A stretch of 57,558 bases of DNA from positions 1 through 57,558 of the IMG/VR virus record IMGVR_UViG_3300022920_000504; one strand, 5' to 3'. The stretch comes from a virus. This document shows, piece by piece, positions 1-57,558 of the stretch; positions within the stretch are counted from its first letter, which is position 1, and each line of letters begins with the position of its first letter. Under the pieces are notes generated by a model, which saw only the letters and a list, made by a program, of their open reading frames with translations, was not told the origin of the DNA and made no database searches. The translations under genes and the position numbers were made by a program.

Positions 1-2
1 AC

Positions 3-566
3 GAAGCAGAAGACTGCAATCAAGGTGGTGACATCGGCGAAGACGATGAAGAAATCAATCTTGAAGAAATTCTTAAAGAACTCGAAGATGAATCATCTTT
101 GGAAGACGAAGAAGCAGACTCCGAACTCGAGGAAATAAAGGCAACAAACAATAAGCTTCAAACGGAAAACGAAGAATACCGCAAGGTCTACAAATATTTG
201 CGTGGTAAATTGAATGAAGTTAATCTTTTAAATGCTAAATTGCTTTACACAAATAAATTGTTTAAGGCACACGTATTAAACGAAGATCAAAAACTAAAAG
301 TAGTAGAAAGTTTTGACCTCACGAAGAATGTTCGTGAAGCAAAACTCGTTTACGCAACATTGGGTGAATCCTTTCGCACAACTGGTACAAAAACACAACC
401 AAAGGTAAAAGAAGAGGCAACTCCGAAAGCACCGAAGGTAGTTAAAAAATCATTGTCAGAAGGAATGGCATCTAAAGCAATCAAATCAACAAAACCATCA
501 AAGCAGATTTTGACGGAAGGCGATCAACTCGCAAATCGTTTCAAGAAACTTGCAGGAATTGTTTAA
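3..566 (+). CDS. 22: Prohead core scaffold protein, gp22-like (5' end cut by window)
   Basis: The frame is open from base 3 and continues to the stop at 564-566, so the gene begins upstream of the window; a TTG at 99 is only an internal codon. The visible 187 residues begin with a very acidic stretch rich in Glu/Asp, then a helical coiled-coil-like middle with the pattern LNEVNLLNAKLLYTNKLFK and a Lys/Ala/Pro-rich C-terminus. That middle segment is characteristic of T4-like prohead core (scaffold) proteins, which fill the immature capsid and are degraded by the phage protease during maturation. The position directly before the major capsid gene matches the T4 order 22-23. Family assignment comes from pattern recognition and synteny; the missing N-terminus could hold a fused protease domain, which cannot be judged here. 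Confidence 0.8.
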   Translation, partial: EAEDCNQGGDIGEDDEEINLEEILKELEDESSLEDEEADSELEEIKATNNKLQTENEEYRKVYKYLRGKLNEVNLLNAKLLYTNKLFKAHVLNEDQKLKVVESFDLTKNVREAKLVYATLGESFRTTGTKTQPKVKEEATPKAPKVVKKSLSEGMASKAIKSTKPSKQILTEGDQLANRFKKLAGIV

Positions 567-599
567 ACAATCACAAAATTAAAATAGGAAAAATATACA

Positions 600-2024
600 A
601 TGAGCGAAATTAGTAAATTGTTAAGTGAAAGTCAGAATCCTCAGGCTAGACTCATGAAGGAAACTCGTGGTCTTGTCTCTAAGTGGGAAAAAACTGGACT
701 TTTAGAAGGTATCAAAACTGATACCGAAAAGAGTGGTATGTCCATTCTTTTAGAAAATCAAGCAAAGCAGTTGATAGATGAATCAACACGCACCGGTACA
801 GGTGGAGGTAACGAAGAATGGAGTGGAGTAGCACTTCCTTTGGTACGTCGTGTGTTCGCAGAAATCGCATCAAAGGAATTTGTTTCGGTTCAACCAATGA
901 ATCTTCCATCCGGATTGATCTTTTACTTAGACTTTAAGTATGGAACAGGTCAATCACTTCAAGGTGGTGGAAGTCTTTTCGGTGGATCATCAGACGCAAA
1001 ACTCGGTTCAACCGACAAAGCAGAAGGTGGTCTTTACGGAGCAGGACGTCATGGTTACTCAATCAATGACAAGCAAGTTACCGTTGAAGTTGGAGCCTCA
1101 ATTCCAGCTGATGCAGACTTAGAAGGTGTTCGTGCGTTCAAAGTTGTTGCAGCTGACGGAAGTGAATCTCAACTTGACGGTGAAAACAAAGCAATCGCAG
1201 CCGGAACATTACATTATCATGCACAAACAACTGCGGACAACCGTGGTGACTTTGAAGATAAACTTGGTGATTCCGAAGACGCAGCTGACACAGGAATTCA
1301 AAAAGATGTCGGTATTCCAGAAGTTAACTTGGAACTCAAAAGTGAACCAATCGTTGCAAAGACACGTAAGTTGAAAGCAGTTTGGACACCCGAGTTGGCA
1401 CAAGACCTTAACGCATATCATAGTATTGACGCAGAAGCAGAATTGACTTCTCTTCTTTCCGAGTATGTTTCAATGGAAATTGATTTGGAAATTCTCGATA
1501 TGCTTATCGTAAACGCACATACAGACGGAGGTGACTTCGCTGCGAATGCAACTCTTACAGGTGGTGAGACTCAAGGAACATTGTTCCAGAAGCTCGGCAC
1601 AAAGATTCAAAAGGTGAGTAACACAATTCATCAATTGACTCTTCGTGGTGGTGCAAACTTCTTGGTTTGTTCTCCACAAGTTGCTACCGTTCTTGAAAGT
1701 ATCCCAGGATACGCAGCTGACACAGACGGAAATCAGTCTCAGTTCGCAATGGGTGTTACCAAGGTTGGTGCATTAAACAATCGTTTCCAAGTCTACAAGA
1801 ACCCATACATGACAAGTGGTGACGTTCTTATCGGATTCCGTGGAACAAACTTCCTCGAAACTGGTGCAGTTTATGCTCCGTACATTCCGTTGATCCAAAC
1901 TCCTTTGGTATACGATCCAGTTAACTTCACACCACGTCGTGGAGTAATGACTCGTTATGCTAAGAAGATGGTTCGTCCTGAATTCTACGGAAAAATCTCT
2001 GTTTCCGGTACAGCAGATCTTTAA
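600..2024 (+). CDS. 23: Major capsid protein, gp23-like
   Basis: A 474-residue protein of the T4 gp23 family (T4 gp23 is about 520 residues), the hexamer-forming HK97-fold shell protein. Recognisable parts are the helix-rich middle with SEYVSMEIDLEILDMLI and the conserved block RGGANFLVCSPQVATVLES around residues 350-370, followed by the Pro/Tyr-rich C-terminus. The N-terminus looks like a removable propeptide: the sequence LIDES around residues 58-62 fits the (L/I)-x-E cleavage rule of the T4 prohead protease, with the cut after Glu61, close to the T4 site at Glu65. The start has only a weak ribosome site (AGGAAA) but is fixed by the previous stop 34 bases upstream. A strong terminator follows directly, so the gene ends a transcription unit. 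Confidence 0.95.
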   Translation: MSEISKLLSESQNPQARLMKETRGLVSKWEKTGLLEGIKTDTEKSGMSILLENQAKQLIDESTRTGTGGGNEEWSGVALPLVRRVFAEIASKEFVSVQPMNLPSGLIFYLDFKYGTGQSLQGGGSLFGGSSDAKLGSTDKAEGGLYGAGRHGYSINDKQVTVEVGASIPADADLEGVRAFKVVAADGSESQLDGENKAIAAGTLHYHAQTTADNRGDFEDKLGDSEDAADTGIQKDVGIPEVNLELKSEPIVAKTRKLKAVWTPELAQDLNAYHSIDAEAELTSLLSEYVSMEIDLEILDMLIVNAHTDGGDFAANATLTGGETQGTLFQKLGTKIQKVSNTIHQLTLRGGANFLVCSPQVATVLESIPGYAADTDGNQSQFAMGVTKVGALNNRFQVYKNPYMTSGDVLIGFRGTNFLETGAVYAPYIPLIQTPLVYDPVNFTPRRGVMTRYAKKMVRPEFYGKISVSGTADL

Positions 2025-2050
2025 TTCTGCAAAGGATAACACAAAATTTA

Positions 2051-2080
2051 AGAGGGGTTCGTTTGAACCCCTCTTTTATT
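2051..2080 (+). terminator. Intrinsic terminator after the major capsid gene
   Basis: A perfect 10-base stem (AGAGGGGTTC / GAACCCCTCT, 2051-2060 and 2065-2074) with a GTTT loop is followed by a T-rich tail. It lies 27 bases after the capsid stop codon and separates the head genes from the neck/tail unit. Confidence 0.93.
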
Positions 2081-2104
2081 TTATAACGATTACTATAAGT
2101 GATG

Positions 2105-2114
2105 TATATTTATA
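2105..2114 (+). promoter_or_regulatory. Late-type promoter motif TATATTTATA before the neck gene
   Basis: An exact copy of the recurrent 10-mer lies just after the capsid terminator and ends three bases before the ATG of the next gene. If it works like a T4 late promoter, transcription would begin at or within the start codon, giving a leaderless mRNA. Confidence 0.55.
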
Positions 2115-2117
2115 GAC

Positions 2118-3467
2118 ATGAGCGAAGACAATAACGAAGAGAACACAGAACAAAGTGTAGAATTAGAACGAGTTAGGTGGGATGGAATGTTAAGTTCACC
2201 CATCGGAAAAACTCCGTTTGGTTTTTTTGATAATGATCAGTCGTTTGTTGCATTTGCTCCAAGAGCAGCTGATTGGGCAGCTAAAAGACTAGGTCATCCA
2301 ATTGTTGATGTAGAAATGATTGATGTACAATTTTATGCTTGTTTTGAAGAAGCAATTACTGAATATAGTTCGCAAGTAAATCAGTTTTCAATAAAGCAAA
2401 ATTTATATAGTTTAAAGGGAACTACAACGAGTGTTAATCTAACAACCTCGGTTATGCAAACGCAACCTTTACCATTTTATTTAAAACTATCTGAAGCATA
2501 TGGAGCAGAAGTGGGTACTGGAGGTAATGTTGATTGGAGAAAACAAAGTCTTAAAGTAAAATCAGGTGTTCAAACCTATGATCTACAAGGTTTGTTTAAT
2601 CAATATTATATTTGTCCAAAAACTGGTGAAAAGAAATTGGAAAGAATTGAAGTAAAACGAATTTGGCATCACCCACCTCCTGCTATGAATAAAATATACG
2701 ATCCGATGTCAAACTCGGGTATGTCTGCTTCTAATATGTTAAGTGAGTTTGGTTGGAGTGGAATGTCTCCTCTAGGTTCACAATTTTTACTAAGACCCGT
2801 GAATGAAGATTTAATGAGATTACAGGCAATTGAATTTAATGAGCAAGTTAGACGTAGTGCATATGGATTTGAGGTAATCAATAATAAATTGACTATACTT
2901 CCAGTTCCTATGAAGGACTTTACACTTTGGTTTGATTATGTATATAAACGAGAAAGAGACTTAGCAGCTGTTCAAGGATATGTTGACGCAGATGAATTTA
3001 ATACAATTCCAAAAACGCAAACTCAAGTAGAAGAATCAACTACTCAGCAAGTAGTTTCAACTGAGACCACATCTGGATTAGATACTGAAAAACCCAACGA
3101 TCACAATATACCGACTACATCAAATGTAACTGATGTAAGTAATGCTCCATATGAGTTTCACAACTTTGGTTCAATAAATGACGTAGGAAAACGATGGATA
3201 ATGAAATATTATTTATCTTTGTGTAAAGAACTACTTGGAGCAATTCGTGCAAAATATCAAAGTATTCCAATTCCTGGTGGTGAAACCTCATTAGATGGTT
3301 CTGAATTAAGAGCCGAAGCACAAAATGAAAAAGAGCAGTTGATAACCGAACTACGAGAAGATTTAGAAGTTACGAGTCGCAGTACAACAAGTGAGCAATT
3401 AAATCAAGTTGCTGATAATTTACAAGAAAATTTAAGAAAAGTACCAAACTTTTTATACATAGGATAA
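2118..3467 (+). CDS. 13: Neck (head-completion) protein, gp13-like
   Basis: A 449-residue protein. Two parts fit the T4 gp13 neck family: residues about 55-90 with LGHPIVDVEMIDVQFYACFEE, a helical head-tail adaptor pattern, and residues about 370-430 with KYYLSLCKELLGAIRAKY and IPIPGGETSLDGSEL, ending in a coiled coil. Neck proteins seal the portal after DNA packaging and receive the tail. A Thr/Ser/Gln-rich low-complexity insert (about residues 300-345) separates the two parts and accounts for the extra length over T4 gp13 (about 309). The gene overlaps the next one (TAATG), which encodes a gp14-like partner, so the pair is probably translationally coupled. The function call rests on pattern and gene order. 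Confidence 0.75.
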   Translation: MSEDNNEENTEQSVELERVRWDGMLSSPIGKTPFGFFDNDQSFVAFAPRAADWAAKRLGHPIVDVEMIDVQFYACFEEAITEYSSQVNQFSIKQNLYSLKGTTTSVNLTTSVMQTQPLPFYLKLSEAYGAEVGTGGNVDWRKQSLKVKSGVQTYDLQGLFNQYYICPKTGEKKLERIEVKRIWHHPPPAMNKIYDPMSNSGMSASNMLSEFGWSGMSPLGSQFLLRPVNEDLMRLQAIEFNEQVRRSAYGFEVINNKLTILPVPMKDFTLWFDYVYKRERDLAAVQGYVDADEFNTIPKTQTQVEESTTQQVVSTETTSGLDTEKPNDHNIPTTSNVTDVSNAPYEFHNFGSINDVGKRWIMKYYLSLCKELLGAIRAKYQSIPIPGGETSLDGSELRAEAQNEKEQLITELREDLEVTSRSTTSEQLNQVADNLQENLRKVPNFLYIG

Positions 3468-3934
3468 TGGAACGATCAAGAGGGAGATACTTTTCACGTA
3501 GAGACGTCCGTTTTATGAACAGTTTAAACGGAGAGTTGATGTTAAATATTATAGAGCAAATAATTGTTGTATATAAGATAAATCCAGAGCAAACTAAATC
3601 TACAGTTTACGGAGAATCTGTGAACAAAGTTTACTATACTGGTGTAGAAACAAGTTGTTTAGTAGAATCTGATCCACAATCAACAAGTTACGAAGGGTTT
3701 GGACCAGATGTCAAAAAAGGAACTATATTCAGATTTCATCAAAAACTATGCGAAGCAAAGGAGATATATCCGGAAATTGGAGATATTGTGATGTGGGAAA
3801 ATACATTTTTTGAGATTTCAAATATAGTAGAAAATCAATTTTTGGGTGGTCAACCAGAAAAGAATTATAGTTTATTGTGTAATGCACACATGACACGAAA
3901 AAGTAAATTGAATATAGTACCGAGAACTCAATAA
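3467..3934 (+). CDS. 14: Neck protein, gp14-like
   Basis: A 155-residue protein whose start overlaps the stop of the gp13-like gene. The second half contains GDIVMWENTFFEISNIVENQF and a basic C-terminus; this agrees with the T4 gp14 pattern in which a short beta-rich segment after an acidic Gly-Asp turn carries an x-FEI-x motif. gp14 and gp13 together form the neck ring between portal and tail. It is shorter than T4 gp14 (about 256 residues). Only one base separates it from the tail-completion gene, so the three genes 13-14-15 act as one unit. Assignment is by motif and synteny. Confidence 0.72.
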   Translation: MERSRGRYFSRRDVRFMNSLNGELMLNIIEQIIVVYKINPEQTKSTVYGESVNKVYYTGVETSCLVESDPQSTSYEGFGPDVKKGTIFRFHQKLCEAKEIYPEIGDIVMWENTFFEISNIVENQFLGGQPEKNYSLLCNAHMTRKSKLNIVPRTQ

Positions 3935-3935
3935 C

Positions 3936-5189
3936 ATGGATTACGCTAAAGTAAATAATCCCTTTATTACACTTAGGAATCACAAAACCGATAAAGAATT
4001 TACGGTTGACTTGAGCAAAGATGTGCCTAATGTTTCAAACGATCCAAATATGTCTAATCTTAAAAAATCAAATCACGCGTTGTATTCTGATAACCGTGCC
4101 GAGAAATTGAGATGGGGGGATGATGTAAAAACACTTGGTAACTACACAATTACTTTAGTTGATATCGATAATATAATTTATGAATATTTTACTAATGTTA
4201 TTAATCCAACTGTTACTGATACAAACAATTCAAAGATAAGTGTACCTGTTAGACACGCATCACCTGAGAGATGGAGTGCGATTCAAAGTGATGGTAGATA
4301 TAGAGATGATAAGGGTCAATTACAAAGACCAATTATAGTTTTCACTAGAACTGGTGTAACAAAAGATGATTCATTTGTTACATTTAATAAATATTTGTCG
4401 GTTCCTGTGGTCAAAAAATTTAGTAGTAAAAATTCATACGATAAAATAAGTTTATTAAATAACGCAGAACCTTTGCATGAAGTACATAACATAACTTTTC
4501 CTGATCATGTAGTGTTGACATACGACTTTACAATAAATACAGAGTATGTTGAACAAATGAATCAGTTAATTGAAACTATAAATTTTGCTGATAATGATTA
4601 CTGGGGTGATCCCACTAGATTCAAGTTCAGAGCAAATATAGATTCTTTTTCAAATTCAGTTGAAGTACCATCTGACGATGATAGGTCGGTTAGTTCAACT
4701 TTCACTTTAAGTATAAATGCATATTTACTTCCGTTAGTATTCAACAATCAAACAAATATAAAACGAGGACTTAGTACACGAAAAGTAATGTGGGGAACAG
4801 AGGCACAGAATGTACCCGTTGACGAGTTGGGAAAACCGATCAAACATAGTCAATCTGAGTTATCACTTGATTTTAAGAAAAAAGAAAACACAACAGAAAC
4901 GAGTGTTGTATTGAACAGAAAATCACCAAAAGTTTATTTAACAAAGGAACAGAGTGATACTTTCATTGTAAGAATTTGGAAAGATTTTATTGAGTATACC
5001 ATCAATATAGAAGGTAGAAACTTTAGAATTAATATAGATGAATCTAATAATACAATAATATGGGATGTTGGTTCGTCTGAAATAGAAATTATGTCCAACA
5101 ATCAATATAACATTGAAATCGATGTGGAACGCAGAGTACAGATAATTACTAAAAATGCATTGGAACTGTTGTTAATAAAATTTATTTAA
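3936..5189 (+). CDS. 15: Tail completion / sheath stabiliser protein, gp15-like
   Basis: A 417-residue protein. The core (about residues 60-290) contains VPVRHASPERW, a beta-strand region with VLTYDFTINTEYVEQMNQ and a Ser-rich strand with STFTLSINAYLLP. This order, a VPV-x-(Y/H)-A-S entry, a central helix for pairing of subunits and a final beta strand, matches T4 gp15, the hexameric tail terminator that caps tube and sheath at the head-proximal end. A C-terminal extension of about 120 residues (after LVFNNQTN) is not present in T4 gp15 (272 residues) and looks beta-rich. The location after gp13/gp14-like genes and before the sheath gene supports the call. Confidence 0.75.
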   Translation: MDYAKVNNPFITLRNHKTDKEFTVDLSKDVPNVSNDPNMSNLKKSNHALYSDNRAEKLRWGDDVKTLGNYTITLVDIDNIIYEYFTNVINPTVTDTNNSKISVPVRHASPERWSAIQSDGRYRDDKGQLQRPIIVFTRTGVTKDDSFVTFNKYLSVPVVKKFSSKNSYDKISLLNNAEPLHEVHNITFPDHVVLTYDFTINTEYVEQMNQLIETINFADNDYWGDPTRFKFRANIDSFSNSVEVPSDDDRSVSSTFTLSINAYLLPLVFNNQTNIKRGLSTRKVMWGTEAQNVPVDELGKPIKHSQSELSLDFKKKENTTETSVVLNRKSPKVYLTKEQSDTFIVRIWKDFIEYTINIEGRNFRINIDESNNTIIWDVGSSEIEIMSNNQYNIEIDVERRVQIITKNALELLLIKFI

Positions 5190-5232
5190 TATTATCATTG
5201 AATAATTGGAATTTATTTGTTACCATAAGTTT

Positions 5233-5508
5233 ATGGAAAATAATCAATGTAAAATTACCGAAGATGAAAAAAACGAATTGATAGAATTAAATACAGAATA
5301 TCAAAATATTCTTTTGTCAATGGGTGAACTGTCAGTAAATGAAATTACTTTAAAGGCAGAACTTAAATCAGTAAGACAGACCAAAAAAAAATATAAAGAG
5401 TCACTTATCCAATTTAAAAATAAAGAGACTATTTTTTCAGATAGACTAACAAAAAAGTATGGTGCAGGAGATTTAGATATTTCTTCTGGAATATATGTTA
5501 AAAGTTAG
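5233..5508 (+). CDS. Small coiled-coil protein of unknown function
   Basis: I choose the ATG at 5233 (92 residues) over a TTG at 5206, because the protein from 5233 starts directly with a charged helix. The sequence is nearly all alpha-helical with heptad-like spacing of Leu/Ile and many Lys/Glu, ending in KKYGAGDLDISSGIY. It sits between the tail-terminator and sheath genes. I do not recognise a specific function; a structural or assembly helper role is a guess from context. No clear ribosome site precedes the ATG. Confidence 0.65.
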   Translation: MENNQCKITEDEKNELIELNTEYQNILLSMGELSVNEITLKAELKSVRQTKKKYKESLIQFKNKETIFSDRLTKKYGAGDLDISSGIYVKS

Positions 5509-5545
5509 TATTTTAGATAAATATTAAATTTTGGAATTTTTTAAC

Positions 5546-5555
5546 TATATTTATT
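5546..5555 (+). promoter_or_regulatory. Late-type promoter motif variant (TATATTTATT) before the sheath gene
   Basis: A one-base variant of the recurrent TATATTTATA element lies 53 bases upstream of the tail sheath ATG. Unlike many copies, this one leaves room for a normal leader, and a good ribosome site (AGGAGAAA, about 5594-5601) is present for the abundant sheath protein. Confidence 0.45.
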
Positions 5556-5608
5556 TTAAAAGTTTCATTTTTTAACCATTAACAACTCAATATAGGAGAA
5601 ACCCAAAG

Positions 5609-8281
5609 ATGGCAGAACGTATAGTAAGTCCGGCAGTATTCACCAATGAAATAGATTCAACTTTCTTGGTTGAAGGAATTTCGGCAATAGGTGGTGCAAT
5701 TGTAGGTCCTTTCACAAAAGGTCCAGCATACTCACCAACCATTGTAACAAGTATTAACGAATTAGAAGCACTGTTTGGTGTTCCACAGGGTATTTATTAC
5801 CAACCATTCACCGCACGTGAATATCTTCTACAACAAGGAGTTGTCACAATCGTGAGAACTGGTGCTCTTGAAGGGTGGTATAACTTACAAGCACTCGCAA
5901 TTAAAGCAGAGTTTGTTACCGCAAGTCTTGATCAATCAGATATTGCAGAAGGTGACATTCCAAAAGAAGCAGTAATTGGTGTATTAGCAAATACTTTAAA
6001 AGAAAAAAATGACGATAAATCGTTGATTTTAAAACCAAACTTGGCATCTCCAAGACAAACAAGTATCGGATTCTACGGATCATACCTAGCAGATGATGAT
6101 GACAATCAAGTTACTGAACTAGTAATGAGCAGTGAGAACACAACGGGTAAGTTAGTGTTGCGACAAGTTTTCAATGAACAAGATAGTGCTACATCTAACA
6201 ATGTACTTGAACCAACTGAACTTGGTTCATTTACATTTAGTATCGATCCAGCATCTCCTAATAGTTTACAAAATATTTTTGGTAGAGCACCACAACGAAA
6301 TGTTAAACCTGCGTACTTTGATTCATATTTTGAAAGTACACAAGCAGAACTTTTCAATCTTATGAAACCTGTTGCTGACGGTGGTGTGGCTGCAGAATAC
6401 AAATTCACAATTGAAATGAGTGATGATTTCTTAAACTTTTCTGCTCAGTTAGAAGATGCGGATGGTGACGGATATCTTAATTATCAGGACACCGATTATC
6501 AGTATCCTGCATACGATGGTGCTGGAAAAGGTGAACACGCTTGTCGTCCTGCGACCACTCCATATGTAATGTCACAAGAAATCAGTGGTGCAAGATATGA
6601 ACTGTTTAGATTTCATACTCGCAGTTATGGTCAATCTGCTAATCGTGAAGTAAAAGTTGGTATTTACAATGTTAAAACTCCTGGAACTCTTGATGGAACT
6701 GATTATGGTTCATTTAGTGTTATTGTTCGTGGTTTTAATGATAACGATAAAACTCAAGATGTTATAGAAGATTTCCGAGACGTAACTCTTGATCCATTGA
6801 GTGCTAGATATCTTCCACGTGTTGTTGGTGATCGTTTTACCTACATCAATGAAATGGGAAAAATTATTGAACGTGGTGATTATGCAAATGGAAGTGATTG
6901 GATTCGTGTTGAGATGCCACCACAAAGTATTGCTCCCACACAATGTATGCCATACGGGCACGCTGCATATCAATGTCCGATTGGAGTTTTAGATTTACCA
7001 GAACCAAAATATTCATATGCATCTCAATACTCACGTGTACCAAAAAGATACTTCTGTGGTGCAGTATTTAATGAAGATTCTCCCGATGGAGTTCTTGTAA
7101 TTCCTGCGTGGAGTAAAGATACAATTGAATTATTTTCTCCAATTCCTGAAAATTCTGGATTCGCTGGTGTTGGATTTTACATGGATCAACCTGGAAAAAT
7201 TGAAAAAGATATTGACGGTGTTATTGAAACTGAAACATTTGCTCCTATTCCAACTGTACCATCAAGTGCAAGTGAAGAAGCAAATGCACGTGGTCATCGT
7301 AGATTCTTAATGGGATTTCAAGGTGGTGAAGATGGAGATTCTCCTGTTTTACCAGTTCTTCTTGGTTCAGATATTCGTGCTGACAATGCACAAGGAATGG
7401 ATTGTAGTAAACGTTTTAGTGCCGGTACACAAGGTTACGAACGAGCATTCAAAGCACTTAGCAACCAAGACGAGTTCGATATTAACTTGCTCGTAACACC
7501 GGGACTTTCATTGGATTTACACAGAAGTGTTATCAACATGGGTGTTGATTTGTGTGAAACCCGTGAAGATTGTTTTTACATTCTTGATTGTGTTCAGGCA
7601 CAAGGTCAACCTGGATTGGTAGATGAAGCAGTATTACAAGCATCAACTATTGATAGTAATTACGCTGCTACATATTATCCTTGGGTTAAAATTATTGATC
7701 CCGCAACAAATGCACTACAACCGTTTCCACCAAGTGCTATTATGCCAGCAGTATATGCAGCCAATGATAAAACCGCTGCTGAGTGGTTCGCACCTGCCGG
7801 TTTAAATCGTGGTGGTTTAGAAGGAGCAGTTAGTGTTCTTGATCGTCTTACATTTGCAGAAAGAGATACTCTATACGAAGGTAAGGTTAATCCGATTGCT
7901 CAGTTTCCTGGTCAAGGAATCGTAGCATTTGGTCAAAAGACACTTCAAAGAAGATCATCTGCACTTGACAGAATTAATGTTAGACGTTTGCTGATCACAC
8001 TCAAGAAGTTTATCGCAAGTACATCACGTTATTTGTTATTTGAACAAAATACCGCTGCTACTCGCAACAAATTCTTGGCAATCGTTAATCCTTACTTAGA
8101 AGCAGTTCAACAACGTCAAGGTTTGTATGCGTTCAATGTTATCATGGACGAATCAAACAACACACCTGATCTAATTGACAGAAACATCCTTTACGGACAA
8201 GTTTTCTTGCAACCTGCTCGTGCGGTTGAATTCATTATACTTGATTTCAACCTCCAAGCAACTGGTGCAACATTTGGGTAA
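5609..8281 (+). CDS. 18: Contractile tail sheath protein, gp18-like
   Basis: An 890-residue sheath protein, longer than T4 gp18 (659 residues). The N-terminus (VSPAVFTNEIDSTFLVEGIS, AIGGAIVGPFTKGPAYSP) and the C-terminal domain with RRLLITLKKFIASTSRYLLFE, a run of helices and the final FNLQATGATFG are typical of phage sheath subunits, whose termini interlock neighbouring subunits in the sheath helix. The extra length lies in the middle, including an acidic calcium-loop-like stretch DADGDGYLNYQDTD near residues 283-296 and several cysteines, probably surface domains. A strong AGGAG ribosome site and a downstream terminator mark a highly expressed single-gene unit. Confidence 0.95.
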   Translation: MAERIVSPAVFTNEIDSTFLVEGISAIGGAIVGPFTKGPAYSPTIVTSINELEALFGVPQGIYYQPFTAREYLLQQGVVTIVRTGALEGWYNLQALAIKAEFVTASLDQSDIAEGDIPKEAVIGVLANTLKEKNDDKSLILKPNLASPRQTSIGFYGSYLADDDDNQVTELVMSSENTTGKLVLRQVFNEQDSATSNNVLEPTELGSFTFSIDPASPNSLQNIFGRAPQRNVKPAYFDSYFESTQAELFNLMKPVADGGVAAEYKFTIEMSDDFLNFSAQLEDADGDGYLNYQDTDYQYPAYDGAGKGEHACRPATTPYVMSQEISGARYELFRFHTRSYGQSANREVKVGIYNVKTPGTLDGTDYGSFSVIVRGFNDNDKTQDVIEDFRDVTLDPLSARYLPRVVGDRFTYINEMGKIIERGDYANGSDWIRVEMPPQSIAPTQCMPYGHAAYQCPIGVLDLPEPKYSYASQYSRVPKRYFCGAVFNEDSPDGVLVIPAWSKDTIELFSPIPENSGFAGVGFYMDQPGKIEKDIDGVIETETFAPIPTVPSSASEEANARGHRRFLMGFQGGEDGDSPVLPVLLGSDIRADNAQGMDCSKRFSAGTQGYERAFKALSNQDEFDINLLVTPGLSLDLHRSVINMGVDLCETREDCFYILDCVQAQGQPGLVDEAVLQASTIDSNYAATYYPWVKIIDPATNALQPFPPSAIMPAVYAANDKTAAEWFAPAGLNRGGLEGAVSVLDRLTFAERDTLYEGKVNPIAQFPGQGIVAFGQKTLQRRSSALDRINVRRLLITLKKFIASTSRYLLFEQNTAATRNKFLAIVNPYLEAVQQRQGLYAFNVIMDESNNTPDLIDRNILYGQVFLQPARAVEFIILDFNLQATGATFG

Positions 8282-8304
8282 GAACTAAATAATAACTTAA
8301 AATA

Positions 8305-8332
8305 AAAAAACCCTTCTTCGGAAGGGTTTTTT
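8305..8332 (+). terminator. Intrinsic terminator after the sheath gene
   Basis: The stem CCCTTC / GAAGGG with the very stable TTCG tetraloop is flanked by A and T runs that extend the stem and give a T tail (8311-8333). It lies about 25 bases after the sheath stop codon. Confidence 0.95.
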
Positions 8333-8340
8333 TGTGGATA

Positions 8341-8350
8341 TATATTTATA
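8341..8350 (+). promoter_or_regulatory. Late-type promoter motif TATATTTATA
   Basis: An exact copy placed immediately after the sheath terminator and four bases before the next ATG. The terminator-then-motif arrangement strongly suggests a transcription restart, with an mRNA that begins at about the start codon. Confidence 0.6.
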
Positions 8351-8354
8351 GTAG

Positions 8355-9062
8355 ATGAGTCACGAATTAACAGATATAGTTACTGAAATTCAATACGATG
8401 AATTTGTTTCATTTGTAAATAAGCATAATCTAACTAATGATAGTGCGTTGTTAACGGAAATTATAATACCTGGTAAATTAAAAAAAGTTTGGGGGTTTAT
8501 AAAAGATTTAAAAGCAAAACTTTCTGTAAAACTAAAAGACTTGATTAAGTTATTTATGGATAAAGTTGTTTTTAAGTTCTTTGCAAAGATTAAGTTCAGT
8601 ATGGATTATTTGTTTAAACTTGTTAAAAAAGGATTTAAGGCATACAAGGAAGTGATAAAGGCAATAGGTGAGTATGTGGCAAGCACTAAGGTTGGAAAGT
8701 GGACGGAAGAAAAACTCAAAGACTTAGACGCATTTCTTGCAAAGCATCCACGAACCAAAAAAATAGCAGGATTGGCAGTTGCGGGTATACTCGTTTATAT
8801 TTGGTTAAACATGACATTCACAGGAAATGCAGATTATGACTTTGATATGGGTGACATGATTATGGCACTTGGTGGGGGATTTACTTTATCAAAGTTATTT
8901 GCGGGACCAGAAGGAATGGCACTACTGACATTGTTTGCAACGGGAATGCTAGGTTTATCCTTCCCTTGGCCGGGACCACAACATATGCAGTTTATAGGAG
9001 CAGTATTATATGGTTCGGCAAAAATAGTTGGAAAAAAACTAACCAAGGATAAAAATAAATAA
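8355..9062 (+). CDS. Unknown protein with C-terminal membrane segments
   Basis: A 235-residue protein. The first 130 residues are Lys-rich amphipathic helix (KLKKVWGFIKDLKAKL and similar). Residues about 138-155 (IAGLAVAGILVYIWLNM) form a clear hydrophobic segment, with two weaker Gly-rich hydrophobic stretches at about 170-215 (MIMALGGGFTLSKLFAG, LTLFATGMLGLSF). A C-terminal Lys-rich tail follows. I do not recognise the family. Being expressed from its own late-type promoter between the sheath and tube genes, it may be a virion-associated or injected membrane-active protein, but that is inference from position only. Confidence 0.7.
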   Translation: MSHELTDIVTEIQYDEFVSFVNKHNLTNDSALLTEIIIPGKLKKVWGFIKDLKAKLSVKLKDLIKLFMDKVVFKFFAKIKFSMDYLFKLVKKGFKAYKEVIKAIGEYVASTKVGKWTEEKLKDLDAFLAKHPRTKKIAGLAVAGILVYIWLNMTFTGNADYDFDMGDMIMALGGGFTLSKLFAGPEGMALLTLFATGMLGLSFPWPGPQHMQFIGAVLYGSAKIVGKKLTKDKNK

Positions 9063-9132
9063 ATATATTTTTTATTTAACTAGATATTTATCAATGTGTT
9101 TTACAAAAAAACAACTTTTCAAAAATCAAACC

Positions 9133-9142
9133 GATATTTATT
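9133..9142 (+). promoter_or_regulatory. Late-type promoter motif variant (GATATTTATT) before the tail tube gene
   Basis: This variant sits 38 bases upstream of the tube ATG, which also has a GGAGAAA ribosome site. A second similar element, GATATTTATC, lies at 9083-9092. No gene is seen in the 118-base gap that holds both. Confidence 0.35.
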
Positions 9143-9180
9143 AAAATAAGTTACAACCTAAAAATTTGGAGAAATAAACA

Positions 9181-9672
9181 ATGGCAGAAGTAATAGATGT
9201 AAACGAAATGTTCTTTACGGCATTCGAACCAAAAACAGCAAACAGATTCATTATGTATATGGACGGATTACCCGCATATTTAATTAAGTCTGTAACACGT
9301 CCTAATCTTAATATAGATCCAGTAACAATCGATCATATTAATATTAAAAGAAAACTACGTGGTGGTAAAGCAGAATGGCAAGATATCACGATGACACTTT
9401 ATGATCCAGTTGTTCCAAGTGCCGCTCAAGGTGCAATGGAATGGATACGTCTCTCACATGAGTCAGTAACTGGTAGAAATGGTTATGCCGACTTCTACAA
9501 GAAGGACATGACAATTAATCTGCTTGGTCCTGTCGGTGATAAGGTTGAAGAGTGGACAATCAAGGGTGCTTTTTGTACCGCAGTTGACTTCGGTACATTA
9601 GACTGGTCAACAGGTGATCCTTTGAATGTTAATTTAACTGTTGCGTATGACTACGCAATTCTTCAATACTAA
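9181..9672 (+). CDS. 19: Tail tube protein, gp19-like
   Basis: A 163-residue protein of exactly the size of T4 gp19. It has the family's opening (FFTAFEPKTANRFIMYMDGLPAYLIKSV split over residues 11-38), the central basic strand INIKRKLRGGKAEWQDITMTLYDPV, and the final beta hairpin NVNLTVAYDYAILQY. It forms stacked hexameric rings that make the inner tube of the contractile tail. A good ribosome site (GGAGAAA) precedes the ATG, and a strong terminator follows, as expected for a high-copy structural protein. Confidence 0.96.
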   Translation: MAEVIDVNEMFFTAFEPKTANRFIMYMDGLPAYLIKSVTRPNLNIDPVTIDHINIKRKLRGGKAEWQDITMTLYDPVVPSAAQGAMEWIRLSHESVTGRNGYADFYKKDMTINLLGPVGDKVEEWTIKGAFCTAVDFGTLDWSTGDPLNVNLTVAYDYAILQY

Positions 9673-9700
9673 GAAGAACTTAATAACTCGGTTGTATTTA

Positions 9701-9728
9701 AAAAAAACTCCCTTCGGGGAGTTTTTTT
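9701..9728 (+). terminator. Intrinsic terminator after the tail tube gene
   Basis: The stem ACTCCC / GGGAGT with a TTCG tetraloop (9707-9722) is embedded in A7 and T7 runs, so the helix can extend to 13 pairs and is followed by the T tract. It is built like the terminator after the sheath gene. Confidence 0.95.
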
Positions 9729-9737
9729 GTTTTTGTA

Positions 9738-9747
9738 TATATTTATT
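9738..9747 (+). promoter_or_regulatory. Late-type promoter motif variant TATATTTATT
   Basis: It lies ten bases after the tube-gene terminator and ends six bases before the ATG at 9754, again a terminator-then-motif restart with almost no untranslated leader. Confidence 0.55.
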
Positions 9748-9753
9748 GATACA

Positions 9754-10095
9754 ATGAAATCTGATAAACTTAAAAATCAAATACTTGATATCTTTGAAGA
9801 GATAAAACAAGATACTCAAAGTGAACTGCAATTAGAAGGTCTAAGTGGTGCATATGCAAAACTTGCCAAATTCTTACTTCAACAAGTAAAAGGAGGAAAA
9901 TTTCTCCGAAATTATGATATTGATGATAGTGTAGGTAGAATGGTATTTCAAACTGGTAGTGGCAAAAAAATAGTTTTTAATGATATGAAACTTGGTGTAA
10001 CTGCAAACAAGACTTGGAAGGGTAAAAAAGATAGTGAGTTTTTCAGTTATAAAGATCACAAGAAAATACTAAGTTTTGCTCTTGCAGATATTTAA
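9754..10095 (+). CDS. Small protein of unknown function
   Basis: The ATG at 9754 gives 113 residues; an upstream TTG in the same frame at 9727 lies inside the terminator and promoter and is rejected. The protein is charged and helical at the N-terminus (KNQILDIFEEIKQDTQSE) and has a basic, Gly/Lys-rich second half (VFQTGSGKKIVFNDMKLG). I recognise no family. Position between the tube gene and the tail assembly chaperone suggests a tail-related or small regulatory role. Confidence 0.6.
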   Translation: MKSDKLKNQILDIFEEIKQDTQSELQLEGLSGAYAKLAKFLLQQVKGGKFLRNYDIDDSVGRMVFQTGSGKKIVFNDMKLGVTANKTWKGKKDSEFFSYKDHKKILSFALADI

Positions 10096-10144
10096 TAAAA
10101 AAACTCAGTTTTCCTTTAAATATTTTTTTCTTGTATATGTATAT

Positions 10145-10169
10145 ATATTGGTGTATATTATACCAATAT
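10145..10169 (+). other. Inverted repeat in the leader of the tail assembly chaperone gene
   Basis: Arms ATATTGGT and ACCAATAT (8 bases, perfect) flank the 9-base centre GTATATTAT, ending 20 bases before the ATG at 10190. It could be a protein-binding operator or a weak RNA hairpin just upstream of the ribosome site (AAAAAGGT). No T tract follows, so it is not a terminator. Confidence 0.5.
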
Positions 10170-10189
10170 TTTAAAAAGGTTATAATTTT

Positions 10190-11095
10190 ATGGAAAACGA
10201 AGATAGTATTAAAATCCCAGACGAAGTTCGTCAAGCAATGAAAAGTGATGGACCAACTGCATCTGAAACACAAAACGTCAGAACCACGGATGCAAATGTA
10301 CTTAAACAACAAACTGACACTGTTCAAAAAACAGAATATCCAAGTGAAGTTGTAGATTTGCCAAGTAAAGGGTGGTTTTATGATCAGTCTTCACCACTTG
10401 CAAGTGGTCGTGTGGACATCAAGTACATGACTGCAAAGGAAGAAGACATTTTAACAAGTCAAAATCTTATTAAAAAGGGAATTGTTCTTGATAAACTACT
10501 TGAGCAACTCATTATTTCTCCTGGTGTTAAATTAGATGATATTTTAGTTGGTGATAAAAATGCAATTTTTATCGCTGCACGTGTTCTTGCGTATGGTAAA
10601 GACTATAAAATTAAGTTTAAAGACCCATCAACTGGTGATGATGTAGAAGATACAATTGATCTTACCAAATTAAACCCACGAGAATTAAATTTTGAAAACT
10701 TTACACGTGGTGATAATATTTTTGAATATACACTTCCTCATAGTGAACGAGTAGTTCATTGGAATTTGCTCACCCACTCAGATGAACAAGCAATTGATGC
10801 AGAACTCAAAGGAATGAAGAAGTTTACAAAGAACAAGAACCAAACATCAGAAGTTACAACTCGTTTAAAGTATGTAATTAAAGCATTAGACGGAGACGAT
10901 GATCGTGCTAGAATCAAAAGTTTCGTAGATAAAGAATTGCTTGCACGTGATAGTTTGGCATTCCGTGAACATATCAAGGAAAATACTCCTGATTTAGATA
11001 TGACATTTAACTTTGAATCGGAAGACACCGGTTATACTGAAAGGATGACGATCCCATTAGGGGTCGACTTTTTTTACCCTTCCACCGGAGTATAG
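10190..11095 (+). CDS. Tail assembly chaperone / baseplate hub assembly protein, zero-frame product
   Basis: A 301-residue protein. The N-terminal 50 residues are polar and disordered; the core begins at VVDLPSKGWFYDQSSPLASG, the loop-and-helix pattern (PSKG...G.V.IK.MTAKEEDIL) common in T4-like phages for the protein preceding the tape measure, then a helical domain through residue 230. The zero frame ends at TAG 11093-11095 just after the run of seven T bases. The +1 frame continues for 76 more codons with a conserved-looking sequence, so this reading is probably the short form of a frameshifted pair, as in lambda gpG/gpGT, which chaperone the tape measure. The two-form model is inference from the overlap. 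Confidence 0.75.
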   Translation: MENEDSIKIPDEVRQAMKSDGPTASETQNVRTTDANVLKQQTDTVQKTEYPSEVVDLPSKGWFYDQSSPLASGRVDIKYMTAKEEDILTSQNLIKKGIVLDKLLEQLIISPGVKLDDILVGDKNAIFIAARVLAYGKDYKIKFKDPSTGDDVEDTIDLTKLNPRELNFENFTRGDNIFEYTLPHSERVVHWNLLTHSDEQAIDAELKGMKKFTKNKNQTSEVTTRLKYVIKALDGDDDRARIKSFVDKELLARDSLAFREHIKENTPDLDMTFNFESEDTGYTERMTIPLGVDFFYPSTGV

Positions 11096-11306
11096 AATAG
11101 GTTTACACGAAGAGATTTTTAATCTCTGTTATTATAGTGAAGGTGCTTTTAATCAAAGCATCGTATACAATATGCCGATTTATCTGCGTAGGTTTTACTC
11201 ACGAAAATTGTTGGATGTAAAAACCAAAGAGAACGAGCAAGTAAAAGCTCAACAAGCAAAAGCAAAAACATCTGCTTCTCCTCGTTCTAAACCATCATTT
11301 AGGTAG
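11061..11306 (+). CDS. +1-frame extension of the tail assembly chaperone (probable programmed frameshift)
   Basis: In the +1 frame the reading is open from 11061 (after TAG at 11058-11060) to the stop at 11304-11306. It encodes LPPEYRIGLHEEIFNLCYYSEGAF followed by MPIYLRRFY and a Lys/Ala-rich tail; the (M)P-x-(Y/W)-(L/V)-RRFY pattern is typical of the second half of T4-like and other phage tail assembly chaperones. There is no start codon before the conserved part (the first ATG, 11171, lies within it), so it should be made by a shift within 11061-11092, a 35-base window centred on T7 at 11069-11075. A +1 or -2 shift there gives a product of about 371-372 residues. A homopolymer sequencing error is the competing explanation. 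Confidence 0.7.
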   Translation, partial: GSTFFTLPPEYRIGLHEEIFNLCYYSEGAFNQSIVYNMPIYLRRFYSRKLLDVKTKENEQVKAQQAKAKTSASPRSKPSFR

Positions 11307-11335
11307 TCGTTTTTCCACATAAATTCCCACAGACA

Positions 11336-11345
11336 TATATTTATA
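11336..11345 (+). promoter_or_regulatory. Late-type promoter motif TATATTTATA
   Basis: An exact copy one base before an ATG at 11347 and 35 bases before the preferred ATG at 11380. With a T4-like start site about six bases downstream, the mRNA would begin at about 11351 and use the second ATG. Confidence 0.5.
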
Positions 11346-11379
11346 CATGGATATATGTACACTCTCTGGAATTTATAAT

Positions 11380-11661
11380 ATGGAAAAAAATAAAATCACT
11401 AAAAAAGAACCTCTAAACGAGGAACAAATATTGCACGAATTCTTTGGAAAATTGGTAACAAAGATATTCAATAGTAAAGCACTTAAAGTCGGAAAAAAAA
11501 TGTTTAAAGATCCTCGTATGGTTAAAGCATTTGATGATTACGTTGAAGATACCAAAAAATTTAAACAAGAATTAAAAAGACTCGGATTAACAAGTAGGCA
11601 AGATTTAATAGACGCAACAAAAAATGATCCGAATTTAAAAACACTTAAAGACCTTATGTAA
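11380..11661 (+). CDS. Small basic helical protein of unknown function
   Basis: I prefer the ATG at 11380 (93 residues) to the in-frame ATG at 11347, because the latter almost touches the promoter motif and would add residues (MDICTLSGIYN) unlike the rest. The protein is Lys-rich and helical throughout (LVTKIFNSKALKVGKKMFKD, DYVEDTKKFKQELKRLGL), without cysteines or membrane segments. It lies between the tail chaperone and the tape measure, a position where small tail assembly helpers are common, but no family is recognised. Confidence 0.55.
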   Translation: MEKNKITKKEPLNEEQILHEFFGKLVTKIFNSKALKVGKKMFKDPRMVKAFDDYVEDTKKFKQELKRLGLTSRQDLIDATKNDPNLKTLKDLM

Positions 11662-11675
11662 CTGGATATATAGTT

Positions 11676-14600
11676 TTGGATATTATAGACGTTACAGATT
11701 TTACTCAGACACTGCAAAAGTCAGTGACTGAAAATCTTGCGCCTGAATTCAACGCAATTAAAACTGATATAGTCAAAAAATTTCAAGAAGCAATACTTGA
11801 AGGAAATTATGATATTGCTATAGAAACCGTTGGTGATGATAAAGTTAAAGCTTTAAATCAAAACTTAGCTGGAAGTTCTACATATTTTCAACAAATAAGA
11901 AAATTTTCCGAAGAACTGAAAGGTGATTTATCAAGTCACGTAAGTAAATCAGACCAACTTGCAGAAATAGGTAAAAAAAGAACTGATATTACAAACAGTA
12001 TCGCAGAACGTCAGACGGACTTAAAAGAAGTAACTGAACAAACAATTCCCGGTATACAATTACAACTTGAAAAAGAGCAAGAAGCACTTCTTTTATTGAA
12101 TGTAAAAGATTCTGCATATGATTCACAAAAAGATAAAGTCAAACAAATTGAAGAAACCTTATCACGGGCAAATACCAAAGTAGCAGATTACATTGGACAA
12201 ATTGAAGCTGCAACTCATTTTAGAGATACTGAGTTGGCAACACTTGAACAAATTGCAAATACAACGGGAGTTTCTTCGGATCGTTCAAGTAAATTAAATC
12301 AGCACCTACATAAACAAGTTAAATTGTCAGATGATAATTTAAAGAAAAATCAAGAGTTATTAGGAATTTTAGAAAAACAAGGTGATGCCAAAAAGAAATT
12401 AGTTGAACAAGCACAACCAATCTTAGAAGAATATGAGGGTATGCTCGATGGTATATCACAAGGAATAGATGGATTTTTTGGGAAGTTTCCATTGGTGGGG
12501 GGTATGTTATCTGCACATCTTAAAAAACCACTAGAAGAAGCAACTGATTTAGCAAAAAAATCTCTTAGAAAAGCATTTTTAGATGCAGCTGACGCAGCTG
12601 ACAAAGGAGCAGGAAGTTTAGGAGCAATGGCAGCTGGAACAAAGTCTTTGGTATCTGGAATTGCCGGAATGGGAAAGGCTGTGATCGGAGCATTATTAAA
12701 TCCGTTTGCTTTGGTCTTGCTAGCGGTTGGTGGATTGTTATCTTTACTTAAAAGTGCATACGATGAAATGGGAAAAATCGAGAAAGCAGGAAGAGAGTTT
12801 AGATTTTCTATGGGAGCATCAGCTGAGTCCGCTTTGCAAATGCGAGATATGATAACCGCAAATAGAGATGAATTTATAGGATTTGGTGTATCAATCGAAG
12901 ATTCAACAAAAGCAGCTTCTGCTCTCGGAGATGTGTTTTCAAGTCACAATTATATACAAAAAGATACACTTGATACGGTTGTATTATTAGAAAAACAATT
13001 TGGTATAGCTGCTGAATCTTCTGCAGCTGCAATCAACAATGTGATGAAAATAGGTGGTGTATCAGCTGCCCAAGCAACTAAAATAATAACACACGCAGGA
13101 CAAGTTGCATCTAAACATGGTTTAAACTTTGCCAAAATTATGGATGATGTTGCTAATGCAGGTGATGATGTTTTATTGTTTTCCGGAGGTTCTGCTAAAA
13201 ATCTAACAAAAGCTGCTGTTGAAGCACGAAAAATGGGAACTTCGATTGGTGAAATGGCAAGTGCCGCTGATAATCTTTTGGATTTTGAAAGTAGTATTAA
13301 TGCACAAATGTCTGCGAGCACAATGCTTGGAAGAAATATTAATTTAAATCGTTTAAGAGCACTTGCAATGGAAGGTGATGCAGAAGGAATGGCAAAAGAA
13401 CAATTACGATTATTAAAAGAACAAGGAGGAATTCGTAGTTTAAATAGATTTCAACAAAAATCACTTGCTGAAGCAATGGGTGTCGAACTAAGTACACTTT
13501 ACAATTTAGAAAAAACAGAAAATCAACGAGTTCAAAGACAAGCAGATTTACAAAAACTAGCAGCTGCGGGAAATGAACTTGCAATAAAACAACTAGCTGA
13601 TCAAGAAAAGAAAGTTAACGAAATACAAAAGTCTTCTTCTGAAGTCCTCGCAGAAGAACTCAGGAAAACACAAGAAATTGAAACTCAAAAAGCAATGCAA
13701 GATAAAATGAACGAAGCAATGCTTAAATTGAAAACTACTTTGATACCAGTAGTGAACGATCTAATGCCAACATTTCTAAATATCGCACAACTGCTTCCAC
13801 CAATATTCAGTGGAATCTCAACTGCAATTGATTTTTTAACTGCTCCGTTTCAATTAATTGTGGGATTACTAAATTCAATTCAAGACGGAGGAAAATCATT
13901 TTCAGATATGTTTAGTGCAGATTTGGGTGGTATTTCAAAACTTCTTGTTGGTATTATTGGGGTGTTTATGATTGGTAAGAAATTGCTTGGAGGACTTCCT
14001 AATATATTCACAGGCATTATTGATAAAATCAAAGGTGGATTTGGTGGAATAATGGATATGGTCAAAAGTCTTGGTGATGGAATTGGTGGTACAATTAAAA
14101 AACTGGCTGACGGATTTGGATCAGCACTCGGTTCTCTTGGAACGGGTGTATCAAGTATAGTAAAATCAATTGGAGACGGAATTGCGGGATTAGCAAACGG
14201 AATTGGAAAAGGAATCGCATCAATATTTGATGGAATTGGAAAAGGAATTAAATCACTTGTAAATAGTTTAGGAAACTTAAGTCCTGCTAACATGGTTAAA
14301 GCAGCTGTCGGATTATTAGTATTAGCAGGTGCTATGTATGTTTCTGCAAAAGCATTTCAAGAATTTGCAAAAGTAAGTTGGGAGGATATAGGTAAAGGAT
14401 TAGTAGGAATACTTGGACTTACGGGTATAGCAGTGTTGTTATCAAAAGCATCAGCATCTATGATACAAGGAGCAGCTGCCGTTGCCCTTCTTGGTATAGC
14501 ATTGATACCAGCTGCGTATGCATTTCAAATGTTTTCTGATGTTTCCTGGAAAGACGTAATTTTCGGAGGTATTGCAATTGGTGTATTGGCAGCGGCTGCA

Positions 14601-17600
14601 TTTGGGTTGGGTTTGATATTGGGTCCAATTGCACTAGGAGCAGCTGCAATTGCTTTGCTCGGTGCATCAATAATTCCATTGGCATTTGCACTTAACTTAG
14701 CAGCTCCTGCGTTAGAATCATTTGGAAAAGTCTTTTTGGGATTTGCATCTATTATGGTAAAAGCACTTGAAGCGATAATTGGTGGAATAATTGAATTTGC
14801 AAAAGTTGTGGGTGGAGTTATCGTAAATGTAGTTAAATCTTTATCCGGAATTATTACTGCAATGGGAGATGCAATTGTAGGAGCAATTACTGCAATAGGT
14901 AGTGCTATATCAGGAATAATAACAAGTATAGCAAACGGAATTGCAACCGTAATAGGTTCAGTATCTGGTGCAATTACTGCAATGGTAGATGACATTACAC
15001 GATTAAGTGAAATTGATGCAGTAAACTTAATAGCAGTTGCCGGAGGTATAGGAGCAGTTGGAGTCGCTCTTGCGAGTTTTGGAGTCGGTGGAGGAGTTGG
15101 AGCAGCTGCTTCGGGTGCAGGTAATGCAGTCGGTGCATTAGGAAATTCTATCGCAGGAGTGTTTGGTGCAGATACAGACGATTTAAACAAATCTCCACTT
15201 CAAAAAATTCTTGATTTTGCAAAAGAATCTGAATCAATTATATTGGTATCTGATAAAATTGATTCATTGCTAGATTCTTTTGATCGTCTTGCTGGTATGG
15301 AATCAATTTTAGAAACGGCTGCTTCTGCATTGCAAACTTTTGGTGACGCACTATCGTCATTTGGAGCAGGAAATGCAACTGCGGGAATTGGAAACGCTGT
15401 CGGTGCAATGGGGAATGCAGTTGCTGGAATGTTTGGAGCAGATGCACCACAAGATCCAATTGATCAACTTATGGGATTTATTGATAAATTGGGTTCAATA
15501 GATTTAAATGTAGAATCACTTGAAATTCTAAGTAGTTTAAACTTAGGAGGATTTCTTAATAACATAACTGATGATTTTGGTAGCAAAATTGAAATGGTAA
15601 GTGATGGATTGGGTGATTTTATTAATGTGTTTGAAAGTGTACAACCAACCACAATTGCTTCTATAGAAAGAGTGTCGGGAGGTTTAACCAAATTATTAAA
15701 TGGATTATCTCGTTCGTTACCTAAAATAAAAACAAGTGATTCTAAGAATTTAGTAAAAGTTGCTGACGGCTTAGATGAATTTTTTAATGCAATGGAAGAA
15801 GTAAATACATCAAAAATAAAGATATTACCTGAGATTGGAGTTAGCATGATTCCATTTATAGCAAACTTCTCTGAACTTCCATTATCATCAATTTCAGAAG
15901 ACATAAGTTCTATTATGAATGATTTAGGTGACGGTATCTATCAGTTCTTTGATGAACTCGCACCCACTGACTTAACAATATTACCACATCTCGTAACAAT
16001 ACAACAAGCAATGATTCCATTCTTAAAAGCATTTGCCCAAGCACCACTTCCAAGTGAAGGATTTGATAGCATTTTAATTGATCTTGGTAAAGGTATAGAG
16101 CAATTTGCTGATTATGTAAATGATGGTGAAGCTGGCAAAATAAATACATTCTTTAAACAAACAGGAGCTGCATTTCCAAAATTTGTTGAAAGTATGAGTA
16201 AGTTGAGTAGCATAGGTGATCTAAGTATAGTAAATAAACTAACAACTTTATCGGATATATCAAATACTTTGAATTTAGAAAATGTAAATAAACTAAAAGC
16301 ATTTACATCTGAGGTAGTTGATGCAATTAATTCATTCGCAGGAATACAGGATCCAGCAGTTGAAGCATTAAGTGCTATAACAAGTGAGTTGTATATGATG
16401 TGCGATGTAATTGAAAAACTTGATGTTGATAAACTCGGTGGTTTACAAAACATAAATCTAGGTGGAGTTCAAACTCCAATTAAAATACCAGCAAGAAAAT
16501 CTGAGCAACAAATAATAGAAGGCACAATTGGTCCTAAACTTATGATGACTGAAATGGCCGATTTACCTGTGACTGATGTAGCAGGGGGATCATTACCACC
16601 AAGTGATCCATTTGATACATCGGGTCCATCATTAGCAGACGTATTTTCAACTCCACTTGCCGAGACTCAAGTACAACAAGTTGCCGACACAGGAACTACA
16701 TCGTTGGCAGACGTATTTTCAACTCCACTCGCCGAGACTCAAGTACAACAAGTTGCCGACACAGGAACTACATCGTTGGCAGACGTATTTTCATCACCTC
16801 CACCTGAAATGGTAACAGAGCAAAAACCTGAAATTAGTATTCTTAAAAATGAAAAAATAAAAGATGCTAAAAAACTAAATGAAACGGTTCAACCTATCGT
16901 TGATATTGTTGGTAATATTTATACTAAATTTATACCTGATTCTATAAAACAAAAGCTTTCTGATTTTGCCAAAACTGAATACTTCAATTTAGATGAAGAT
17001 CATTCGATGAAAGCATATAAACGATCACTTGGTGTCAATGAATCTGTAACAGAGAATATTTTAGGTGACATGGGAGTAATGTCTGCAAAAGATGAGTCCA
17101 CTTTAAAGTCAAGTGGTGATAAAGTCACCGAAAATGAATTTACTTCATCTATGCAATATGAAAAAGTTGCACAATCAACTGGTTTACTAGATCAAATTAT
17201 GGCCGGAATTTTGAAGAAAGAACTACCAACTAAGCTTTACGCAGAAGGTCAACTCGTAGGTATGAACACAGACACGAACCAACGGATGTATACAGATGAA
17301 CATGGATTTTCACAAGTAGAACAAACTAGTGAATTTAGTGTAACAGATGTTTCGGAAAAACTTGCAAATAATGTCGGATCAAGAATTAAGATGTTAGACG
17401 AAGCAATAATCAATGGTACAACTCTTGAAAATGACTCGTTGAACAAGTTGCTAGAGTCACGCAGACAACAATTGACAGATGAAGGAAGACTTGTAGTTAA
17501 TAAGATTCAAAATCAAGTAGAACCTATAAATAATCAATTGCAACCAATTGCGAATCAACCTACGATTCAAAATCAAGTAGAACCTATAAATAATCAATTG

Positions 17601-18023
17601 CAACCAATTGCGAATCAACCTACGATTCAAAATCAAGTAGAACCTATGAATGTTCACTTACAAGAAACTGCTACTGCACCAACAAGTATGCTTACTAAAA
17701 TTGCAGATTTTACTAACAATTTAATACCCGATTTTAGTTTACTTGATGTATTCTCTGATGTAGATAAACCAGAGAGTTCAGCAAACATAGAGTTAAGTGG
17801 TCTTGATACAATAAGTGTCAAGGGTCATAATATTTTCGTAGAAGAAATTGCAAAGATAGTAAACAAAAACACACCATCAGTAGAATCAGAAAAAACCGAA
17901 GATGGTTCTAAAGTAGTAAAGAAATTAGATGAGTTGATCCTACTTATGAGAAAGGGTGGCATTTCTGTTAACATGGACGGCCGCAAAGTTTCACGTGCAG
18001 TAGCATCTGCACATGATCAATAA
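11676..18023 (+). CDS. Tail tape measure protein
   Basis: A 2115-residue protein starting at TTG; no ATG occurs in frame for some 250 codons, and the sequence is well-formed from the first residue. Order of parts: charged coiled-coil N-terminus (1-270); hydrophobic helices at about 330-360; helical region to about 700 with MSAST and Glu/Lys-rich coiled coils; a long Gly/Ala/Ile-rich segment at about 730-1180 with multiple hydrophobic stretches typical of tape measures, which insert in the host membrane; a helical region; and a polar C-terminal third with two tandem repeats. Tape measures set tail length at roughly 0.15 nm per residue, so this one would allow a tail of up to about 300 nm. Position after the frameshifted chaperone and before baseplate genes is canonical. 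Confidence 0.88.
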   Translation: MDIIDVTDFTQTLQKSVTENLAPEFNAIKTDIVKKFQEAILEGNYDIAIETVGDDKVKALNQNLAGSSTYFQQIRKFSEELKGDLSSHVSKSDQLAEIGKKRTDITNSIAERQTDLKEVTEQTIPGIQLQLEKEQEALLLLNVKDSAYDSQKDKVKQIEETLSRANTKVADYIGQIEAATHFRDTELATLEQIANTTGVSSDRSSKLNQHLHKQVKLSDDNLKKNQELLGILEKQGDAKKKLVEQAQPILEEYEGMLDGISQGIDGFFGKFPLVGGMLSAHLKKPLEEATDLAKKSLRKAFLDAADAADKGAGSLGAMAAGTKSLVSGIAGMGKAVIGALLNPFALVLLAVGGLLSLLKSAYDEMGKIEKAGREFRFSMGASAESALQMRDMITANRDEFIGFGVSIEDSTKAASALGDVFSSHNYIQKDTLDTVVLLEKQFGIAAESSAAAINNVMKIGGVSAAQATKIITHAGQVASKHGLNFAKIMDDVANAGDDVLLFSGGSAKNLTKAAVEARKMGTSIGEMASAADNLLDFESSINAQMSASTMLGRNINLNRLRALAMEGDAEGMAKEQLRLLKEQGGIRSLNRFQQKSLAEAMGVELSTLYNLEKTENQRVQRQADLQKLAAAGNELAIKQLADQEKKVNEIQKSSSEVLAEELRKTQEIETQKAMQDKMNEAMLKLKTTLIPVVNDLMPTFLNIAQLLPPIFSGISTAIDFLTAPFQLIVGLLNSIQDGGKSFSDMFSADLGGISKLLVGIIGVFMIGKKLLGGLPNIFTGIIDKIKGGFGGIMDMVKSLGDGIGGTIKKLADGFGSALGSLGTGVSSIVKSIGDGIAGLANGIGKGIASIFDGIGKGIKSLVNSLGNLSPANMVKAAVGLLVLAGAMYVSAKAFQEFAKVSWEDIGKGLVGILGLTGIAVLLSKASASMIQGAAAVALLGIALIPAAYAFQMFSDVSWKDVIFGGIAIGVLAAAAFGLGLILGPIALGAAAIALLGASIIPLAFALNLAAPALESFGKVFLGFASIMVKALEAIIGGIIEFAKVVGGVIVNVVKSLSGIITAMGDAIVGAITAIGSAISGIITSIANGIATVIGSVSGAITAMVDDITRLSEIDAVNLIAVAGGIGAVGVALASFGVGGGVGAAASGAGNAVGALGNSIAGVFGADTDDLNKSPLQKILDFAKESESIILVSDKIDSLLDSFDRLAGMESILETAASALQTFGDALSSFGAGNATAGIGNAVGAMGNAVAGMFGADAPQDPIDQLMGFIDKLGSIDLNVESLEILSSLNLGGFLNNITDDFGSKIEMVSDGLGDFINVFESVQPTTIASIERVSGGLTKLLNGLSRSLPKIKTSDSKNLVKVADGLDEFFNAMEEVNTSKIKILPEIGVSMIPFIANFSELPLSSISEDISSIMNDLGDGIYQFFDELAPTDLTILPHLVTIQQAMIPFLKAFAQAPLPSEGFDSILIDLGKGIEQFADYVNDGEAGKINTFFKQTGAAFPKFVESMSKLSSIGDLSIVNKLTTLSDISNTLNLENVNKLKAFTSEVVDAINSFAGIQDPAVEALSAITSELYMMCDVIEKLDVDKLGGLQNINLGGVQTPIKIPARKSEQQIIEGTIGPKLMMTEMADLPVTDVAGGSLPPSDPFDTSGPSLADVFSTPLAETQVQQVADTGTTSLADVFSTPLAETQVQQVADTGTTSLADVFSSPPPEMVTEQKPEISILKNEKIKDAKKLNETVQPIVDIVGNIYTKFIPDSIKQKLSDFAKTEYFNLDEDHSMKAYKRSLGVNESVTENILGDMGVMSAKDESTLKSSGDKVTENEFTSSMQYEKVAQSTGLLDQIMAGILKKELPTKLYAEGQLVGMNTDTNQRMYTDEHGFSQVEQTSEFSVTDVSEKLANNVGSRIKMLDEAIINGTTLENDSLNKLLESRRQQLTDEGRLVVNKIQNQVEPINNQLQPIANQPTIQNQVEPINNQLQPIANQPTIQNQVEPMNVHLQETATAPTSMLTKIADFTNNLIPDFSLLDVFSDVDKPESSANIELSGLDTISVKGHNIFVEEIAKIVNKNTPSVESEKTEDGSKVVKKLDELILLMRKGGISVNMDGRKVSRAVASAHDQ
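16635..16793 (+). repeat. 72-base tandem repeat inside the tape measure gene
   Basis: Two full copies (16635-16706, 16707-16778) and the first 15 bases of a third encode the 24-residue unit ADVFSTPLAETQVQQVADTG plus TTSL. The two copies differ at only a few third positions, which suggests recent duplication in a disordered linker. Confidence 0.9.
17504..17647 (+). repeat. 60-base tandem repeat inside the tape measure gene
   Basis: Two identical 60-base copies (17504-17563, 17564-17623) and a 24-base partial third encode a 20-residue unit rich in Gln, Asn and Pro (IQNQVEPINNQLQPIANQPT). Exact nucleotide identity means a very recent duplication or active copy-number change. Confidence 0.93.
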
Positions 18024-18028
18024 TTGTT

Positions 18029-21000
18029 ATGAAGAAAGTATTGGAAAAAGTTGTAGAAGAAGCAGTTAAAGGTATAACTGGTATGGGTGGTAGTAACTCA
18101 ACAAAACCTAAAACTAATTTCAAATATACACCATTTAGATATTCATCGGATAGATTATCTATTTCAAAGAATACCGAAAAAATATATACTGACAACGGTA
18201 CAATTTATTGGACTTCACCGAGTCAAGAAGATACACCTCGTTGGTCACATTATCATGATAAAGAAAAAGACCAACTGATAACGAATTGGTATGGAAATAC
18301 TGTAACCCGTGGAGGAGCTCAGATAACCGATTCAGAACAAGTACAACGACTTACAAAATATCCCAATTTATCACCGAGTTCAAATACAAAAGACAAATCA
18401 GACAAAACTATACAACCATTAAAAAATGTATATGCAAATCAAACACAAGGTCAACATGATACTTTTAAAAGTGATATGGAGTTTGCATTAAAACGAAATG
18501 GATTAAATTCTGTGGGTATGGTTAACGACACTAAACGAAAAGAAGTAATTGATGCGTATGCCCAAAATAAATCTGAAAATGTAAAACCATTTCTTACCAA
18601 AGGTCGTGGGAAATCTCAGTCAGACTACGAAGACAACGCATCAAAACGATACGAAGATAGATATAAAAATAATTCAAAGTATCTACCAAAGAAGAAAATT
18701 CCAGATTACACCTCAGGTCCGAGTATAAAGTATGACGCACATAATAAACTATATTCACTTGATGATGATGTAACGAAACTTAAAACAGAGTTTCAAACTT
18801 GGAAAAATTGGGACTTCATTCCATTTGTTTTACACGACATTGCAAATAAAAAATATCTACCATTTAGATCGTATATAAACTCAGTAAGTGATCAATCTGA
18901 TGCAGAGTGGCAACAAATACGATATATAGGTCGTGCGGATAATGTACAGATATACAGTGGGTTCACCCGAACGGTATCTCTTGATTTTACTACTGTGTGT
19001 TTTAGTTTAGGTGAACTTCATCCAATGTGGCAACGAATTAATTACTTGGTTGGATTAACAAAGCCTGCCGGGTATACATCAGATGACACTTTGCTTGCGT
19101 CACCAAAAAATTCCAATTATATAATACCACCCTTTTTAAAACTAAATTTAGGCGATATGTACGTAGATCAACCTGTTGTTATGACATCGGTTGCATTAAC
19201 GATTCCACCTGAAGCTGCGTGGGAACTTACATCTGATAAAGAGAATATGTCAAAAAACTATGACTATTTAAACGGAACTGTTACAACAAATGCTGATGAA
19301 AACATTATGGTGGGTCAGTATCCAAACATGGCACAACTTTCTATATCATTTAATTTTCTTGAAAAACGATTGCCAAAAACAAACAACAGACACTTTGGAC
19401 ATTATAGAAGTGAAGATGAACCACTCAATACAAAAATTGAAGATGATAAAGGTGATCCAAGTAAAGGTTTTAACTATAATTTAATTCATCCAGATCCTGC
19501 TAACGAAACTCGCAAAGAACAAGAAATTGAAGAAATTCCTGATATCCCGGAGGAAGAGGATTTAAATGCACCTGATCCCGATCCATTTCAAGGATTTGAT
19601 AATCCTGCTTGTTCAACATATCCTCCGTCTAAATATTATCGCAGTTCGTCAAATGGAAATCTTAAAACAAAAGAAGCATTACGAATTAAAAGTGAACGCG
19701 AAGATTGGAAAAATTGTGCGTGTGATCAAATGGCAAAAATGATGGGTCAAGGTGATGCGGATAACGTACCATCAGAAGAAGAAGATACAGGTACTCGTAA
19801 TTTCTCACTTGCCGACTCAATGGCAAACGAACGTGGGGGAAATACTTGTATCTGGAACGGAGAATGTATTTCTCATGTGAACGGAAAAAAAGTACCTGAT
19901 GGTATGGACTGCGTTTATACATCAGCATTTGAAGAAGAACCTGAAGAAGAAGAAGATGATATACAACCACCAAAATGCCCATACCCAATCGGAGGTTCGG
20001 GTGAAACAGATGATGACGGTAGACTCATTGGACATACACAATCAGAAAAAGAACAAGTTGATAAAAAAGATCCAGCAACCTTATCAAGACTTAAAAAACG
20101 AAATTTAGAATATTGGGTAAAAGATGTAAGTGATTTTCTTGCACATAAAATGGGACTTGGAAAAATTGGAAACGGTCCGTATATCTACCAAGATCAAAAC
20201 TTTAAAGAAAATCCTCCGTTGTCAAAGATAAGACGAGTGTTGAGCAAAAACGAGTCAATAGTAATAGAATTTGATGATAATGGGAATCCTGAAACTTATG
20301 CGGGACAAAGGGTATCTAAAGAATGGAAACCTGACTTTAAAATAGATTGTGACGAAGACGATATTCAAGAAATTCGTGAACTTGCTGGACATTATCAACC
20401 CGTAATTTATGTTGATGTAAACCAACCATTCAGAATCAAACTTGACTATAATGATAAAAATGCAATTACAAACGACAACTATAATAATGTAAATCAAGTC
20501 AAAACTCTTCTTTCGGAATTTGTATCAAAACGAATGAACGATACATTTTCTGCTTCTGGTAATGTAGGATCGAGGGGTCTTAAAAAATACGGTGACCTTA
20601 CACGAAAAGAACACAAAGGTACTGTAATAGAAAATGATGAGTTATATTACATTCCATACGAAGAAGATCGCGACAAAATGATCAAAGGTCATAAAGTGTA
20701 TCCTGGTACAACAGACTATGTAAATTATGAAGTTAATAACGACGTATCTGATCAATTAAAACTCGGAGAGGGTAAAAAATATGCTGAATTAAAATTTGGA
20801 TTTTACGCACTTGTTAGTAAAACAAAGGAAAAAATATCAGGTTTAGCTGCCGATAGAAACATTGAGAATGAAATCGCAGATTACATATTTGAACAGTTTT
20901 GGTCATTAAATGGTGAAACATTTGGTGGTGGTAGGACATCTGAACTCCAAGGAGCAGGTGGAACTGGAACAGAAATGAACACAGATCAGGAAAAAGCAGA

Positions 21001-23449
21001 TAAATTAGATCGCACTGTAACTCGGTTACGACAACAAGAAATAGAAAGACTTAAACAAAAGCTTTTAAAAATTAATAATTTAACTGCTCAACTTCGTGAT
21101 CCCAATAAACGTGTATTAGATTATGAACCAATCGGTAATTGGGACGATGCAACAAAAGAAAGAATAGCAAATAGAATGCAAGATTCACGTTTGCAACAAA
21201 TCATCTCAGACAAGTGGAATTTAATTACTGATAAAAAATATACATTAATTCAACTTGAAAATTATTTAGCAATATTAGAAGGAACAACTGACGATGACAT
21301 CAGGAACGCAGACGAAAAATATCGTGATCTTGCAAGTGATAGAAAATTGACCAATGCTGATAAATCTGCAATGGAAGAATCTGATGTTGAATTGTTAGAA
21401 AATAAAATAAGACAAAAAGAAGCAGAGTTGATCAAATTTAATAAAGAAATAGAAAAAGATGACAGTGCACCTCTTGAACTTGGATATTATTTTGATAATA
21501 AATCATCGCAATTACATTTTATTCCTTGGGTAAAAGATCATGTACTTGAAAAAATTGAATTTGTGGATGATGGAAGTAACTCAAATGATGATCCAGATCC
21601 ACCTAAAAGTATAGTACCCGAACCAAAACCAACGACTGACACACCAACCCCTAACAAAACACCAACTTGGACATGGGATCCTGTAAAAGGTGCTGAAATG
21701 TACGAAGTGTATTTTAAAGGAAAAACTGTCGTAACAAAGAAAACTTCTTACACACCAACTGATGACAAAGATAAACCTATAAAATTGAGTTCAGGATTAC
21801 ATACAATTGAAGTAAAAGCAGGTGCACCAAATAAGTCTGGAACAGGAACCGACTGGTCAACAAAAGGAATACATGAAGTTAAAATTGACAAACGAGTAGT
21901 TCCACCAAAACCACCAAAGTGTCCGTACAAGGTAGGTAGTGAAGGAGAAAAAGATTCACATGGTAGATTGATAGGATTTGAAGTTGCTGATCCATTTTCA
22001 AACGAAATAAGTCAAGTTGACGATGGAATAAAACAAGCAATTGAACGAAACATAAAAATGTGGATCGGTGATGTAATGGCATACATTGTAGCAAAAGAAG
22101 ATATGGGTAATTTGACTTATCCTGCTGATCCAGATAAAGTATCTTGGTCAACTGATAAGTACGAAGCAGTAACTGTATATGAGCAGAATCAAATGAAATG
22201 GATGTATGCAGGAGACACACTAACAAGTTTGGGAGTAAACGGAGAAGATGGCCATCCAACTAGATTGAACGGAGAATATATTGGAAATGAACCTGCTAAA
22301 TATAAAGGTGAGTTTAATATGGGATGTGGTCCAAACGAAGATGGTTCTGCAAAGGGTGCAGAATCTGCTGATGATCCAGATGAACCATTGAGAGCACCAA
22401 ATCCACATTCTCAAACTCCCACCGATAATTCAAAACCAATATGGAAATGGTCACCAATTTCAGGAGCAAATAAATACAAAGTAACATTAAGAAAAGTAAA
22501 AGCAAGTGCTTCTTCAAGATCATATGGATGGGTTACCGTTGAAGACTATGGAATAATTCAATATTCTGATAAAACTGAAGCAAAACCTTTACTAGCACTT
22601 GAAGATGGACTTTATGAAATATCAGTAACCGCAGAAGAATCAAAATCTACTTTTGCGGGTGGTCGTTCTGAGAATGTCGTAATAAGATCATCAGAAGTTG
22701 GAACTCATACGGTAGAAATTAAAGATGGTACTTCAATTCCAGCAACACCTACATCTCAATCAAACGAGGGATGTGAAGATGCTCCTAAACCAGTTGAGTT
22801 ATTTTTATCCGACCCGAGGTGGTGTAAAATTAAATCATCTAAATTTATCACACCGAAAGATGATGTTAAAAAATTATGGAGAAAAGAAGTGGCAACGTAT
22901 CTTGCGTGTAAAAAAGGAATTGATGTATCAACTGCACAATACAATTACAGTATTTTCGACGAGGATACAGGAATGTGTATGAAAGTAGTTTTTGACGGAA
23001 AAGAAACTGATGTAGCAAATATTGAAGAAAACACATTCATACTAAATAAAGGAAACTCACTTACGGGAGATGAACGTGAAGCATATATAACAATGAAATA
23101 CATACCAACGTGGAATCCAACCGATTCATACAAATCCCAATACGTCAATGATCCTAAATTAGCAAATTGTCCCGGTGAACGAGCAATAATTTCAAATAAA
23201 GTATTTCACAATGGTGTATTATACATTGCACAAACTCGTAAATCAAGGGGATCAGTTACAACACCACCTGGTCATAGACCAGATGACGTAAATGATAGAA
23301 CACTTCCTGACAACCTAATGGCATCGCAACAACGTAATTTAAATGGTTACAAAGACGATTACGATCTGAAGATAAAATATCATAAACGTTGGTGGTTGAC
23401 TGAAGAAGAAACTGCTTTATTAAACGATGAGGAATCATCAGATCTTTAA
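18029..23449 (+). CDS. Giant baseplate/tube-cap protein with repeated Cys motifs and Ig/FN3-like domains
   Basis: An 1806-residue structural protein five bases after the tape measure gene. Residues about 255-455 form the recognisable core (WDFIPFVLHDIANKKYLPFR, FTRTVSLDFTTVCFSLGELHPMW split over two strands, then MAQLSISFNFLEKR), resembling T4-type baseplate tube-cap proteins (gp48/gp54 type) that start tube assembly. After this come decorations: a CPYPIGG...GETDDDGRLIGH unit near 649, a coiled coil near 1000-1150, an Ig/FN3-like domain near 1205-1290, a second CPYKVG...GEKDSHGRLIGF unit near 1297, a second Ig/FN3-like domain near 1457-1570 and a related Cys-containing end unit near 1597. The core assignment is moderate; the internal duplication is directly visible. 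Confidence 0.75.
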   Translation: MKKVLEKVVEEAVKGITGMGGSNSTKPKTNFKYTPFRYSSDRLSISKNTEKIYTDNGTIYWTSPSQEDTPRWSHYHDKEKDQLITNWYGNTVTRGGAQITDSEQVQRLTKYPNLSPSSNTKDKSDKTIQPLKNVYANQTQGQHDTFKSDMEFALKRNGLNSVGMVNDTKRKEVIDAYAQNKSENVKPFLTKGRGKSQSDYEDNASKRYEDRYKNNSKYLPKKKIPDYTSGPSIKYDAHNKLYSLDDDVTKLKTEFQTWKNWDFIPFVLHDIANKKYLPFRSYINSVSDQSDAEWQQIRYIGRADNVQIYSGFTRTVSLDFTTVCFSLGELHPMWQRINYLVGLTKPAGYTSDDTLLASPKNSNYIIPPFLKLNLGDMYVDQPVVMTSVALTIPPEAAWELTSDKENMSKNYDYLNGTVTTNADENIMVGQYPNMAQLSISFNFLEKRLPKTNNRHFGHYRSEDEPLNTKIEDDKGDPSKGFNYNLIHPDPANETRKEQEIEEIPDIPEEEDLNAPDPDPFQGFDNPACSTYPPSKYYRSSSNGNLKTKEALRIKSEREDWKNCACDQMAKMMGQGDADNVPSEEEDTGTRNFSLADSMANERGGNTCIWNGECISHVNGKKVPDGMDCVYTSAFEEEPEEEEDDIQPPKCPYPIGGSGETDDDGRLIGHTQSEKEQVDKKDPATLSRLKKRNLEYWVKDVSDFLAHKMGLGKIGNGPYIYQDQNFKENPPLSKIRRVLSKNESIVIEFDDNGNPETYAGQRVSKEWKPDFKIDCDEDDIQEIRELAGHYQPVIYVDVNQPFRIKLDYNDKNAITNDNYNNVNQVKTLLSEFVSKRMNDTFSASGNVGSRGLKKYGDLTRKEHKGTVIENDELYYIPYEEDRDKMIKGHKVYPGTTDYVNYEVNNDVSDQLKLGEGKKYAELKFGFYALVSKTKEKISGLAADRNIENEIADYIFEQFWSLNGETFGGGRTSELQGAGGTGTEMNTDQEKADKLDRTVTRLRQQEIERLKQKLLKINNLTAQLRDPNKRVLDYEPIGNWDDATKERIANRMQDSRLQQIISDKWNLITDKKYTLIQLENYLAILEGTTDDDIRNADEKYRDLASDRKLTNADKSAMEESDVELLENKIRQKEAELIKFNKEIEKDDSAPLELGYYFDNKSSQLHFIPWVKDHVLEKIEFVDDGSNSNDDPDPPKSIVPEPKPTTDTPTPNKTPTWTWDPVKGAEMYEVYFKGKTVVTKKTSYTPTDDKDKPIKLSSGLHTIEVKAGAPNKSGTGTDWSTKGIHEVKIDKRVVPPKPPKCPYKVGSEGEKDSHGRLIGFEVADPFSNEISQVDDGIKQAIERNIKMWIGDVMAYIVAKEDMGNLTYPADPDKVSWSTDKYEAVTVYEQNQMKWMYAGDTLTSLGVNGEDGHPTRLNGEYIGNEPAKYKGEFNMGCGPNEDGSAKGAESADDPDEPLRAPNPHSQTPTDNSKPIWKWSPISGANKYKVTLRKVKASASSRSYGWVTVEDYGIIQYSDKTEAKPLLALEDGLYEISVTAEESKSTFAGGRSENVVIRSSEVGTHTVEIKDGTSIPATPTSQSNEGCEDAPKPVELFLSDPRWCKIKSSKFITPKDDVKKLWRKEVATYLACKKGIDVSTAQYNYSIFDEDTGMCMKVVFDGKETDVANIEENTFILNKGNSLTGDEREAYITMKYIPTWNPTDSYKSQYVNDPKLANCPGERAIISNKVFHNGVLYIAQTRKSRGSVTTPPGHRPDDVNDRTLPDNLMASQQRNLNGYKDDYDLKIKYHKRWWLTEEETALLNDEESSDL

Positions 23450-23451
23450 TT

Positions 23452-23745
23452 ATGAGATACAAAACAATACCAACCAAAACAGACGAAGATGGAAATACCA
23501 TTGTATCCACTTCTATTTTACCAACCGTTAGAAAAAAAAGTTCCGATACATTTGTATTGATGGTCGAAAAAACACGACTAGATCACCTTGCACATAAATT
23601 TTACGGAAATCCAAATTATTGGTGGATTATAGCATCTGCAAATAATATCAAAGGAACAATGTTTGCTAAATTAGGCTCGCAAATTAGAATTCCACGTGAT
23701 ATAAATATGATAATAGCCGAGTATAACAGAATAAATGGAATTTAA
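23452..23745 (+). CDS. LysM-fold baseplate protein (gp53-like)
   Basis: A 97-residue protein. The segment DTFVLMVEKTRLDHLAHKFYG, then NPNYWWIIASANNI and IRIPRD is the LysM-like pattern (R-x-D-x-(I/L)-A-x-x-x-Y-G-x-(P)-x-x-WW-I) found in T4 gp53 and in P2 gpX-type proteins, which link tube-end and baseplate parts. In phage tails this fold is structural and is not expected to act as a peptidoglycan hydrolase. The gene starts two bases after the giant baseplate gene and its stop overlaps the ATG of a 20-codon mini-ORF. Confidence 0.8.
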   Translation: MRYKTIPTKTDEDGNTIVSTSILPTVRKKSSDTFVLMVEKTRLDHLAHKFYGNPNYWWIIASANNIKGTMFAKLGSQIRIPRDINMIIAEYNRINGI

Positions 23746-23807
23746 TGGACACTAATATTAACACGGAGGATATGAATAGATATCATCGAAAGGCACTCAA
23801 CGGATGA
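23745..23807 (+). CDS. Possible 20-residue coupling peptide between baseplate genes
   Basis: ATG at 23745 overlaps the stop of the LysM gene (TAATG), and its own TGA at 23805-23807 overlaps the ATG of the hub gene (ATGA). The encoded peptide is MDTNINTEDMNRYHRKALNG. The double overlap would let ribosomes pass from the LysM gene to the hub gene by termination-reinitiation without a strong ribosome site. It may have no function as a peptide, or may be a real small protein; nothing but the overlaps supports translation. Confidence 0.35.
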   Translation: MDTNINTEDMNRYHRKALNG

Positions 23808-26800
23808 AGGGTCCTATTAGTTTAGACGGAGATGTAAATGATCAACCAGTTGATTTTGCTATGGAACGGGATTGGGCCCGAGCAAACACTTTACAATTTC
23901 CGTGTCGAAATCATATACGTCAATGGGTACGTGAAGAATTTTTAAATCGTTGGAGAAATTTCGGATTAAATTATACACACACCACAGGAGGTGAAGCATC
24001 CAATTCTTCGGCAAGAGATTTAGTTGGTGTAGATGAAAATGGAAATCGTTATGCAAATGGTGGATACAATGCAGTTATATCTCAAGATACCGATGCACTT
24101 GTGGATTGGGATAATAATACATACAAAGGACCAAAAACTTCATGGGCAAGAGTTGTATCCAGTGCTATTGTGGAAAATCCAATCACGAAAGAGACAATGA
24201 CTGGATTCGTATTAGGAGGAAACGGAAACTTTCATGATACATATGGATTTGATCGTGGAGATGGAACAAACGGAGGAGGTGGTGAAGCAAATACATTACT
24301 TGGATATACAACACCTGGAGCAAACGAAGAACCTAAACGACACGAAATAGAAGAACCTGATTATAAGTTTCGTCCATCCCCTGGATTAACAAGCATAGAA
24401 TCTGAAGATATAGAACCGGGTAAAAACTTTAGAAAAACCACAGTAAATTTCACCTGCTGGAGTCAGGCACAATTAGATTATTTACAACCATATTTTTTTC
24501 AACCTGGAATGACTATGATAGTAGAGTGGGGTTGGAACACATATCCACGTGATTCCTTATTAGACTTATCACCGGATGGATATAGAAAAATTCATCGTAT
24601 ATGGAATAATGAAGAAAGTATAGTTTCAGAAGATTGGAAAAATACCAACAAAGGACCACCCCCACCTGCAGCTTCAACGCATTTAAGAAAGGGCCTTGGT
24701 AACTATGGATTTGCAATGGGACTAATTACAAGTTTTAATTATTCTATTCGTGAAGACGGAGGATATGATTGCACAATACAAATTTCCTGTATGTCAGAGG
24801 TGGGTCAGCAAATACTGAATCAAACTGGAGCCAAACCAAAAAAAGAAAGTAATAAATACATTGATATAAAAACATTTATTAATACCACATTAAGACGTTC
24901 ATTGATGGGTAAAAATGATGTAGGAGCAACTATTAATAATGGTCTTGATCCAGAAGACCAAAAAATTATGGAAAGTGTAACCGGTTCAGCAGGTTCTGTA
25001 GACTTAGGAGCAGCTGAACAAGAAGCATATAGAATCGCAAGAGGAAGGTATTTTACTTTCAATAAATATAATTCTGCAAAACCGTTTATGGCAGGGAAAT
25101 CTAATTCAAATGGTGGAACATACATTACGGTCGGATACCTAATTGATATATTTAATATATTTTTCAGACGAGTAGCAGAGGCAGGTACTCGGATATGTCA
25201 ATTTTCATGTCATGGTAACAGATGCGTTGCTCATCCTAATATAAAATCTGTTGATGGCAGTGTTCTACTTATACCAAATTCTGTTGCACCGAGGTGGAAC
25301 AAAGAAACATATCACGGTTCAACGGTATCTCGTATAAATTCAGATGGAAGTAAAAAAGGAGGTTCTGGATTTTCTGTTCTTAAAAAAGGGGAAATTGGTA
25401 GTGAACGTGGTGCATACCGAGAAACAACTCAAAATTTTATTGATATACTAAAAAGTATGAATCCTGAGGGAGTTTCAAGTGCAAAGACATTAGAGGAAGC
25501 AATGAAAGAAAGTCCACGTGATGACTTGCATCGTATACTTACGGTAAAATCAACATCCGGATACAATTTACAACACCTAGCAAGGTTTGGAAAAGACGCA
25601 GAAATCAAAAAAGAATTGACATGGGAAGAAGCTGAAGATACCGTAAAACCGTTTCCGGATTTTCACTCGGATATCAACGAAGGAAATACGATGGGATATT
25701 CGGGACGAATTCAGGATTTATATGTAAGTTTAGATACAATTACAGAGTCGTTTGAGAACGGAGACAATGCAACTGCTATTTTACTTGATATAATGAAAAA
25801 AGTTTCAACTGCGGGTGGTAATATGTGGAAATTTGCCGTGGTAGGTGATGATGTGAATACATCTTCAAACTCAGTTCTTGGTTTAGTTGATCAAAACTTT
25901 TCAGGATCAGAAGCAGTTTTAAATCAGAAAATGGATGCATGGGTATTTCCTTCGCATCGTGGTGATAGTATAGTAAGAGAAATGGATTTGAGTGTAGAAC
26001 CATCTTCGGAAATGGCATCAATGATAGTGTTTGGTAATATGAATAAGAAAAATGGATTCTTTGCAAAGGAAGATCAAGACTTGATATTACAAGGTGCTAA
26101 AAATCCATATGAAAACTACACTAAACAGATTGAAAATATTGATGACAAACCTAAAAATATGGAAGATCCTGAAAAGTACATAGTTGCGGCTTCTAGTAAA
26201 TATTTTGGTATAGAGAATGCTTCGGAGTCAAGTTGGCCGGTATATCCGTCTACTGATAGAATTCAAGGATCGGATGGAAAACCCGATACAACAATTGGCA
26301 AATATGATATGGTTTACTACAAAGACGGTAAACCAACCATCCTAAGAGGGGGAAATCGTCAAGATTTGTTGGACAATATAGAAAAAGCAAAAAAAGAGAA
26401 AGCAGAACGAACTATCAGAACAGGAAAAGATGCAAACATAACCAAGGGAGCCTTCTCGCAAGAAAAAACCGCATATGCAAGTTCATCCGGAGGTGGGGAT
26501 ATAAAACAACCAAGAACATATCAAATACAAGTAGATGGTGACTTTGTAAATAAGGTAGGAACGAAACAAGGATTAGAAGGATCAACTAATTCAAAAACCT
26601 TTAAAGGTAACTTGGTCTTTGAAGCAAATGCTGGTGGAGATGATAAAATTACAAAATATCCTGATAGATTTCCTAAATATTTAATAGGAAAGGTAATTGA
26701 TTACGATGATTATGATGGTTTTTGGACTGACGATGTATTTGTAGAACCTGGTCAACTTGAACCTGAAGATAAAAAATATATGATTGTGTCTGCGTCTGTA

Positions 26801-27421
26801 TACCCTGGATCAGATAAAACTGAATATCCATATTTAGTTCATTTACAAGAACTTAAAGGAGAAGAAACGGGATTAAATGAGGGTGCATTGCAAACATATC
26901 ACGCAACAAAGAAAAGACATGGAAACGATGATTTTGAAGATAAATTACCAGACCGACTAAAAAAACATATAAAAGACAACAATTTATCCACAGACTATTT
27001 AGATAAGCAAGAAATTTTAACATACCACGGTGCGAACGGTACCGACAAAGACGGATTCAGCAAAAATATGTCAGTTACACGATCAAGCATTAAAATACAC
27101 GATGATTCATATGGAACAGACAAAAATGATTTTGAAATCCAAATTGAACTTGTAGATACAGATGTTAGTCGAATGAAAAAATTCTGCGAATCTGATCCAA
27201 ATCCACATAATAATGTAATTAATAATATGCCACTTCCGGGTGTAGACCTTTCAATAACATTAGATGGCATCGAGGGATTGCGATTATATGATACATTTAA
27301 TTGTGCGGGTGTTCCTGTTAAATATTTCAATAACGGAATATTTGCAATTACGGGTGTAAAGCACACTATCGGAGATGGTGATTGGTCAACTACAATAGAA
27401 TCACATTATTATCCGGGTTAA
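23804..27421 (+). CDS. Large baseplate hub-like structural protein
   Basis: A 1205-residue protein. The N-terminal quarter contains an insert-rich region, then residues about 210-245 with KTTVNFTCWSQAQLDYLQPY and MTMIVEWGWNTYPRD, a strand-rich block that I associate with baseplate hub proteins. A cysteine cluster SCHGNRC occurs near residue 468. The C-terminal 100 residues (DLSITLDGIEGLRLYDTFNC, then FAITGVKHTIGDGDWSTTIE) match the end of gp27/gpD-type hub proteins, whose beta-barrel domain forms the ring below the tail tube. The gene follows the LysM gene through overlapping start codons and precedes a small unknown gene, so it belongs to the baseplate operon. No lysozyme or protease motif was found. 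Confidence 0.7.
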   Translation: MKGPISLDGDVNDQPVDFAMERDWARANTLQFPCRNHIRQWVREEFLNRWRNFGLNYTHTTGGEASNSSARDLVGVDENGNRYANGGYNAVISQDTDALVDWDNNTYKGPKTSWARVVSSAIVENPITKETMTGFVLGGNGNFHDTYGFDRGDGTNGGGGEANTLLGYTTPGANEEPKRHEIEEPDYKFRPSPGLTSIESEDIEPGKNFRKTTVNFTCWSQAQLDYLQPYFFQPGMTMIVEWGWNTYPRDSLLDLSPDGYRKIHRIWNNEESIVSEDWKNTNKGPPPPAASTHLRKGLGNYGFAMGLITSFNYSIREDGGYDCTIQISCMSEVGQQILNQTGAKPKKESNKYIDIKTFINTTLRRSLMGKNDVGATINNGLDPEDQKIMESVTGSAGSVDLGAAEQEAYRIARGRYFTFNKYNSAKPFMAGKSNSNGGTYITVGYLIDIFNIFFRRVAEAGTRICQFSCHGNRCVAHPNIKSVDGSVLLIPNSVAPRWNKETYHGSTVSRINSDGSKKGGSGFSVLKKGEIGSERGAYRETTQNFIDILKSMNPEGVSSAKTLEEAMKESPRDDLHRILTVKSTSGYNLQHLARFGKDAEIKKELTWEEAEDTVKPFPDFHSDINEGNTMGYSGRIQDLYVSLDTITESFENGDNATAILLDIMKKVSTAGGNMWKFAVVGDDVNTSSNSVLGLVDQNFSGSEAVLNQKMDAWVFPSHRGDSIVREMDLSVEPSSEMASMIVFGNMNKKNGFFAKEDQDLILQGAKNPYENYTKQIENIDDKPKNMEDPEKYIVAASSKYFGIENASESSWPVYPSTDRIQGSDGKPDTTIGKYDMVYYKDGKPTILRGGNRQDLLDNIEKAKKEKAERTIRTGKDANITKGAFSQEKTAYASSSGGGDIKQPRTYQIQVDGDFVNKVGTKQGLEGSTNSKTFKGNLVFEANAGGDDKITKYPDRFPKYLIGKVIDYDDYDGFWTDDVFVEPGQLEPEDKKYMIVSASVYPGSDKTEYPYLVHLQELKGEETGLNEGALQTYHATKKRHGNDDFEDKLPDRLKKHIKDNNLSTDYLDKQEILTYHGANGTDKDGFSKNMSVTRSSIKIHDDSYGTDKNDFEIQIELVDTDVSRMKKFCESDPNPHNNVINNMPLPGVDLSITLDGIEGLRLYDTFNCAGVPVKYFNNGIFAITGVKHTIGDGDWSTTIESHYYPG

Positions 27422-27425
27422 CAAT

Positions 27426-27845
27426 ATGAAAAACGAAGATGAAAACATTTACATGAATAGTTTATATTCTGCTCTTACAAAAAATCGTGGGAAACTAGAT
27501 GGTATTATTTTCACACATCCAATTTCAAAGAAACCAAAAATTTCTGACATAAATTACGAAAATGAATATATTCAAAGGTATTTTGTTAAAAAACGAAATT
27601 CAGAAACATCTACTATATACGAAGTAGATTTGAATCATTTTAACACCATGCAAAAAAATCCATTTTATTTATGCATTACAATTTTGTGGAAAATAAAAGG
27701 AAAACTTGAAACAACTGATACACAAGATGGTAAAATCCTCGGAGTTAGAGAATTTAATTTAAAGTCTATTTCCAAGGCAAAAAATCGGATTCAGGGAATA
27801 TCTCTAGTTTTAAATAATCCACTTGAATTTTATAGAGATATATAA
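27426..27845 (+). CDS. Unknown protein at the end of the baseplate operon
   Basis: A 139-residue protein that starts four bases after the hub gene, with an AT-rich start region and no ribosome site of note. The sequence has an N-terminal helix and a strand-rich second half (NPFYLCITILWKIKG, KILGVREFNLKSISKAKNRI). I recognise no family. Close packing behind the hub gene suggests a tail or baseplate accessory protein. Confidence 0.65.
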   Translation: MKNEDENIYMNSLYSALTKNRGKLDGIIFTHPISKKPKISDINYENEYIQRYFVKKRNSETSTIYEVDLNHFNTMQKNPFYLCITILWKIKGKLETTDTQDGKILGVREFNLKSISKAKNRIQGISLVLNNPLEFYRDI

Positions 27846-27850
27846 TATAA

Positions 27851-27860
27851 TATCTTTATA
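27851..27860 (+). promoter_or_regulatory. Late-type promoter motif variant (TATCTTTATA) before the polymerase-like gene
   Basis: It differs at one position from TATATTTATA and ends one base before the ATG at 27862. Another possible use of a nearly leaderless start. Confidence 0.35.
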
Positions 27861-27861
27861 T

Positions 27862-29148
27862 ATGTTTATAGAAACTCCTACAGATGCAAAGAATTTGCTT
27901 TCTTTGTTAAATGAATACTCCAGTATCATTAATGTGTATTACACCAAACCAACTACCCATGTGTGCAAAAACTCACCACTTGCATTGATGGTAAATGTAA
28001 ATGATAAATATTACATCGTTTCATTTGAACATCCAGATTCAGTAAACATTCCAGTTAATTTTCTTAATTTAATTTTCAAGTCAACAGGAACGAAGATGAT
28101 ATTTGATAGAAAAAAATTAAAATATCATGTTGGTGAAATTAAAAACTCACATGATGCTATGGTTTGTTCGTATTTATCGTCTAAACTTGAAATTAGCAAC
28201 ACGTATGCAGATTCTAAAGTAACAGATTTTAGATCAGTTCCTATAATGGTTTTATTGAAGCATTTTAAAAAATTGTGTTCTTCTGTTGGTGATATCAAAT
28301 ATGAATCTAACTTACTTAAATACGAAAACGAGTTTTCCTGTGCATTATATGATATAGAGAAAAATGGATTATATGTTAAAAACTTTAAATTAGGTAAACA
28401 AACTCTTGTAGATGAAAATAACTTAGTTTTTAGTCAATATAACATGATGACTCCAACTGGTCGTCCTAGTAATGCGTTTGATAGTGTCAATTACGCTGCG
28501 TTAAATAAAAAGACTGGTCAACGAGATTGTTTTACAAGTCGGTTCGGTGACGATGGATTGTTGATTATGGTTGATTACGAAAGTTACCACTTAAGACTCT
28601 TAGCAAACTTTCTTGATTATGATCTACCTAAAACTTCTTTACATGAATATCTTGGAAAACTTTATCATGGAAAAGATGAACTAACCGAGGATGAATATGA
28701 ACTATCTAAGAAAATTACATTTAATTTAATATACGGTGGAATCACGGACGATGTCAAAGACAATGTACCGTTTATGAAACGAATATCAGAGTATGTAAAT
28801 TCAGTTTGGGATTACTATAACACCAACAACTACGTTGAAACTTGGTATTATAAACGGAAAATTGCTTCTATATTTTTTGGTGACAAAATTAATTCATATA
28901 AAGTGTTTAATTATTTACTGCAATCCGCAGAAACTGAAAAAAATTGTGAAGTCATATTAAAATTAAATAACTATCTTAAAACATCAAAGTCAAAAATGAT
29001 ACTTTATACATACGATGCTTTTTTATTTGATGTGCACAAAAGTGAGTTCAAGTTAATTAAAGAAATGCAACCTATAATTACATCAAACGATAGATATCCT
29101 GTTCGTACATATATGGGTCGTAACTACGGTGACATGAAGCAAATTTAA
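27862..29148 (+). CDS. Divergent, compact family A (Pol I-like) DNA polymerase
   Basis: The start is taken at ATG 27862 (428 residues); an in-frame start at 27823 would overlap the previous gene and adds residues of poor character. Motifs of family A polymerases are in order: TPTGRPSN at 197-204 (the TxxGR entry), motif A MVDYESYHLRLLA with catalytic Asp238, motif B SKKITFNLIYGG (Lys283 or 284, Tyr291), a QSAETE helix near 355, and motif C LYTYDAFLFDV with Asp385. The usual HDE of motif C is YDA, and the motif B Arg is absent. Residues 1-130 keep a faint outline of the Pol I 3'-5' exonuclease domain (DRKKLKYHVG, DAMVCSYL) but lack a clear catalytic set. T4 itself uses a family B polymerase, so this is unusual. 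Activity is plausible but unproven. Confidence 0.75.
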   Translation: MFIETPTDAKNLLSLLNEYSSIINVYYTKPTTHVCKNSPLALMVNVNDKYYIVSFEHPDSVNIPVNFLNLIFKSTGTKMIFDRKKLKYHVGEIKNSHDAMVCSYLSSKLEISNTYADSKVTDFRSVPIMVLLKHFKKLCSSVGDIKYESNLLKYENEFSCALYDIEKNGLYVKNFKLGKQTLVDENNLVFSQYNMMTPTGRPSNAFDSVNYAALNKKTGQRDCFTSRFGDDGLLIMVDYESYHLRLLANFLDYDLPKTSLHEYLGKLYHGKDELTEDEYELSKKITFNLIYGGITDDVKDNVPFMKRISEYVNSVWDYYNTNNYVETWYYKRKIASIFFGDKINSYKVFNYLLQSAETEKNCEVILKLNNYLKTSKSKMILYTYDAFLFDVHKSEFKLIKEMQPIITSNDRYPVRTYMGRNYGDMKQI

Positions 29149-29166
29149 GTTTTGAAATATAACTAA

Positions 29167-29176
29167 GATATTTATA
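29167..29176 (+). promoter_or_regulatory. Late-type promoter motif variant (GATATTTATA)
   Basis: It ends 18 bases upstream of the ATG at 29195, in the 46-base gap after the polymerase-like gene. Confidence 0.4.
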
Positions 29177-29194
29177 TCCAAACGGTTACATCTT

Positions 29195-29590
29195 ATGAAA
29201 ACAAAACTACTTTGCACATTTACTGATATGCATTCTTATGATGCAGAATTAGAATCTATAACAAAATATTACGATATTGTTTTTGATAAGATTTTTATAC
29301 TACAAGATGTAGATGATCTAAATAGTTTGATGTTGACATATAACATTAATCAAGATACATTTAATACTAGTAATTTTTACAAAAATACAATAAGTGTCCA
29401 CCGAAAAAAAGATTCAAATACTCTATACACAATTAACTCATTAAATGCTTTGATAAAAAAACTTAATAACGGCATACTAAATAACAATTTTGTTATAGAT
29501 TGGAACTTGTATAAAAATAAAATACTACTTGTAGATGGTGATTCTTATCGTGAAGTCAACACCCGTCTGTATAATATTAAAAAAGTTTAA
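29195..29590 (+). CDS. Small conserved-looking phage protein of unknown function
   Basis: A 131-residue protein, mixed alpha/beta, with features I associate with a family of small proteins in T4-like phages: a start LLCTFTD, a central KKDSNTLYTINSLNALIKKLNNG and a final DWNLYKNKILLVDGD. No enzymatic motif or cysteine pattern is visible. It lies between the polymerase-like gene and the kinase trio, under its own putative promoter. Function unknown; the family memory is weak. Confidence 0.6.
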   Translation: MKTKLLCTFTDMHSYDAELESITKYYDIVFDKIFILQDVDDLNSLMLTYNINQDTFNTSNFYKNTISVHRKKDSNTLYTINSLNALIKKLNNGILNNNFVIDWNLYKNKILLVDGDSYREVNTRLYNIKKV

Positions 29591-29598
29591 AAAATAAG

Positions 29599-29627
29599 TT
29601 GACTACTAATTCAAAATAAAATAAGGT
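29599..29627 (+). promoter_or_regulatory. Sigma70-like promoter before the PrkA-YeaH-SpoVR trio
   Basis: TTGACT (29599-29604), 17-base spacer, TAAGGT (29622-29627). The -35 is good and the -10 is weak. It lies in the 44-base gap ahead of the prkA-like gene, and transcription would begin at about the second ATG (29635). Confidence 0.45.
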
Positions 29628-29634
29628 AATGGTT

Positions 29635-31737
29635 ATGGAAAATAAAAAACGACAAAAACAAAATAAGGAAGACAGAGCAAGCACCCTCGAATCCTTGATA
29701 AAGTCTGATAACGAAGAGGCAGTAAATACATACGAGTCTTTAAATTGGACCGGCACATTTTGGGATTACATCGCAATGATAGAACAAAATCCAAGTATTG
29801 CGAGAAACTCATACCAAAGACTTTACGATATGGTAATGTCACATGGAACAGAAGAGTTCACATACTGCAAACGTAAACACATTAAGTATAAATTTTTTGA
29901 AGGTCTTGGTGACATTTCTATTTATGGTCTTGAAGAAAATCTAATGGAGTTTATGGACATATTAAAAAGTGCAAGTCGGCATTATGGTCCAGAACGTCGT
30001 GTTATTCTATTACACGGACCTGTTGGTAGTAGTAAGTCTACAATCGTAACTGCTCTTAAAAAAGGTCTTGAGCAATATTCCCAATCAGACGAAGGTGCTT
30101 TATATTCGTTTAGTTGGAAACTCACAGATAAAGACGGAAACGATAATTTAGTTCCATGTCCCATGAATGAAGAACCATTGAAACTTCTTCCTGATGACAT
30201 CCGTAATCAAATTATAGATAATCTTAACGCATCACGTGACGCAGATGACTATAAGATAAAATTAGATGGTGCGTTGAATCCAGTTAATGAGTTTTATTAT
30301 AACCAACTCATGGAACTACATGGTGGTGATTATCGCAAGGTACTTGATCATATTGTTATACGTCGTGTGACTATCTCTGAAAAGAATCGTGTCGGTATTG
30401 GTACGTTCCAACCAAAAGACGAAAAGTCACAAGACGCAACTGAACTTACAGGTGATATCAATTATCGTAAGTTGGCAGAATACGGAAGTGAAAGTGATCC
30501 ACGTGCATTTGATTTTGATGGAGAGTTTTTAGTTTCTAATCGTGGACTTATTGAATTTCAAGAAATTCTTAAACTACAAACAGAATTTTTGTATGATCTT
30601 CTTGGTGCAACTCAGGAACATCGTGTTAAACCACGTCGTTTTAATCAAGTACCTATTGATGAAGTTATTCTTGGTCACACCAATAATGCTGAGTTTGAAA
30701 AGTTGACCAACAACAAATTCATGGAAGCACTTCGTGATAGAACCATTAAGATTGATATTCCATATCTACTGAAAATTGACGAAGAGAAAAAGATTTATGA
30801 TCACTTCTATAATACAAGTACCGTAAACAAGCACATTGCTCCTCATACAACTTATTTGGCTGCATTGTTCGCAGTTGTAAGTCGTTTAGAAGAAAGTTCC
30901 AAGCAAGATATGGGTATTATTCAAAAAGCAAAACTTTACAATGGTCAAAGTGTACATGGATTCACAGATGAACACGTAAAGGAAATGCAAGATGAATCAC
31001 CAAAAGAAGGATTGTATGGTGGAGTATCTGCACGATTTATTCAGAATCAGTTTTCCAACGCAATTGTAAATCCAAGAATGGGTGCTAAGAGTTTAAATCC
31101 ATTTATGTTGTTTGCACAAATTCGTGAAGGACTTAAAAGTTATAGTGGATTTAATAGTGAAGACGATAAAAAGAATTTGATGGAACGTCTTGAAGCAGTT
31201 GAAAAAGAATATGATAGAATTGTGAAACGAGAAGTACAACAAGCACTTAGTAGTAGTGAAGAAGCAATAAAAGCAACGTGTACCAACTATATTGATAACA
31301 TTGTTGCGTATATTCAAGACGAAAAAGTTACCAATCAAGTTACCGGTAAAGAAGAAGTTGCAAATGAACAACTTATGCGTAGCATTGAAGAAAAGATTGG
31401 CATTTCCAATGGCATGAAGGACGATTTCCGTAGAGAGATTATGAATTACATGGGTGGACTTGCCGCTAAAGGTAAAGAGTTCAAATACGACTCTAACGAG
31501 CAGTTATACAAAGCACTTGAAAAGAAGTTGTTTGAAGATACCAAAGATAGCATAAAGTTATCTGCTCTTGCCCAAGATACTGCAACCGTAGTTGATAAAG
31601 AACTTCTTGAAAAGATTGATGCTTTGAAGCAACGACTTATTACTTCATTTGGATATGATGCAGATAGTGCTTCGGATGTTCTTACCTATGTTGGAAGTAT
31701 TTTTGCAAGGGGTGATGCAGACGAAGACGAAGATTAA
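29635..31737 (+). CDS. prkA: PrkA-type AAA+ serine protein kinase (YeaG family)
   Basis: About 700 residues from the ATG at 29635 (E. coli YeaG has 644); an ATG six bases upstream is possible but is badly spaced from the AAGG ribosome site. Signature features: FFEGLGDISIYGLEENLMEF around residue 85-105, P-loop GPVGSSKS (128-135, with Ser for the usual Gly before Lys), then the long helical AAA+ region with TGDINYRKLAEYG, FLVSNRGLIEFQEILK and GHTNNAEFEKLTNNK, the standard PrkA blocks, and a C-terminal helical kinase-like domain. PrkA proteins phosphorylate serine and function with YeaH and SpoVR in starvation and stress responses (E. coli) and sporulation (Bacillus). Both partner genes follow immediately. 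Confidence 0.93.
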   Translation: MENKKRQKQNKEDRASTLESLIKSDNEEAVNTYESLNWTGTFWDYIAMIEQNPSIARNSYQRLYDMVMSHGTEEFTYCKRKHIKYKFFEGLGDISIYGLEENLMEFMDILKSASRHYGPERRVILLHGPVGSSKSTIVTALKKGLEQYSQSDEGALYSFSWKLTDKDGNDNLVPCPMNEEPLKLLPDDIRNQIIDNLNASRDADDYKIKLDGALNPVNEFYYNQLMELHGGDYRKVLDHIVIRRVTISEKNRVGIGTFQPKDEKSQDATELTGDINYRKLAEYGSESDPRAFDFDGEFLVSNRGLIEFQEILKLQTEFLYDLLGATQEHRVKPRRFNQVPIDEVILGHTNNAEFEKLTNNKFMEALRDRTIKIDIPYLLKIDEEKKIYDHFYNTSTVNKHIAPHTTYLAALFAVVSRLEESSKQDMGIIQKAKLYNGQSVHGFTDEHVKEMQDESPKEGLYGGVSARFIQNQFSNAIVNPRMGAKSLNPFMLFAQIREGLKSYSGFNSEDDKKNLMERLEAVEKEYDRIVKREVQQALSSSEEAIKATCTNYIDNIVAYIQDEKVTNQVTGKEEVANEQLMRSIEEKIGISNGMKDDFRREIMNYMGGLAAKGKEFKYDSNEQLYKALEKKLFEDTKDSIKLSALAQDTATVVDKELLEKIDALKQRLITSFGYDADSASDVLTYVGSIFARGDADEDED

Positions 31738-31757
31738 TAGTCAACGAATACATCATT

Positions 31758-32912
31758 ATGCCATCACGTAGAATACGAGAAGACCACGGTGAATACAGAG
31801 ATATCGTCAAAGGAAACGTTGACGAAAAACTCAAAAAACACATTAAAGGTGGTCAACGAGTTACACGAAGAGGAAAAGACTTTGTAGTAGTTCGGGTTCC
31901 TCATGTAGAACTTCCTAGTTTTCGTTACGGACAACCTTCTGATGGAGGTGGTATCGGCAACGGAGAAGCAGATGTAGGAGATGAAGTTGGAGAAGGACCA
32001 CCCGAAGGTCAAGGTCAAGGAGGTCAACCGGGTGAAGGTGGAGAAGGTGAAGGAGAAGGTCATGAAATTGATGTAGGAATCAGCATGGATGCTTACTTTG
32101 ATATGATCGGTGAAGAACTTCAATTACCAAATCTACTTCCCAAAGAAAATGGGGAAATGGTCAAAGAAAAAATCAAGTGGAATCGTATTGCCAAAGTAGG
32201 AAACAATAGTTTGCTTCATAAACGCAAAACTCTCAAGAATGCTTTCAAACGATTAATTTCATCGGAAGACTACAACCCAGACGACTTATCTAACTTTTAT
32301 CCAATTAAAGATGATAAAGAATTCAGAAGTTGGAGTTCAGTTGAAGTACCTGATACAAACGCTGCAATCTTTTTTGTGTCGGATATATCTGCAAGTATGG
32401 ACGAACCAAAACGTGCATTGATTCGTGAACTATGTTGGTATCTTGATAATTGGGTTCAACGATTTTATCAAGAAACTCAAGTAAAATATATTGTACACGA
32501 TCACCATGCCCAAGAAGTAGATCAAGAAAAGTTTTACAAATATAAAAGTGGTGGTGGAACACAAATTAGTAGTGCATTTCATTTAGTCAACGATATTGTA
32601 GAAAACGCATTTCCATTGAACGAATGGAACATTTATGTATTTTATTTAAGTGACGGAGAAAACTTTGGTTCTGATAATGATTTATGTGTTGATTATTTAA
32701 CAAAAATGCAAACATATGCAAATTTAATCGGCATCACCGAAGTAAAAGCAATTAGAAGTTGGGCAACATTTTTGCCACACATTCAATCTAAATTATCAAG
32801 TGGAGAACTTGATCCAAAAACAATAGTAACTGCGTCAATGGACTCACAAGCAGATGTGTTTAAAACACTACAAAAACTGCTGACACCTGCTGGCGAAGAA
32901 GTACCTTTTTAA
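31758..32912 (+). CDS. yeaH: YeaH/YhbH family protein (DUF444) with VWA-like domain
   Basis: A 384-residue member of the family that accompanies PrkA (E. coli YeaH, 427 residues). The N-terminus carries the basic entry with R-x-G-(K)DFVVVRVPHVELPSFRYG, followed by a Gly/Glu-rich flexible linker (GEGGEGEGEGHE, residues about 95-115). The second half is a von Willebrand A-like fold with the metal-site motif DISAS (Asp209-x-Ser-x-Ser), the conserved HDHHAQEVDQEKFYKY and SGGGTQISSAF, and YLSDGENF. Such domains usually bind partner proteins through a metal ion. It lies 20 bases after the kinase gene and four bases before the SpoVR gene, so the trio is one operon in the same order as in bacteria. 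Confidence 0.93.
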   Translation: MPSRRIREDHGEYRDIVKGNVDEKLKKHIKGGQRVTRRGKDFVVVRVPHVELPSFRYGQPSDGGGIGNGEADVGDEVGEGPPEGQGQGGQPGEGGEGEGEGHEIDVGISMDAYFDMIGEELQLPNLLPKENGEMVKEKIKWNRIAKVGNNSLLHKRKTLKNAFKRLISSEDYNPDDLSNFYPIKDDKEFRSWSSVEVPDTNAAIFFVSDISASMDEPKRALIRELCWYLDNWVQRFYQETQVKYIVHDHHAQEVDQEKFYKYKSGGGTQISSAFHLVNDIVENAFPLNEWNIYVFYLSDGENFGSDNDLCVDYLTKMQTYANLIGITEVKAIRSWATFLPHIQSKLSSGELDPKTIVTASMDSQADVFKTLQKLLTPAGEEVPF

Positions 32913-32916
32913 TATT

Positions 32917-34482
32917 ATGGGAATTGCATGGGAAGTAGATAGTTTAAACGAAGGAGTGTGTCCAGAGTTGGCAGCTCTTATACCTGAATGCCTAAAGGCG
33001 TGTTATGATAATGGACTTGATCCGTATCCGTTGTGCATTGAAGAATTTGATGCAGACGAAATAGTTGAAATTGCCGCTTATGGTGGATTTCCTGTTCGTT
33101 ATCCACACTTTAATTTCGGACAACAATTTGAGCAGTTGCATCATCAGTATCATTCTGGTATGGGTAAGATTTACGAAATGGTTGTAAATACTGATCCAAC
33201 TTATATGTACCTTCAACGAAACAATCCTATCGTTGATAATTTGACCGTTGTTGCACACGCAACTGCACATAGTGATTTTTTCAAGAACAACATTATGTTC
33301 AAGCACACGAATCGTAATATGATGAATGTGATGGCAAATCATAGTGATAAAATTCGTATGTATATGGATCGTTTTGGTCGCAAGAAAGTCAAAGACTTTT
33401 TGAACGCAGCTCTTGCAATTGATGATTTAATTGATCCATCACTTTGTTATCGTGAAAGTAATTTAAAGAAAGCAACTAAATTCAACTTTGAAGATCGTCA
33501 ACCAAGAGAACACGTTTCTCGTATGGAAACGAAAGAATATATGCAGAAGTATGTTAATCCTGCACACTATATTGAAAAGCAAAGACGAGAACGTGAAGAA
33601 CGAACAAAGTTAGCAGAAAACAAATTTCCACTTCGTCCTGAACGAGATATTATGTTGATGATTATCAATCATTGTCGTTTAGAACCTTGGCAACAGAATG
33701 TGCTTAGTATGATTCGTGATGAATCTATTTATTATCGTCCACAGGGAATGACCAAAGTACTCAACGAAGGTTGGGCAAGTTATTGGGATAGTTACATAAT
33801 GGCAACTTGTAATTTTGCAGGTGACGAAGGAATCTTTGATTATGCCAAACACCACGCAGGAGTTCTTGGTGGAAAGTATAACATGAACAATCCATATAAA
33901 CTTGGAAACACTTTATTACGTGACATTGAAGATCGTTGGAACAAAGGAAAATTTGGCAAGGAATATGAAAATTGTGACCGTGGTGATGAAAAACGATATT
34001 GGAATAAAAACCTCGGTCTTGGTCGTGAAAAACTATTTGAAGTTCGTGAATTGTATAATGATGTAACATTTCTTAATGAATTCTTTACACGAGATTTTTG
34101 TGAAAAGTATGAGTATTTTGAATATGCGTTAGACAAATCAACCAACAAGTATGTAGTTGTAAGCAAAGATCACAAAAAGATAAAAGAAAAGTTAGTTGAA
34201 CGTCATGTTAATATGGGGCGACCTGTTATTTACATGGAGAATATGAAATATCAAAACACAGAAATTTTACTACGACACGATTTTGATGGAAGACCGTTAG
34301 ATATCAAATACGCAACGGGTACTATGGCATATCTACATGAGATTATCAAAAAACCTATTAATATCCTTACATATGATGTAGACTCTGAGGGATATGGCAA
34401 TGCAAAAGAAACTGTTGAAGTTGAAGTTCGTTATCGTTATTGCAATGGAGAAATGAAACGATTCGAGGGTGGTAAGATTTGA
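32917..34482 (+). CDS. spoVR: SpoVR family protein (YcgB-like)
   Basis: A 521-residue protein, close to the size of E. coli YcgB (510). Conserved SpoVR blocks are visible: FNFGQQFEQLHHQYHSGMGKIYEMV split near residues 68-93, NNPIVDNLTVVAHATAHSDFF, QPREHVSRMETKEYMQKYVN, and the central YYRPQGMTKVLNEGWASYWDS, with many conserved His and Glu residues (HxxxH-like clusters) that look metal-binding. The biochemical function of the family is not established; in bacteria it works in the same pathway as PrkA and YeaH. Full length with no internal stop suggests that the phage keeps it under selection. Confidence 0.93.
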   Translation: MGIAWEVDSLNEGVCPELAALIPECLKACYDNGLDPYPLCIEEFDADEIVEIAAYGGFPVRYPHFNFGQQFEQLHHQYHSGMGKIYEMVVNTDPTYMYLQRNNPIVDNLTVVAHATAHSDFFKNNIMFKHTNRNMMNVMANHSDKIRMYMDRFGRKKVKDFLNAALAIDDLIDPSLCYRESNLKKATKFNFEDRQPREHVSRMETKEYMQKYVNPAHYIEKQRREREERTKLAENKFPLRPERDIMLMIINHCRLEPWQQNVLSMIRDESIYYRPQGMTKVLNEGWASYWDSYIMATCNFAGDEGIFDYAKHHAGVLGGKYNMNNPYKLGNTLLRDIEDRWNKGKFGKEYENCDRGDEKRYWNKNLGLGREKLFEVRELYNDVTFLNEFFTRDFCEKYEYFEYALDKSTNKYVVVSKDHKKIKEKLVERHVNMGRPVIYMENMKYQNTEILLRHDFDGRPLDIKYATGTMAYLHEIIKKPINILTYDVDSEGYGNAKETVEVEVRYRYCNGEMKRFEGGKI

Positions 34483-34485
34483 TAA

Positions 34486-35241
34486 GTGAGTCCAAGCACA
34501 AATCAAATATATCAATTAGATAATTTAGAGTTACTTGGTAGATTAGATACCGAGTCTATAGATTTAATTTATTGTGACATTTTATATGGAACAGGTAAAA
34601 AGTTTAAAGATTATCAAGATTTACCGGCTGAACGACATACAATAGATGCTCATTATATTCCTCGTTTACATGAAATGAAACGAGTATTGAAATCAACCGG
34701 AACAATTTATTTGCAAATGGATTTACGCATAGTTCATTGGATACGAGTTTTAATGGATGGTGTGTTTGGATATGAAAATTTCAGAAATCAAATTGTAGTA
34801 AAGTTTAATATAGGTGGTCGTGGCAAACGAGAGTTTGCAAAAAAACACGATTACATTATAGTGTATACAAAATCCAACGAATTCGTGTTTAATGATCTTG
34901 ATATCCGAGTTCCATATAAATCTGTTATTAGCAAAAAACAAGACAGACCCAACATCACCGAAGAGAAATTAAAAATTGGAACGATACCTACAAATGTTTG
35001 GGATGATATTCCATCTGGTTTAAAAGTTAAGAAGGCAACAAACTACTATAGCGAGAAACATCCTAAGATTTTAGAAAGAATTATAAAAGCAAGTAGCAAT
35101 GAAAACGATGTAGTTGCAGATTTTTATTGTGGAAGTGGTACTACATTGGCAGTTGCCAAGTCGTTGAATCGTAACTTTATCGGATGTGATATTAATGCAG
35201 ATGCTGTTCGTATTTCTACCGAACGAATATTTCAAAAATAG
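34486..35241 (+). CDS. Beta-class DNA methyltransferase with altered catalytic motif
   Basis: A 251-residue protein with a GTG start three bases after the SpoVR stop. The motif order IV then I defines the beta class of amino-methyltransferases (N6-adenine or N4-cytosine). Motif IV reads DILYGTGKKFKDYQD at residues 31-45, where the usual DPP(Y/F) is DILY. Motif I is ADFYCGSGTTLAVAKSL near residues 209-225, followed by GCDIN, the cofactor-binding Asp. The body has the expected target region with HTIDAHYIPRLHEMKRVLK and KKHDYIIVYTKS. It may protect phage DNA from host restriction. The change in motif IV leaves catalytic activity uncertain. No restriction enzyme gene is adjacent. Confidence 0.82.
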   Translation: MSPSTNQIYQLDNLELLGRLDTESIDLIYCDILYGTGKKFKDYQDLPAERHTIDAHYIPRLHEMKRVLKSTGTIYLQMDLRIVHWIRVLMDGVFGYENFRNQIVVKFNIGGRGKREFAKKHDYIIVYTKSNEFVFNDLDIRVPYKSVISKKQDRPNITEEKLKIGTIPTNVWDDIPSGLKVKKATNYYSEKHPKILERIIKASSNENDVVADFYCGSGTTLAVAKSLNRNFIGCDINADAVRISTERIFQK

Positions 35242-35255
35242 TTCAAATATTTGCC

Positions 35256-35284
35256 TTGAAAACGACACAAAATTGAGTTAGAAT
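35256..35284 (+). promoter_or_regulatory. Sigma70-like promoter before the gp32 region
   Basis: TTGAAA (35256-35261), 17-base spacer, TAGAAT (35279-35284). Spacing is ideal and both boxes differ by one or two bases from consensus. The -10 box touches a late-type motif, so the same start region could serve early and late. Confidence 0.65.
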
Positions 35285-35293
35285 ATATTTATA
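35284..35293 (+). promoter_or_regulatory. Late-type promoter motif TATATTTATA adjoining a sigma70-like promoter
   Basis: An exact copy that shares its first base with the -10 box of the sigma70-like promoter. It leaves a leader of about 55 bases before the small gene at 35351, containing a repeated AACAATTAACAATTAACAATTTAAAAA stretch without a strong ribosome site. Confidence 0.5.
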
Positions 35294-35350
35294 TATAAGC
35301 ACAAACAATGCTTTAAAAATATTAACAATTAACAATTAACAATTTAAAAA

Positions 35351-35581
35351 ATGAGTAGTAAAGATTTAAATCTAAATGCCTACGGCATTCGATTGGAGGT
35401 ACTAAAAAACGCAAAAGAGATGGTTTGGGACTCTTGGCATATGGAAAACAATGAAGCAAAAGATAGTGCTTCATTTGAGAAAATTCCATACGAAATTCCA
35501 CCACTTCCAACTACGCAGGATGTTTTAGCAACTGCAGCTGAATTTTACGATTTCGTTGAAAATCACGGAAAAAATTCTTAA
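35351..35581 (+). CDS. Small conserved-type phage protein upstream of gp32
   Basis: A 76-residue acidic helical protein: NAYGIRLEVLKNAKEMVWDSW in the first third and LPTTQDVLATAAEFYDFVEN in the last. Small proteins with this layout (AYxIRxEVLKxAK ... DVLxxAxEFYxFV) recur next to replication genes in T4-like phages; I know no assigned function. It is transcribed from a promoter pair 58-95 bases upstream, and a separate sigma70-like promoter follows it. Confidence 0.65.
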   Translation: MSSKDLNLNAYGIRLEVLKNAKEMVWDSWHMENNEAKDSASFEKIPYEIPPLPTTQDVLATAAEFYDFVENHGKNS

Positions 35582-35596
35582 TAAATATAATTCTTA

Positions 35597-35625
35597 TTGA
35601 CTAATGTCGATGTGGATAGTATTAT
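35597..35625 (+). promoter_or_regulatory. Strong sigma70-like promoter of the single-strand binding protein gene
   Basis: TTGACT (35597-35602), 17-base spacer, TATTAT (35620-35625): one mismatch from consensus in each box. It lies 51 bases upstream of the gp32-like ATG, whose ribosome site is AAGGAAT. This is the best host-type promoter in the window, as expected for an SSB made early in large amounts. Confidence 0.75.
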
Positions 35626-35675
35626 ATTAAGAATATTATTAAACAATAAAAACAATAAAAACTAAGGAATAAAAA

Positions 35676-36506
35676 ATGGCAATTGACCTAGACAAAATCA
35701 AAGCAAAACTTACGAACCTCTCTCAGAGCAACAATCGTAAGAATTATCAATGGAAACCCCAACCTGGCAAGCAACAGGTTCGTATCGTGCCTTACAAGCA
35801 TCAACCAGATAATCCGTTTATCGAGTTGTTCTTCCACTACGGAATCAACAATCGGACTTATCTTTCTCCCAAGTCATTTGGTCGTCCTGACCCAATCGTA
35901 GAGTTTGCAGAAAAGTTGACTCGCAGTGGAGACAAAGATGATTATCGCATGGGACGTTCCCTAATGCCAAAGATGAGAACTTTCGTTCCTGTCATCGTTC
36001 GTGGTGAAGAAGCAGAAGGAGTTCGTTTTTGGGGATTTGGTAAAGAGGTTTACCAAGAACTACTAGGTGTCATCGCAGATCCCGATTATGGAGACATTAC
36101 CGACCCAATCAACGGAAGAGACATTACAATTGAATTTCTTTCTGCTGAAGAGGCTGGTCGTTCATTTCCAAAGACTAACATTCGTGTTAAACCAAACACA
36201 TCATCTGTATCCGACAACAAAAATATTGCTGACGGAGTTGCTAACAATCAAGCAGAAATTACTGAAATCTACCAAGAACTCAGTTACGATGATTTGAAAG
36301 ACGCACTTGAAAAATGGGTGAGTGGAGAATCTGAAGAAGATGCTCCTCCTGCTGAGTCGGTGTCATCCGATGAAGTGGTGGTTGAAGAAACACAGACAGA
36401 AGTAAAGCAACCAAAAGTTGCAAGTGCAACTTCTGAACAAAGTAAACCAAACGCAACTTCCACGGAAGATGTTGAGGCTGCTTTTGAAGAGTTGTTCAAG
36501 TCTTAA
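35676..36506 (+). CDS. 32: Single-stranded DNA-binding protein, gp32-like
   Basis: A 276-residue protein. The N-terminus MAIDLDKIKAKLTNL with a basic segment is the cooperativity region; the OB-fold core has NYQWKPQPGKQQVRIVPYKH, FIELFFHYGINNRTYLSP, and RTFVPVIVRGEEAEGVRFWG with FGKEVYQELLG, all typical of T4-like gp32. The C-terminus is acidic and disordered, ending EAAFEELFKS, the usual docking tail for replication proteins. There is no cysteine in the protein, so the zinc site of T4 gp32 (His64, Cys77, Cys87, Cys90) is absent, as in many T4-like phages outside the Enterobacteria group. It is followed by a large hairpin and the recombinase gene. Confidence 0.93.
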   Translation: MAIDLDKIKAKLTNLSQSNNRKNYQWKPQPGKQQVRIVPYKHQPDNPFIELFFHYGINNRTYLSPKSFGRPDPIVEFAEKLTRSGDKDDYRMGRSLMPKMRTFVPVIVRGEEAEGVRFWGFGKEVYQELLGVIADPDYGDITDPINGRDITIEFLSAEEAGRSFPKTNIRVKPNTSSVSDNKNIADGVANNQAEITEIYQELSYDDLKDALEKWVSGESEEDAPPAESVSSDEVVVEETQTEVKQPKVASATSEQSKPNATSTEDVEAAFEELFKS

Positions 36507-36530
36507 AGAAGAAAAAAACAAAGAACTGTA

Positions 36531-36559
36531 TGTGTGGTAGGGCAACTCCCTACCACACA
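36531..36559 (+). other. Perfect 12-base-pair hairpin between gp32 and uvsX genes
   Basis: TGTGTGGTAGGG (36531-36542), loop CAACT, CCCTACCACACA (36548-36559). The stem is perfect, but the following bases (GGTTCCTAAAATAAAAATT) contain no T tract, so intrinsic termination is doubtful. It may stabilise the gp32 message end or mark an RNA-processing site, or act as a weak attenuator before the uvsX gene 28 bases downstream. Confidence 0.85.
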
Positions 36560-36586
36560 GGTTCCTAAAATAAAAATTATTAAAAT

Positions 36587-37750
36587 ATGGCAAAGAAAAA
36601 AGAAGTAAAAGTAGCAAGCAAGTCCGATGACTTGGCAAGTGTTCTCGCAGATAGTTTAAATACTGCATATAAAGATGAAGGCAAAGTTGCGTTCTTTTTA
36701 AGTGAGGGTGATGATCCTTCGTTAATTTCTGATTGGATTCCAACAGGAAGTAGTCTTCTTGATCTTGCCATATCCAATCGTCCCAATGGTGGTATTCCTG
36801 TCGGAAGAATCACAGAACTTACAGGCCTTGAACAAAGTGGAAAGAGTTTAGTATCTGGACACATTCTTGCGGAAACTCAAAAGAAGGGAGGTGTTGCGGT
36901 ATTAATTGATACCGAGACAAGTGTATCAGTTGAGTATTTAAAAGCAATAGGTGTTGATACCGACAAGTTATTGTATGTTCATGTAGACACCGTAGAAGAC
37001 ATTTTTGCAACGATTGATAACATCATCGCAACTATTCGCAAAAGCAACAAAGATAAACTTGTAACGATTGTAACAGATAGTGTATCAGCTGCATCAACTA
37101 AAATTGAAATGGCAGCCGATTATGCAAAAGATGGTTATGCAACAACCAAAGCAATTTTAATTAGTAAAGCAATGCGTAAGTTGACTTCCACAATCGGTAG
37201 ACAACAAATCGCATTGGTATTCACTAACCAACTTCGTCAAAAGATGGGAGTTATGTTTGGTGATCCGTGGACCACGAGTGGTGGTAAAGCACTTGCATTT
37301 CATGCTAGTGTTCGTATTCGTCTTAAAAGTATGGGGCAGATTAAAAAAGGTGCAACCACGGAAGTTATTGGTGGAAAGTGCGAAGCAACCATTGTAAAAA
37401 ACAGAATGGGTCCTCCACAACGAAAGGCTGCATTTGAAATTTATTTTAACCGAGGAGTTGATGATGTTGGAAGTTGGATAACCACATTAAAAACACATAA
37501 AATATTTAAACAAGGTGGTTCATATTATTCATTTACAGATTCCAAGGGAAAAGACTATAAGTTTATGGCAAAGGAATTTCCTGCATTGATTCAAGACATT
37601 GATTTAAAAAACGAATTGTATAAACACATATGTGATAGCATGGTCATGGAATATCAATCAGCAAATAGTGTAGTGGACGAAGATGTTGAGTTTACTGATA
37701 ATGCTGAAATTGAAGATGCTGAATTAGCATCAGTTTCAAATGAGCAATAA
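36587..37750 (+). CDS. uvsX: RecA-like recombinase, UvsX-like
   Basis: A 387-residue recombinase, close to T4 UvsX (391). Walker A is GLEQSGKS (residues 80-87), preceded by NGGIPVGRITELT. The Walker B region is KLVTIVTDSVSAAS, and the ATPase core has RQQIALVFTNQLRQKMGVMFGD and TTSGGKALAFHASVRIRLKS, the DNA-binding loops of the family. A short acidic C-terminus follows. It drives strand exchange, recombination-dependent replication and repair. The gene overlaps the 5' nuclease gene by 11 bases. Confidence 0.94.
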   Translation: MAKKKEVKVASKSDDLASVLADSLNTAYKDEGKVAFFLSEGDDPSLISDWIPTGSSLLDLAISNRPNGGIPVGRITELTGLEQSGKSLVSGHILAETQKKGGVAVLIDTETSVSVEYLKAIGVDTDKLLYVHVDTVEDIFATIDNIIATIRKSNKDKLVTIVTDSVSAASTKIEMAADYAKDGYATTKAILISKAMRKLTSTIGRQQIALVFTNQLRQKMGVMFGDPWTTSGGKALAFHASVRIRLKSMGQIKKGATTEVIGGKCEATIVKNRMGPPQRKAAFEIYFNRGVDDVGSWITTLKTHKIFKQGGSYYSFTDSKGKDYKFMAKEFPALIQDIDLKNELYKHICDSMVMEYQSANSVVDEDVEFTDNAEIEDAELASVSNEQ

Positions 37751-38816
37751 TAAAATATTTAGCTTATTTCAGGAATTTTCAGAAGAGCAAAAATCTGAGT
37801 TAGATGCAGATAGAAACATAAACTCCGATGCTCTTTTAATTGATGGTATGAACACATTTATGCGTGTTTGGAGTATGTACCCAACCACGAATGACAACGG
37901 AGACCACATAGGTGGTTACACTGGTTTCCTCAAAAGTATAGGACACGCAATACGACTTAGAAAACCAACACGATGTATTGTTGTATTTGATGGAAAGGGT
38001 GGTTCTGCTCGTAGGCGAAAACTGTTTCCGGACTATAAAATGAAAAAAAATGTTCGGTTTCGTGTAAATCGTGCATTGAGTTTAGATTTAGATCAAACCG
38101 AAGAATCAAGTTCAATGAAGTATCAGATAGTTAAGTTGATACAATATCTTAATATGCTTCCTGTTACTACTATATGCATGGACAATGTAGAAGCAGATGA
38201 TGTTATGGCATTATTAGCAAGATCATATTACAGTGGTCTCGGTAAGAAATGTACTATAATGAGTACCGACAAAGATTTTCTTCAGTTGGTAGATAATGAT
38301 GTAACTGTTTATAGTCCAACTAAAAGAACCGTTTATACTCCTGACAAAGTATCACATGAGTACGGAATTCATCCAAATAATTTTCTATTGTATAGAACAA
38401 TTGATGGTGATCGTGGGGATAACATAGATGGAATTAAAGGTGTAGGTGAAAAGAAACTTAAAACTGCTTTTCCGGAACTCGCAACTGAACAATCGTTAAG
38501 CAGGGAAGATTTAATAAAAATTTCAGAAAATAAACTCAAAGAAATGCCTTTGTATAAAAAATTTTTAAAAGATGATACTCAACAACTGCTAAAACGAAAT
38601 TATGATTTGATGCAATTGAAAGATAGTATTCTTCCAGCGAGTATGCAAACGAAAATATTTGATCATGTAGATTCTCCTGTTACTGAACTTAATAAATTTG
38701 AATTTAGTAAAAAGTTCGCAGAAGATCAACTTTGGGCTGCGTTTCCTAATCACCATAACTGGCTTATGGAAACTTGGACCATTTTGAACAACTATGCAAT
38801 TACAAGTAATTCGTAG
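37740..38816 (+). CDS. rnh: FEN-type 5'-3' nuclease (T4 RNase H-like)
   Basis: A 358-residue protein of the phage 5' nuclease family that removes RNA primers and 5' flaps. Acidic metal ligands occur in the expected order: LIDGMNTFMR, VVFDGKGGSARRRK (the basic region that clamps the 5' end), DNVEADDVMALLA, MSTDKDFLQLV and DGDRGDNIDGIKGVGEKK, which is the helix-hairpin-helix (H3TH) DNA-binding site. Length is slightly above T4 RNase H (305). It starts within the end of uvsX, indicating coupled translation. Confidence 0.92.
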   Translation: MSNNKIFSLFQEFSEEQKSELDADRNINSDALLIDGMNTFMRVWSMYPTTNDNGDHIGGYTGFLKSIGHAIRLRKPTRCIVVFDGKGGSARRRKLFPDYKMKKNVRFRVNRALSLDLDQTEESSSMKYQIVKLIQYLNMLPVTTICMDNVEADDVMALLARSYYSGLGKKCTIMSTDKDFLQLVDNDVTVYSPTKRTVYTPDKVSHEYGIHPNNFLLYRTIDGDRGDNIDGIKGVGEKKLKTAFPELATEQSLSREDLIKISENKLKEMPLYKKFLKDDTQQLLKRNYDLMQLKDSILPASMQTKIFDHVDSPVTELNKFEFSKKFAEDQLWAAFPNHHNWLMETWTILNNYAITSNS

Positions 38817-38833
38817 TTTTTTTATAAATAGAC

Positions 38834-38862
38834 TTGATTCATTTAGAATCATCTGATAAAGT
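38834..38862 (+). promoter_or_regulatory. Sigma70-like promoter before the helicase gene
   Basis: TTGATT (38834-38839), 17-base spacer, TAAAGT (38857-38862). The predicted start is about three bases before the ATG at 38872, giving almost no leader. Confidence 0.5.
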
Positions 38863-38871
38863 TTATTAAAT

Positions 38872-40287
38872 ATGACGGAGACTAATAATAATAATGTAGA
38901 TACCTTACAAAAGTTTGGAACTGCATTTCAAAGTAAAACAATTCGTGCTTTAATTGATGATAAAAAATTCTTGGATAGAACCCACGATATCATTGAAACA
39001 GAGTATTGGGAAAGTGAAGCACACCAATGGATTGTTGATGAAATTTTAACGCATCATCAAAAATACAAAAAGACTGCAACATTAGATGTATTTAAAATAA
39101 AATGTGATGATGTAGGGATTGATTCTTTAAAGGCTGCAATTGTTGATCAACTAAGAAATATATTTACACAAGTTGATTTAAATGATACTGAGTTTGTTAA
39201 AAACGAATTTTTAGACTTTTGTAAAAATCAAAAGTTGAAAAATGCAATTATGCAAAGTGTTGACTTTCTTAAAGGCGGTCAATACGATTCAATCAAACGA
39301 GTTGTTGACGATGCATTAAAAGCAGGAACTGCACGTGATATGGGTCACGATTATGCACGTGATATTGAACTTAGAATGTCAGAAACTGCACGTGACACTG
39401 TGGCCACTGGATGGGATGTAATTGATGATTTAACAAACGGAGGTTTGGGCCCAGGTGAGTTGGGAGTTATTATTAGTAGTGCCGGTGGAGGAAAAAGTTG
39501 GTGTCTTGCTTCTCTTGGTAAGTCAGCAATGAAACTTGGCAAAAATGTTTTACATTATACAATGGAACTTAACGAGTGCTATGTAGGACTTCGTTATGAT
39601 AGTTGTTTTACAGGTATTCCGTTTCAAGATATTATTGAACATGAAGAAACTGTAAAAAATGTTGTAGCAAACATCAAAGGAAAACTTCTTATTAAAGAAT
39701 ATCCAACAAAAAGTGTGGGAGTGAGTACAATTCTTGCTCATGCAAGTTTAGCAAATACAATGGGGTATCCTGTTGATATGGTCGTGATTGATTATGCAGA
39801 TATTTTATCTCCAGGTAATCACGGAAATAATGCCAACAGTTATGTTGAGCAAGGAGGAATTTATGAGGATCTCCGAGGCCTTGCGGGCGAACTCGGAGTA
39901 CCTGTGTGGACTGCATCACAAGCAAGTCGTTCATCGTTAGAAGATAATATTATTGAAGCACAAAAAGTTGCAGATAGTTATCGGAAAATAATGACGGCAG
40001 ATTTCGTGATAAGTTTATCAAGAAAAGCAGCTGACAAAGTCAGTAACACAGGTAGATTTCATGTCATTAAAAATCGGTTTGGACCCGATGGTTTGACATT
40101 TCCAAGTAGAGTTGACACGTCTTCGGGTGTCATTGAAATATATGATGAAAAAAGTACAAAGGGTGCGGAAATAATGGTGGAAATGAATGATTCTGATAAT
40201 GGCGCAAAGAATCTTCTTAAATCCAAGTACGACCAAATGAACAACAAAAAATCATATAATAACGAAGATGTGTCGGATATTGGGTAA
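38872..40287 (+). CDS. 41: Replicative DNA helicase, DnaB/gp41-like
   Basis: A 471-residue hexameric helicase (T4 gp41 has 475). The N-terminal helical domain (residues 1-165) is followed by the RecA-like motor: TGWDVIDDLTNGGLGPGELG, Walker A SSAGGGKSW near residues 203-211, HYTMELNE (motif 1a), VDMVVIDYADIL (Walker B), and VPVWTASQASR (sensor, H3 type). It unwinds the fork and recruits the primase. It lies in a replication block with SSB, UvsX and the 5' nuclease. No primase or loader is visible in this window. Confidence 0.94.
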   Translation: MTETNNNNVDTLQKFGTAFQSKTIRALIDDKKFLDRTHDIIETEYWESEAHQWIVDEILTHHQKYKKTATLDVFKIKCDDVGIDSLKAAIVDQLRNIFTQVDLNDTEFVKNEFLDFCKNQKLKNAIMQSVDFLKGGQYDSIKRVVDDALKAGTARDMGHDYARDIELRMSETARDTVATGWDVIDDLTNGGLGPGELGVIISSAGGGKSWCLASLGKSAMKLGKNVLHYTMELNECYVGLRYDSCFTGIPFQDIIEHEETVKNVVANIKGKLLIKEYPTKSVGVSTILAHASLANTMGYPVDMVVIDYADILSPGNHGNNANSYVEQGGIYEDLRGLAGELGVPVWTASQASRSSLEDNIIEAQKVADSYRKIMTADFVISLSRKAADKVSNTGRFHVIKNRFGPDGLTFPSRVDTSSGVIEIYDEKSTKGAEIMVEMNDSDNGAKNLLKSKYDQMNNKKSYNNEDVSDIG

Positions 40288-40316
40288 AAAATTCTGTATA
40301 TATAGTATGTATTTTT

Positions 40317-40331
40317 ACGAAAGAATTTCGT
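40317..40331 (+). other. Inverted repeat in the nrdA leader region
   Basis: ACGAAA-GAA-TTTCGT forms a perfect 6-base inverted repeat, between an ATATATAG element (40298-40305) and the late-type motif at 40335. It could be an operator for nrdA; it does not match the NrdR box as I know it. Confidence 0.4.
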
Positions 40332-40334
40332 GAA

Positions 40335-40344
40335 TACATTTATA
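40335..40344 (+). promoter_or_regulatory. Late-type promoter motif variant (TACATTTATA) before nrdA
   Basis: One base differs from TATATTTATA. It leaves a 47-base leader to the GTG at 40392, which has an AAAGG ribosome site at 40380-40384. Confidence 0.4.
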
Positions 40345-40391
40345 TAATTAAATTATAATGTTAATATAAAATTCAAACAAAAAGGTTACAA

Positions 40392-42878
40392 GTGAAAGTA
40401 AAAAAACGCAACGGAAGACTCGAAAATTTTAATGTTGATAAAATCAACGAATGTGCCGAACGTGCATCAAAGAATCTTGACAATGTAAGTGCAAGTGAGG
40501 TATTAATTGATGCCAAGATAAAGTTGTACGATAAAGTTACAACAACTGAGATCGATAAATCTCTTATTATGAGTGCGAGGTCTAAAATTGAGTTTGAACC
40601 CAATTATGCTTATATGGCTGCGAGAATGCTTCTTAATACAATTTACAAAGAAGTATTCGGTGAAGGAGTGGATAGTGATGCGTTTGAACTTCAGTATCGT
40701 AAAAGTTTTATTACTAATATGCGTAGATTAGTTCGTGAAGAAATTCTCAATGAAGAACTTCTTGAAAGTTTTGATTTGCGTGAACTTAGTGCAAAACTTA
40801 ATATTGATAGAGAAAAAGATTGGAAGTATCTCGGTATTCAAACAATTTATGATCGTTATCTTTTACATATAGAAGGACGTCGCATGGAAACTCCACAAGC
40901 AATGTGGATGCGTATCGCAATGGGTCTTGCGTTGAATGAGAAACCAGAAGATCGTCAAGCATACGCATTAAAGTTTTATGAAACTCTTAGTTGTTTTGAT
41001 GTAGTAAGTTCTACTCCAACTTTGTTTAATAGTGGAACAACTCATAGTCAACTTAGTAGTTGCTATTTAAATACCTTTGATGATTCTATTGATGGAATTT
41101 TTGATGGCATTTGGCAAGAAGCAAGAAAAAGCAAATTCGCAGGTGGTCTTGGTTTTGATATCACTAATTTCCGTGCAAGAGGAAGTTACATCAAAGGAAC
41201 AAATGGAATCAATCAAGGACCGGTATACTTTTGGAAACTTTACAATGATATGCTCGTTGCAGTAAATCAAGGTGGAAAACGGAAAGGTGCAGGATGTGCT
41301 TATCTTGAAACATGGCATTCTGATATTGAAGACTTTTTAGCATTAAGAAAATCTGTAGGTGATGATAGAATGCGTTGTCATGATATGAATACTGCAAATT
41401 GGATTCCTGATTTGTTTATGAAACAAGTAGAAGCAGATGGTCCTTGGTATTTATTTAGTCCAAATGAAGTTCCTGAATTACACGAAACTTTCGGTGAAGC
41501 ATTTGAAACAAAATATTGGGAATATGTTAAAAAAGGTCAAGACGGAGAATTGAATGTGTTTCGTGAACTCAAAGCAAAAGACCTTTGGAAGAAAATGTTG
41601 AAAAGTATTTTTGAAACGGGACATCCGTGGGTAACCTTCAAAGACCCAAGTAACATTAGGTATAGTAATCAGCACGTAGGAACTGTACATAGCAGTAATT
41701 TGTGTACAGAGATTCTTCTTCATACCAAACCAACTATTCACGCAGATGATGGCACACGCACCGTTAAAGAATACGGAGAAACTGCAACTTGTAATTTGGC
41801 AAGCATCAATTTGAAACGACACGTCGGTGTAGATAAAAATGGTGAAAAATTTATTGATTATGATAAATTAGAAAAAAGCACCAAAATGGCAATGCGTATG
41901 TTAGACAATGTTATTGATCTAAATTATTATCCAACAGAAGAAGCACGTAAAAGTAATATGACTCATCGTCCTGTTGGATTAGGAACAATGGGTTGGCATG
42001 ATATGTTTTACGAGTTTAGTGTCAACTACGGAAGTGATGATGCAATTCGTATTTCGGATGAAATTTATGAAAACATTTCTTATTTCGCAATTGAATCTTC
42101 GTCTGATATGGCAGTAGAAAAAGAAACTTACGAATCATACACGGGAAGTCTATGGGATCAAGGAACATTTCCAATTGATACCTGGAAACAAGTTATGAAA
42201 CTTCGTGGAAATTCCGATGAGGTAAATCTTAGAAAAAATTGGGACAAACTAAAAAAGAAAGTTGCCAAACAAGGAATGCGTAATTCAAATACAATGGCAA
42301 TTGCACCAACTGCAACAATTAGTTACATTGCAGGATGTTCACAAAGCATTGAACCAAACTTTGGTGTTATTTTTGTATACTCTACTTTAAGTGGTGAATT
42401 TACAATGATGAACGAATACTTTGTTAATGATATGAAAGCAGAAGGAATTTGGACAAAAGAACTTGCCAATTTAGTTAAAACCGTTGATGGTGATCTTGGC
42501 AAACTCAATGGTTCAATTCCTCAATGGATAAAAGAAAAGTATGTTACTGCATTTCAACAAGATCAATTCAAATTAATTGATTGTGCGGCTGCTCGTCAAA
42601 AGTGGATTGATCAAGGTCAAAGTTTGAATCTTTACAACGACAAAAGTAGCATGAAGTTTTTGAACGACATTTATACACACGCATGGAAAAGTGGATTGAA
42701 AACAACTTACTATTTACGCAATTTGGCGGCAAGTGCAATTGAAAAATCAACTGGATCAAATGTAGACGAACACAATGCAGAGAATCCAGATACAGAAAAT
42801 CCACAAGAATCAACTGAACCATCATTGTGTAGTTTAGAAGCAAAAATGCGTGGTGAAATATGCGAAAGTTGTCAATAG
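40392..42878 (+). CDS. nrdA: Ribonucleotide reductase class I, large subunit NrdA
   Basis: An 828-residue alpha subunit with a GTG start and an AAAGG ribosome site. An ATP-cone (residues 1-90) provides the overall activity site. Active-site residues are present: Cys224 (LSSCYL), Asn436-x-Cys438-x-Glu440 (NLCTE) and Cys467 (CNLASINL); the radical-transfer tyrosine pair is in TTYYLRNL near the end; the redox pair is Cys824/Cys827 (CESCQ at the C-terminus). It reduces ribonucleoside diphosphates for phage DNA synthesis. The matching small subunit gene lies 2.1 kb downstream, with protease, micro-protein and spanin genes in between, a separation that is unusual. Confidence 0.96.
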   Translation: MKVKKRNGRLENFNVDKINECAERASKNLDNVSASEVLIDAKIKLYDKVTTTEIDKSLIMSARSKIEFEPNYAYMAARMLLNTIYKEVFGEGVDSDAFELQYRKSFITNMRRLVREEILNEELLESFDLRELSAKLNIDREKDWKYLGIQTIYDRYLLHIEGRRMETPQAMWMRIAMGLALNEKPEDRQAYALKFYETLSCFDVVSSTPTLFNSGTTHSQLSSCYLNTFDDSIDGIFDGIWQEARKSKFAGGLGFDITNFRARGSYIKGTNGINQGPVYFWKLYNDMLVAVNQGGKRKGAGCAYLETWHSDIEDFLALRKSVGDDRMRCHDMNTANWIPDLFMKQVEADGPWYLFSPNEVPELHETFGEAFETKYWEYVKKGQDGELNVFRELKAKDLWKKMLKSIFETGHPWVTFKDPSNIRYSNQHVGTVHSSNLCTEILLHTKPTIHADDGTRTVKEYGETATCNLASINLKRHVGVDKNGEKFIDYDKLEKSTKMAMRMLDNVIDLNYYPTEEARKSNMTHRPVGLGTMGWHDMFYEFSVNYGSDDAIRISDEIYENISYFAIESSSDMAVEKETYESYTGSLWDQGTFPIDTWKQVMKLRGNSDEVNLRKNWDKLKKKVAKQGMRNSNTMAIAPTATISYIAGCSQSIEPNFGVIFVYSTLSGEFTMMNEYFVNDMKAEGIWTKELANLVKTVDGDLGKLNGSIPQWIKEKYVTAFQQDQFKLIDCAAARQKWIDQGQSLNLYNDKSSMKFLNDIYTHAWKSGLKTTYYLRNLAASAIEKSTGSNVDEHNAENPDTENPQESTEPSLCSLEAKMRGEICESCQ

Positions 42879-42888
42879 ACATTAAACA

Positions 42889-42917
42889 TTGACCTAAAAG
42901 TGCGTTTGGGTTAATAT
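42889..42917 (+). promoter_or_regulatory. Sigma70-like promoter before the exported protease gene
   Basis: TTGACC (42889-42894), 17-base spacer, TAATAT (42912-42917). Just after it, 42919-42928 reads TATAAATATA, the reverse complement of the late-type 10-mer, which also contains the T4 late consensus TATAAATA on the + strand. The gene has a strong AGGAGG ribosome site at 42944-42949. Confidence 0.65.
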
Positions 42918-42960
42918 ATATAAATATATTATTAATCTCATCCAGGAGGATATTTCAACA

Positions 42961-43988
42961 TGAACGCAAGCAAACTTCTTTTAGTAGTGGCCTTATCGGC
43001 ACTTTCAATTAACATTTCAACAGGAGCTCCAAGTGCAAAACAAGTTCGTGAAGTTGCTGATCATTTACAAGATGTATCTGTAACTATTAAATCAAATTCA
43101 AATCGTAGTAGTTCAGAAGGATCTGGTGCAATGATTATTCGTGAAATTGATGGAAAAAAAGTTACATTTGTTTGGACTGCGGCTCATGTAGTTGATAACC
43201 TTAGAAACGTAAGAAGTGTTATTGAAAAGGGGTCACCTCGTAAAATTGTTGAATTTGATGATGCATCTATTGTAAAAGAACTCGTAGAAAAAGGAAGACG
43301 AGTTGGTGAAATGAAAATGGATGCCAAGGTCATTAAATATTCCAATGCTGATGATGGTCATGATCTTGCGTTGTTGATGGTACGAGCAACGGATTATGCA
43401 AAAAGTGGAGTAGAATTTAATTTAAGTGAATCAAACGATGGCATTGTTCCAATTGGTACGAGTTTGTTTCATGTTGGATCGTTGCTTGGGCAGATGGGTG
43501 CGAATTCAATGACGACTGGTATTATATCTCAAGTAGGAAGAACACTTAATAAATATGAATACGACCAAACAACAGTTACTGCATTTCCGGGTAGTTCAGG
43601 TGGAGGAGTTTATTTACAAAACGGAAAGTATGTTGGTATGATTGTACGGGGTGCAGGTGAAGGATTCAATTTGATGGTTCCTGTACGAAGAATGATTAGA
43701 TGGACTGAAAAAAATAATATCTTATGGGCAATTGATCCAAAAGAGGAAATGCCGAGTATGGAAGACATTCTTGGTATGCAGATAGAAGATTCGGGTATCA
43801 TTCGCAACGATGATGACGATGACGATGATGAATATTCAGTCGAATCAGCATTTCCATATAGAATAAAAACTGAGTATAATTTTAATGACAAATTACTGAA
43901 TGGATTTAATCAATCAAATGAGTTTGAACGTGAACTAAAAACACGACCATTTGACGGAATGAATACATATAAAATTGACCACCGATAA
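42961..43988 (+). CDS. Exported trypsin-like serine protease (HtrA-type fold)
   Basis: A 342-residue protein. Residues 1-22 form a signal peptide (two Lys-free start residues then LLLVVALSALS, cleavage probably after STGA). The chymotrypsin-fold triad is visible: His76 (WTAAHVV), Asp135 (GHDLALL) and Ser213 (GSSGGG). No PDZ domain follows; instead the C-terminal 80 residues include an acidic run of seven Asp at 284-290. It should act in the periplasm or outside the cell. With its own strong promoter and ribosome site, it may degrade envelope or superinfecting-phage proteins, or aid lysis; that role is inference. Confidence 0.88.
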
Positions 43989-43990
43989 CA

Positions 43991-44467
43991 ATGCAAATTG
44001 TTGTTTGTTTGGTAATTGTTACATTTATATTATCTGTTTTATCACCATTGGTGCTAATATGTGCCGAGGGTAATGGGTATATAAACAACGGTAAATCTTG
44101 GATGGATATCATCGATCCAAGATTACAAGCATCATACGAAGCATACGAAAAAGAAAAACAAGAAAAAGCAAAGTTTTCTAAAGATATTGCAAAACTTGCA
44201 ACATTAACAAAAAATAAATTAAATTTAGCAGTACTGATTCATCAATACGATTTGAAAGGACCTCATTACGATCCTGATAAATTTGATGAATATACCAAGT
44301 GGATGCGAATATACGAAAAAGAAACTTCAATAGCAATGGCCAACTATGATGCAGCTGCTTATGTCTTCTTTTTTGAGGAATTTGTAAAACTTACATTCAA
44401 ACGAGCAGGTATGATAAATCCCAATTGTAAAATAAAAAAATGCGAATGTCGTGACTTTAATCACTAA
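43991..44467 (+). CDS. Membrane-anchored periplasmic protein of unknown function
   Basis: A 158-residue protein starting two bases after the protease stop. Residues 2-25 (IVVCLVIVTFILSVLSPLVLICA) are a hydrophobic anchor or signal sequence; the rest is helical, charged and likely periplasmic, ending with a cluster of cysteines (NCKIKKCECRDF). No family is recognised. Tight coupling to the exported protease suggests a shared envelope function, for example as inhibitor, anchor or substrate adaptor. Confidence 0.7.
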   Translation: MQIVVCLVIVTFILSVLSPLVLICAEGNGYINNGKSWMDIIDPRLQASYEAYEKEKQEKAKFSKDIAKLATLTKNKLNLAVLIHQYDLKGPHYDPDKFDEYTKWMRIYEKETSIAMANYDAAAYVFFFEEFVKLTFKRAGMINPNCKIKKCECRDFNH

Positions 44468-44471
44468 ATTT

Positions 44472-44481
44472 GATATTTATG
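44472..44481 (+). promoter_or_regulatory. Late-type promoter motif variant (GATATTTATG) before the Cys-rich micro-protein
   Basis: It ends three bases before ATG 44485, the same spacing as seen for exact copies at 2105 and 8341. Confidence 0.35.
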
Positions 44482-44484
44482 TAA

Positions 44485-44583
44485 ATGAAATGTTTGAAAA
44501 AAATAATTTGTAAAATAAAATGTTTTTTTACTTCATGTTGTGAAGATAACAAGTGTGGGTGTCTCTGTCACGACAAGAAATAA
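44485..44583 (+). CDS. Cysteine-rich 32-residue micro-protein
   Basis: ATG 44485 to TAA 44581-44583 encodes 32 residues with eight cysteines (positions 3, 9, 13, 18, 19, 24, 26, 28) and one histidine: the first half is Lys-rich (MKCLKKIICKIKCFF), the second has CCEDNKCGCLCHDKK. The Cys spacing (CC-x4-C-x-C-x-C-H) suggests metal binding or a disulfide-rich fold. It fills most of an otherwise empty 180-base gap and has a late-type motif at the same distance as other genes. It is shorter than usual gene-calling limits; translation is unproven. Confidence 0.5.
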   Translation: MKCLKKIICKIKCFFTSCCEDNKCGCLCHDKK

Positions 44584-44592
44584 TTTAATTAC

Positions 44593-44621
44593 TTTACGTA
44601 TTCAATAAAATGTGGTATATT
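44593..44621 (+). promoter_or_regulatory. Sigma70-like promoter before the spanin-like gene
   Basis: TTTACG (44593-44598), 17-base spacer, TATATT (44616-44621), followed by an AAGGAGAA ribosome site at 44634-44641 ahead of ATG 44648. Confidence 0.55.
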
Positions 44622-44647
44622 GATTCTTTAAATAAGGAGAATTATAT

Positions 44648-44977
44648 ATGAAACATCTATTAACAATATTATGCGTAACCACACTTACATCGTGTGGTAT
44701 AAAAGATACATTGCTGAACTCAAATAGTGGTGCACTGGGAGTACCCAAGCAAATAACACCGAACACAACATCCACAGATGTTGATACGGTTGTTTCTCAA
44801 CTCACACCACCGATCACCTCGGTTAACGAGACACCCCCACCGACACCGATCAAAACACAAACTAATACATCAGATGAATCTGTTGTTAACTGGTATTATG
44901 TATTACCATTTGTTGGTCTTGTTATTTTTGGATTTCTTGTTTATCGTTTAAAACAACAAAATTTGAAATCTTTATAA
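44648..44977 (+). CDS. Probable unimolecular spanin (u-spanin) lipoprotein
   Basis: A 109-residue protein with a lipoprotein signal at the N-terminus (MKHLLTILCVTTLTSC; lipobox Leu13-Thr-Ser-Cys16), a polar Pro/Thr-rich periplasmic linker (17-78) and a C-terminal membrane helix (about 82-99, YYVLPFVGLVIFGFLVY) with a basic cytoplasmic tail. An outer-membrane lipid anchor combined with an inner-membrane C-terminal helix is the defining architecture of u-spanins such as T1 gp11, which fuse the two membranes in the last step of lysis of Gram-negative hosts. The sequence shows the architecture; function is by analogy. No endolysin or holin is seen nearby. Confidence 0.72.
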   Translation: MKHLLTILCVTTLTSCGIKDTLLNSNSGALGVPKQITPNTTSTDVDTVVSQLTPPITSVNETPPPTPIKTQTNTSDESVVNWYYVLPFVGLVIFGFLVYRLKQQNLKSL

Positions 44978-45009
44978 ACTTTATTGAAACTTAAATCGTT
45001 ATATATATT

Positions 45010-46017
45010 ATGAAAACTGGAGAACTACTAGGAAAAGAAACAGAGGGAGTAAATCAAATTCTGCCTCATAAACATAAATGGGCGTGGGATCTGTATGAAC
45101 AAGGTGTCAAGAATAACTGGATGCCAACTGATGTGCCGATGACAAAAGATGTTCAAAATTGGAAATCATCACCCGATGAAGCATTAAGTGAAGATGAACG
45201 TTTAGTTATCAAAAGATGTCTTGGTTTCTTTGCAGGAAGTGAAAGTTTGGTTGCAAATAATCTTATGACATTGTCCAAGTATATTACTGATCCTGAATGT
45301 AGGCAGTATATGGCAAGACAGATGTATGAAGAGTGTTTGCACAATCACACTGTAGTCTACATATGTGATAGTTTAGACTTGGATATAGGTGAGGTATATG
45401 AAGCATATCAAACGGTTCCATCTATCAAAGCAAAAGATGATTTCCTTATACAGGTAACGGGTGGATTAAATGAAGCAAATATTGATACGTCTACCATTGA
45501 AGGAAAACGAGAGTTGTACAAAGCTGCATTTACATATTGGGTTGTGTGCGAAGGAACATTCTTTTTCAGTGGATTTGCAATGTTACTCGCACTAAGTGAT
45601 AAAATACCAGGTATCGCAGAACAAATTCAATATACACTTCGTGATGAAAGTATTCACATCAAGTTTGGAACAACTCTGCTGAATAAAATACGAGAACAAA
45701 ATCCTGATTTAATGACCGACAAATTTGAAACTGAGTTGACAGAAGTTTTGAAACGAGCAGTTGAACTTGAAATTTCATACGCACAAGATGTATTACCAAG
45801 AGGTATTCTTGGATTAAATTCTGAAATGTTTGTTGAGTATATGCAGTTCATCGCAAATCGTAGATTGGAAAATCTAAATATGAAATACCGTTATGATAGT
45901 GATAACAATCCGTTTCCTTGGTTGAGTGAAGTTATTGATATTCGCAAGCAAAAGAACTTTTTTGAAACAAGAGTTATTGATTATCAGGATGAATCTGCAT
46001 TAGTTGACGATTTTTAA
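45010..46017 (+). CDS. nrdB: Ribonucleotide reductase small subunit NrdB, class Ic-like, radical Tyr replaced by Val
   Basis: A 335-residue beta subunit. Metal ligands are Glu78 (FFAGSESLVANN), Glu108 and His111 (EECLHNHTVVYIC), Glu181 (CEGTFFFSGF), Glu213 and His216 (RDESIHIKFG). The first ligand is Glu rather than the Asp of E. coli-type R2, and the pattern ESLVxNN / HxHTxxYIC is that of the class Ic (Chlamydia) line, which uses a Mn/Fe centre with Phe in place of the radical Tyr. Here the equivalent position is Val115. The C-terminal tail ends DESALVDDF, suited to docking on NrdA. An AT-rich TATATATATT (45000-45009) lies directly against the ATG, with no ribosome site. Confidence 0.94.
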   Translation: MKTGELLGKETEGVNQILPHKHKWAWDLYEQGVKNNWMPTDVPMTKDVQNWKSSPDEALSEDERLVIKRCLGFFAGSESLVANNLMTLSKYITDPECRQYMARQMYEECLHNHTVVYICDSLDLDIGEVYEAYQTVPSIKAKDDFLIQVTGGLNEANIDTSTIEGKRELYKAAFTYWVVCEGTFFFSGFAMLLALSDKIPGIAEQIQYTLRDESIHIKFGTTLLNKIREQNPDLMTDKFETELTEVLKRAVELEISYAQDVLPRGILGLNSEMFVEYMQFIANRRLENLNMKYRYDSDNNPFPWLSEVIDIRKQKNFFETRVIDYQDESALVDDF

Positions 46018-46041
46018 TTGGTATGTACATATATATAGTTA

Positions 46042-46263
46042 GTGGATTACGACCAAGAGCTATACGAACGAAGTTTATACTACCGTCATGTTGTAGATGA
46101 AACCAATGAAATTAATAAGCATAAATGGATTGAATCTGAAAAAGTCGGAGAAGATGTAGGCAAAGACAAAGCAAGGTGGTCTTGGATTTGCCATCATAAA
46201 AACGATTGGCACACACATTGGTTAAACGAAAATTTAGAGAAAATAGAAAATAAAACAGACTAG
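46042..46263 (+). CDS. Small charged protein of unknown function
   Basis: A 73-residue protein with GTG start, rich in Trp, His, Glu and Lys (NKHKWIESEKVGEDVGKDKA, RWSWICHHKNDWHTHW). It lies 25 bases after nrdB behind an ATATATAG element that resembles those near the tape measure start and at 55812. The W-x-x-H-x-x-x-W repeats suggest a compact helical fold, but I recognise no specific family. Confidence 0.6.
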   Translation: MDYDQELYERSLYYRHVVDETNEINKHKWIESEKVGEDVGKDKARWSWICHHKNDWHTHWLNENLEKIENKTD

Positions 46264-46267
46264 TTTT

Positions 46268-46277
46268 TATATTTATT
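46268..46277 (+). promoter_or_regulatory. Late-type promoter motif variant TATATTTATT
   Basis: It ends five bases before ATG 46283, in the 19-base gap after the previous gene, again implying a near-leaderless transcript. Confidence 0.5.
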
Positions 46278-46282
46278 TCTAT

Positions 46283-46693
46283 ATGACAACTGATTCTAAT
46301 ATAACCCAACCATCTGACGAAAAGAGGTTTCTTAGATTTTTACCAACCAATCCACTGCGTCATCTTAAACTACTTGTAGTAGTTTTATTACATTGGGCAG
46401 TTGTAATTGGCAACTTTAGTGCATTTTTTATACTTGCGTTCCAGGGAGTTACTCCATTTGGATATCCGTGGTATATATGCTTACCTTTATGTTCGTTTAT
46501 TATATTAATTTCATTTTCGAGAGTGCTTGATTGCCCCATGACAAGGTACGAAAATAAATTAAGAGTACAAGTGGGAAGACCAACGATCAAAGGATTTATT
46601 GGTCATTACTTTTTAAAACCGTATGTTCGCAGAAAAATCAGAAAAGCACGTGAGATCAGAAAATCAAAAGAACAAAATGAAAATAAAACTTAA
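46283..46693 (+). CDS. Small inner-membrane protein of unknown function
   Basis: A 136-residue protein with two membrane helices, about residues 28-52 (LLVVVLLHWAVVIGNFSAFF) and 60-80 (YPWYICLPLCSFIILISF), joined by a short loop and followed by a basic cytoplasmic tail with DCPMTRYENKLR, IKGFIGHYF and many Arg/Lys. The DCP-x-TR-x-EN pattern looks conserved, but I cannot name the family. The gene overlaps the Ldh2-type dehydrogenase start by 17 bases. Confidence 0.7.
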   Translation: MTTDSNITQPSDEKRFLRFLPTNPLRHLKLLVVVLLHWAVVIGNFSAFFILAFQGVTPFGYPWYICLPLCSFIILISFSRVLDCPMTRYENKLRVQVGRPTIKGFIGHYFLKPYVRRKIRKAREIRKSKEQNENKT

Positions 46694-47753
46694 AGATGCA
46701 ATTGAATTTGCGAACTGGGTGTTTGAAAAAAACAAAGTACCAAGCAAATATTCAAATATATGTGCAGATGTATTAATAAGTGCAGATGAACTTGGATTCA
46801 AGTCACATGGATTAAGTAGACTTGGGTATTATGTAAAACGAATTAAAGATGGTGTAATTGATGTAAATGCGACTCCTGAGATTGTTCGTGACAACAAAGC
46901 TTGTGTAACGATTGATGGTCATAATGCTCTTGGTCAGATTGTCGGAAAGTATGCGATGAATCAAGCAATCGCAAAAACGCAAGAACATGGAATAAGTTGT
47001 GTTGCAGTTAGAAATTCTTCACATTACGGAATTGCAAGTTATTATAGTCGTTATGCAACTGATCATAATTTAGTAGGAATGAGTTTTACAAATGCTCGTC
47101 CCGCAGTTGCTCCACTCAACGGGATTGAACCAAAAATGGGAACTAATCCATACGCAATAGCATTTCCTTCCGATGAAAAGTTTCCGTTTAGCATCGATTG
47201 TGCAACATCAGTTTATCAACGAGGTGATTTGGAACTGATGGCAAGAAAAACTCCTGATAGTTATGTACCAAATTGTGCGATAGTTTCAGATAATCAAAAT
47301 CTTACATTTGAAAGATCACTGAGGTGGTTAGAACGTGGAATCGCAGCCTTAACACCCATCGGAGGACATAAAGGTTCTGGTTTAAGTATTGCAATAGAAT
47401 TAATGTGTTCTGCATTTCAAAGTGGTGCTTATATGAGCAAACTAAGTGGTCTGTATGAAGGAGATACAAAAAATCCGAATTATGATATTGGTCATTTTTT
47501 TATTTGTATTGATCCTGAAAACTTTGCAGACTTAGAAGATTTCAAAAAAAATGTTGGTGATGTGATGCGTGAAATAAAATCAAGCAAACATAAAAAAGGT
47601 GAAGAAATTTTAATTCCTGGTGAAGTTGAATATAATACCTCAGTCGAGGTTCATAAAAACGGAATTGAAATTTCAGATGAATTGCTTGCAGATTTAAAAA
47701 AACTTGGATTTGATTCATGGCAAAAGCAACACACGACAAACAATTTGAAATAG
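46677..47753 (+). CDS. Ldh2 family NAD(P)-dependent dehydrogenase (malate/L-lactate/sulfolactate type)
   Basis: The ATG at 46677 gives 358 residues, the family's usual length; an upstream start at 46623 would lie deep inside the preceding gene. Characteristic blocks are ADELGFKSHGLSRLGYYVKR near residues 36-55, AVRNSSHYGIASYYSRYA near 114-131 (catalytic His in S-S-H-x-G), the Gly/Pro-rich MGTNPYAIAFPS, and GGHKGSGLSIAIELM near 226-241. The family oxidises 2-hydroxy acids (malate, lactate, sulfolactate, ureidoglycolate) with NAD(P). The exact substrate cannot be read from sequence. It lies upstream of the beta-oxidation genes, in the same direction. Confidence 0.88.
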   Translation: MKIKLKDAIEFANWVFEKNKVPSKYSNICADVLISADELGFKSHGLSRLGYYVKRIKDGVIDVNATPEIVRDNKACVTIDGHNALGQIVGKYAMNQAIAKTQEHGISCVAVRNSSHYGIASYYSRYATDHNLVGMSFTNARPAVAPLNGIEPKMGTNPYAIAFPSDEKFPFSIDCATSVYQRGDLELMARKTPDSYVPNCAIVSDNQNLTFERSLRWLERGIAALTPIGGHKGSGLSIAIELMCSAFQSGAYMSKLSGLYEGDTKNPNYDIGHFFICIDPENFADLEDFKKNVGDVMREIKSSKHKKGEEILIPGEVEYNTSVEVHKNGIEISDELLADLKKLGFDSWQKQHTTNNLK

Positions 47754-47968
47754 TCATTGCAATATTAGGAATGATAGGAGGAGGAATACTTCCTTTTCCT
47801 GAATTGATCGGTTGGGGGTTTGTTGTTTTTGCGATTGTTAATTTTTTAAGTATCATCTTTTTCGCAGGAAGAAAAATGTATTGGTTGGCAGCTCTTGCGT
47901 TTTATTTCGTGGTTGTTGATTCAATCGGAATATGGATTCATGTTATAGAAAAACATTTTCTAAATTAA
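47717..47968 (+). CDS. Small integral membrane protein of unknown function
   Basis: An 83-residue protein whose ATG lies 37 bases inside the end of the dehydrogenase gene. It has three hydrophobic stretches: EIVIAILGMIGGGILPF, WGFVVFAIVNFLSIIFFAG and YWLAALAFYFVVVDSIGIWI. I recognise no family. Overlap with the dehydrogenase gene implies coupled translation; a transporter-like or membrane-tethering role is only a guess. Confidence 0.65.
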   Translation: MAKATHDKQFEIVIAILGMIGGGILPFPELIGWGFVVFAIVNFLSIIFFAGRKMYWLAALAFYFVVVDSIGIWIHVIEKHFLN

Positions 47969-48002
47969 TATAAACCCTACTGCAATTATATTCGTTATAT
48001 AG

Positions 48003-48031
48003 TTGACGATATGTATAAAATTGTGTTATAT
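48003..48031 (+). promoter_or_regulatory. Sigma70-like promoter before the beta-oxidation cassette
   Basis: TTGACG (48003-48008), 17-base spacer, TTATAT (48026-48031). It is the only clear promoter between 47.7 and 54.5 kb and would drive the thiolase-FadJ-acyl-CoA dehydrogenase-serine dehydratase operon. Start site about 48038, eight bases before the ATG. Confidence 0.55.
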
Positions 48032-48045
48032 ATAATGTAACGATT

Positions 48046-49293
48046 ATGAATAAAAAAGTATATCTAGTAGATGGTACTCGCACACCTTTTTGTAAGATGG
48101 GTACAACATTCGCAAATACATCAGCGGCAGACCTTGGGATTTCTGCCACAAAATCACTATTTGCGAATATGGACATTGATCCAAGTATAATAAATGAAAG
48201 TGTAATGGGGTGTGTTTGTCAACCGGCAGATACTGCAAATATTACAAGAGTAATTGCACTCAAATCAGGAGTACCTAAAAGTGTTCCTGCTTACACGGTG
48301 CATCGCAATTGTGCAAGTGGATTTGAATCCATCACACAGGCACATGATAAAATAAACGCAGGTAGAGGAAGTGTATATTTAAGTGGTGGAACTGAGAATA
48401 TGACACAGGCACCATTTTTATATCGCAAAAGTGCAGTTGATAAATTTACACAACTTAGTAAATGCAGAACATTTCGGGATCGTCTACATACGGTATTAAG
48501 TTTCCGACCAAAAGATTTCGCACCAATAATTAGTTTGCGACTCGGATTGAGTGACATAACCGTTGGAATGAATATGGGTGAAACTGCTGAATTGATTGCA
48601 AGAGAAAGTGGAGTAACACGATATCATCAAGATAAATTTGCATTGGAATCTCATTTAAAAGCATTTGTGGCAATAGAAAAAATGTCATCGGAAATTTCCC
48701 CATTTTATTTCACAAACGGAACATTTGTTGATGCAGACAATGGAATTCGTGGTGAACAAAGTATGGGTGCTTTAGAAAAACTTAAACCTGTGTTTGATAG
48801 AAAGCAAGGAACGGTAACTGCTGGTAATGCATCACAAATTACAGACGGAGCAGTTTCGTTACTGATTGCAGATGAACAAGCAGTAAAACAAAACGATTGG
48901 AATCCACTAGGCAGAATTTCAGCATACGCATACGCAGGATGTGATCCTGAACGAATGGGTCTTGGTCCAGTTTATGCAATTCAGAAAGTATGCGAAGAAA
49001 CAGGATATAAACTTGATGACTTTGATTTAATTGAAATCAATGAAGCATTCGCTGCTCAAGTTCTTGCAGTTTGTAAACAACTCAAAAAAACCACAGACTT
49101 GGGTGAAGTTGATGATTCAATATTGAATGTCAATGGAGGAGCAATTGCTCTTGGTCATCCAGTTGGATCAAGTGGATCACGCATTGCACTTACTACTTTA
49201 AAGGAACTTGAACGTCGTGGTGGTAAACGAGCATTAATTTCACTTTGTATCGGTGGTGGTCAAGGTGGAGCAATCATTTTAGAAAGAGATTAA
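48046..49293 (+). CDS. fadI: Acetyl-CoA acyltransferase (thiolase, FadI-like)
   Basis: A 415-residue thiolase with all catalytic residues: nucleophile Cys89 (HRNCASGFESI), the NEAFAAQ loop (332-338), His371 (GHPVGSSGSR) and Cys401 (CIGGGQGG). It catalyses the final cleavage of 3-ketoacyl-CoA to acetyl-CoA plus a shortened acyl-CoA, or the reverse condensation. Length and the TVHRNCASG form are closer to FadI (436 residues) than to FadA (387). It is the first gene of a four-gene operon; the next gene starts after one base. Composition and start style are the same as in the phage genes around it. Confidence 0.94.
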   Translation: MNKKVYLVDGTRTPFCKMGTTFANTSAADLGISATKSLFANMDIDPSIINESVMGCVCQPADTANITRVIALKSGVPKSVPAYTVHRNCASGFESITQAHDKINAGRGSVYLSGGTENMTQAPFLYRKSAVDKFTQLSKCRTFRDRLHTVLSFRPKDFAPIISLRLGLSDITVGMNMGETAELIARESGVTRYHQDKFALESHLKAFVAIEKMSSEISPFYFTNGTFVDADNGIRGEQSMGALEKLKPVFDRKQGTVTAGNASQITDGAVSLLIADEQAVKQNDWNPLGRISAYAYAGCDPERMGLGPVYAIQKVCEETGYKLDDFDLIEINEAFAAQVLAVCKQLKKTTDLGEVDDSILNVNGGAIALGHPVGSSGSRIALTTLKELERRGGKRALISLCIGGGQGGAIILERD

Positions 49294-49294
49294 T

Positions 49295-51370
49295 ATGAGC
49301 AACTCAATTAAACGAGAACAACACGATGAAGTCGTTACTATCATTTTCGACCAAGAAAACTCAAGTGCAAATGTATTCAATGAAAATATGTTTGTGGAAC
49401 TTGATGAACAATTAACATTTATTGAAAATAATCAAAAAGATTTTCGTGGTGTTATTTTCAAAAGTGCTAAACCAAGTATTTTTATCGCAGGTGCCGACTT
49501 AAAATCATTTGCAGATGATCCTACACCTGAACGTATTTCATATTTGATTAAACTAGGTCAACAAATTTTTGATAGAATTGAAAATCTGTGTATACCAACT
49601 GTGGCTGCAATAAATGGTGCGTGTGTTGGTGGTGGATATGAACTTGCTCTTGCGTGTGATCATCGTGTAGCAACTTTAGATTCAAGTACAAAGATAGGTC
49701 TACCTGAAACGATGCTTGGTATTCTTCCTGCGTGGGGTGGTTCAACTCGTTTACCACGAATGATTGGAATTGCGAATGCTATGAATATCATTCTCGGTGG
49801 AAAGGTTGTCGTACCAAAATTGGCATACAAATATAAAATGGTGGACAAACTTGTGTATAAAGAATATTTAGATTCAGCAGCTAAATCGTTATTACACAAC
49901 GGAAAAAAGAAATACAAAAAACATACACTAAATCGTTTTCCATTAAAATATATTGCCAAATCAAAAGCAATTAAGAATGTAATGAAATTAACAGGTGGAG
50001 TTTATCCTGCTCCATTAAAAGCAATTGATGTAATGATAAATGGTTTGAGTGTAAGTCACCAAGAGTCTTTGAAACTTGAAGAGCAAGCATTCGCAGAACT
50101 TTTGACTTCTGATGTAGCAAACAACTTGGTTAATATTTTCTTTTTACAAGAAAGAAGCAAGAAAACCAAAAGTGATAAAGATTTCAAAGTTACTAATACG
50201 GCAGTTATAGGTGCTGGAGTTATGGGTGCAGGCATCGCACAATGGATTAGTTCAAGAGGAATTAAAGTATTGCTCAAGGATATTAAGCCAGAGTTTGTAG
50301 CAAAAGGTATTGCAAGCATAAACAAGTTGTACTCAGCAGCTGTTAAGAAACGAGTAATGACCAAAGCAGAAGCATCAAGTAAATTAGATAATGTTACACC
50401 AATCACAGAGTCATTGCCAATGAAGAACATTGACTTGGTGGTAGAAGCTGCGATTGAACAACTTGAAATCAAGCAGGATTTATTCGTGGAACTTGAAACA
50501 CTTGTTCGTGATGATACAATTTTAGCAACAAATACATCAGCATTAAGTATTGTTGATATTGCTGATAAAATGCAACACAAAGAACGAGTGGTTGGAATAC
50601 ATTATTTTAATCCTGTTCACAAAATGAAGTTGGTGGAAGTGGTTCGTGGAGAATGTACAAGTGAAGAAACGATTCTTAAAGCAACTCAGTTTGTAAAGAA
50701 AACAGGTAAACTTCCTGTGATCGTAAAAGATTCACCTGGTTTTTTGGTAAATCGTATTTTGATGCCTTATTTAATTGAAGCAGTAAATTTAGCAAATCAC
50801 GGAGTTAACATAGAACATACCGACAAACTTCTTCGTAAATTCGGAATGCCAATGGGACCATTTCGTTTGATTGACGAAGTGGGTGGTGATGTATGTCAAC
50901 ACGTTGCCGATGATCTACTGAATCGTCTTGAAACGAAGTTTCCAAATAGTAATCTTCTTAGACGAATGATTGAAGAAGGAAATCTTGGAAAGAAATCTGG
51001 ACAAGGATTTTACAAATACTCAAATGGAAAATCCAAGGGTGTGTGTGATGTTCCGGTGAATGATAACTTTAACAACGATTGTGAAAACGAAGAAATTGTT
51101 GATAGATTAATTTTAATTATGGTCAATGAAGCAATTCGTTGTTTACAAGAAAAAGTTGTAGAAAGTCCAAAAGATGTTGATTTTGGTATGATAATGGGAA
51201 CAGGTTGGGCTCCGTTTCGTGGAGGACCTATTTCGTATTGTGATAATCTTGGTGCAGGTGAAGTTGTTAAAAAACTTAATAAACTTGCAACAAAAAGCAA
51301 ATACTTTGAACCATGCGAATTGTTGATTGAACACGCAAACAAAAATAAAAAATTCTACGGAGAAAAATAA
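49295..51370 (+). CDS. fadJ: Fused enoyl-CoA hydratase / 3-hydroxyacyl-CoA dehydrogenase (FadJ/FadB-like)
   Basis: A 691-residue bifunctional enzyme (E. coli FadJ has 714). Crotonase half: oxyanion-hole segment FIAGADLKSF, NGACVGGGYELALACDHR with Glu116 and IGLPETMLGILPAWGGSTRL with Glu138, the two catalytic glutamates. Dehydrogenase half: Rossmann motif GAGVMGAGIAQ (306-316), the VEAAIEQLEIK helix, ATNTSALSI, catalytic His436 in GIHYFNPV and the C-terminal domain with DSPGFLVNRIL. It hydrates 2-enoyl-CoA and oxidises the product with NAD. Pairing with a FadI-type thiolase next door is the standard bacterial complex. No sign of decay. Confidence 0.95.
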   Translation: MSNSIKREQHDEVVTIIFDQENSSANVFNENMFVELDEQLTFIENNQKDFRGVIFKSAKPSIFIAGADLKSFADDPTPERISYLIKLGQQIFDRIENLCIPTVAAINGACVGGGYELALACDHRVATLDSSTKIGLPETMLGILPAWGGSTRLPRMIGIANAMNIILGGKVVVPKLAYKYKMVDKLVYKEYLDSAAKSLLHNGKKKYKKHTLNRFPLKYIAKSKAIKNVMKLTGGVYPAPLKAIDVMINGLSVSHQESLKLEEQAFAELLTSDVANNLVNIFFLQERSKKTKSDKDFKVTNTAVIGAGVMGAGIAQWISSRGIKVLLKDIKPEFVAKGIASINKLYSAAVKKRVMTKAEASSKLDNVTPITESLPMKNIDLVVEAAIEQLEIKQDLFVELETLVRDDTILATNTSALSIVDIADKMQHKERVVGIHYFNPVHKMKLVEVVRGECTSEETILKATQFVKKTGKLPVIVKDSPGFLVNRILMPYLIEAVNLANHGVNIEHTDKLLRKFGMPMGPFRLIDEVGGDVCQHVADDLLNRLETKFPNSNLLRRMIEEGNLGKKSGQGFYKYSNGKSKGVCDVPVNDNFNNDCENEEIVDRLILIMVNEAIRCLQEKVVESPKDVDFGMIMGTGWAPFRGGPISYCDNLGAGEVVKKLNKLATKSKYFEPCELLIEHANKNKKFYGEK

Positions 51371-51372
51371 TT

Positions 51373-53223
51373 ATGAGTGAAATAGATACGTCAAAAATGT
51401 CCAAGGGTAAAGCAGATGCCTTGGAAGCAGCTGAAGCTGCAAGAGATAAAGGTAAAAAGGGTGTAAAAAGTTTTAGTGGTGGATTGTTCACAGGAGAAGC
51501 AAACTACGATTTGATTTATCCGTTTCCAAAACAAAAAGATGAAGATAAAGCAAAAGGAGATGTTTTTCTTGGACAACTAAATGAAGTAATAGATAAACAC
51601 GTTGATGCAGATGCAATTGATCGTGAAGGAGAAATTCCTGACAAAGTATTTGAAGAACTCGCAAAGATTGGTGCATTTGCAATTAAAATTCCAACTGAAT
51701 ATGGTGGTCGTGGATTGTCACAAACCAACTACTCAAGAGCGGCAATGAGATTAGGAGAAGTGTGTGGTAATATTACTGCATTGGTATCAGCACATCAAAG
51801 TATCGGTGTTCCTCAACCACTATTGCTTTTCGGAACAGATGAACAAAAGAAAAAGCATCTTCCTCGTTTTGGTAAAGGTGAAATTAGTGCATTTGCGTTG
51901 ACTGAAGAAACCGTAGGTTCTGATCCTGCTCAAATGAATGTTTATGCAGAATTGTCGGAAGATAAAACTCATTATGTATTAAACGGAGAAAAACTTTGGT
52001 GTACCAACGGAGTTAAAGCAAGTGTTATTATTGTGATGGCAAGAACACCTGATACAGAAATCAAAGGCAAAATGCGAAAAAGTATTTCAGCATTCATTCT
52101 TGATATGGATACACCTGGTGTAGAAGTGGTTAATAGATGTCGTTTTATGGGTCTTAAAGCACTATACAATGGTGTTGTAAGATTTACCGATGTAAAGATA
52201 CCGGCAGAGAATTTAGTAGCAGGAGAAGGCAAAGGACTCAAAGTAGCACTTAGTACATTGAATACAGGTCGTCTTACATTACCAGCTGCTTGTGTGGGAC
52301 TTATGCGTAGTTGTTTAAAGATTTCACGTGAATGGGGATCAACCCGTGAACAATGGGGATGTGTTATTGGTAAGCACCAAGCAATCGCAGATAAAATTGC
52401 AAAGATTGCAGCCAAAAGTTTTGCAACTGAAAGTATTGTTTTATTTACATCAAGTTTAGTGGATGGCAAGAAAGCAGATATTCGTGTTGAATCTGCAATG
52501 TGCAAAATGTGGGGAACAGAAGAAGCATGGAAAGTTGCCGATGAAACGATGCAACTTCGTGGTGGTCGTGGTTATGAAACTGCTGACTCACTTCGTGATC
52601 GTGGAGCAGACCCAATTCCTGTGGAAAGATATTTGCGTGATTGCCGTATCAATATGATTTTTGAAGGTTCAAGTGAAATTATGCGTCTGCTTTTAGCACG
52701 TGAAGCACTTGATCCACACCTCAAAGCAGCCGGAGCAGTTTTAGATTCACGATTACCTTTGATGGTGCGTTTAAAGGCTGCTATAGGAGCAGGAATACAT
52801 TACGCAACTTGGTATCCAAAACAATGGTTACCAACTTTCAATTCAGGTCCGTCTGGAGTAAATAGTTCTGTTAAAAAGTATCTTCGTTATGTTTCAAGAA
52901 CAAGCAAGAAATTAAGCAGAAAACTTTTTCATTCAATGGCACGATATGGTCCTTCATTAGACAAACAACAAATGCTTCTTGGTCGTTTGACTGAAATCGG
53001 AACAGAATTGTTTGTAATATCTGCGTGTGCATTGCGTATTGATAGCATGATCAAAGATGATCCTGAAAAAGCAACTGAATATCTTGAGTTGATGGATGTG
53101 GTTTTTAGTGAAGCAAAAATCAAAATCAAAAACAACTTCAATGGAATGAGCAACAATAACGATAAAAAGAATTATTCTTTCGCAAAGAAAATTCTTGGTG
53201 GTACATTCAAGTTTCTTGAATAA
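51373..53223 (+). CDS. Acyl-CoA dehydrogenase, long-chain (VLCAD/ACAD9-like) type
   Basis: A 616-residue flavoenzyme. Core blocks: IPTEYGGRGLSQTNYSRA, FALTEETVGSDPAQM (FAD/substrate loop), LNGEKLWCTNG, and near the end QLRGGRGYETADSLRDR followed by RINMIFEGSSEIMRL with the catalytic base Glu431 in the F-E-G motif. A C-terminal extension of about 160 residues, as in mitochondrial VLCAD/ACAD9 and related bacterial enzymes acting on long chains, includes an amphipathic basic segment (YVSRTSKKLSRKLFHSMARYG) that could touch the membrane. It carries out the first oxidation of acyl-CoA and passes electrons to a flavoprotein (ETF) not seen here. The stop overlaps the start of the next gene. Confidence 0.93.
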   Translation: MSEIDTSKMSKGKADALEAAEAARDKGKKGVKSFSGGLFTGEANYDLIYPFPKQKDEDKAKGDVFLGQLNEVIDKHVDADAIDREGEIPDKVFEELAKIGAFAIKIPTEYGGRGLSQTNYSRAAMRLGEVCGNITALVSAHQSIGVPQPLLLFGTDEQKKKHLPRFGKGEISAFALTEETVGSDPAQMNVYAELSEDKTHYVLNGEKLWCTNGVKASVIIVMARTPDTEIKGKMRKSISAFILDMDTPGVEVVNRCRFMGLKALYNGVVRFTDVKIPAENLVAGEGKGLKVALSTLNTGRLTLPAACVGLMRSCLKISREWGSTREQWGCVIGKHQAIADKIAKIAAKSFATESIVLFTSSLVDGKKADIRVESAMCKMWGTEEAWKVADETMQLRGGRGYETADSLRDRGADPIPVERYLRDCRINMIFEGSSEIMRLLLAREALDPHLKAAGAVLDSRLPLMVRLKAAIGAGIHYATWYPKQWLPTFNSGPSGVNSSVKKYLRYVSRTSKKLSRKLFHSMARYGPSLDKQQMLLGRLTEIGTELFVISACALRIDSMIKDDPEKATEYLELMDVVFSEAKIKIKNNFNGMSNNNDKKNYSFAKKILGGTFKFLE

Positions 53224-54575
53224 TGTATAGTGTTCTTGAATTTTTCAAGATAGGAATTGGTCCTTCTAGTTCACATACTATAGGACCAATTACTGCATCT
53301 CGTAAGTTCGTCACTTTTCTAAAACATAAAAAAGTATTTGGGAAAGTTGATTCGATTAAAATTGAATTGTTCGGTTCACTTGCATTAACAGGTGCTGGTC
53401 ACGGAACACCAATAGCAATTCAACTTGGGTTAATGAACTACTCGGCGGATAAAGTAAAACAAAGGCAGTTAAATGAAGTTGATTCACTTGACGGTGAATT
53501 AAAACTTGGTGGAATTCGCAAAATCAAATTTACAAACGATGATATAATTTTCAATAAAAAGAAAAAACTTCCGTATCATCCCAACGGAATAAAGTTTTAT
53601 GCGTATGTAGACGGAGACGAAGTCGCAACTAGAATTTATTATAGCATAGGTGGTGGATTTGTGGTAACCGAGGAAAATGCTAAAAAGAATAAAATAAAAT
53701 CAAGCAAGAAAAAACTTACTAATGCATTTTCAACTGCGGACGAACTTTTCACCATTGCAGAAAATCGTGATCTTAACATATCAGATGTTATACTTGAAAA
53801 TGAAAAATGTTTTAGAAAAAATCGTGAAACAAAAAAGAAACTGCGGAAAATATGGAAAGTGATGCAGGAGTCTGTTGATCGTGGTTTAATTGCAAATGGA
53901 ATGCTTCCTGGTAAAATAAATGTGGAACGAAGAGCTGGAATCATGTATGAAAAGTTTTTAGAAAATCAACAAGTCGGATCAAATGATTATTCAGATTATG
54001 TAAGTATTTGTGCAATTGCAGTAAACGAAGAAAATGCAGACATGAATCGTGTGGTTACTGCTCCAACAAATGGTGCATCTGGAATTATACCAGCAACGAT
54101 GATGTATATCAATGAATATATTACCGATAAACCTGAAGATTGGGAAATAAAATTTCTATTAACTGCCGGAGCAATTGCAATGTTGTATAAAATAAATGCA
54201 AGTATCTCAGGTGCTGAAGTCGGTTGTCAAGGTGAAGTAGGAGTTGCGTGTAGTATGGCAGCCGGTGCATTAACTGAAATTGTAGGAGGAACTTTAAAGC
54301 AAGTTGAAAATGCGGCGGAAATTGCTATGGAACATAATCTTGGATTGACGTGTGATCCTATTGCTGGTCTTGTACAAATACCTTGTATTGAACGAAATGC
54401 GATAGGAGTTGGCAAAGCAATTAATGCAAGTCGTATGGCAATGTTAAACGAACAAGATACTAAAATATCACTAGATGATGTGATTAAGACAATGAAAGCA
54501 ACAGGTGAAGATATGAAGTCTGCTTACAAAGAAACAAGTCAAGGTGGATTGGCAGTAAATGTAACTGAGTGTTGA
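53223..54575 (+). CDS. sdaA: L-serine ammonia-lyase (serine dehydratase, [4Fe-4S])
   Basis: A 450-residue single-chain enzyme (E. coli SdaA 454). The N-terminal domain begins with FFKIGIGPSSSHTIGP, the family hallmark; the catalytic domain has VTAPTNGASGIIPATMMY and GAEVGCQGEVGVACSMAAGAL, then LTCDPIAGLVQIPCIERNA, holding the cluster cysteines. The last residue is Cys450, which fits the C-terminal tail cysteine that caps the fourth iron in characterised enzymes. It converts serine to pyruvate and ammonia. The ATG overlaps the stop of the acyl-CoA dehydrogenase gene (TAATG), so the enzyme belongs to the carbon cassette and would feed pyruvate alongside acetyl-CoA. Confidence 0.95.
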   Translation: MYSVLEFFKIGIGPSSSHTIGPITASRKFVTFLKHKKVFGKVDSIKIELFGSLALTGAGHGTPIAIQLGLMNYSADKVKQRQLNEVDSLDGELKLGGIRKIKFTNDDIIFNKKKKLPYHPNGIKFYAYVDGDEVATRIYYSIGGGFVVTEENAKKNKIKSSKKKLTNAFSTADELFTIAENRDLNISDVILENEKCFRKNRETKKKLRKIWKVMQESVDRGLIANGMLPGKINVERRAGIMYEKFLENQQVGSNDYSDYVSICAIAVNEENADMNRVVTAPTNGASGIIPATMMYINEYITDKPEDWEIKFLLTAGAIAMLYKINASISGAEVGCQGEVGVACSMAAGALTEIVGGTLKQVENAAEIAMEHNLGLTCDPIAGLVQIPCIERNAIGVGKAINASRMAMLNEQDTKISLDDVIKTMKATGEDMKSAYKETSQGGLAVNVTEC

Positions 54576-54600
54576 CTTTTTTTAAAAAATATACGATAAT
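54572..54600 (+). promoter_or_regulatory. Sigma70-like promoter before the second methyltransferase
   Basis: TTGACT (54572-54577) overlaps the stop codon of the serine dehydratase gene; 17-base spacer; GATAAT (54595-54600). The predicted start falls at about 54607, the A of the ATG, so the message would be leaderless. Confidence 0.55.
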
Positions 54601-54606
54601 ATAATA

Positions 54607-55809
54607 ATGTATATAAAAGAACTAGAGAAGTTTGCGATTAAACCTTACTTTTTTATTGGAGAAGATGACTGGACATCAGTAAAAGAAACATACGAACGAG
54701 CAGATGTGCAAGAAACACTCGCAGAGATTTTAATGAAATACGATCTTCCGTACATGGAAATTTCTGAAAAAGAAGCACTCGCAGAATACAAAACATTAAA
54801 AGGAACAAAGTGGAACGATTTGTTTGTAGACAAAAAATGGTTCGCACGTTCTGAATATGAATGGCCATTAAGTACAACTTTGTTGAAACGATTAAACACG
54901 GGAAACAAAGCAAGTAACTTCTTCCAACAAGAAAATCGTTGGAGTGTATGTGGAAGTGTTTCACCTGGTCCGTTGAGAACTTGGAAAAACAAAGATTTTA
55001 TGACAAGTTTGATGGGATGTCTTTATACTTTGAAGTCTCCAAAAGTAGATAAATCAACATTGCGTACCGGTATAGGTCTTAGAAAGTATATTTGCAGTCA
55101 ATTCAAACCCAATGTTGCTAAGGTATTGTATGAAAAGCATAATGCAAAAACGGTACTTGATTTCAGTATGGGGTGGGGTGATCGGTTGTGTGGTTTTTTT
55201 GCAAGTGATTGTACCGAGAAATATATTGGTCTTGATCCTCGTAAAGAAAATCATCCAATCTATAAACAACAAGCAGAATTTTATGAAAAGCATCGCACGT
55301 TTTTTGAAGTAGATAAATCATATGACTTTATATGTTCACCTGCGGAAGATGCAGATTTATCAGCATACAAAGAAAGTGTTGATTTGATTATGACAAGTCC
55401 ACCCTATTTCTCGGTGGAACGATATAGCAATGATGATACTCAAAGTTGGGTTCGTCATAAAAGCATTGAAGATTGGAATACTCAATTTTTGCAAAAAGCA
55501 ATTGATAATGTATGGGAAACTTTAAGACCAGGTGGTTTGCTCATGGTTAATATTAGTGATGTTAACACTACAAGCAAAGGAATGAAAGGTGGAAAGCAAT
55601 GGTTGAAAATTTGCGATCCCATGAACGATCATTTAAGCAAAAAGGCAAATGCTGAGTATGTTGAATGCTTCGGAATGGAAATGGCAAAACGACCAAATTG
55701 CCTTGGAATCGGAACTGCGGAAGATACTGATGATAGTAAAATGGATACCGAGTATCATGCACGTGAAGGAAGTTTTGGAGAACCGGTGTGGGTTTGGAAA
55801 AAGAGTTGA
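54607..55809 (+). CDS. DNA amino-methyltransferase (TSPPY type)
   Basis: A 400-residue protein with motif order I then IV: LDFSMGWGDRLCGFF at residues 184-198 (S-adenosylmethionine site, with a Trp inside the FxGxG-like turn) and TSPPYF at 263-268, the catalytic motif of N6-adenine or N4-cytosine methyltransferases. YIGLDPR between them carries the acidic cofactor ligand. The region after motif IV (LRPGGLLMVNISDV) completes the fold. An N-terminal domain of about 170 residues without a recognisable family may read the DNA target. Probably protects phage DNA or marks it for transcription. No cognate endonuclease is seen. Confidence 0.85.
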   Translation: MYIKELEKFAIKPYFFIGEDDWTSVKETYERADVQETLAEILMKYDLPYMEISEKEALAEYKTLKGTKWNDLFVDKKWFARSEYEWPLSTTLLKRLNTGNKASNFFQQENRWSVCGSVSPGPLRTWKNKDFMTSLMGCLYTLKSPKVDKSTLRTGIGLRKYICSQFKPNVAKVLYEKHNAKTVLDFSMGWGDRLCGFFASDCTEKYIGLDPRKENHPIYKQQAEFYEKHRTFFEVDKSYDFICSPAEDADLSAYKESVDLIMTSPPYFSVERYSNDDTQSWVRHKSIEDWNTQFLQKAIDNVWETLRPGGLLMVNISDVNTTSKGMKGGKQWLKICDPMNDHLSKKANAEYVECFGMEMAKRPNCLGIGTAEDTDDSKMDTEYHAREGSFGEPVWVWKKS

Positions 55810-55828
55810 ATATATATAGAAAGGTAAA

Positions 55829-56359
55829 ATGACAATGGACGATTTAATATTTGAAATGGAACAACCGAACGAGATACTTTCTGGTTCGGAATGGACCGAA
55901 TGGTGGGCAATAGATGAAACAGGTCTTCATCTTGAGTATGCTCCTGGATATGAACCTGAAAATCAACAAACTGAAAGTTGCGTAGACGAATCAACGAGTA
56001 TTTACATTGATGTCAATCATGAATACGACAATAAGATACACTATCTACAAGAAAAGTATGAAGATGTGTTCGGTAAGTTGGATGAAAATTTTGCAAATAA
56101 TATGTACACAGAAAATGACATAGATTTATTTGCAGATAAACCAATGCAACCATTTCCGATCACTTCATCTTCGGTAGATTACGATGCATGGCCAAGTGAT
56201 TATCTTGAACATTTACGTGACATTATAGATGAATACAATGGAGAAGATGCAGATTGGAGACAACAACTTTCCAAACTTCGTGCTGAATCACCCAAAACTG
56301 ATCCAGAAGAACGAGTGGTTGAAGTACCTTCTACAGATGGATTAATTTTACCAACCTAA
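55829..56359 (+). CDS. Acidic protein of unknown function
   Basis: A 176-residue protein with an AAGG ribosome site four bases upstream; a second ATG at 55835 is an alternative start. It is rich in Asp, Glu, Tyr and Trp (SEWTEWWAIDETGLHLEYAP, DAWPSDYLEHLRDIIDEYNG). No metal or nucleotide-binding motif was recognised. The strongly negative surface could mimic DNA, which would suit an anti-restriction or transcription-modulating factor, but that is speculation. An ATATATAG element lies at 55812-55819. Confidence 0.65.
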   Translation: MTMDDLIFEMEQPNEILSGSEWTEWWAIDETGLHLEYAPGYEPENQQTESCVDESTSIYIDVNHEYDNKIHYLQEKYEDVFGKLDENFANNMYTENDIDLFADKPMQPFPITSSSVDYDAWPSDYLEHLRDIIDEYNGEDADWRQQLSKLRAESPKTDPEERVVEVPSTDGLILPT

Positions 56360-56373
56360 TTGTGTTGTTATCT

Positions 56374-56856
56374 ATGAAACGAACGGGTAAACGAAAAAAA
56401 TACCCAAAACGTCATATGTTTGATCTAGGAACTATCGTGGTTTTTAGATTTGCCGGAAAAACTCGTTTTGGAAAAATTCTTGAAAAAACTTATGAAGAAG
56501 TTGGAAATGATCCAAAAGGTCATGCGACATATGTAATAAAATCTGCACGGATAATATATCCGTGTGTAGGTGTTGACGGAAGTCAGTTGTTCGGTAATAT
56601 TCTCACAGATGATACCAAGGCTGGAGAAATACTTAAAAACAAAATACAACACATCCAATATGATGATTCTGTTTCAGAACAACGTGGATACAAGCACTTG
56701 TCACTTCCTAAACTAAAAGAGTTGTGTAAGAAAAATGATTTAAAAGTGAGTGGATCTAAAAAAGAATTAGTGGAACGACTTGAAAAGTGGTATTATGAAA
56801 CATCCCAATGTGGAGTATCATCTGGAAAAAAGGTAAACGATTCGTTTTTTGCATAA
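56374..56856 (+). CDS. SAP-domain protein
   Basis: The ATG at 56374 gives 160 residues; a GTG at 56362 in the same frame is an alternative start. After a basic N-terminus (KRTGKRKKYPKRH) comes a beta-rich segment (TIVVFRFAGKTRFGKILEKT) that could be a small barrel. Residues from about 108 on (LSLPKLKELCKKNDLKVSG, then SKKELVERLEKW) form a SAP domain, a two-helix DNA-binding motif. A DNA-associated role is therefore likely. It stands between a methyltransferase region and NusG, consistent with chromosome or transcription functions. Confidence 0.72.
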   Translation: MKRTGKRKKYPKRHMFDLGTIVVFRFAGKTRFGKILEKTYEEVGNDPKGHATYVIKSARIIYPCVGVDGSQLFGNILTDDTKAGEILKNKIQHIQYDDSVSEQRGYKHLSLPKLKELCKKNDLKVSGSKKELVERLEKWYYETSQCGVSSGKKVNDSFFA

Positions 56857-56886
56857 ATAGTTCTTGTAAATTTTAACTTTATTGTA

Positions 56887-56896
56887 TATATTTATA
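56887..56896 (+). promoter_or_regulatory. Late-type promoter motif TATATTTATA before nusG
   Basis: An exact copy that ends 12 bases before the ATG of the nusG-like gene, in the 52-base gap after the SAP gene. Confidence 0.5.
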
Positions 56897-56908
56897 TACA
56901 ATAAACAT

Positions 56909-57511
56909 ATGGAAACTATAAACACAGAACAAAACATAGATACCAAAAATAACAAGTGGTATACATTAAAGGTATTGTCTAATTTTGAACAAAAAGCGCA
57001 AAAACTTATAGAAAAAAAGTTAGAACAAGAACCTGAGAGCAAAAAATTTTTTCATGAGGTACTGATGCCATCTGAAATTGTTACAACCGTTAAACAGGGA
57101 AAGAAATCGGCCCGAGTAAGAAAATTGTATCCTGGATATTTGTTTGTAAGAATGAATATTTATGATGAAGAAGACTCAGATGAGTTGAATGCGAAAGCAT
57201 ACTACTTTATTAATGATATAAATGGTGTAACTGACTTTATTGGTGGCAAAAATCCTGTTCAATTGTCAAAACACGAAATAAATACAATCAAAGAACATAT
57301 AGCAAAGTATCAAGATGAAGAAGTACCCAAATCTTACTACGATATAGGTCAACTTGTATCTATTTTAGATGGTCCTTTTATGGGGTTGACGGGAGAAATT
57401 AGTTCCGTAGACTCCGATCACCAAAAGTTAAAAGTGCTTGTTAGTATATTTGGTCGTGAGACACCAGTTGAATTAGAAAACTGGCAAGTTGAACGAGTAG
57501 AAGAAGAATAA
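56909..57511 (+). CDS. nusG: Transcription antitermination/elongation factor NusG
   Basis: The ATG at 56909 gives 200 residues (E. coli NusG has 181); an upstream in-frame start at 56882 lies in the promoter motif and is rejected. The NGN domain begins with NKWYTLKVLSNFEQKAQKLI, the strand-helix pattern of NusG, followed by VRKLYPGYLFVRM and NGVTDFIGG. A KOW domain follows (DIGQLVSILDGPFMGLTGEI, with SSVDSDHQKLKVLVSIFGRE), ending ELENWQVERVE. It should bind RNA polymerase and alter pausing or termination. Full-length NusG in a phage is unusual; it may redirect host polymerase to phage genes. Confidence 0.93.
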   Translation: METINTEQNIDTKNNKWYTLKVLSNFEQKAQKLIEKKLEQEPESKKFFHEVLMPSEIVTTVKQGKKSARVRKLYPGYLFVRMNIYDEEDSDELNAKAYYFINDINGVTDFIGGKNPVQLSKHEINTIKEHIAKYQDEEVPKSYYDIGQLVSILDGPFMGLTGEISSVDSDHQKLKVLVSIFGRETPVELENWQVERVEEE

Positions 57512-57512
57512 A

Positions 57513-57558
57513 ATGGATTTTGATGAATACTTTAAAAAAATGTGTGGAAATCCTGAAG
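57513..57558 (+). CDS. Start of a further gene, cut by the window end
   Basis: An ATG one base after the NusG stop opens a frame (MDFDEYFKKMCGNPE) that runs off the end of the window. Tight coupling to nusG supports a real gene; the function cannot be read. Confidence 0.55.
   Translation, partial: MDFDEYFKKMCGNPE

Follow-up and report, generated by a model that had tools for sequence, protein, structure and literature searches.

Metabolic genes carried by phages are usually single enzymes that ease one bottleneck. With regard to fatty-acid degradation, fadB and fadL have been reported in Pacific Ocean Virome reads, where virus-driven fatty-acid oxidation was proposed (PMC4053976), and fadJ and fadD occur on phage contigs of polyhydroxyalkanoate cultures (PMC12013262). 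Nucleocytoviricota giant viruses encode an acyl-CoA dehydrogenase and an acyl-CoA synthetase without a hydratase or thiolase (PMC9270025), and the main text of a global ocean catalogue of auxiliary metabolic genes makes no mention of beta-oxidation (PMC11360552). When phosphate is limiting, cells infected by phage contain more of the host proteins that degrade fatty acids, and less lipid (PMC11170926). The initial annotation of the DNA described here held that no phage with a whole beta-oxidation cycle had been described; this stands insofar as the open-access literature, supplementary tables aside, yielded no account of a single phage with the entire cycle, but is tempered by the phage genes of the fadB/fadJ type already reported (PMC4053976, PMC12013262).

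The window, i.e. the whole stretch of DNA that was analysed, is the linear IMG/VR virus record IMGVR_UViG_3300022920_000504 (57,558 bases, 35% GC), in which no tRNA genes were found. It encodes a T4-type head protein, a contractile tail sheath (5609-8281) and, by family and profile matches, ssb, RecA, an exonuclease, DnaB, nrdA, nrdB and a NusG-like protein. The closest relatives of the head protein belong to the uncultured huge phage LR756508 (54%), Flavobacterium phage immuto (53%) and Microcystis phage Mel-JY01 (51%). The features of interest are:

600..2024, + strand: T4-type major head protein, a phage hallmark (phrog_138, E 6.8e-76)
45010..46017, + strand: phage ribonucleotide reductase small subunit nrdB, the conserved 5' boundary of the module (phrog_86, PF00268)
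46623..47753, + strand: Ldh_2-family NAD(P)-dependent dehydrogenase of the malate/L-lactate/sulfolactate type (Pfam Ldh_2, 344.5 bits)
47996..48045, + strand: AT-rich conserved leader with a TTGAC motif, 5' of the thiolase gene
48046..49293, + strand: thiolase (acetyl-CoA C-acyltransferase, FadI-like), 415 aa (Pfam Thiolase_N/C; NCBIfam TIGR01930 above cut-off)
49295..51370, + strand: trifunctional-enzyme alpha subunit of the FadJ type (enoyl-CoA hydratase plus 3-hydroxyacyl-CoA dehydrogenase), 691 aa (Pfam ECH_1, 3HCDH_N, 3HCDH)
51373..53223, + strand: acyl-CoA dehydrogenase (ACAD) of the VLCAD/ACAD9 type with a C-terminal extension, 616 aa (Pfam Acyl-CoA_dh_N/M/1, ACAD9-ACADV_C)
53223..54575, + strand: L-serine ammonia-lyase (L-serine dehydratase, SdaA, iron-sulfur type), 450 aa (TIGR00720, 592.9 bits, cut-off 345)
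54607..55809, + strand: DNA methyltransferase-like gene, the conserved 3' neighbour (PF01555, phrog_12517)
56882..57511, + strand: NusG-like transcription antiterminator of the phage (PF02357, phrog_6386)

The trio runs on the + strand from the thiolase through the FadJ-type gene to the ACAD gene, and not with the ACAD first as the initial annotation had it, although the span was correct and the gaps of 1 and 2 bases inside the trio were confirmed. Nor does the operon end at 53223, as had been proposed; the L-serine dehydratase gene overlaps the ACAD stop by one base and, because of this overlap, is placed in the same operon. The idea of a single promoter gained no support from a promoter and terminator consensus scan, which stayed at chance level (55 matches versus 51.6 +/- 8.3 in shuffles), although the TTGAC motif recurs in the leader of all nine members of the clade described below, and this leader is possibly the promoter of the operon. 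Phage replication, ribonucleotide reductase and NusG genes do neighbour the trio, as judged from Pfam, NCBIfam and PHROG matches; the gene at 43991 that had been called a spanin is without any family match.

All three genes of the interval 48046-53223 are full length and open, with Pfam and NCBIfam matches for each, and every catalytic residue named initially for the three enzymes was recovered at exactly the position given. In the thiolase, Cys89, His371 and Cys401 are in place and invariant in 17 aligned phage and bacterial sequences. We class this protein as FadI-like and not as FadI, because only the general thiolase model TIGR01930 was passed, the scores against the FadI equivalogs being 347.8 bits for a cut-off of 560 (PRK08963) and 279.3 for a cut-off of 711.55 (TIGR02446). 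The FadJ-type protein consists of ECH_1 (13-208), 3HCDH_N (302-479) and 3HCDH (482-575) domains in a chain close to the ~700 aa of such fusions, and contains Glu116 and Glu138 of the hydratase and His436 and Glu448 of the dehydrogenase, invariant in 23 sequences. Its AF2 model (pLDDT 91) finds the alpha subunit of the E. coli anaerobic trifunctional enzyme as best PDB fold (6ysv, TM 0.94), with the aerobic form ranking behind it. At 624 bits against the NCBIfam FadJ equivalog cut-off of 869 (PRK11154), the fusion is a FadB/FadJ family member outside the curated FadJ equivalog, and adjacency and homology suggest that it may form an alpha2beta2 complex with the thiolase. The ACAD has its catalytic Glu431 in an IFEG motif, invariant in the aligned homologues (alignments of the three proteins comprise 17-23 sequences each), and a C-terminal extension matching PF21343 (39.1 bits, cut-off 27.8). 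Its best phmmer matches are ACAD9 and VLCAD, and its AF2 model (pLDDT 87) is closest in fold to human VLCAD (7s7g, TM 0.82), followed by ACAD9. Judged by these family assignments, the trio encodes all four beta-oxidation reactions, i.e. those of acyl-CoA dehydrogenase, enoyl-CoA hydratase, 3-hydroxyacyl-CoA dehydrogenase and thiolase.

IMG/VR scans with the three proteins returned 8 further contigs, from separate datasets, with the same locus. As far as these contigs extend, all 8 share the order nrdA, protease-like gene, nrdB, Ldh_2 gene, thiolase, and the Ldh_2 gene is the upstream neighbour in all clade contigs, at 292-906 bases from the thiolase. Three of the 8 (G001, G002 and G003) contain the complete trio with the serine dehydratase next to it (truncated where the G002 contig stops); two of the three extend to the methyltransferase and NusG genes. 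Identity to the window amounts to 79-97% for the thiolase, 66-99% for FadJ and 81-98% for the ACAD (the top value from a partial gene); at the DNA level the locus is 70-94% identical among the nine contigs including the window, with the same borders. Ratios of dN/dS between the window and its relatives, determined by the Nei-Gojobori method, are 0.08-0.13 for the thiolase, 0.065-0.163 for FadJ and 0.07-0.12 for the ACAD (those of the G003 pairs being rough, as synonymous sites are near saturation), compared with 0.02-0.09 for nrdA, nrdB and RecA; the three genes are under purifying selection.

These data bear on the view that the trio is functionless, either neutral cargo or an assembly chimera in which a bacterial operon is joined to phage DNA. 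Every contig is metagenomic, with no finished isolate among them, as this view would have it; yet the artefact is refuted by nine syntenic contigs from separate datasets, the eight besides the window ruling out a chimera, and the neutral cargo by the low dN/dS values (0.07-0.16), together with full-length frames and a related cassette in a second phage group (see below). We give this view almost no credence. Both outcomes that the initial annotation had named as fatal to its claim thus failed to appear: the same locus stands in the same phage context on eight other contigs, which disposes of a chimeric assembly, and in place of unrelated recent transfers with decaying frames there are intact, selected frames and one Verrucomicrobiota operon type. 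The T4-type head, sheath and replication genes share a contig with a locus that is found on eight more, and the genes are intact homologues, under selection, of cellular genes from Verrucomicrobiota, as would be expected of auxiliary metabolic genes. Together, these comparisons strongly support the presence of an intact beta-oxidation cycle in a bona fide phage.

When FadJ was searched against 84,980 bacterial and archaeal species genomes, the closest relatives (up to 49%) were from Verrucomicrobiota, whose loci also read thiolase, FadJ, ACAD, the best case showing 57/49/59% protein identity; Gammaproteobacteria loci, on the other hand, mostly comprise thiolase and FadJ without such an ACAD. 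The phage genes fall among Verrucomicrobiota sequences in the ACAD tree and group with Opitutaceae in the FadJ tree (support 95). Because gene order and 49-59% identity match Verrucomicrobiota operons, the operon was probably captured whole and long ago from an operon of this type, and not recently. In the chromosomal operons (e.g. L032 of an Opitutaceae and L108 of a Verrucomicrobia genome) the same three genes are adjacent in the same order, whereas the phage cassette sits between nrdB/Ldh_2 and the methyltransferase gene, is linked to L-serine dehydratase and has its gaps shrunk to between -1 and 3 bases across the clade contigs. Among 388 sampled Verrucomicrobiota genomes the best ACAD is 60% identical, and ~37 (about a tenth) have a full-length or nearly full-length ACAD at >=47% identity. 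Host signals diverge: the operon points to Verrucomicrobiota, whereas the head protein has its nearest relatives in a huge phage and in a phage of Flavobacterium; the best SdaA matches, from genomes of Verrucomicrobiota (53%), Planctomycetota (51%) and Legionella (50%), are not decisive for the host.

The whole cycle is not peculiar to this phage, as the initial annotation would suggest, since at least two further phage groups encode a full set. In group B, a 107-kb contig with a T4-type terminase (3300032006_002703) carries thiolase, FadJ and ACAD genes (51/47/65%) near nrdAB, and a second contig (3300046532_004458) carries the ACAD end of a cassette of this kind, followed by DUF2784 and nrdAB. 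The ACADs of group B and of group A, the window clade, form one clade (100/99); with regard to a single shared origin of the two groups, FadJ support is only 68 and the thiolase tree does not resolve it. Group C comprises 12 viral contigs with a thiolase-FadJ pair at ~36-40%, two of them with a T4 head protein; five of the larger contigs also have a FadE-type dehydrogenase, which in G009 is full length with a bacterial ACDH_C domain. Because the FadI-FadJ genes of group C nest inside Pseudomonadota in the FadJ and thiolase trees, the full FadI/FadJ/FadE set was acquired independently, from Gammaproteobacteria. That a second T4-like group gained the set on its own speaks for repeated selection of this function. 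Further viral contigs have a VLCAD-like ACAD only (43-45%). The INPHARED matches listed were not retained as relatives: except for short pieces, they reach at most about 40% identity over the greater part of the query, and the majority are unannotated records or contigs whose annotation is that of ordinary bacterial genes (Acinetobacter phage MD-2021a, Salmonella records). The acdA of Microcystis phage MaAM05, which adjoins flagellar genes, was not counted as a phage relative either.

Our preferred reading, to which we assign a probability of roughly 70%, is that the phage carries a complete long-chain beta-oxidation module, anciently acquired and selected, which burns host lipids for energy during infection. 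We infer expression, activity, complex formation, oxidative direction, benefit and host of the module. In the proposed scheme, acyl-CoA of the host, either produced by one of its ligases or salvaged from its membrane lipid, would be desaturated by the VLCAD-like dehydrogenase, with electrons passing to host ETF and on to the respiratory chain; the FadJ/FadI-like complex would then carry out hydration, oxidation (yielding NADH) and thiolysis to acetyl-CoA, and the shortened acyl-CoA would re-enter the cycle. The serine dehydratase of the same operon would add pyruvate, and acetyl-CoA, pyruvate, NADH and reduced flavin may together fuel replication of a large phage genome. The spiral is complete, and activation and electron transfer are not encoded on these contigs: a search of 16 contigs from these groups, all of them fragments, detected neither acyl-CoA ligase (PF00501 above cut-off) nor ETF (PF01012), which extends what had been noted for the window, and both steps must consequently be supplied by the host or by unsequenced regions.

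The reverse direction, in which chains are built from acetyl-CoA, had been kept as an option by the initial annotation, and the FadJ and thiolase reactions are indeed reversible. However, oxidation is the direction suggested by an ETF-linked, VLCAD-type ACAD, such enzymes being inefficient as enoyl-CoA reductases, and the operon is without a trans-enoyl-CoA reductase or thioesterase; given a VLCAD-type ACAD passing electrons to ETF, synthesis is highly improbable, and the type of ACAD argues for long-chain oxidation over chain building. Substrate chain length is assigned by homology and might be different if the main use were the catabolism of short-chain or branched acyl-CoA from amino-acid carbon skeletons or a storage polymer, which would agree with the generic family match of the thiolase (TIGR01930), with the phage fadJ/phaC-type genes tied to polyhydroxyalkanoate (PMC12013262) and with the amino-acid catabolism genes nearby. 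This use is nevertheless quite unlikely, given that the ACAD belongs to the VLCAD/ACAD9 type, C-terminal extension included, and that the alpha subunit is closest in fold to FadJ.

The same enzymes, in a FadI/VLCAD-type system that handles long chains, would also serve to clear or reuse the acyl-CoA and free fatty acids released by membrane breakdown or remodelling, the purpose being detoxification or remodelling of progeny membranes and energy a by-product, and lipids are depleted in virocells (PMC11170926). We see a minor chance of this, as the serine dehydratase of the operon and the arginine-catabolism genes of a sister phage suit fuel supply better. In that sister contig (G001), NusG is followed by homologues of AstA, AstB and AstD, an M20 hydrolase and a class III aminotransferase, with a fragment of a 2-oxoadipate dioxygenase-like protein in the same gene group; a single-sequence query found no second AstA-bearing viral contig, and the arginine cassette rests on this one. 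SdaA, the Ast genes and the trio may thus share a common theme, the catabolism of host lipids and amino acids. A wider scheme, which we put forward tentatively, is a general take-over of host catabolism by several large phages that are unrelated to one another. With whole pathways (for fatty acids, for serine via SdaA and, in the sister phage, for arginine via AstA/AstB/AstD), they would burn lipids and amino acids of the host by way of the TCA cycle, perhaps where the host is missing part of this capacity, the full-length ACAD type being present in no more than about a tenth of the Verrucomicrobiota genomes sampled.

Returning to the preferred reading of lipid burning for energy, T4-like phages have gained a whole catabolic cycle independently at least twice and keep it, under strong selection, in one operon, which suggests that phage yield can be limited by the energy available from host lipids. 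Some viruses probably do burn host lipids during infection, since a compact conserved operon covers every step and the same set recurs in further phage lineages. The module offers a phage-encoded mechanism by which virocells could lose lipid, as they are seen to do, and bears on the share of lipid carbon that is respired or released when bacteria die by lysis.

Among phages sharing genes with that of the window, LR756508 (484 kb) and immuto have the nearest head proteins and LR756511, an uncultured huge phage of 595 kb, a PrkA-like kinase 49% identical to that of the window; all three are absent among the beta-oxidation matches listed in the phage collection, whereas the window phage has the trio. 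Giant viruses share with it a virus-borne acyl-CoA dehydrogenase but differ in having eukaryotic hosts. The virome and polyhydroxyalkanoate-culture studies (PMC4053976, PMC12013262) share the idea and the FadB/FadJ family, but concern single genes or reads, whereas here every step lies in one operon on one contig. Finally, the set resembles the E. coli FadJ-FadI anaerobic trifunctional enzyme with FadE in its FadJ fold and FadI-like thiolase; in contrast to E. coli, however, the phage dehydrogenase is a 616-aa enzyme of the VLCAD/ACAD9 type and not an 814-aa FadE, and the phage has all three genes in one operon.

In the window, the position of an Ldh_2-family dehydrogenase gene (46623-47753) beside the beta-oxidation cassette is conserved in the phage clade, and this gene may form part of the same metabolic module; its top NCBIfam match is L-sulfolactate dehydrogenase, with a score under the cut-off. 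Two of the nine clade members carry an additional gene of about 215 amino acids, which has no counterpart in the window and is placed after a small gene downstream of Ldh_2 and before the thiolase gene:

14369-15010, coordinates of the reversed contig, additional gene on sister contig G008 (L021)
25144-25797, additional gene on sister contig G003

Another sister phage, G001 (IMGVR_UViG_3300046168_000085), encodes homologues of AstA, AstB, and AstD of arginine catabolism. Beside them are genes for an M20 hydrolase and a class III aminotransferase, and a fragment that resembles 2-oxoadipate dioxygenase; the gene set was observed on this single contig. The window ends where this region begins, just past NusG. 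Frameshifts, which are probably read errors, break several of its genes. The same contig carries a full gene for translation initiation factor IF-3.

45279-52607, G001 reversed (L016-L017), AstA/AstB/AstD region, directly after NusG
70794-71336, G001 reversed (L018 region), IF-3 (TIGR00168, 183.8 bits)

Among the other phage contigs with this cassette type (group B), G021 encodes a DUF1501 protein, an unusual cargo for a phage contig, flanked by the cassette and nrdAB:

52482-53765, G021 reversed (L127/L135), DUF1501 protein (301 bits)

FadI-FadJ is also present in a separate group of T4-like phages (contigs G009-G020, L115-L126), in which five of the larger contigs also carry FadE at a site apart from FadI-FadJ in the genome; DnaK/DnaJ-like and PEP-synthase-like proteins were identified by eye in members of this group. 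Microcystis phage MaAM05 (MW495066, L029), a phage-labelled record, shows an acyl-CoA dehydrogenase amid flagellar and murJ genes and is probably bacterial DNA.

Elsewhere in the window, a PrkA-like serine kinase gene is followed by two large genes, which may be the usual PrkA partners; PHROG comparison assigned the second to unknown function.

29629-34482, window, PrkA-like serine kinase, then two large genes

The kinase matches huge phage LR756511 at 49% and a gene of Thermus phage phiYS40 at 32%.
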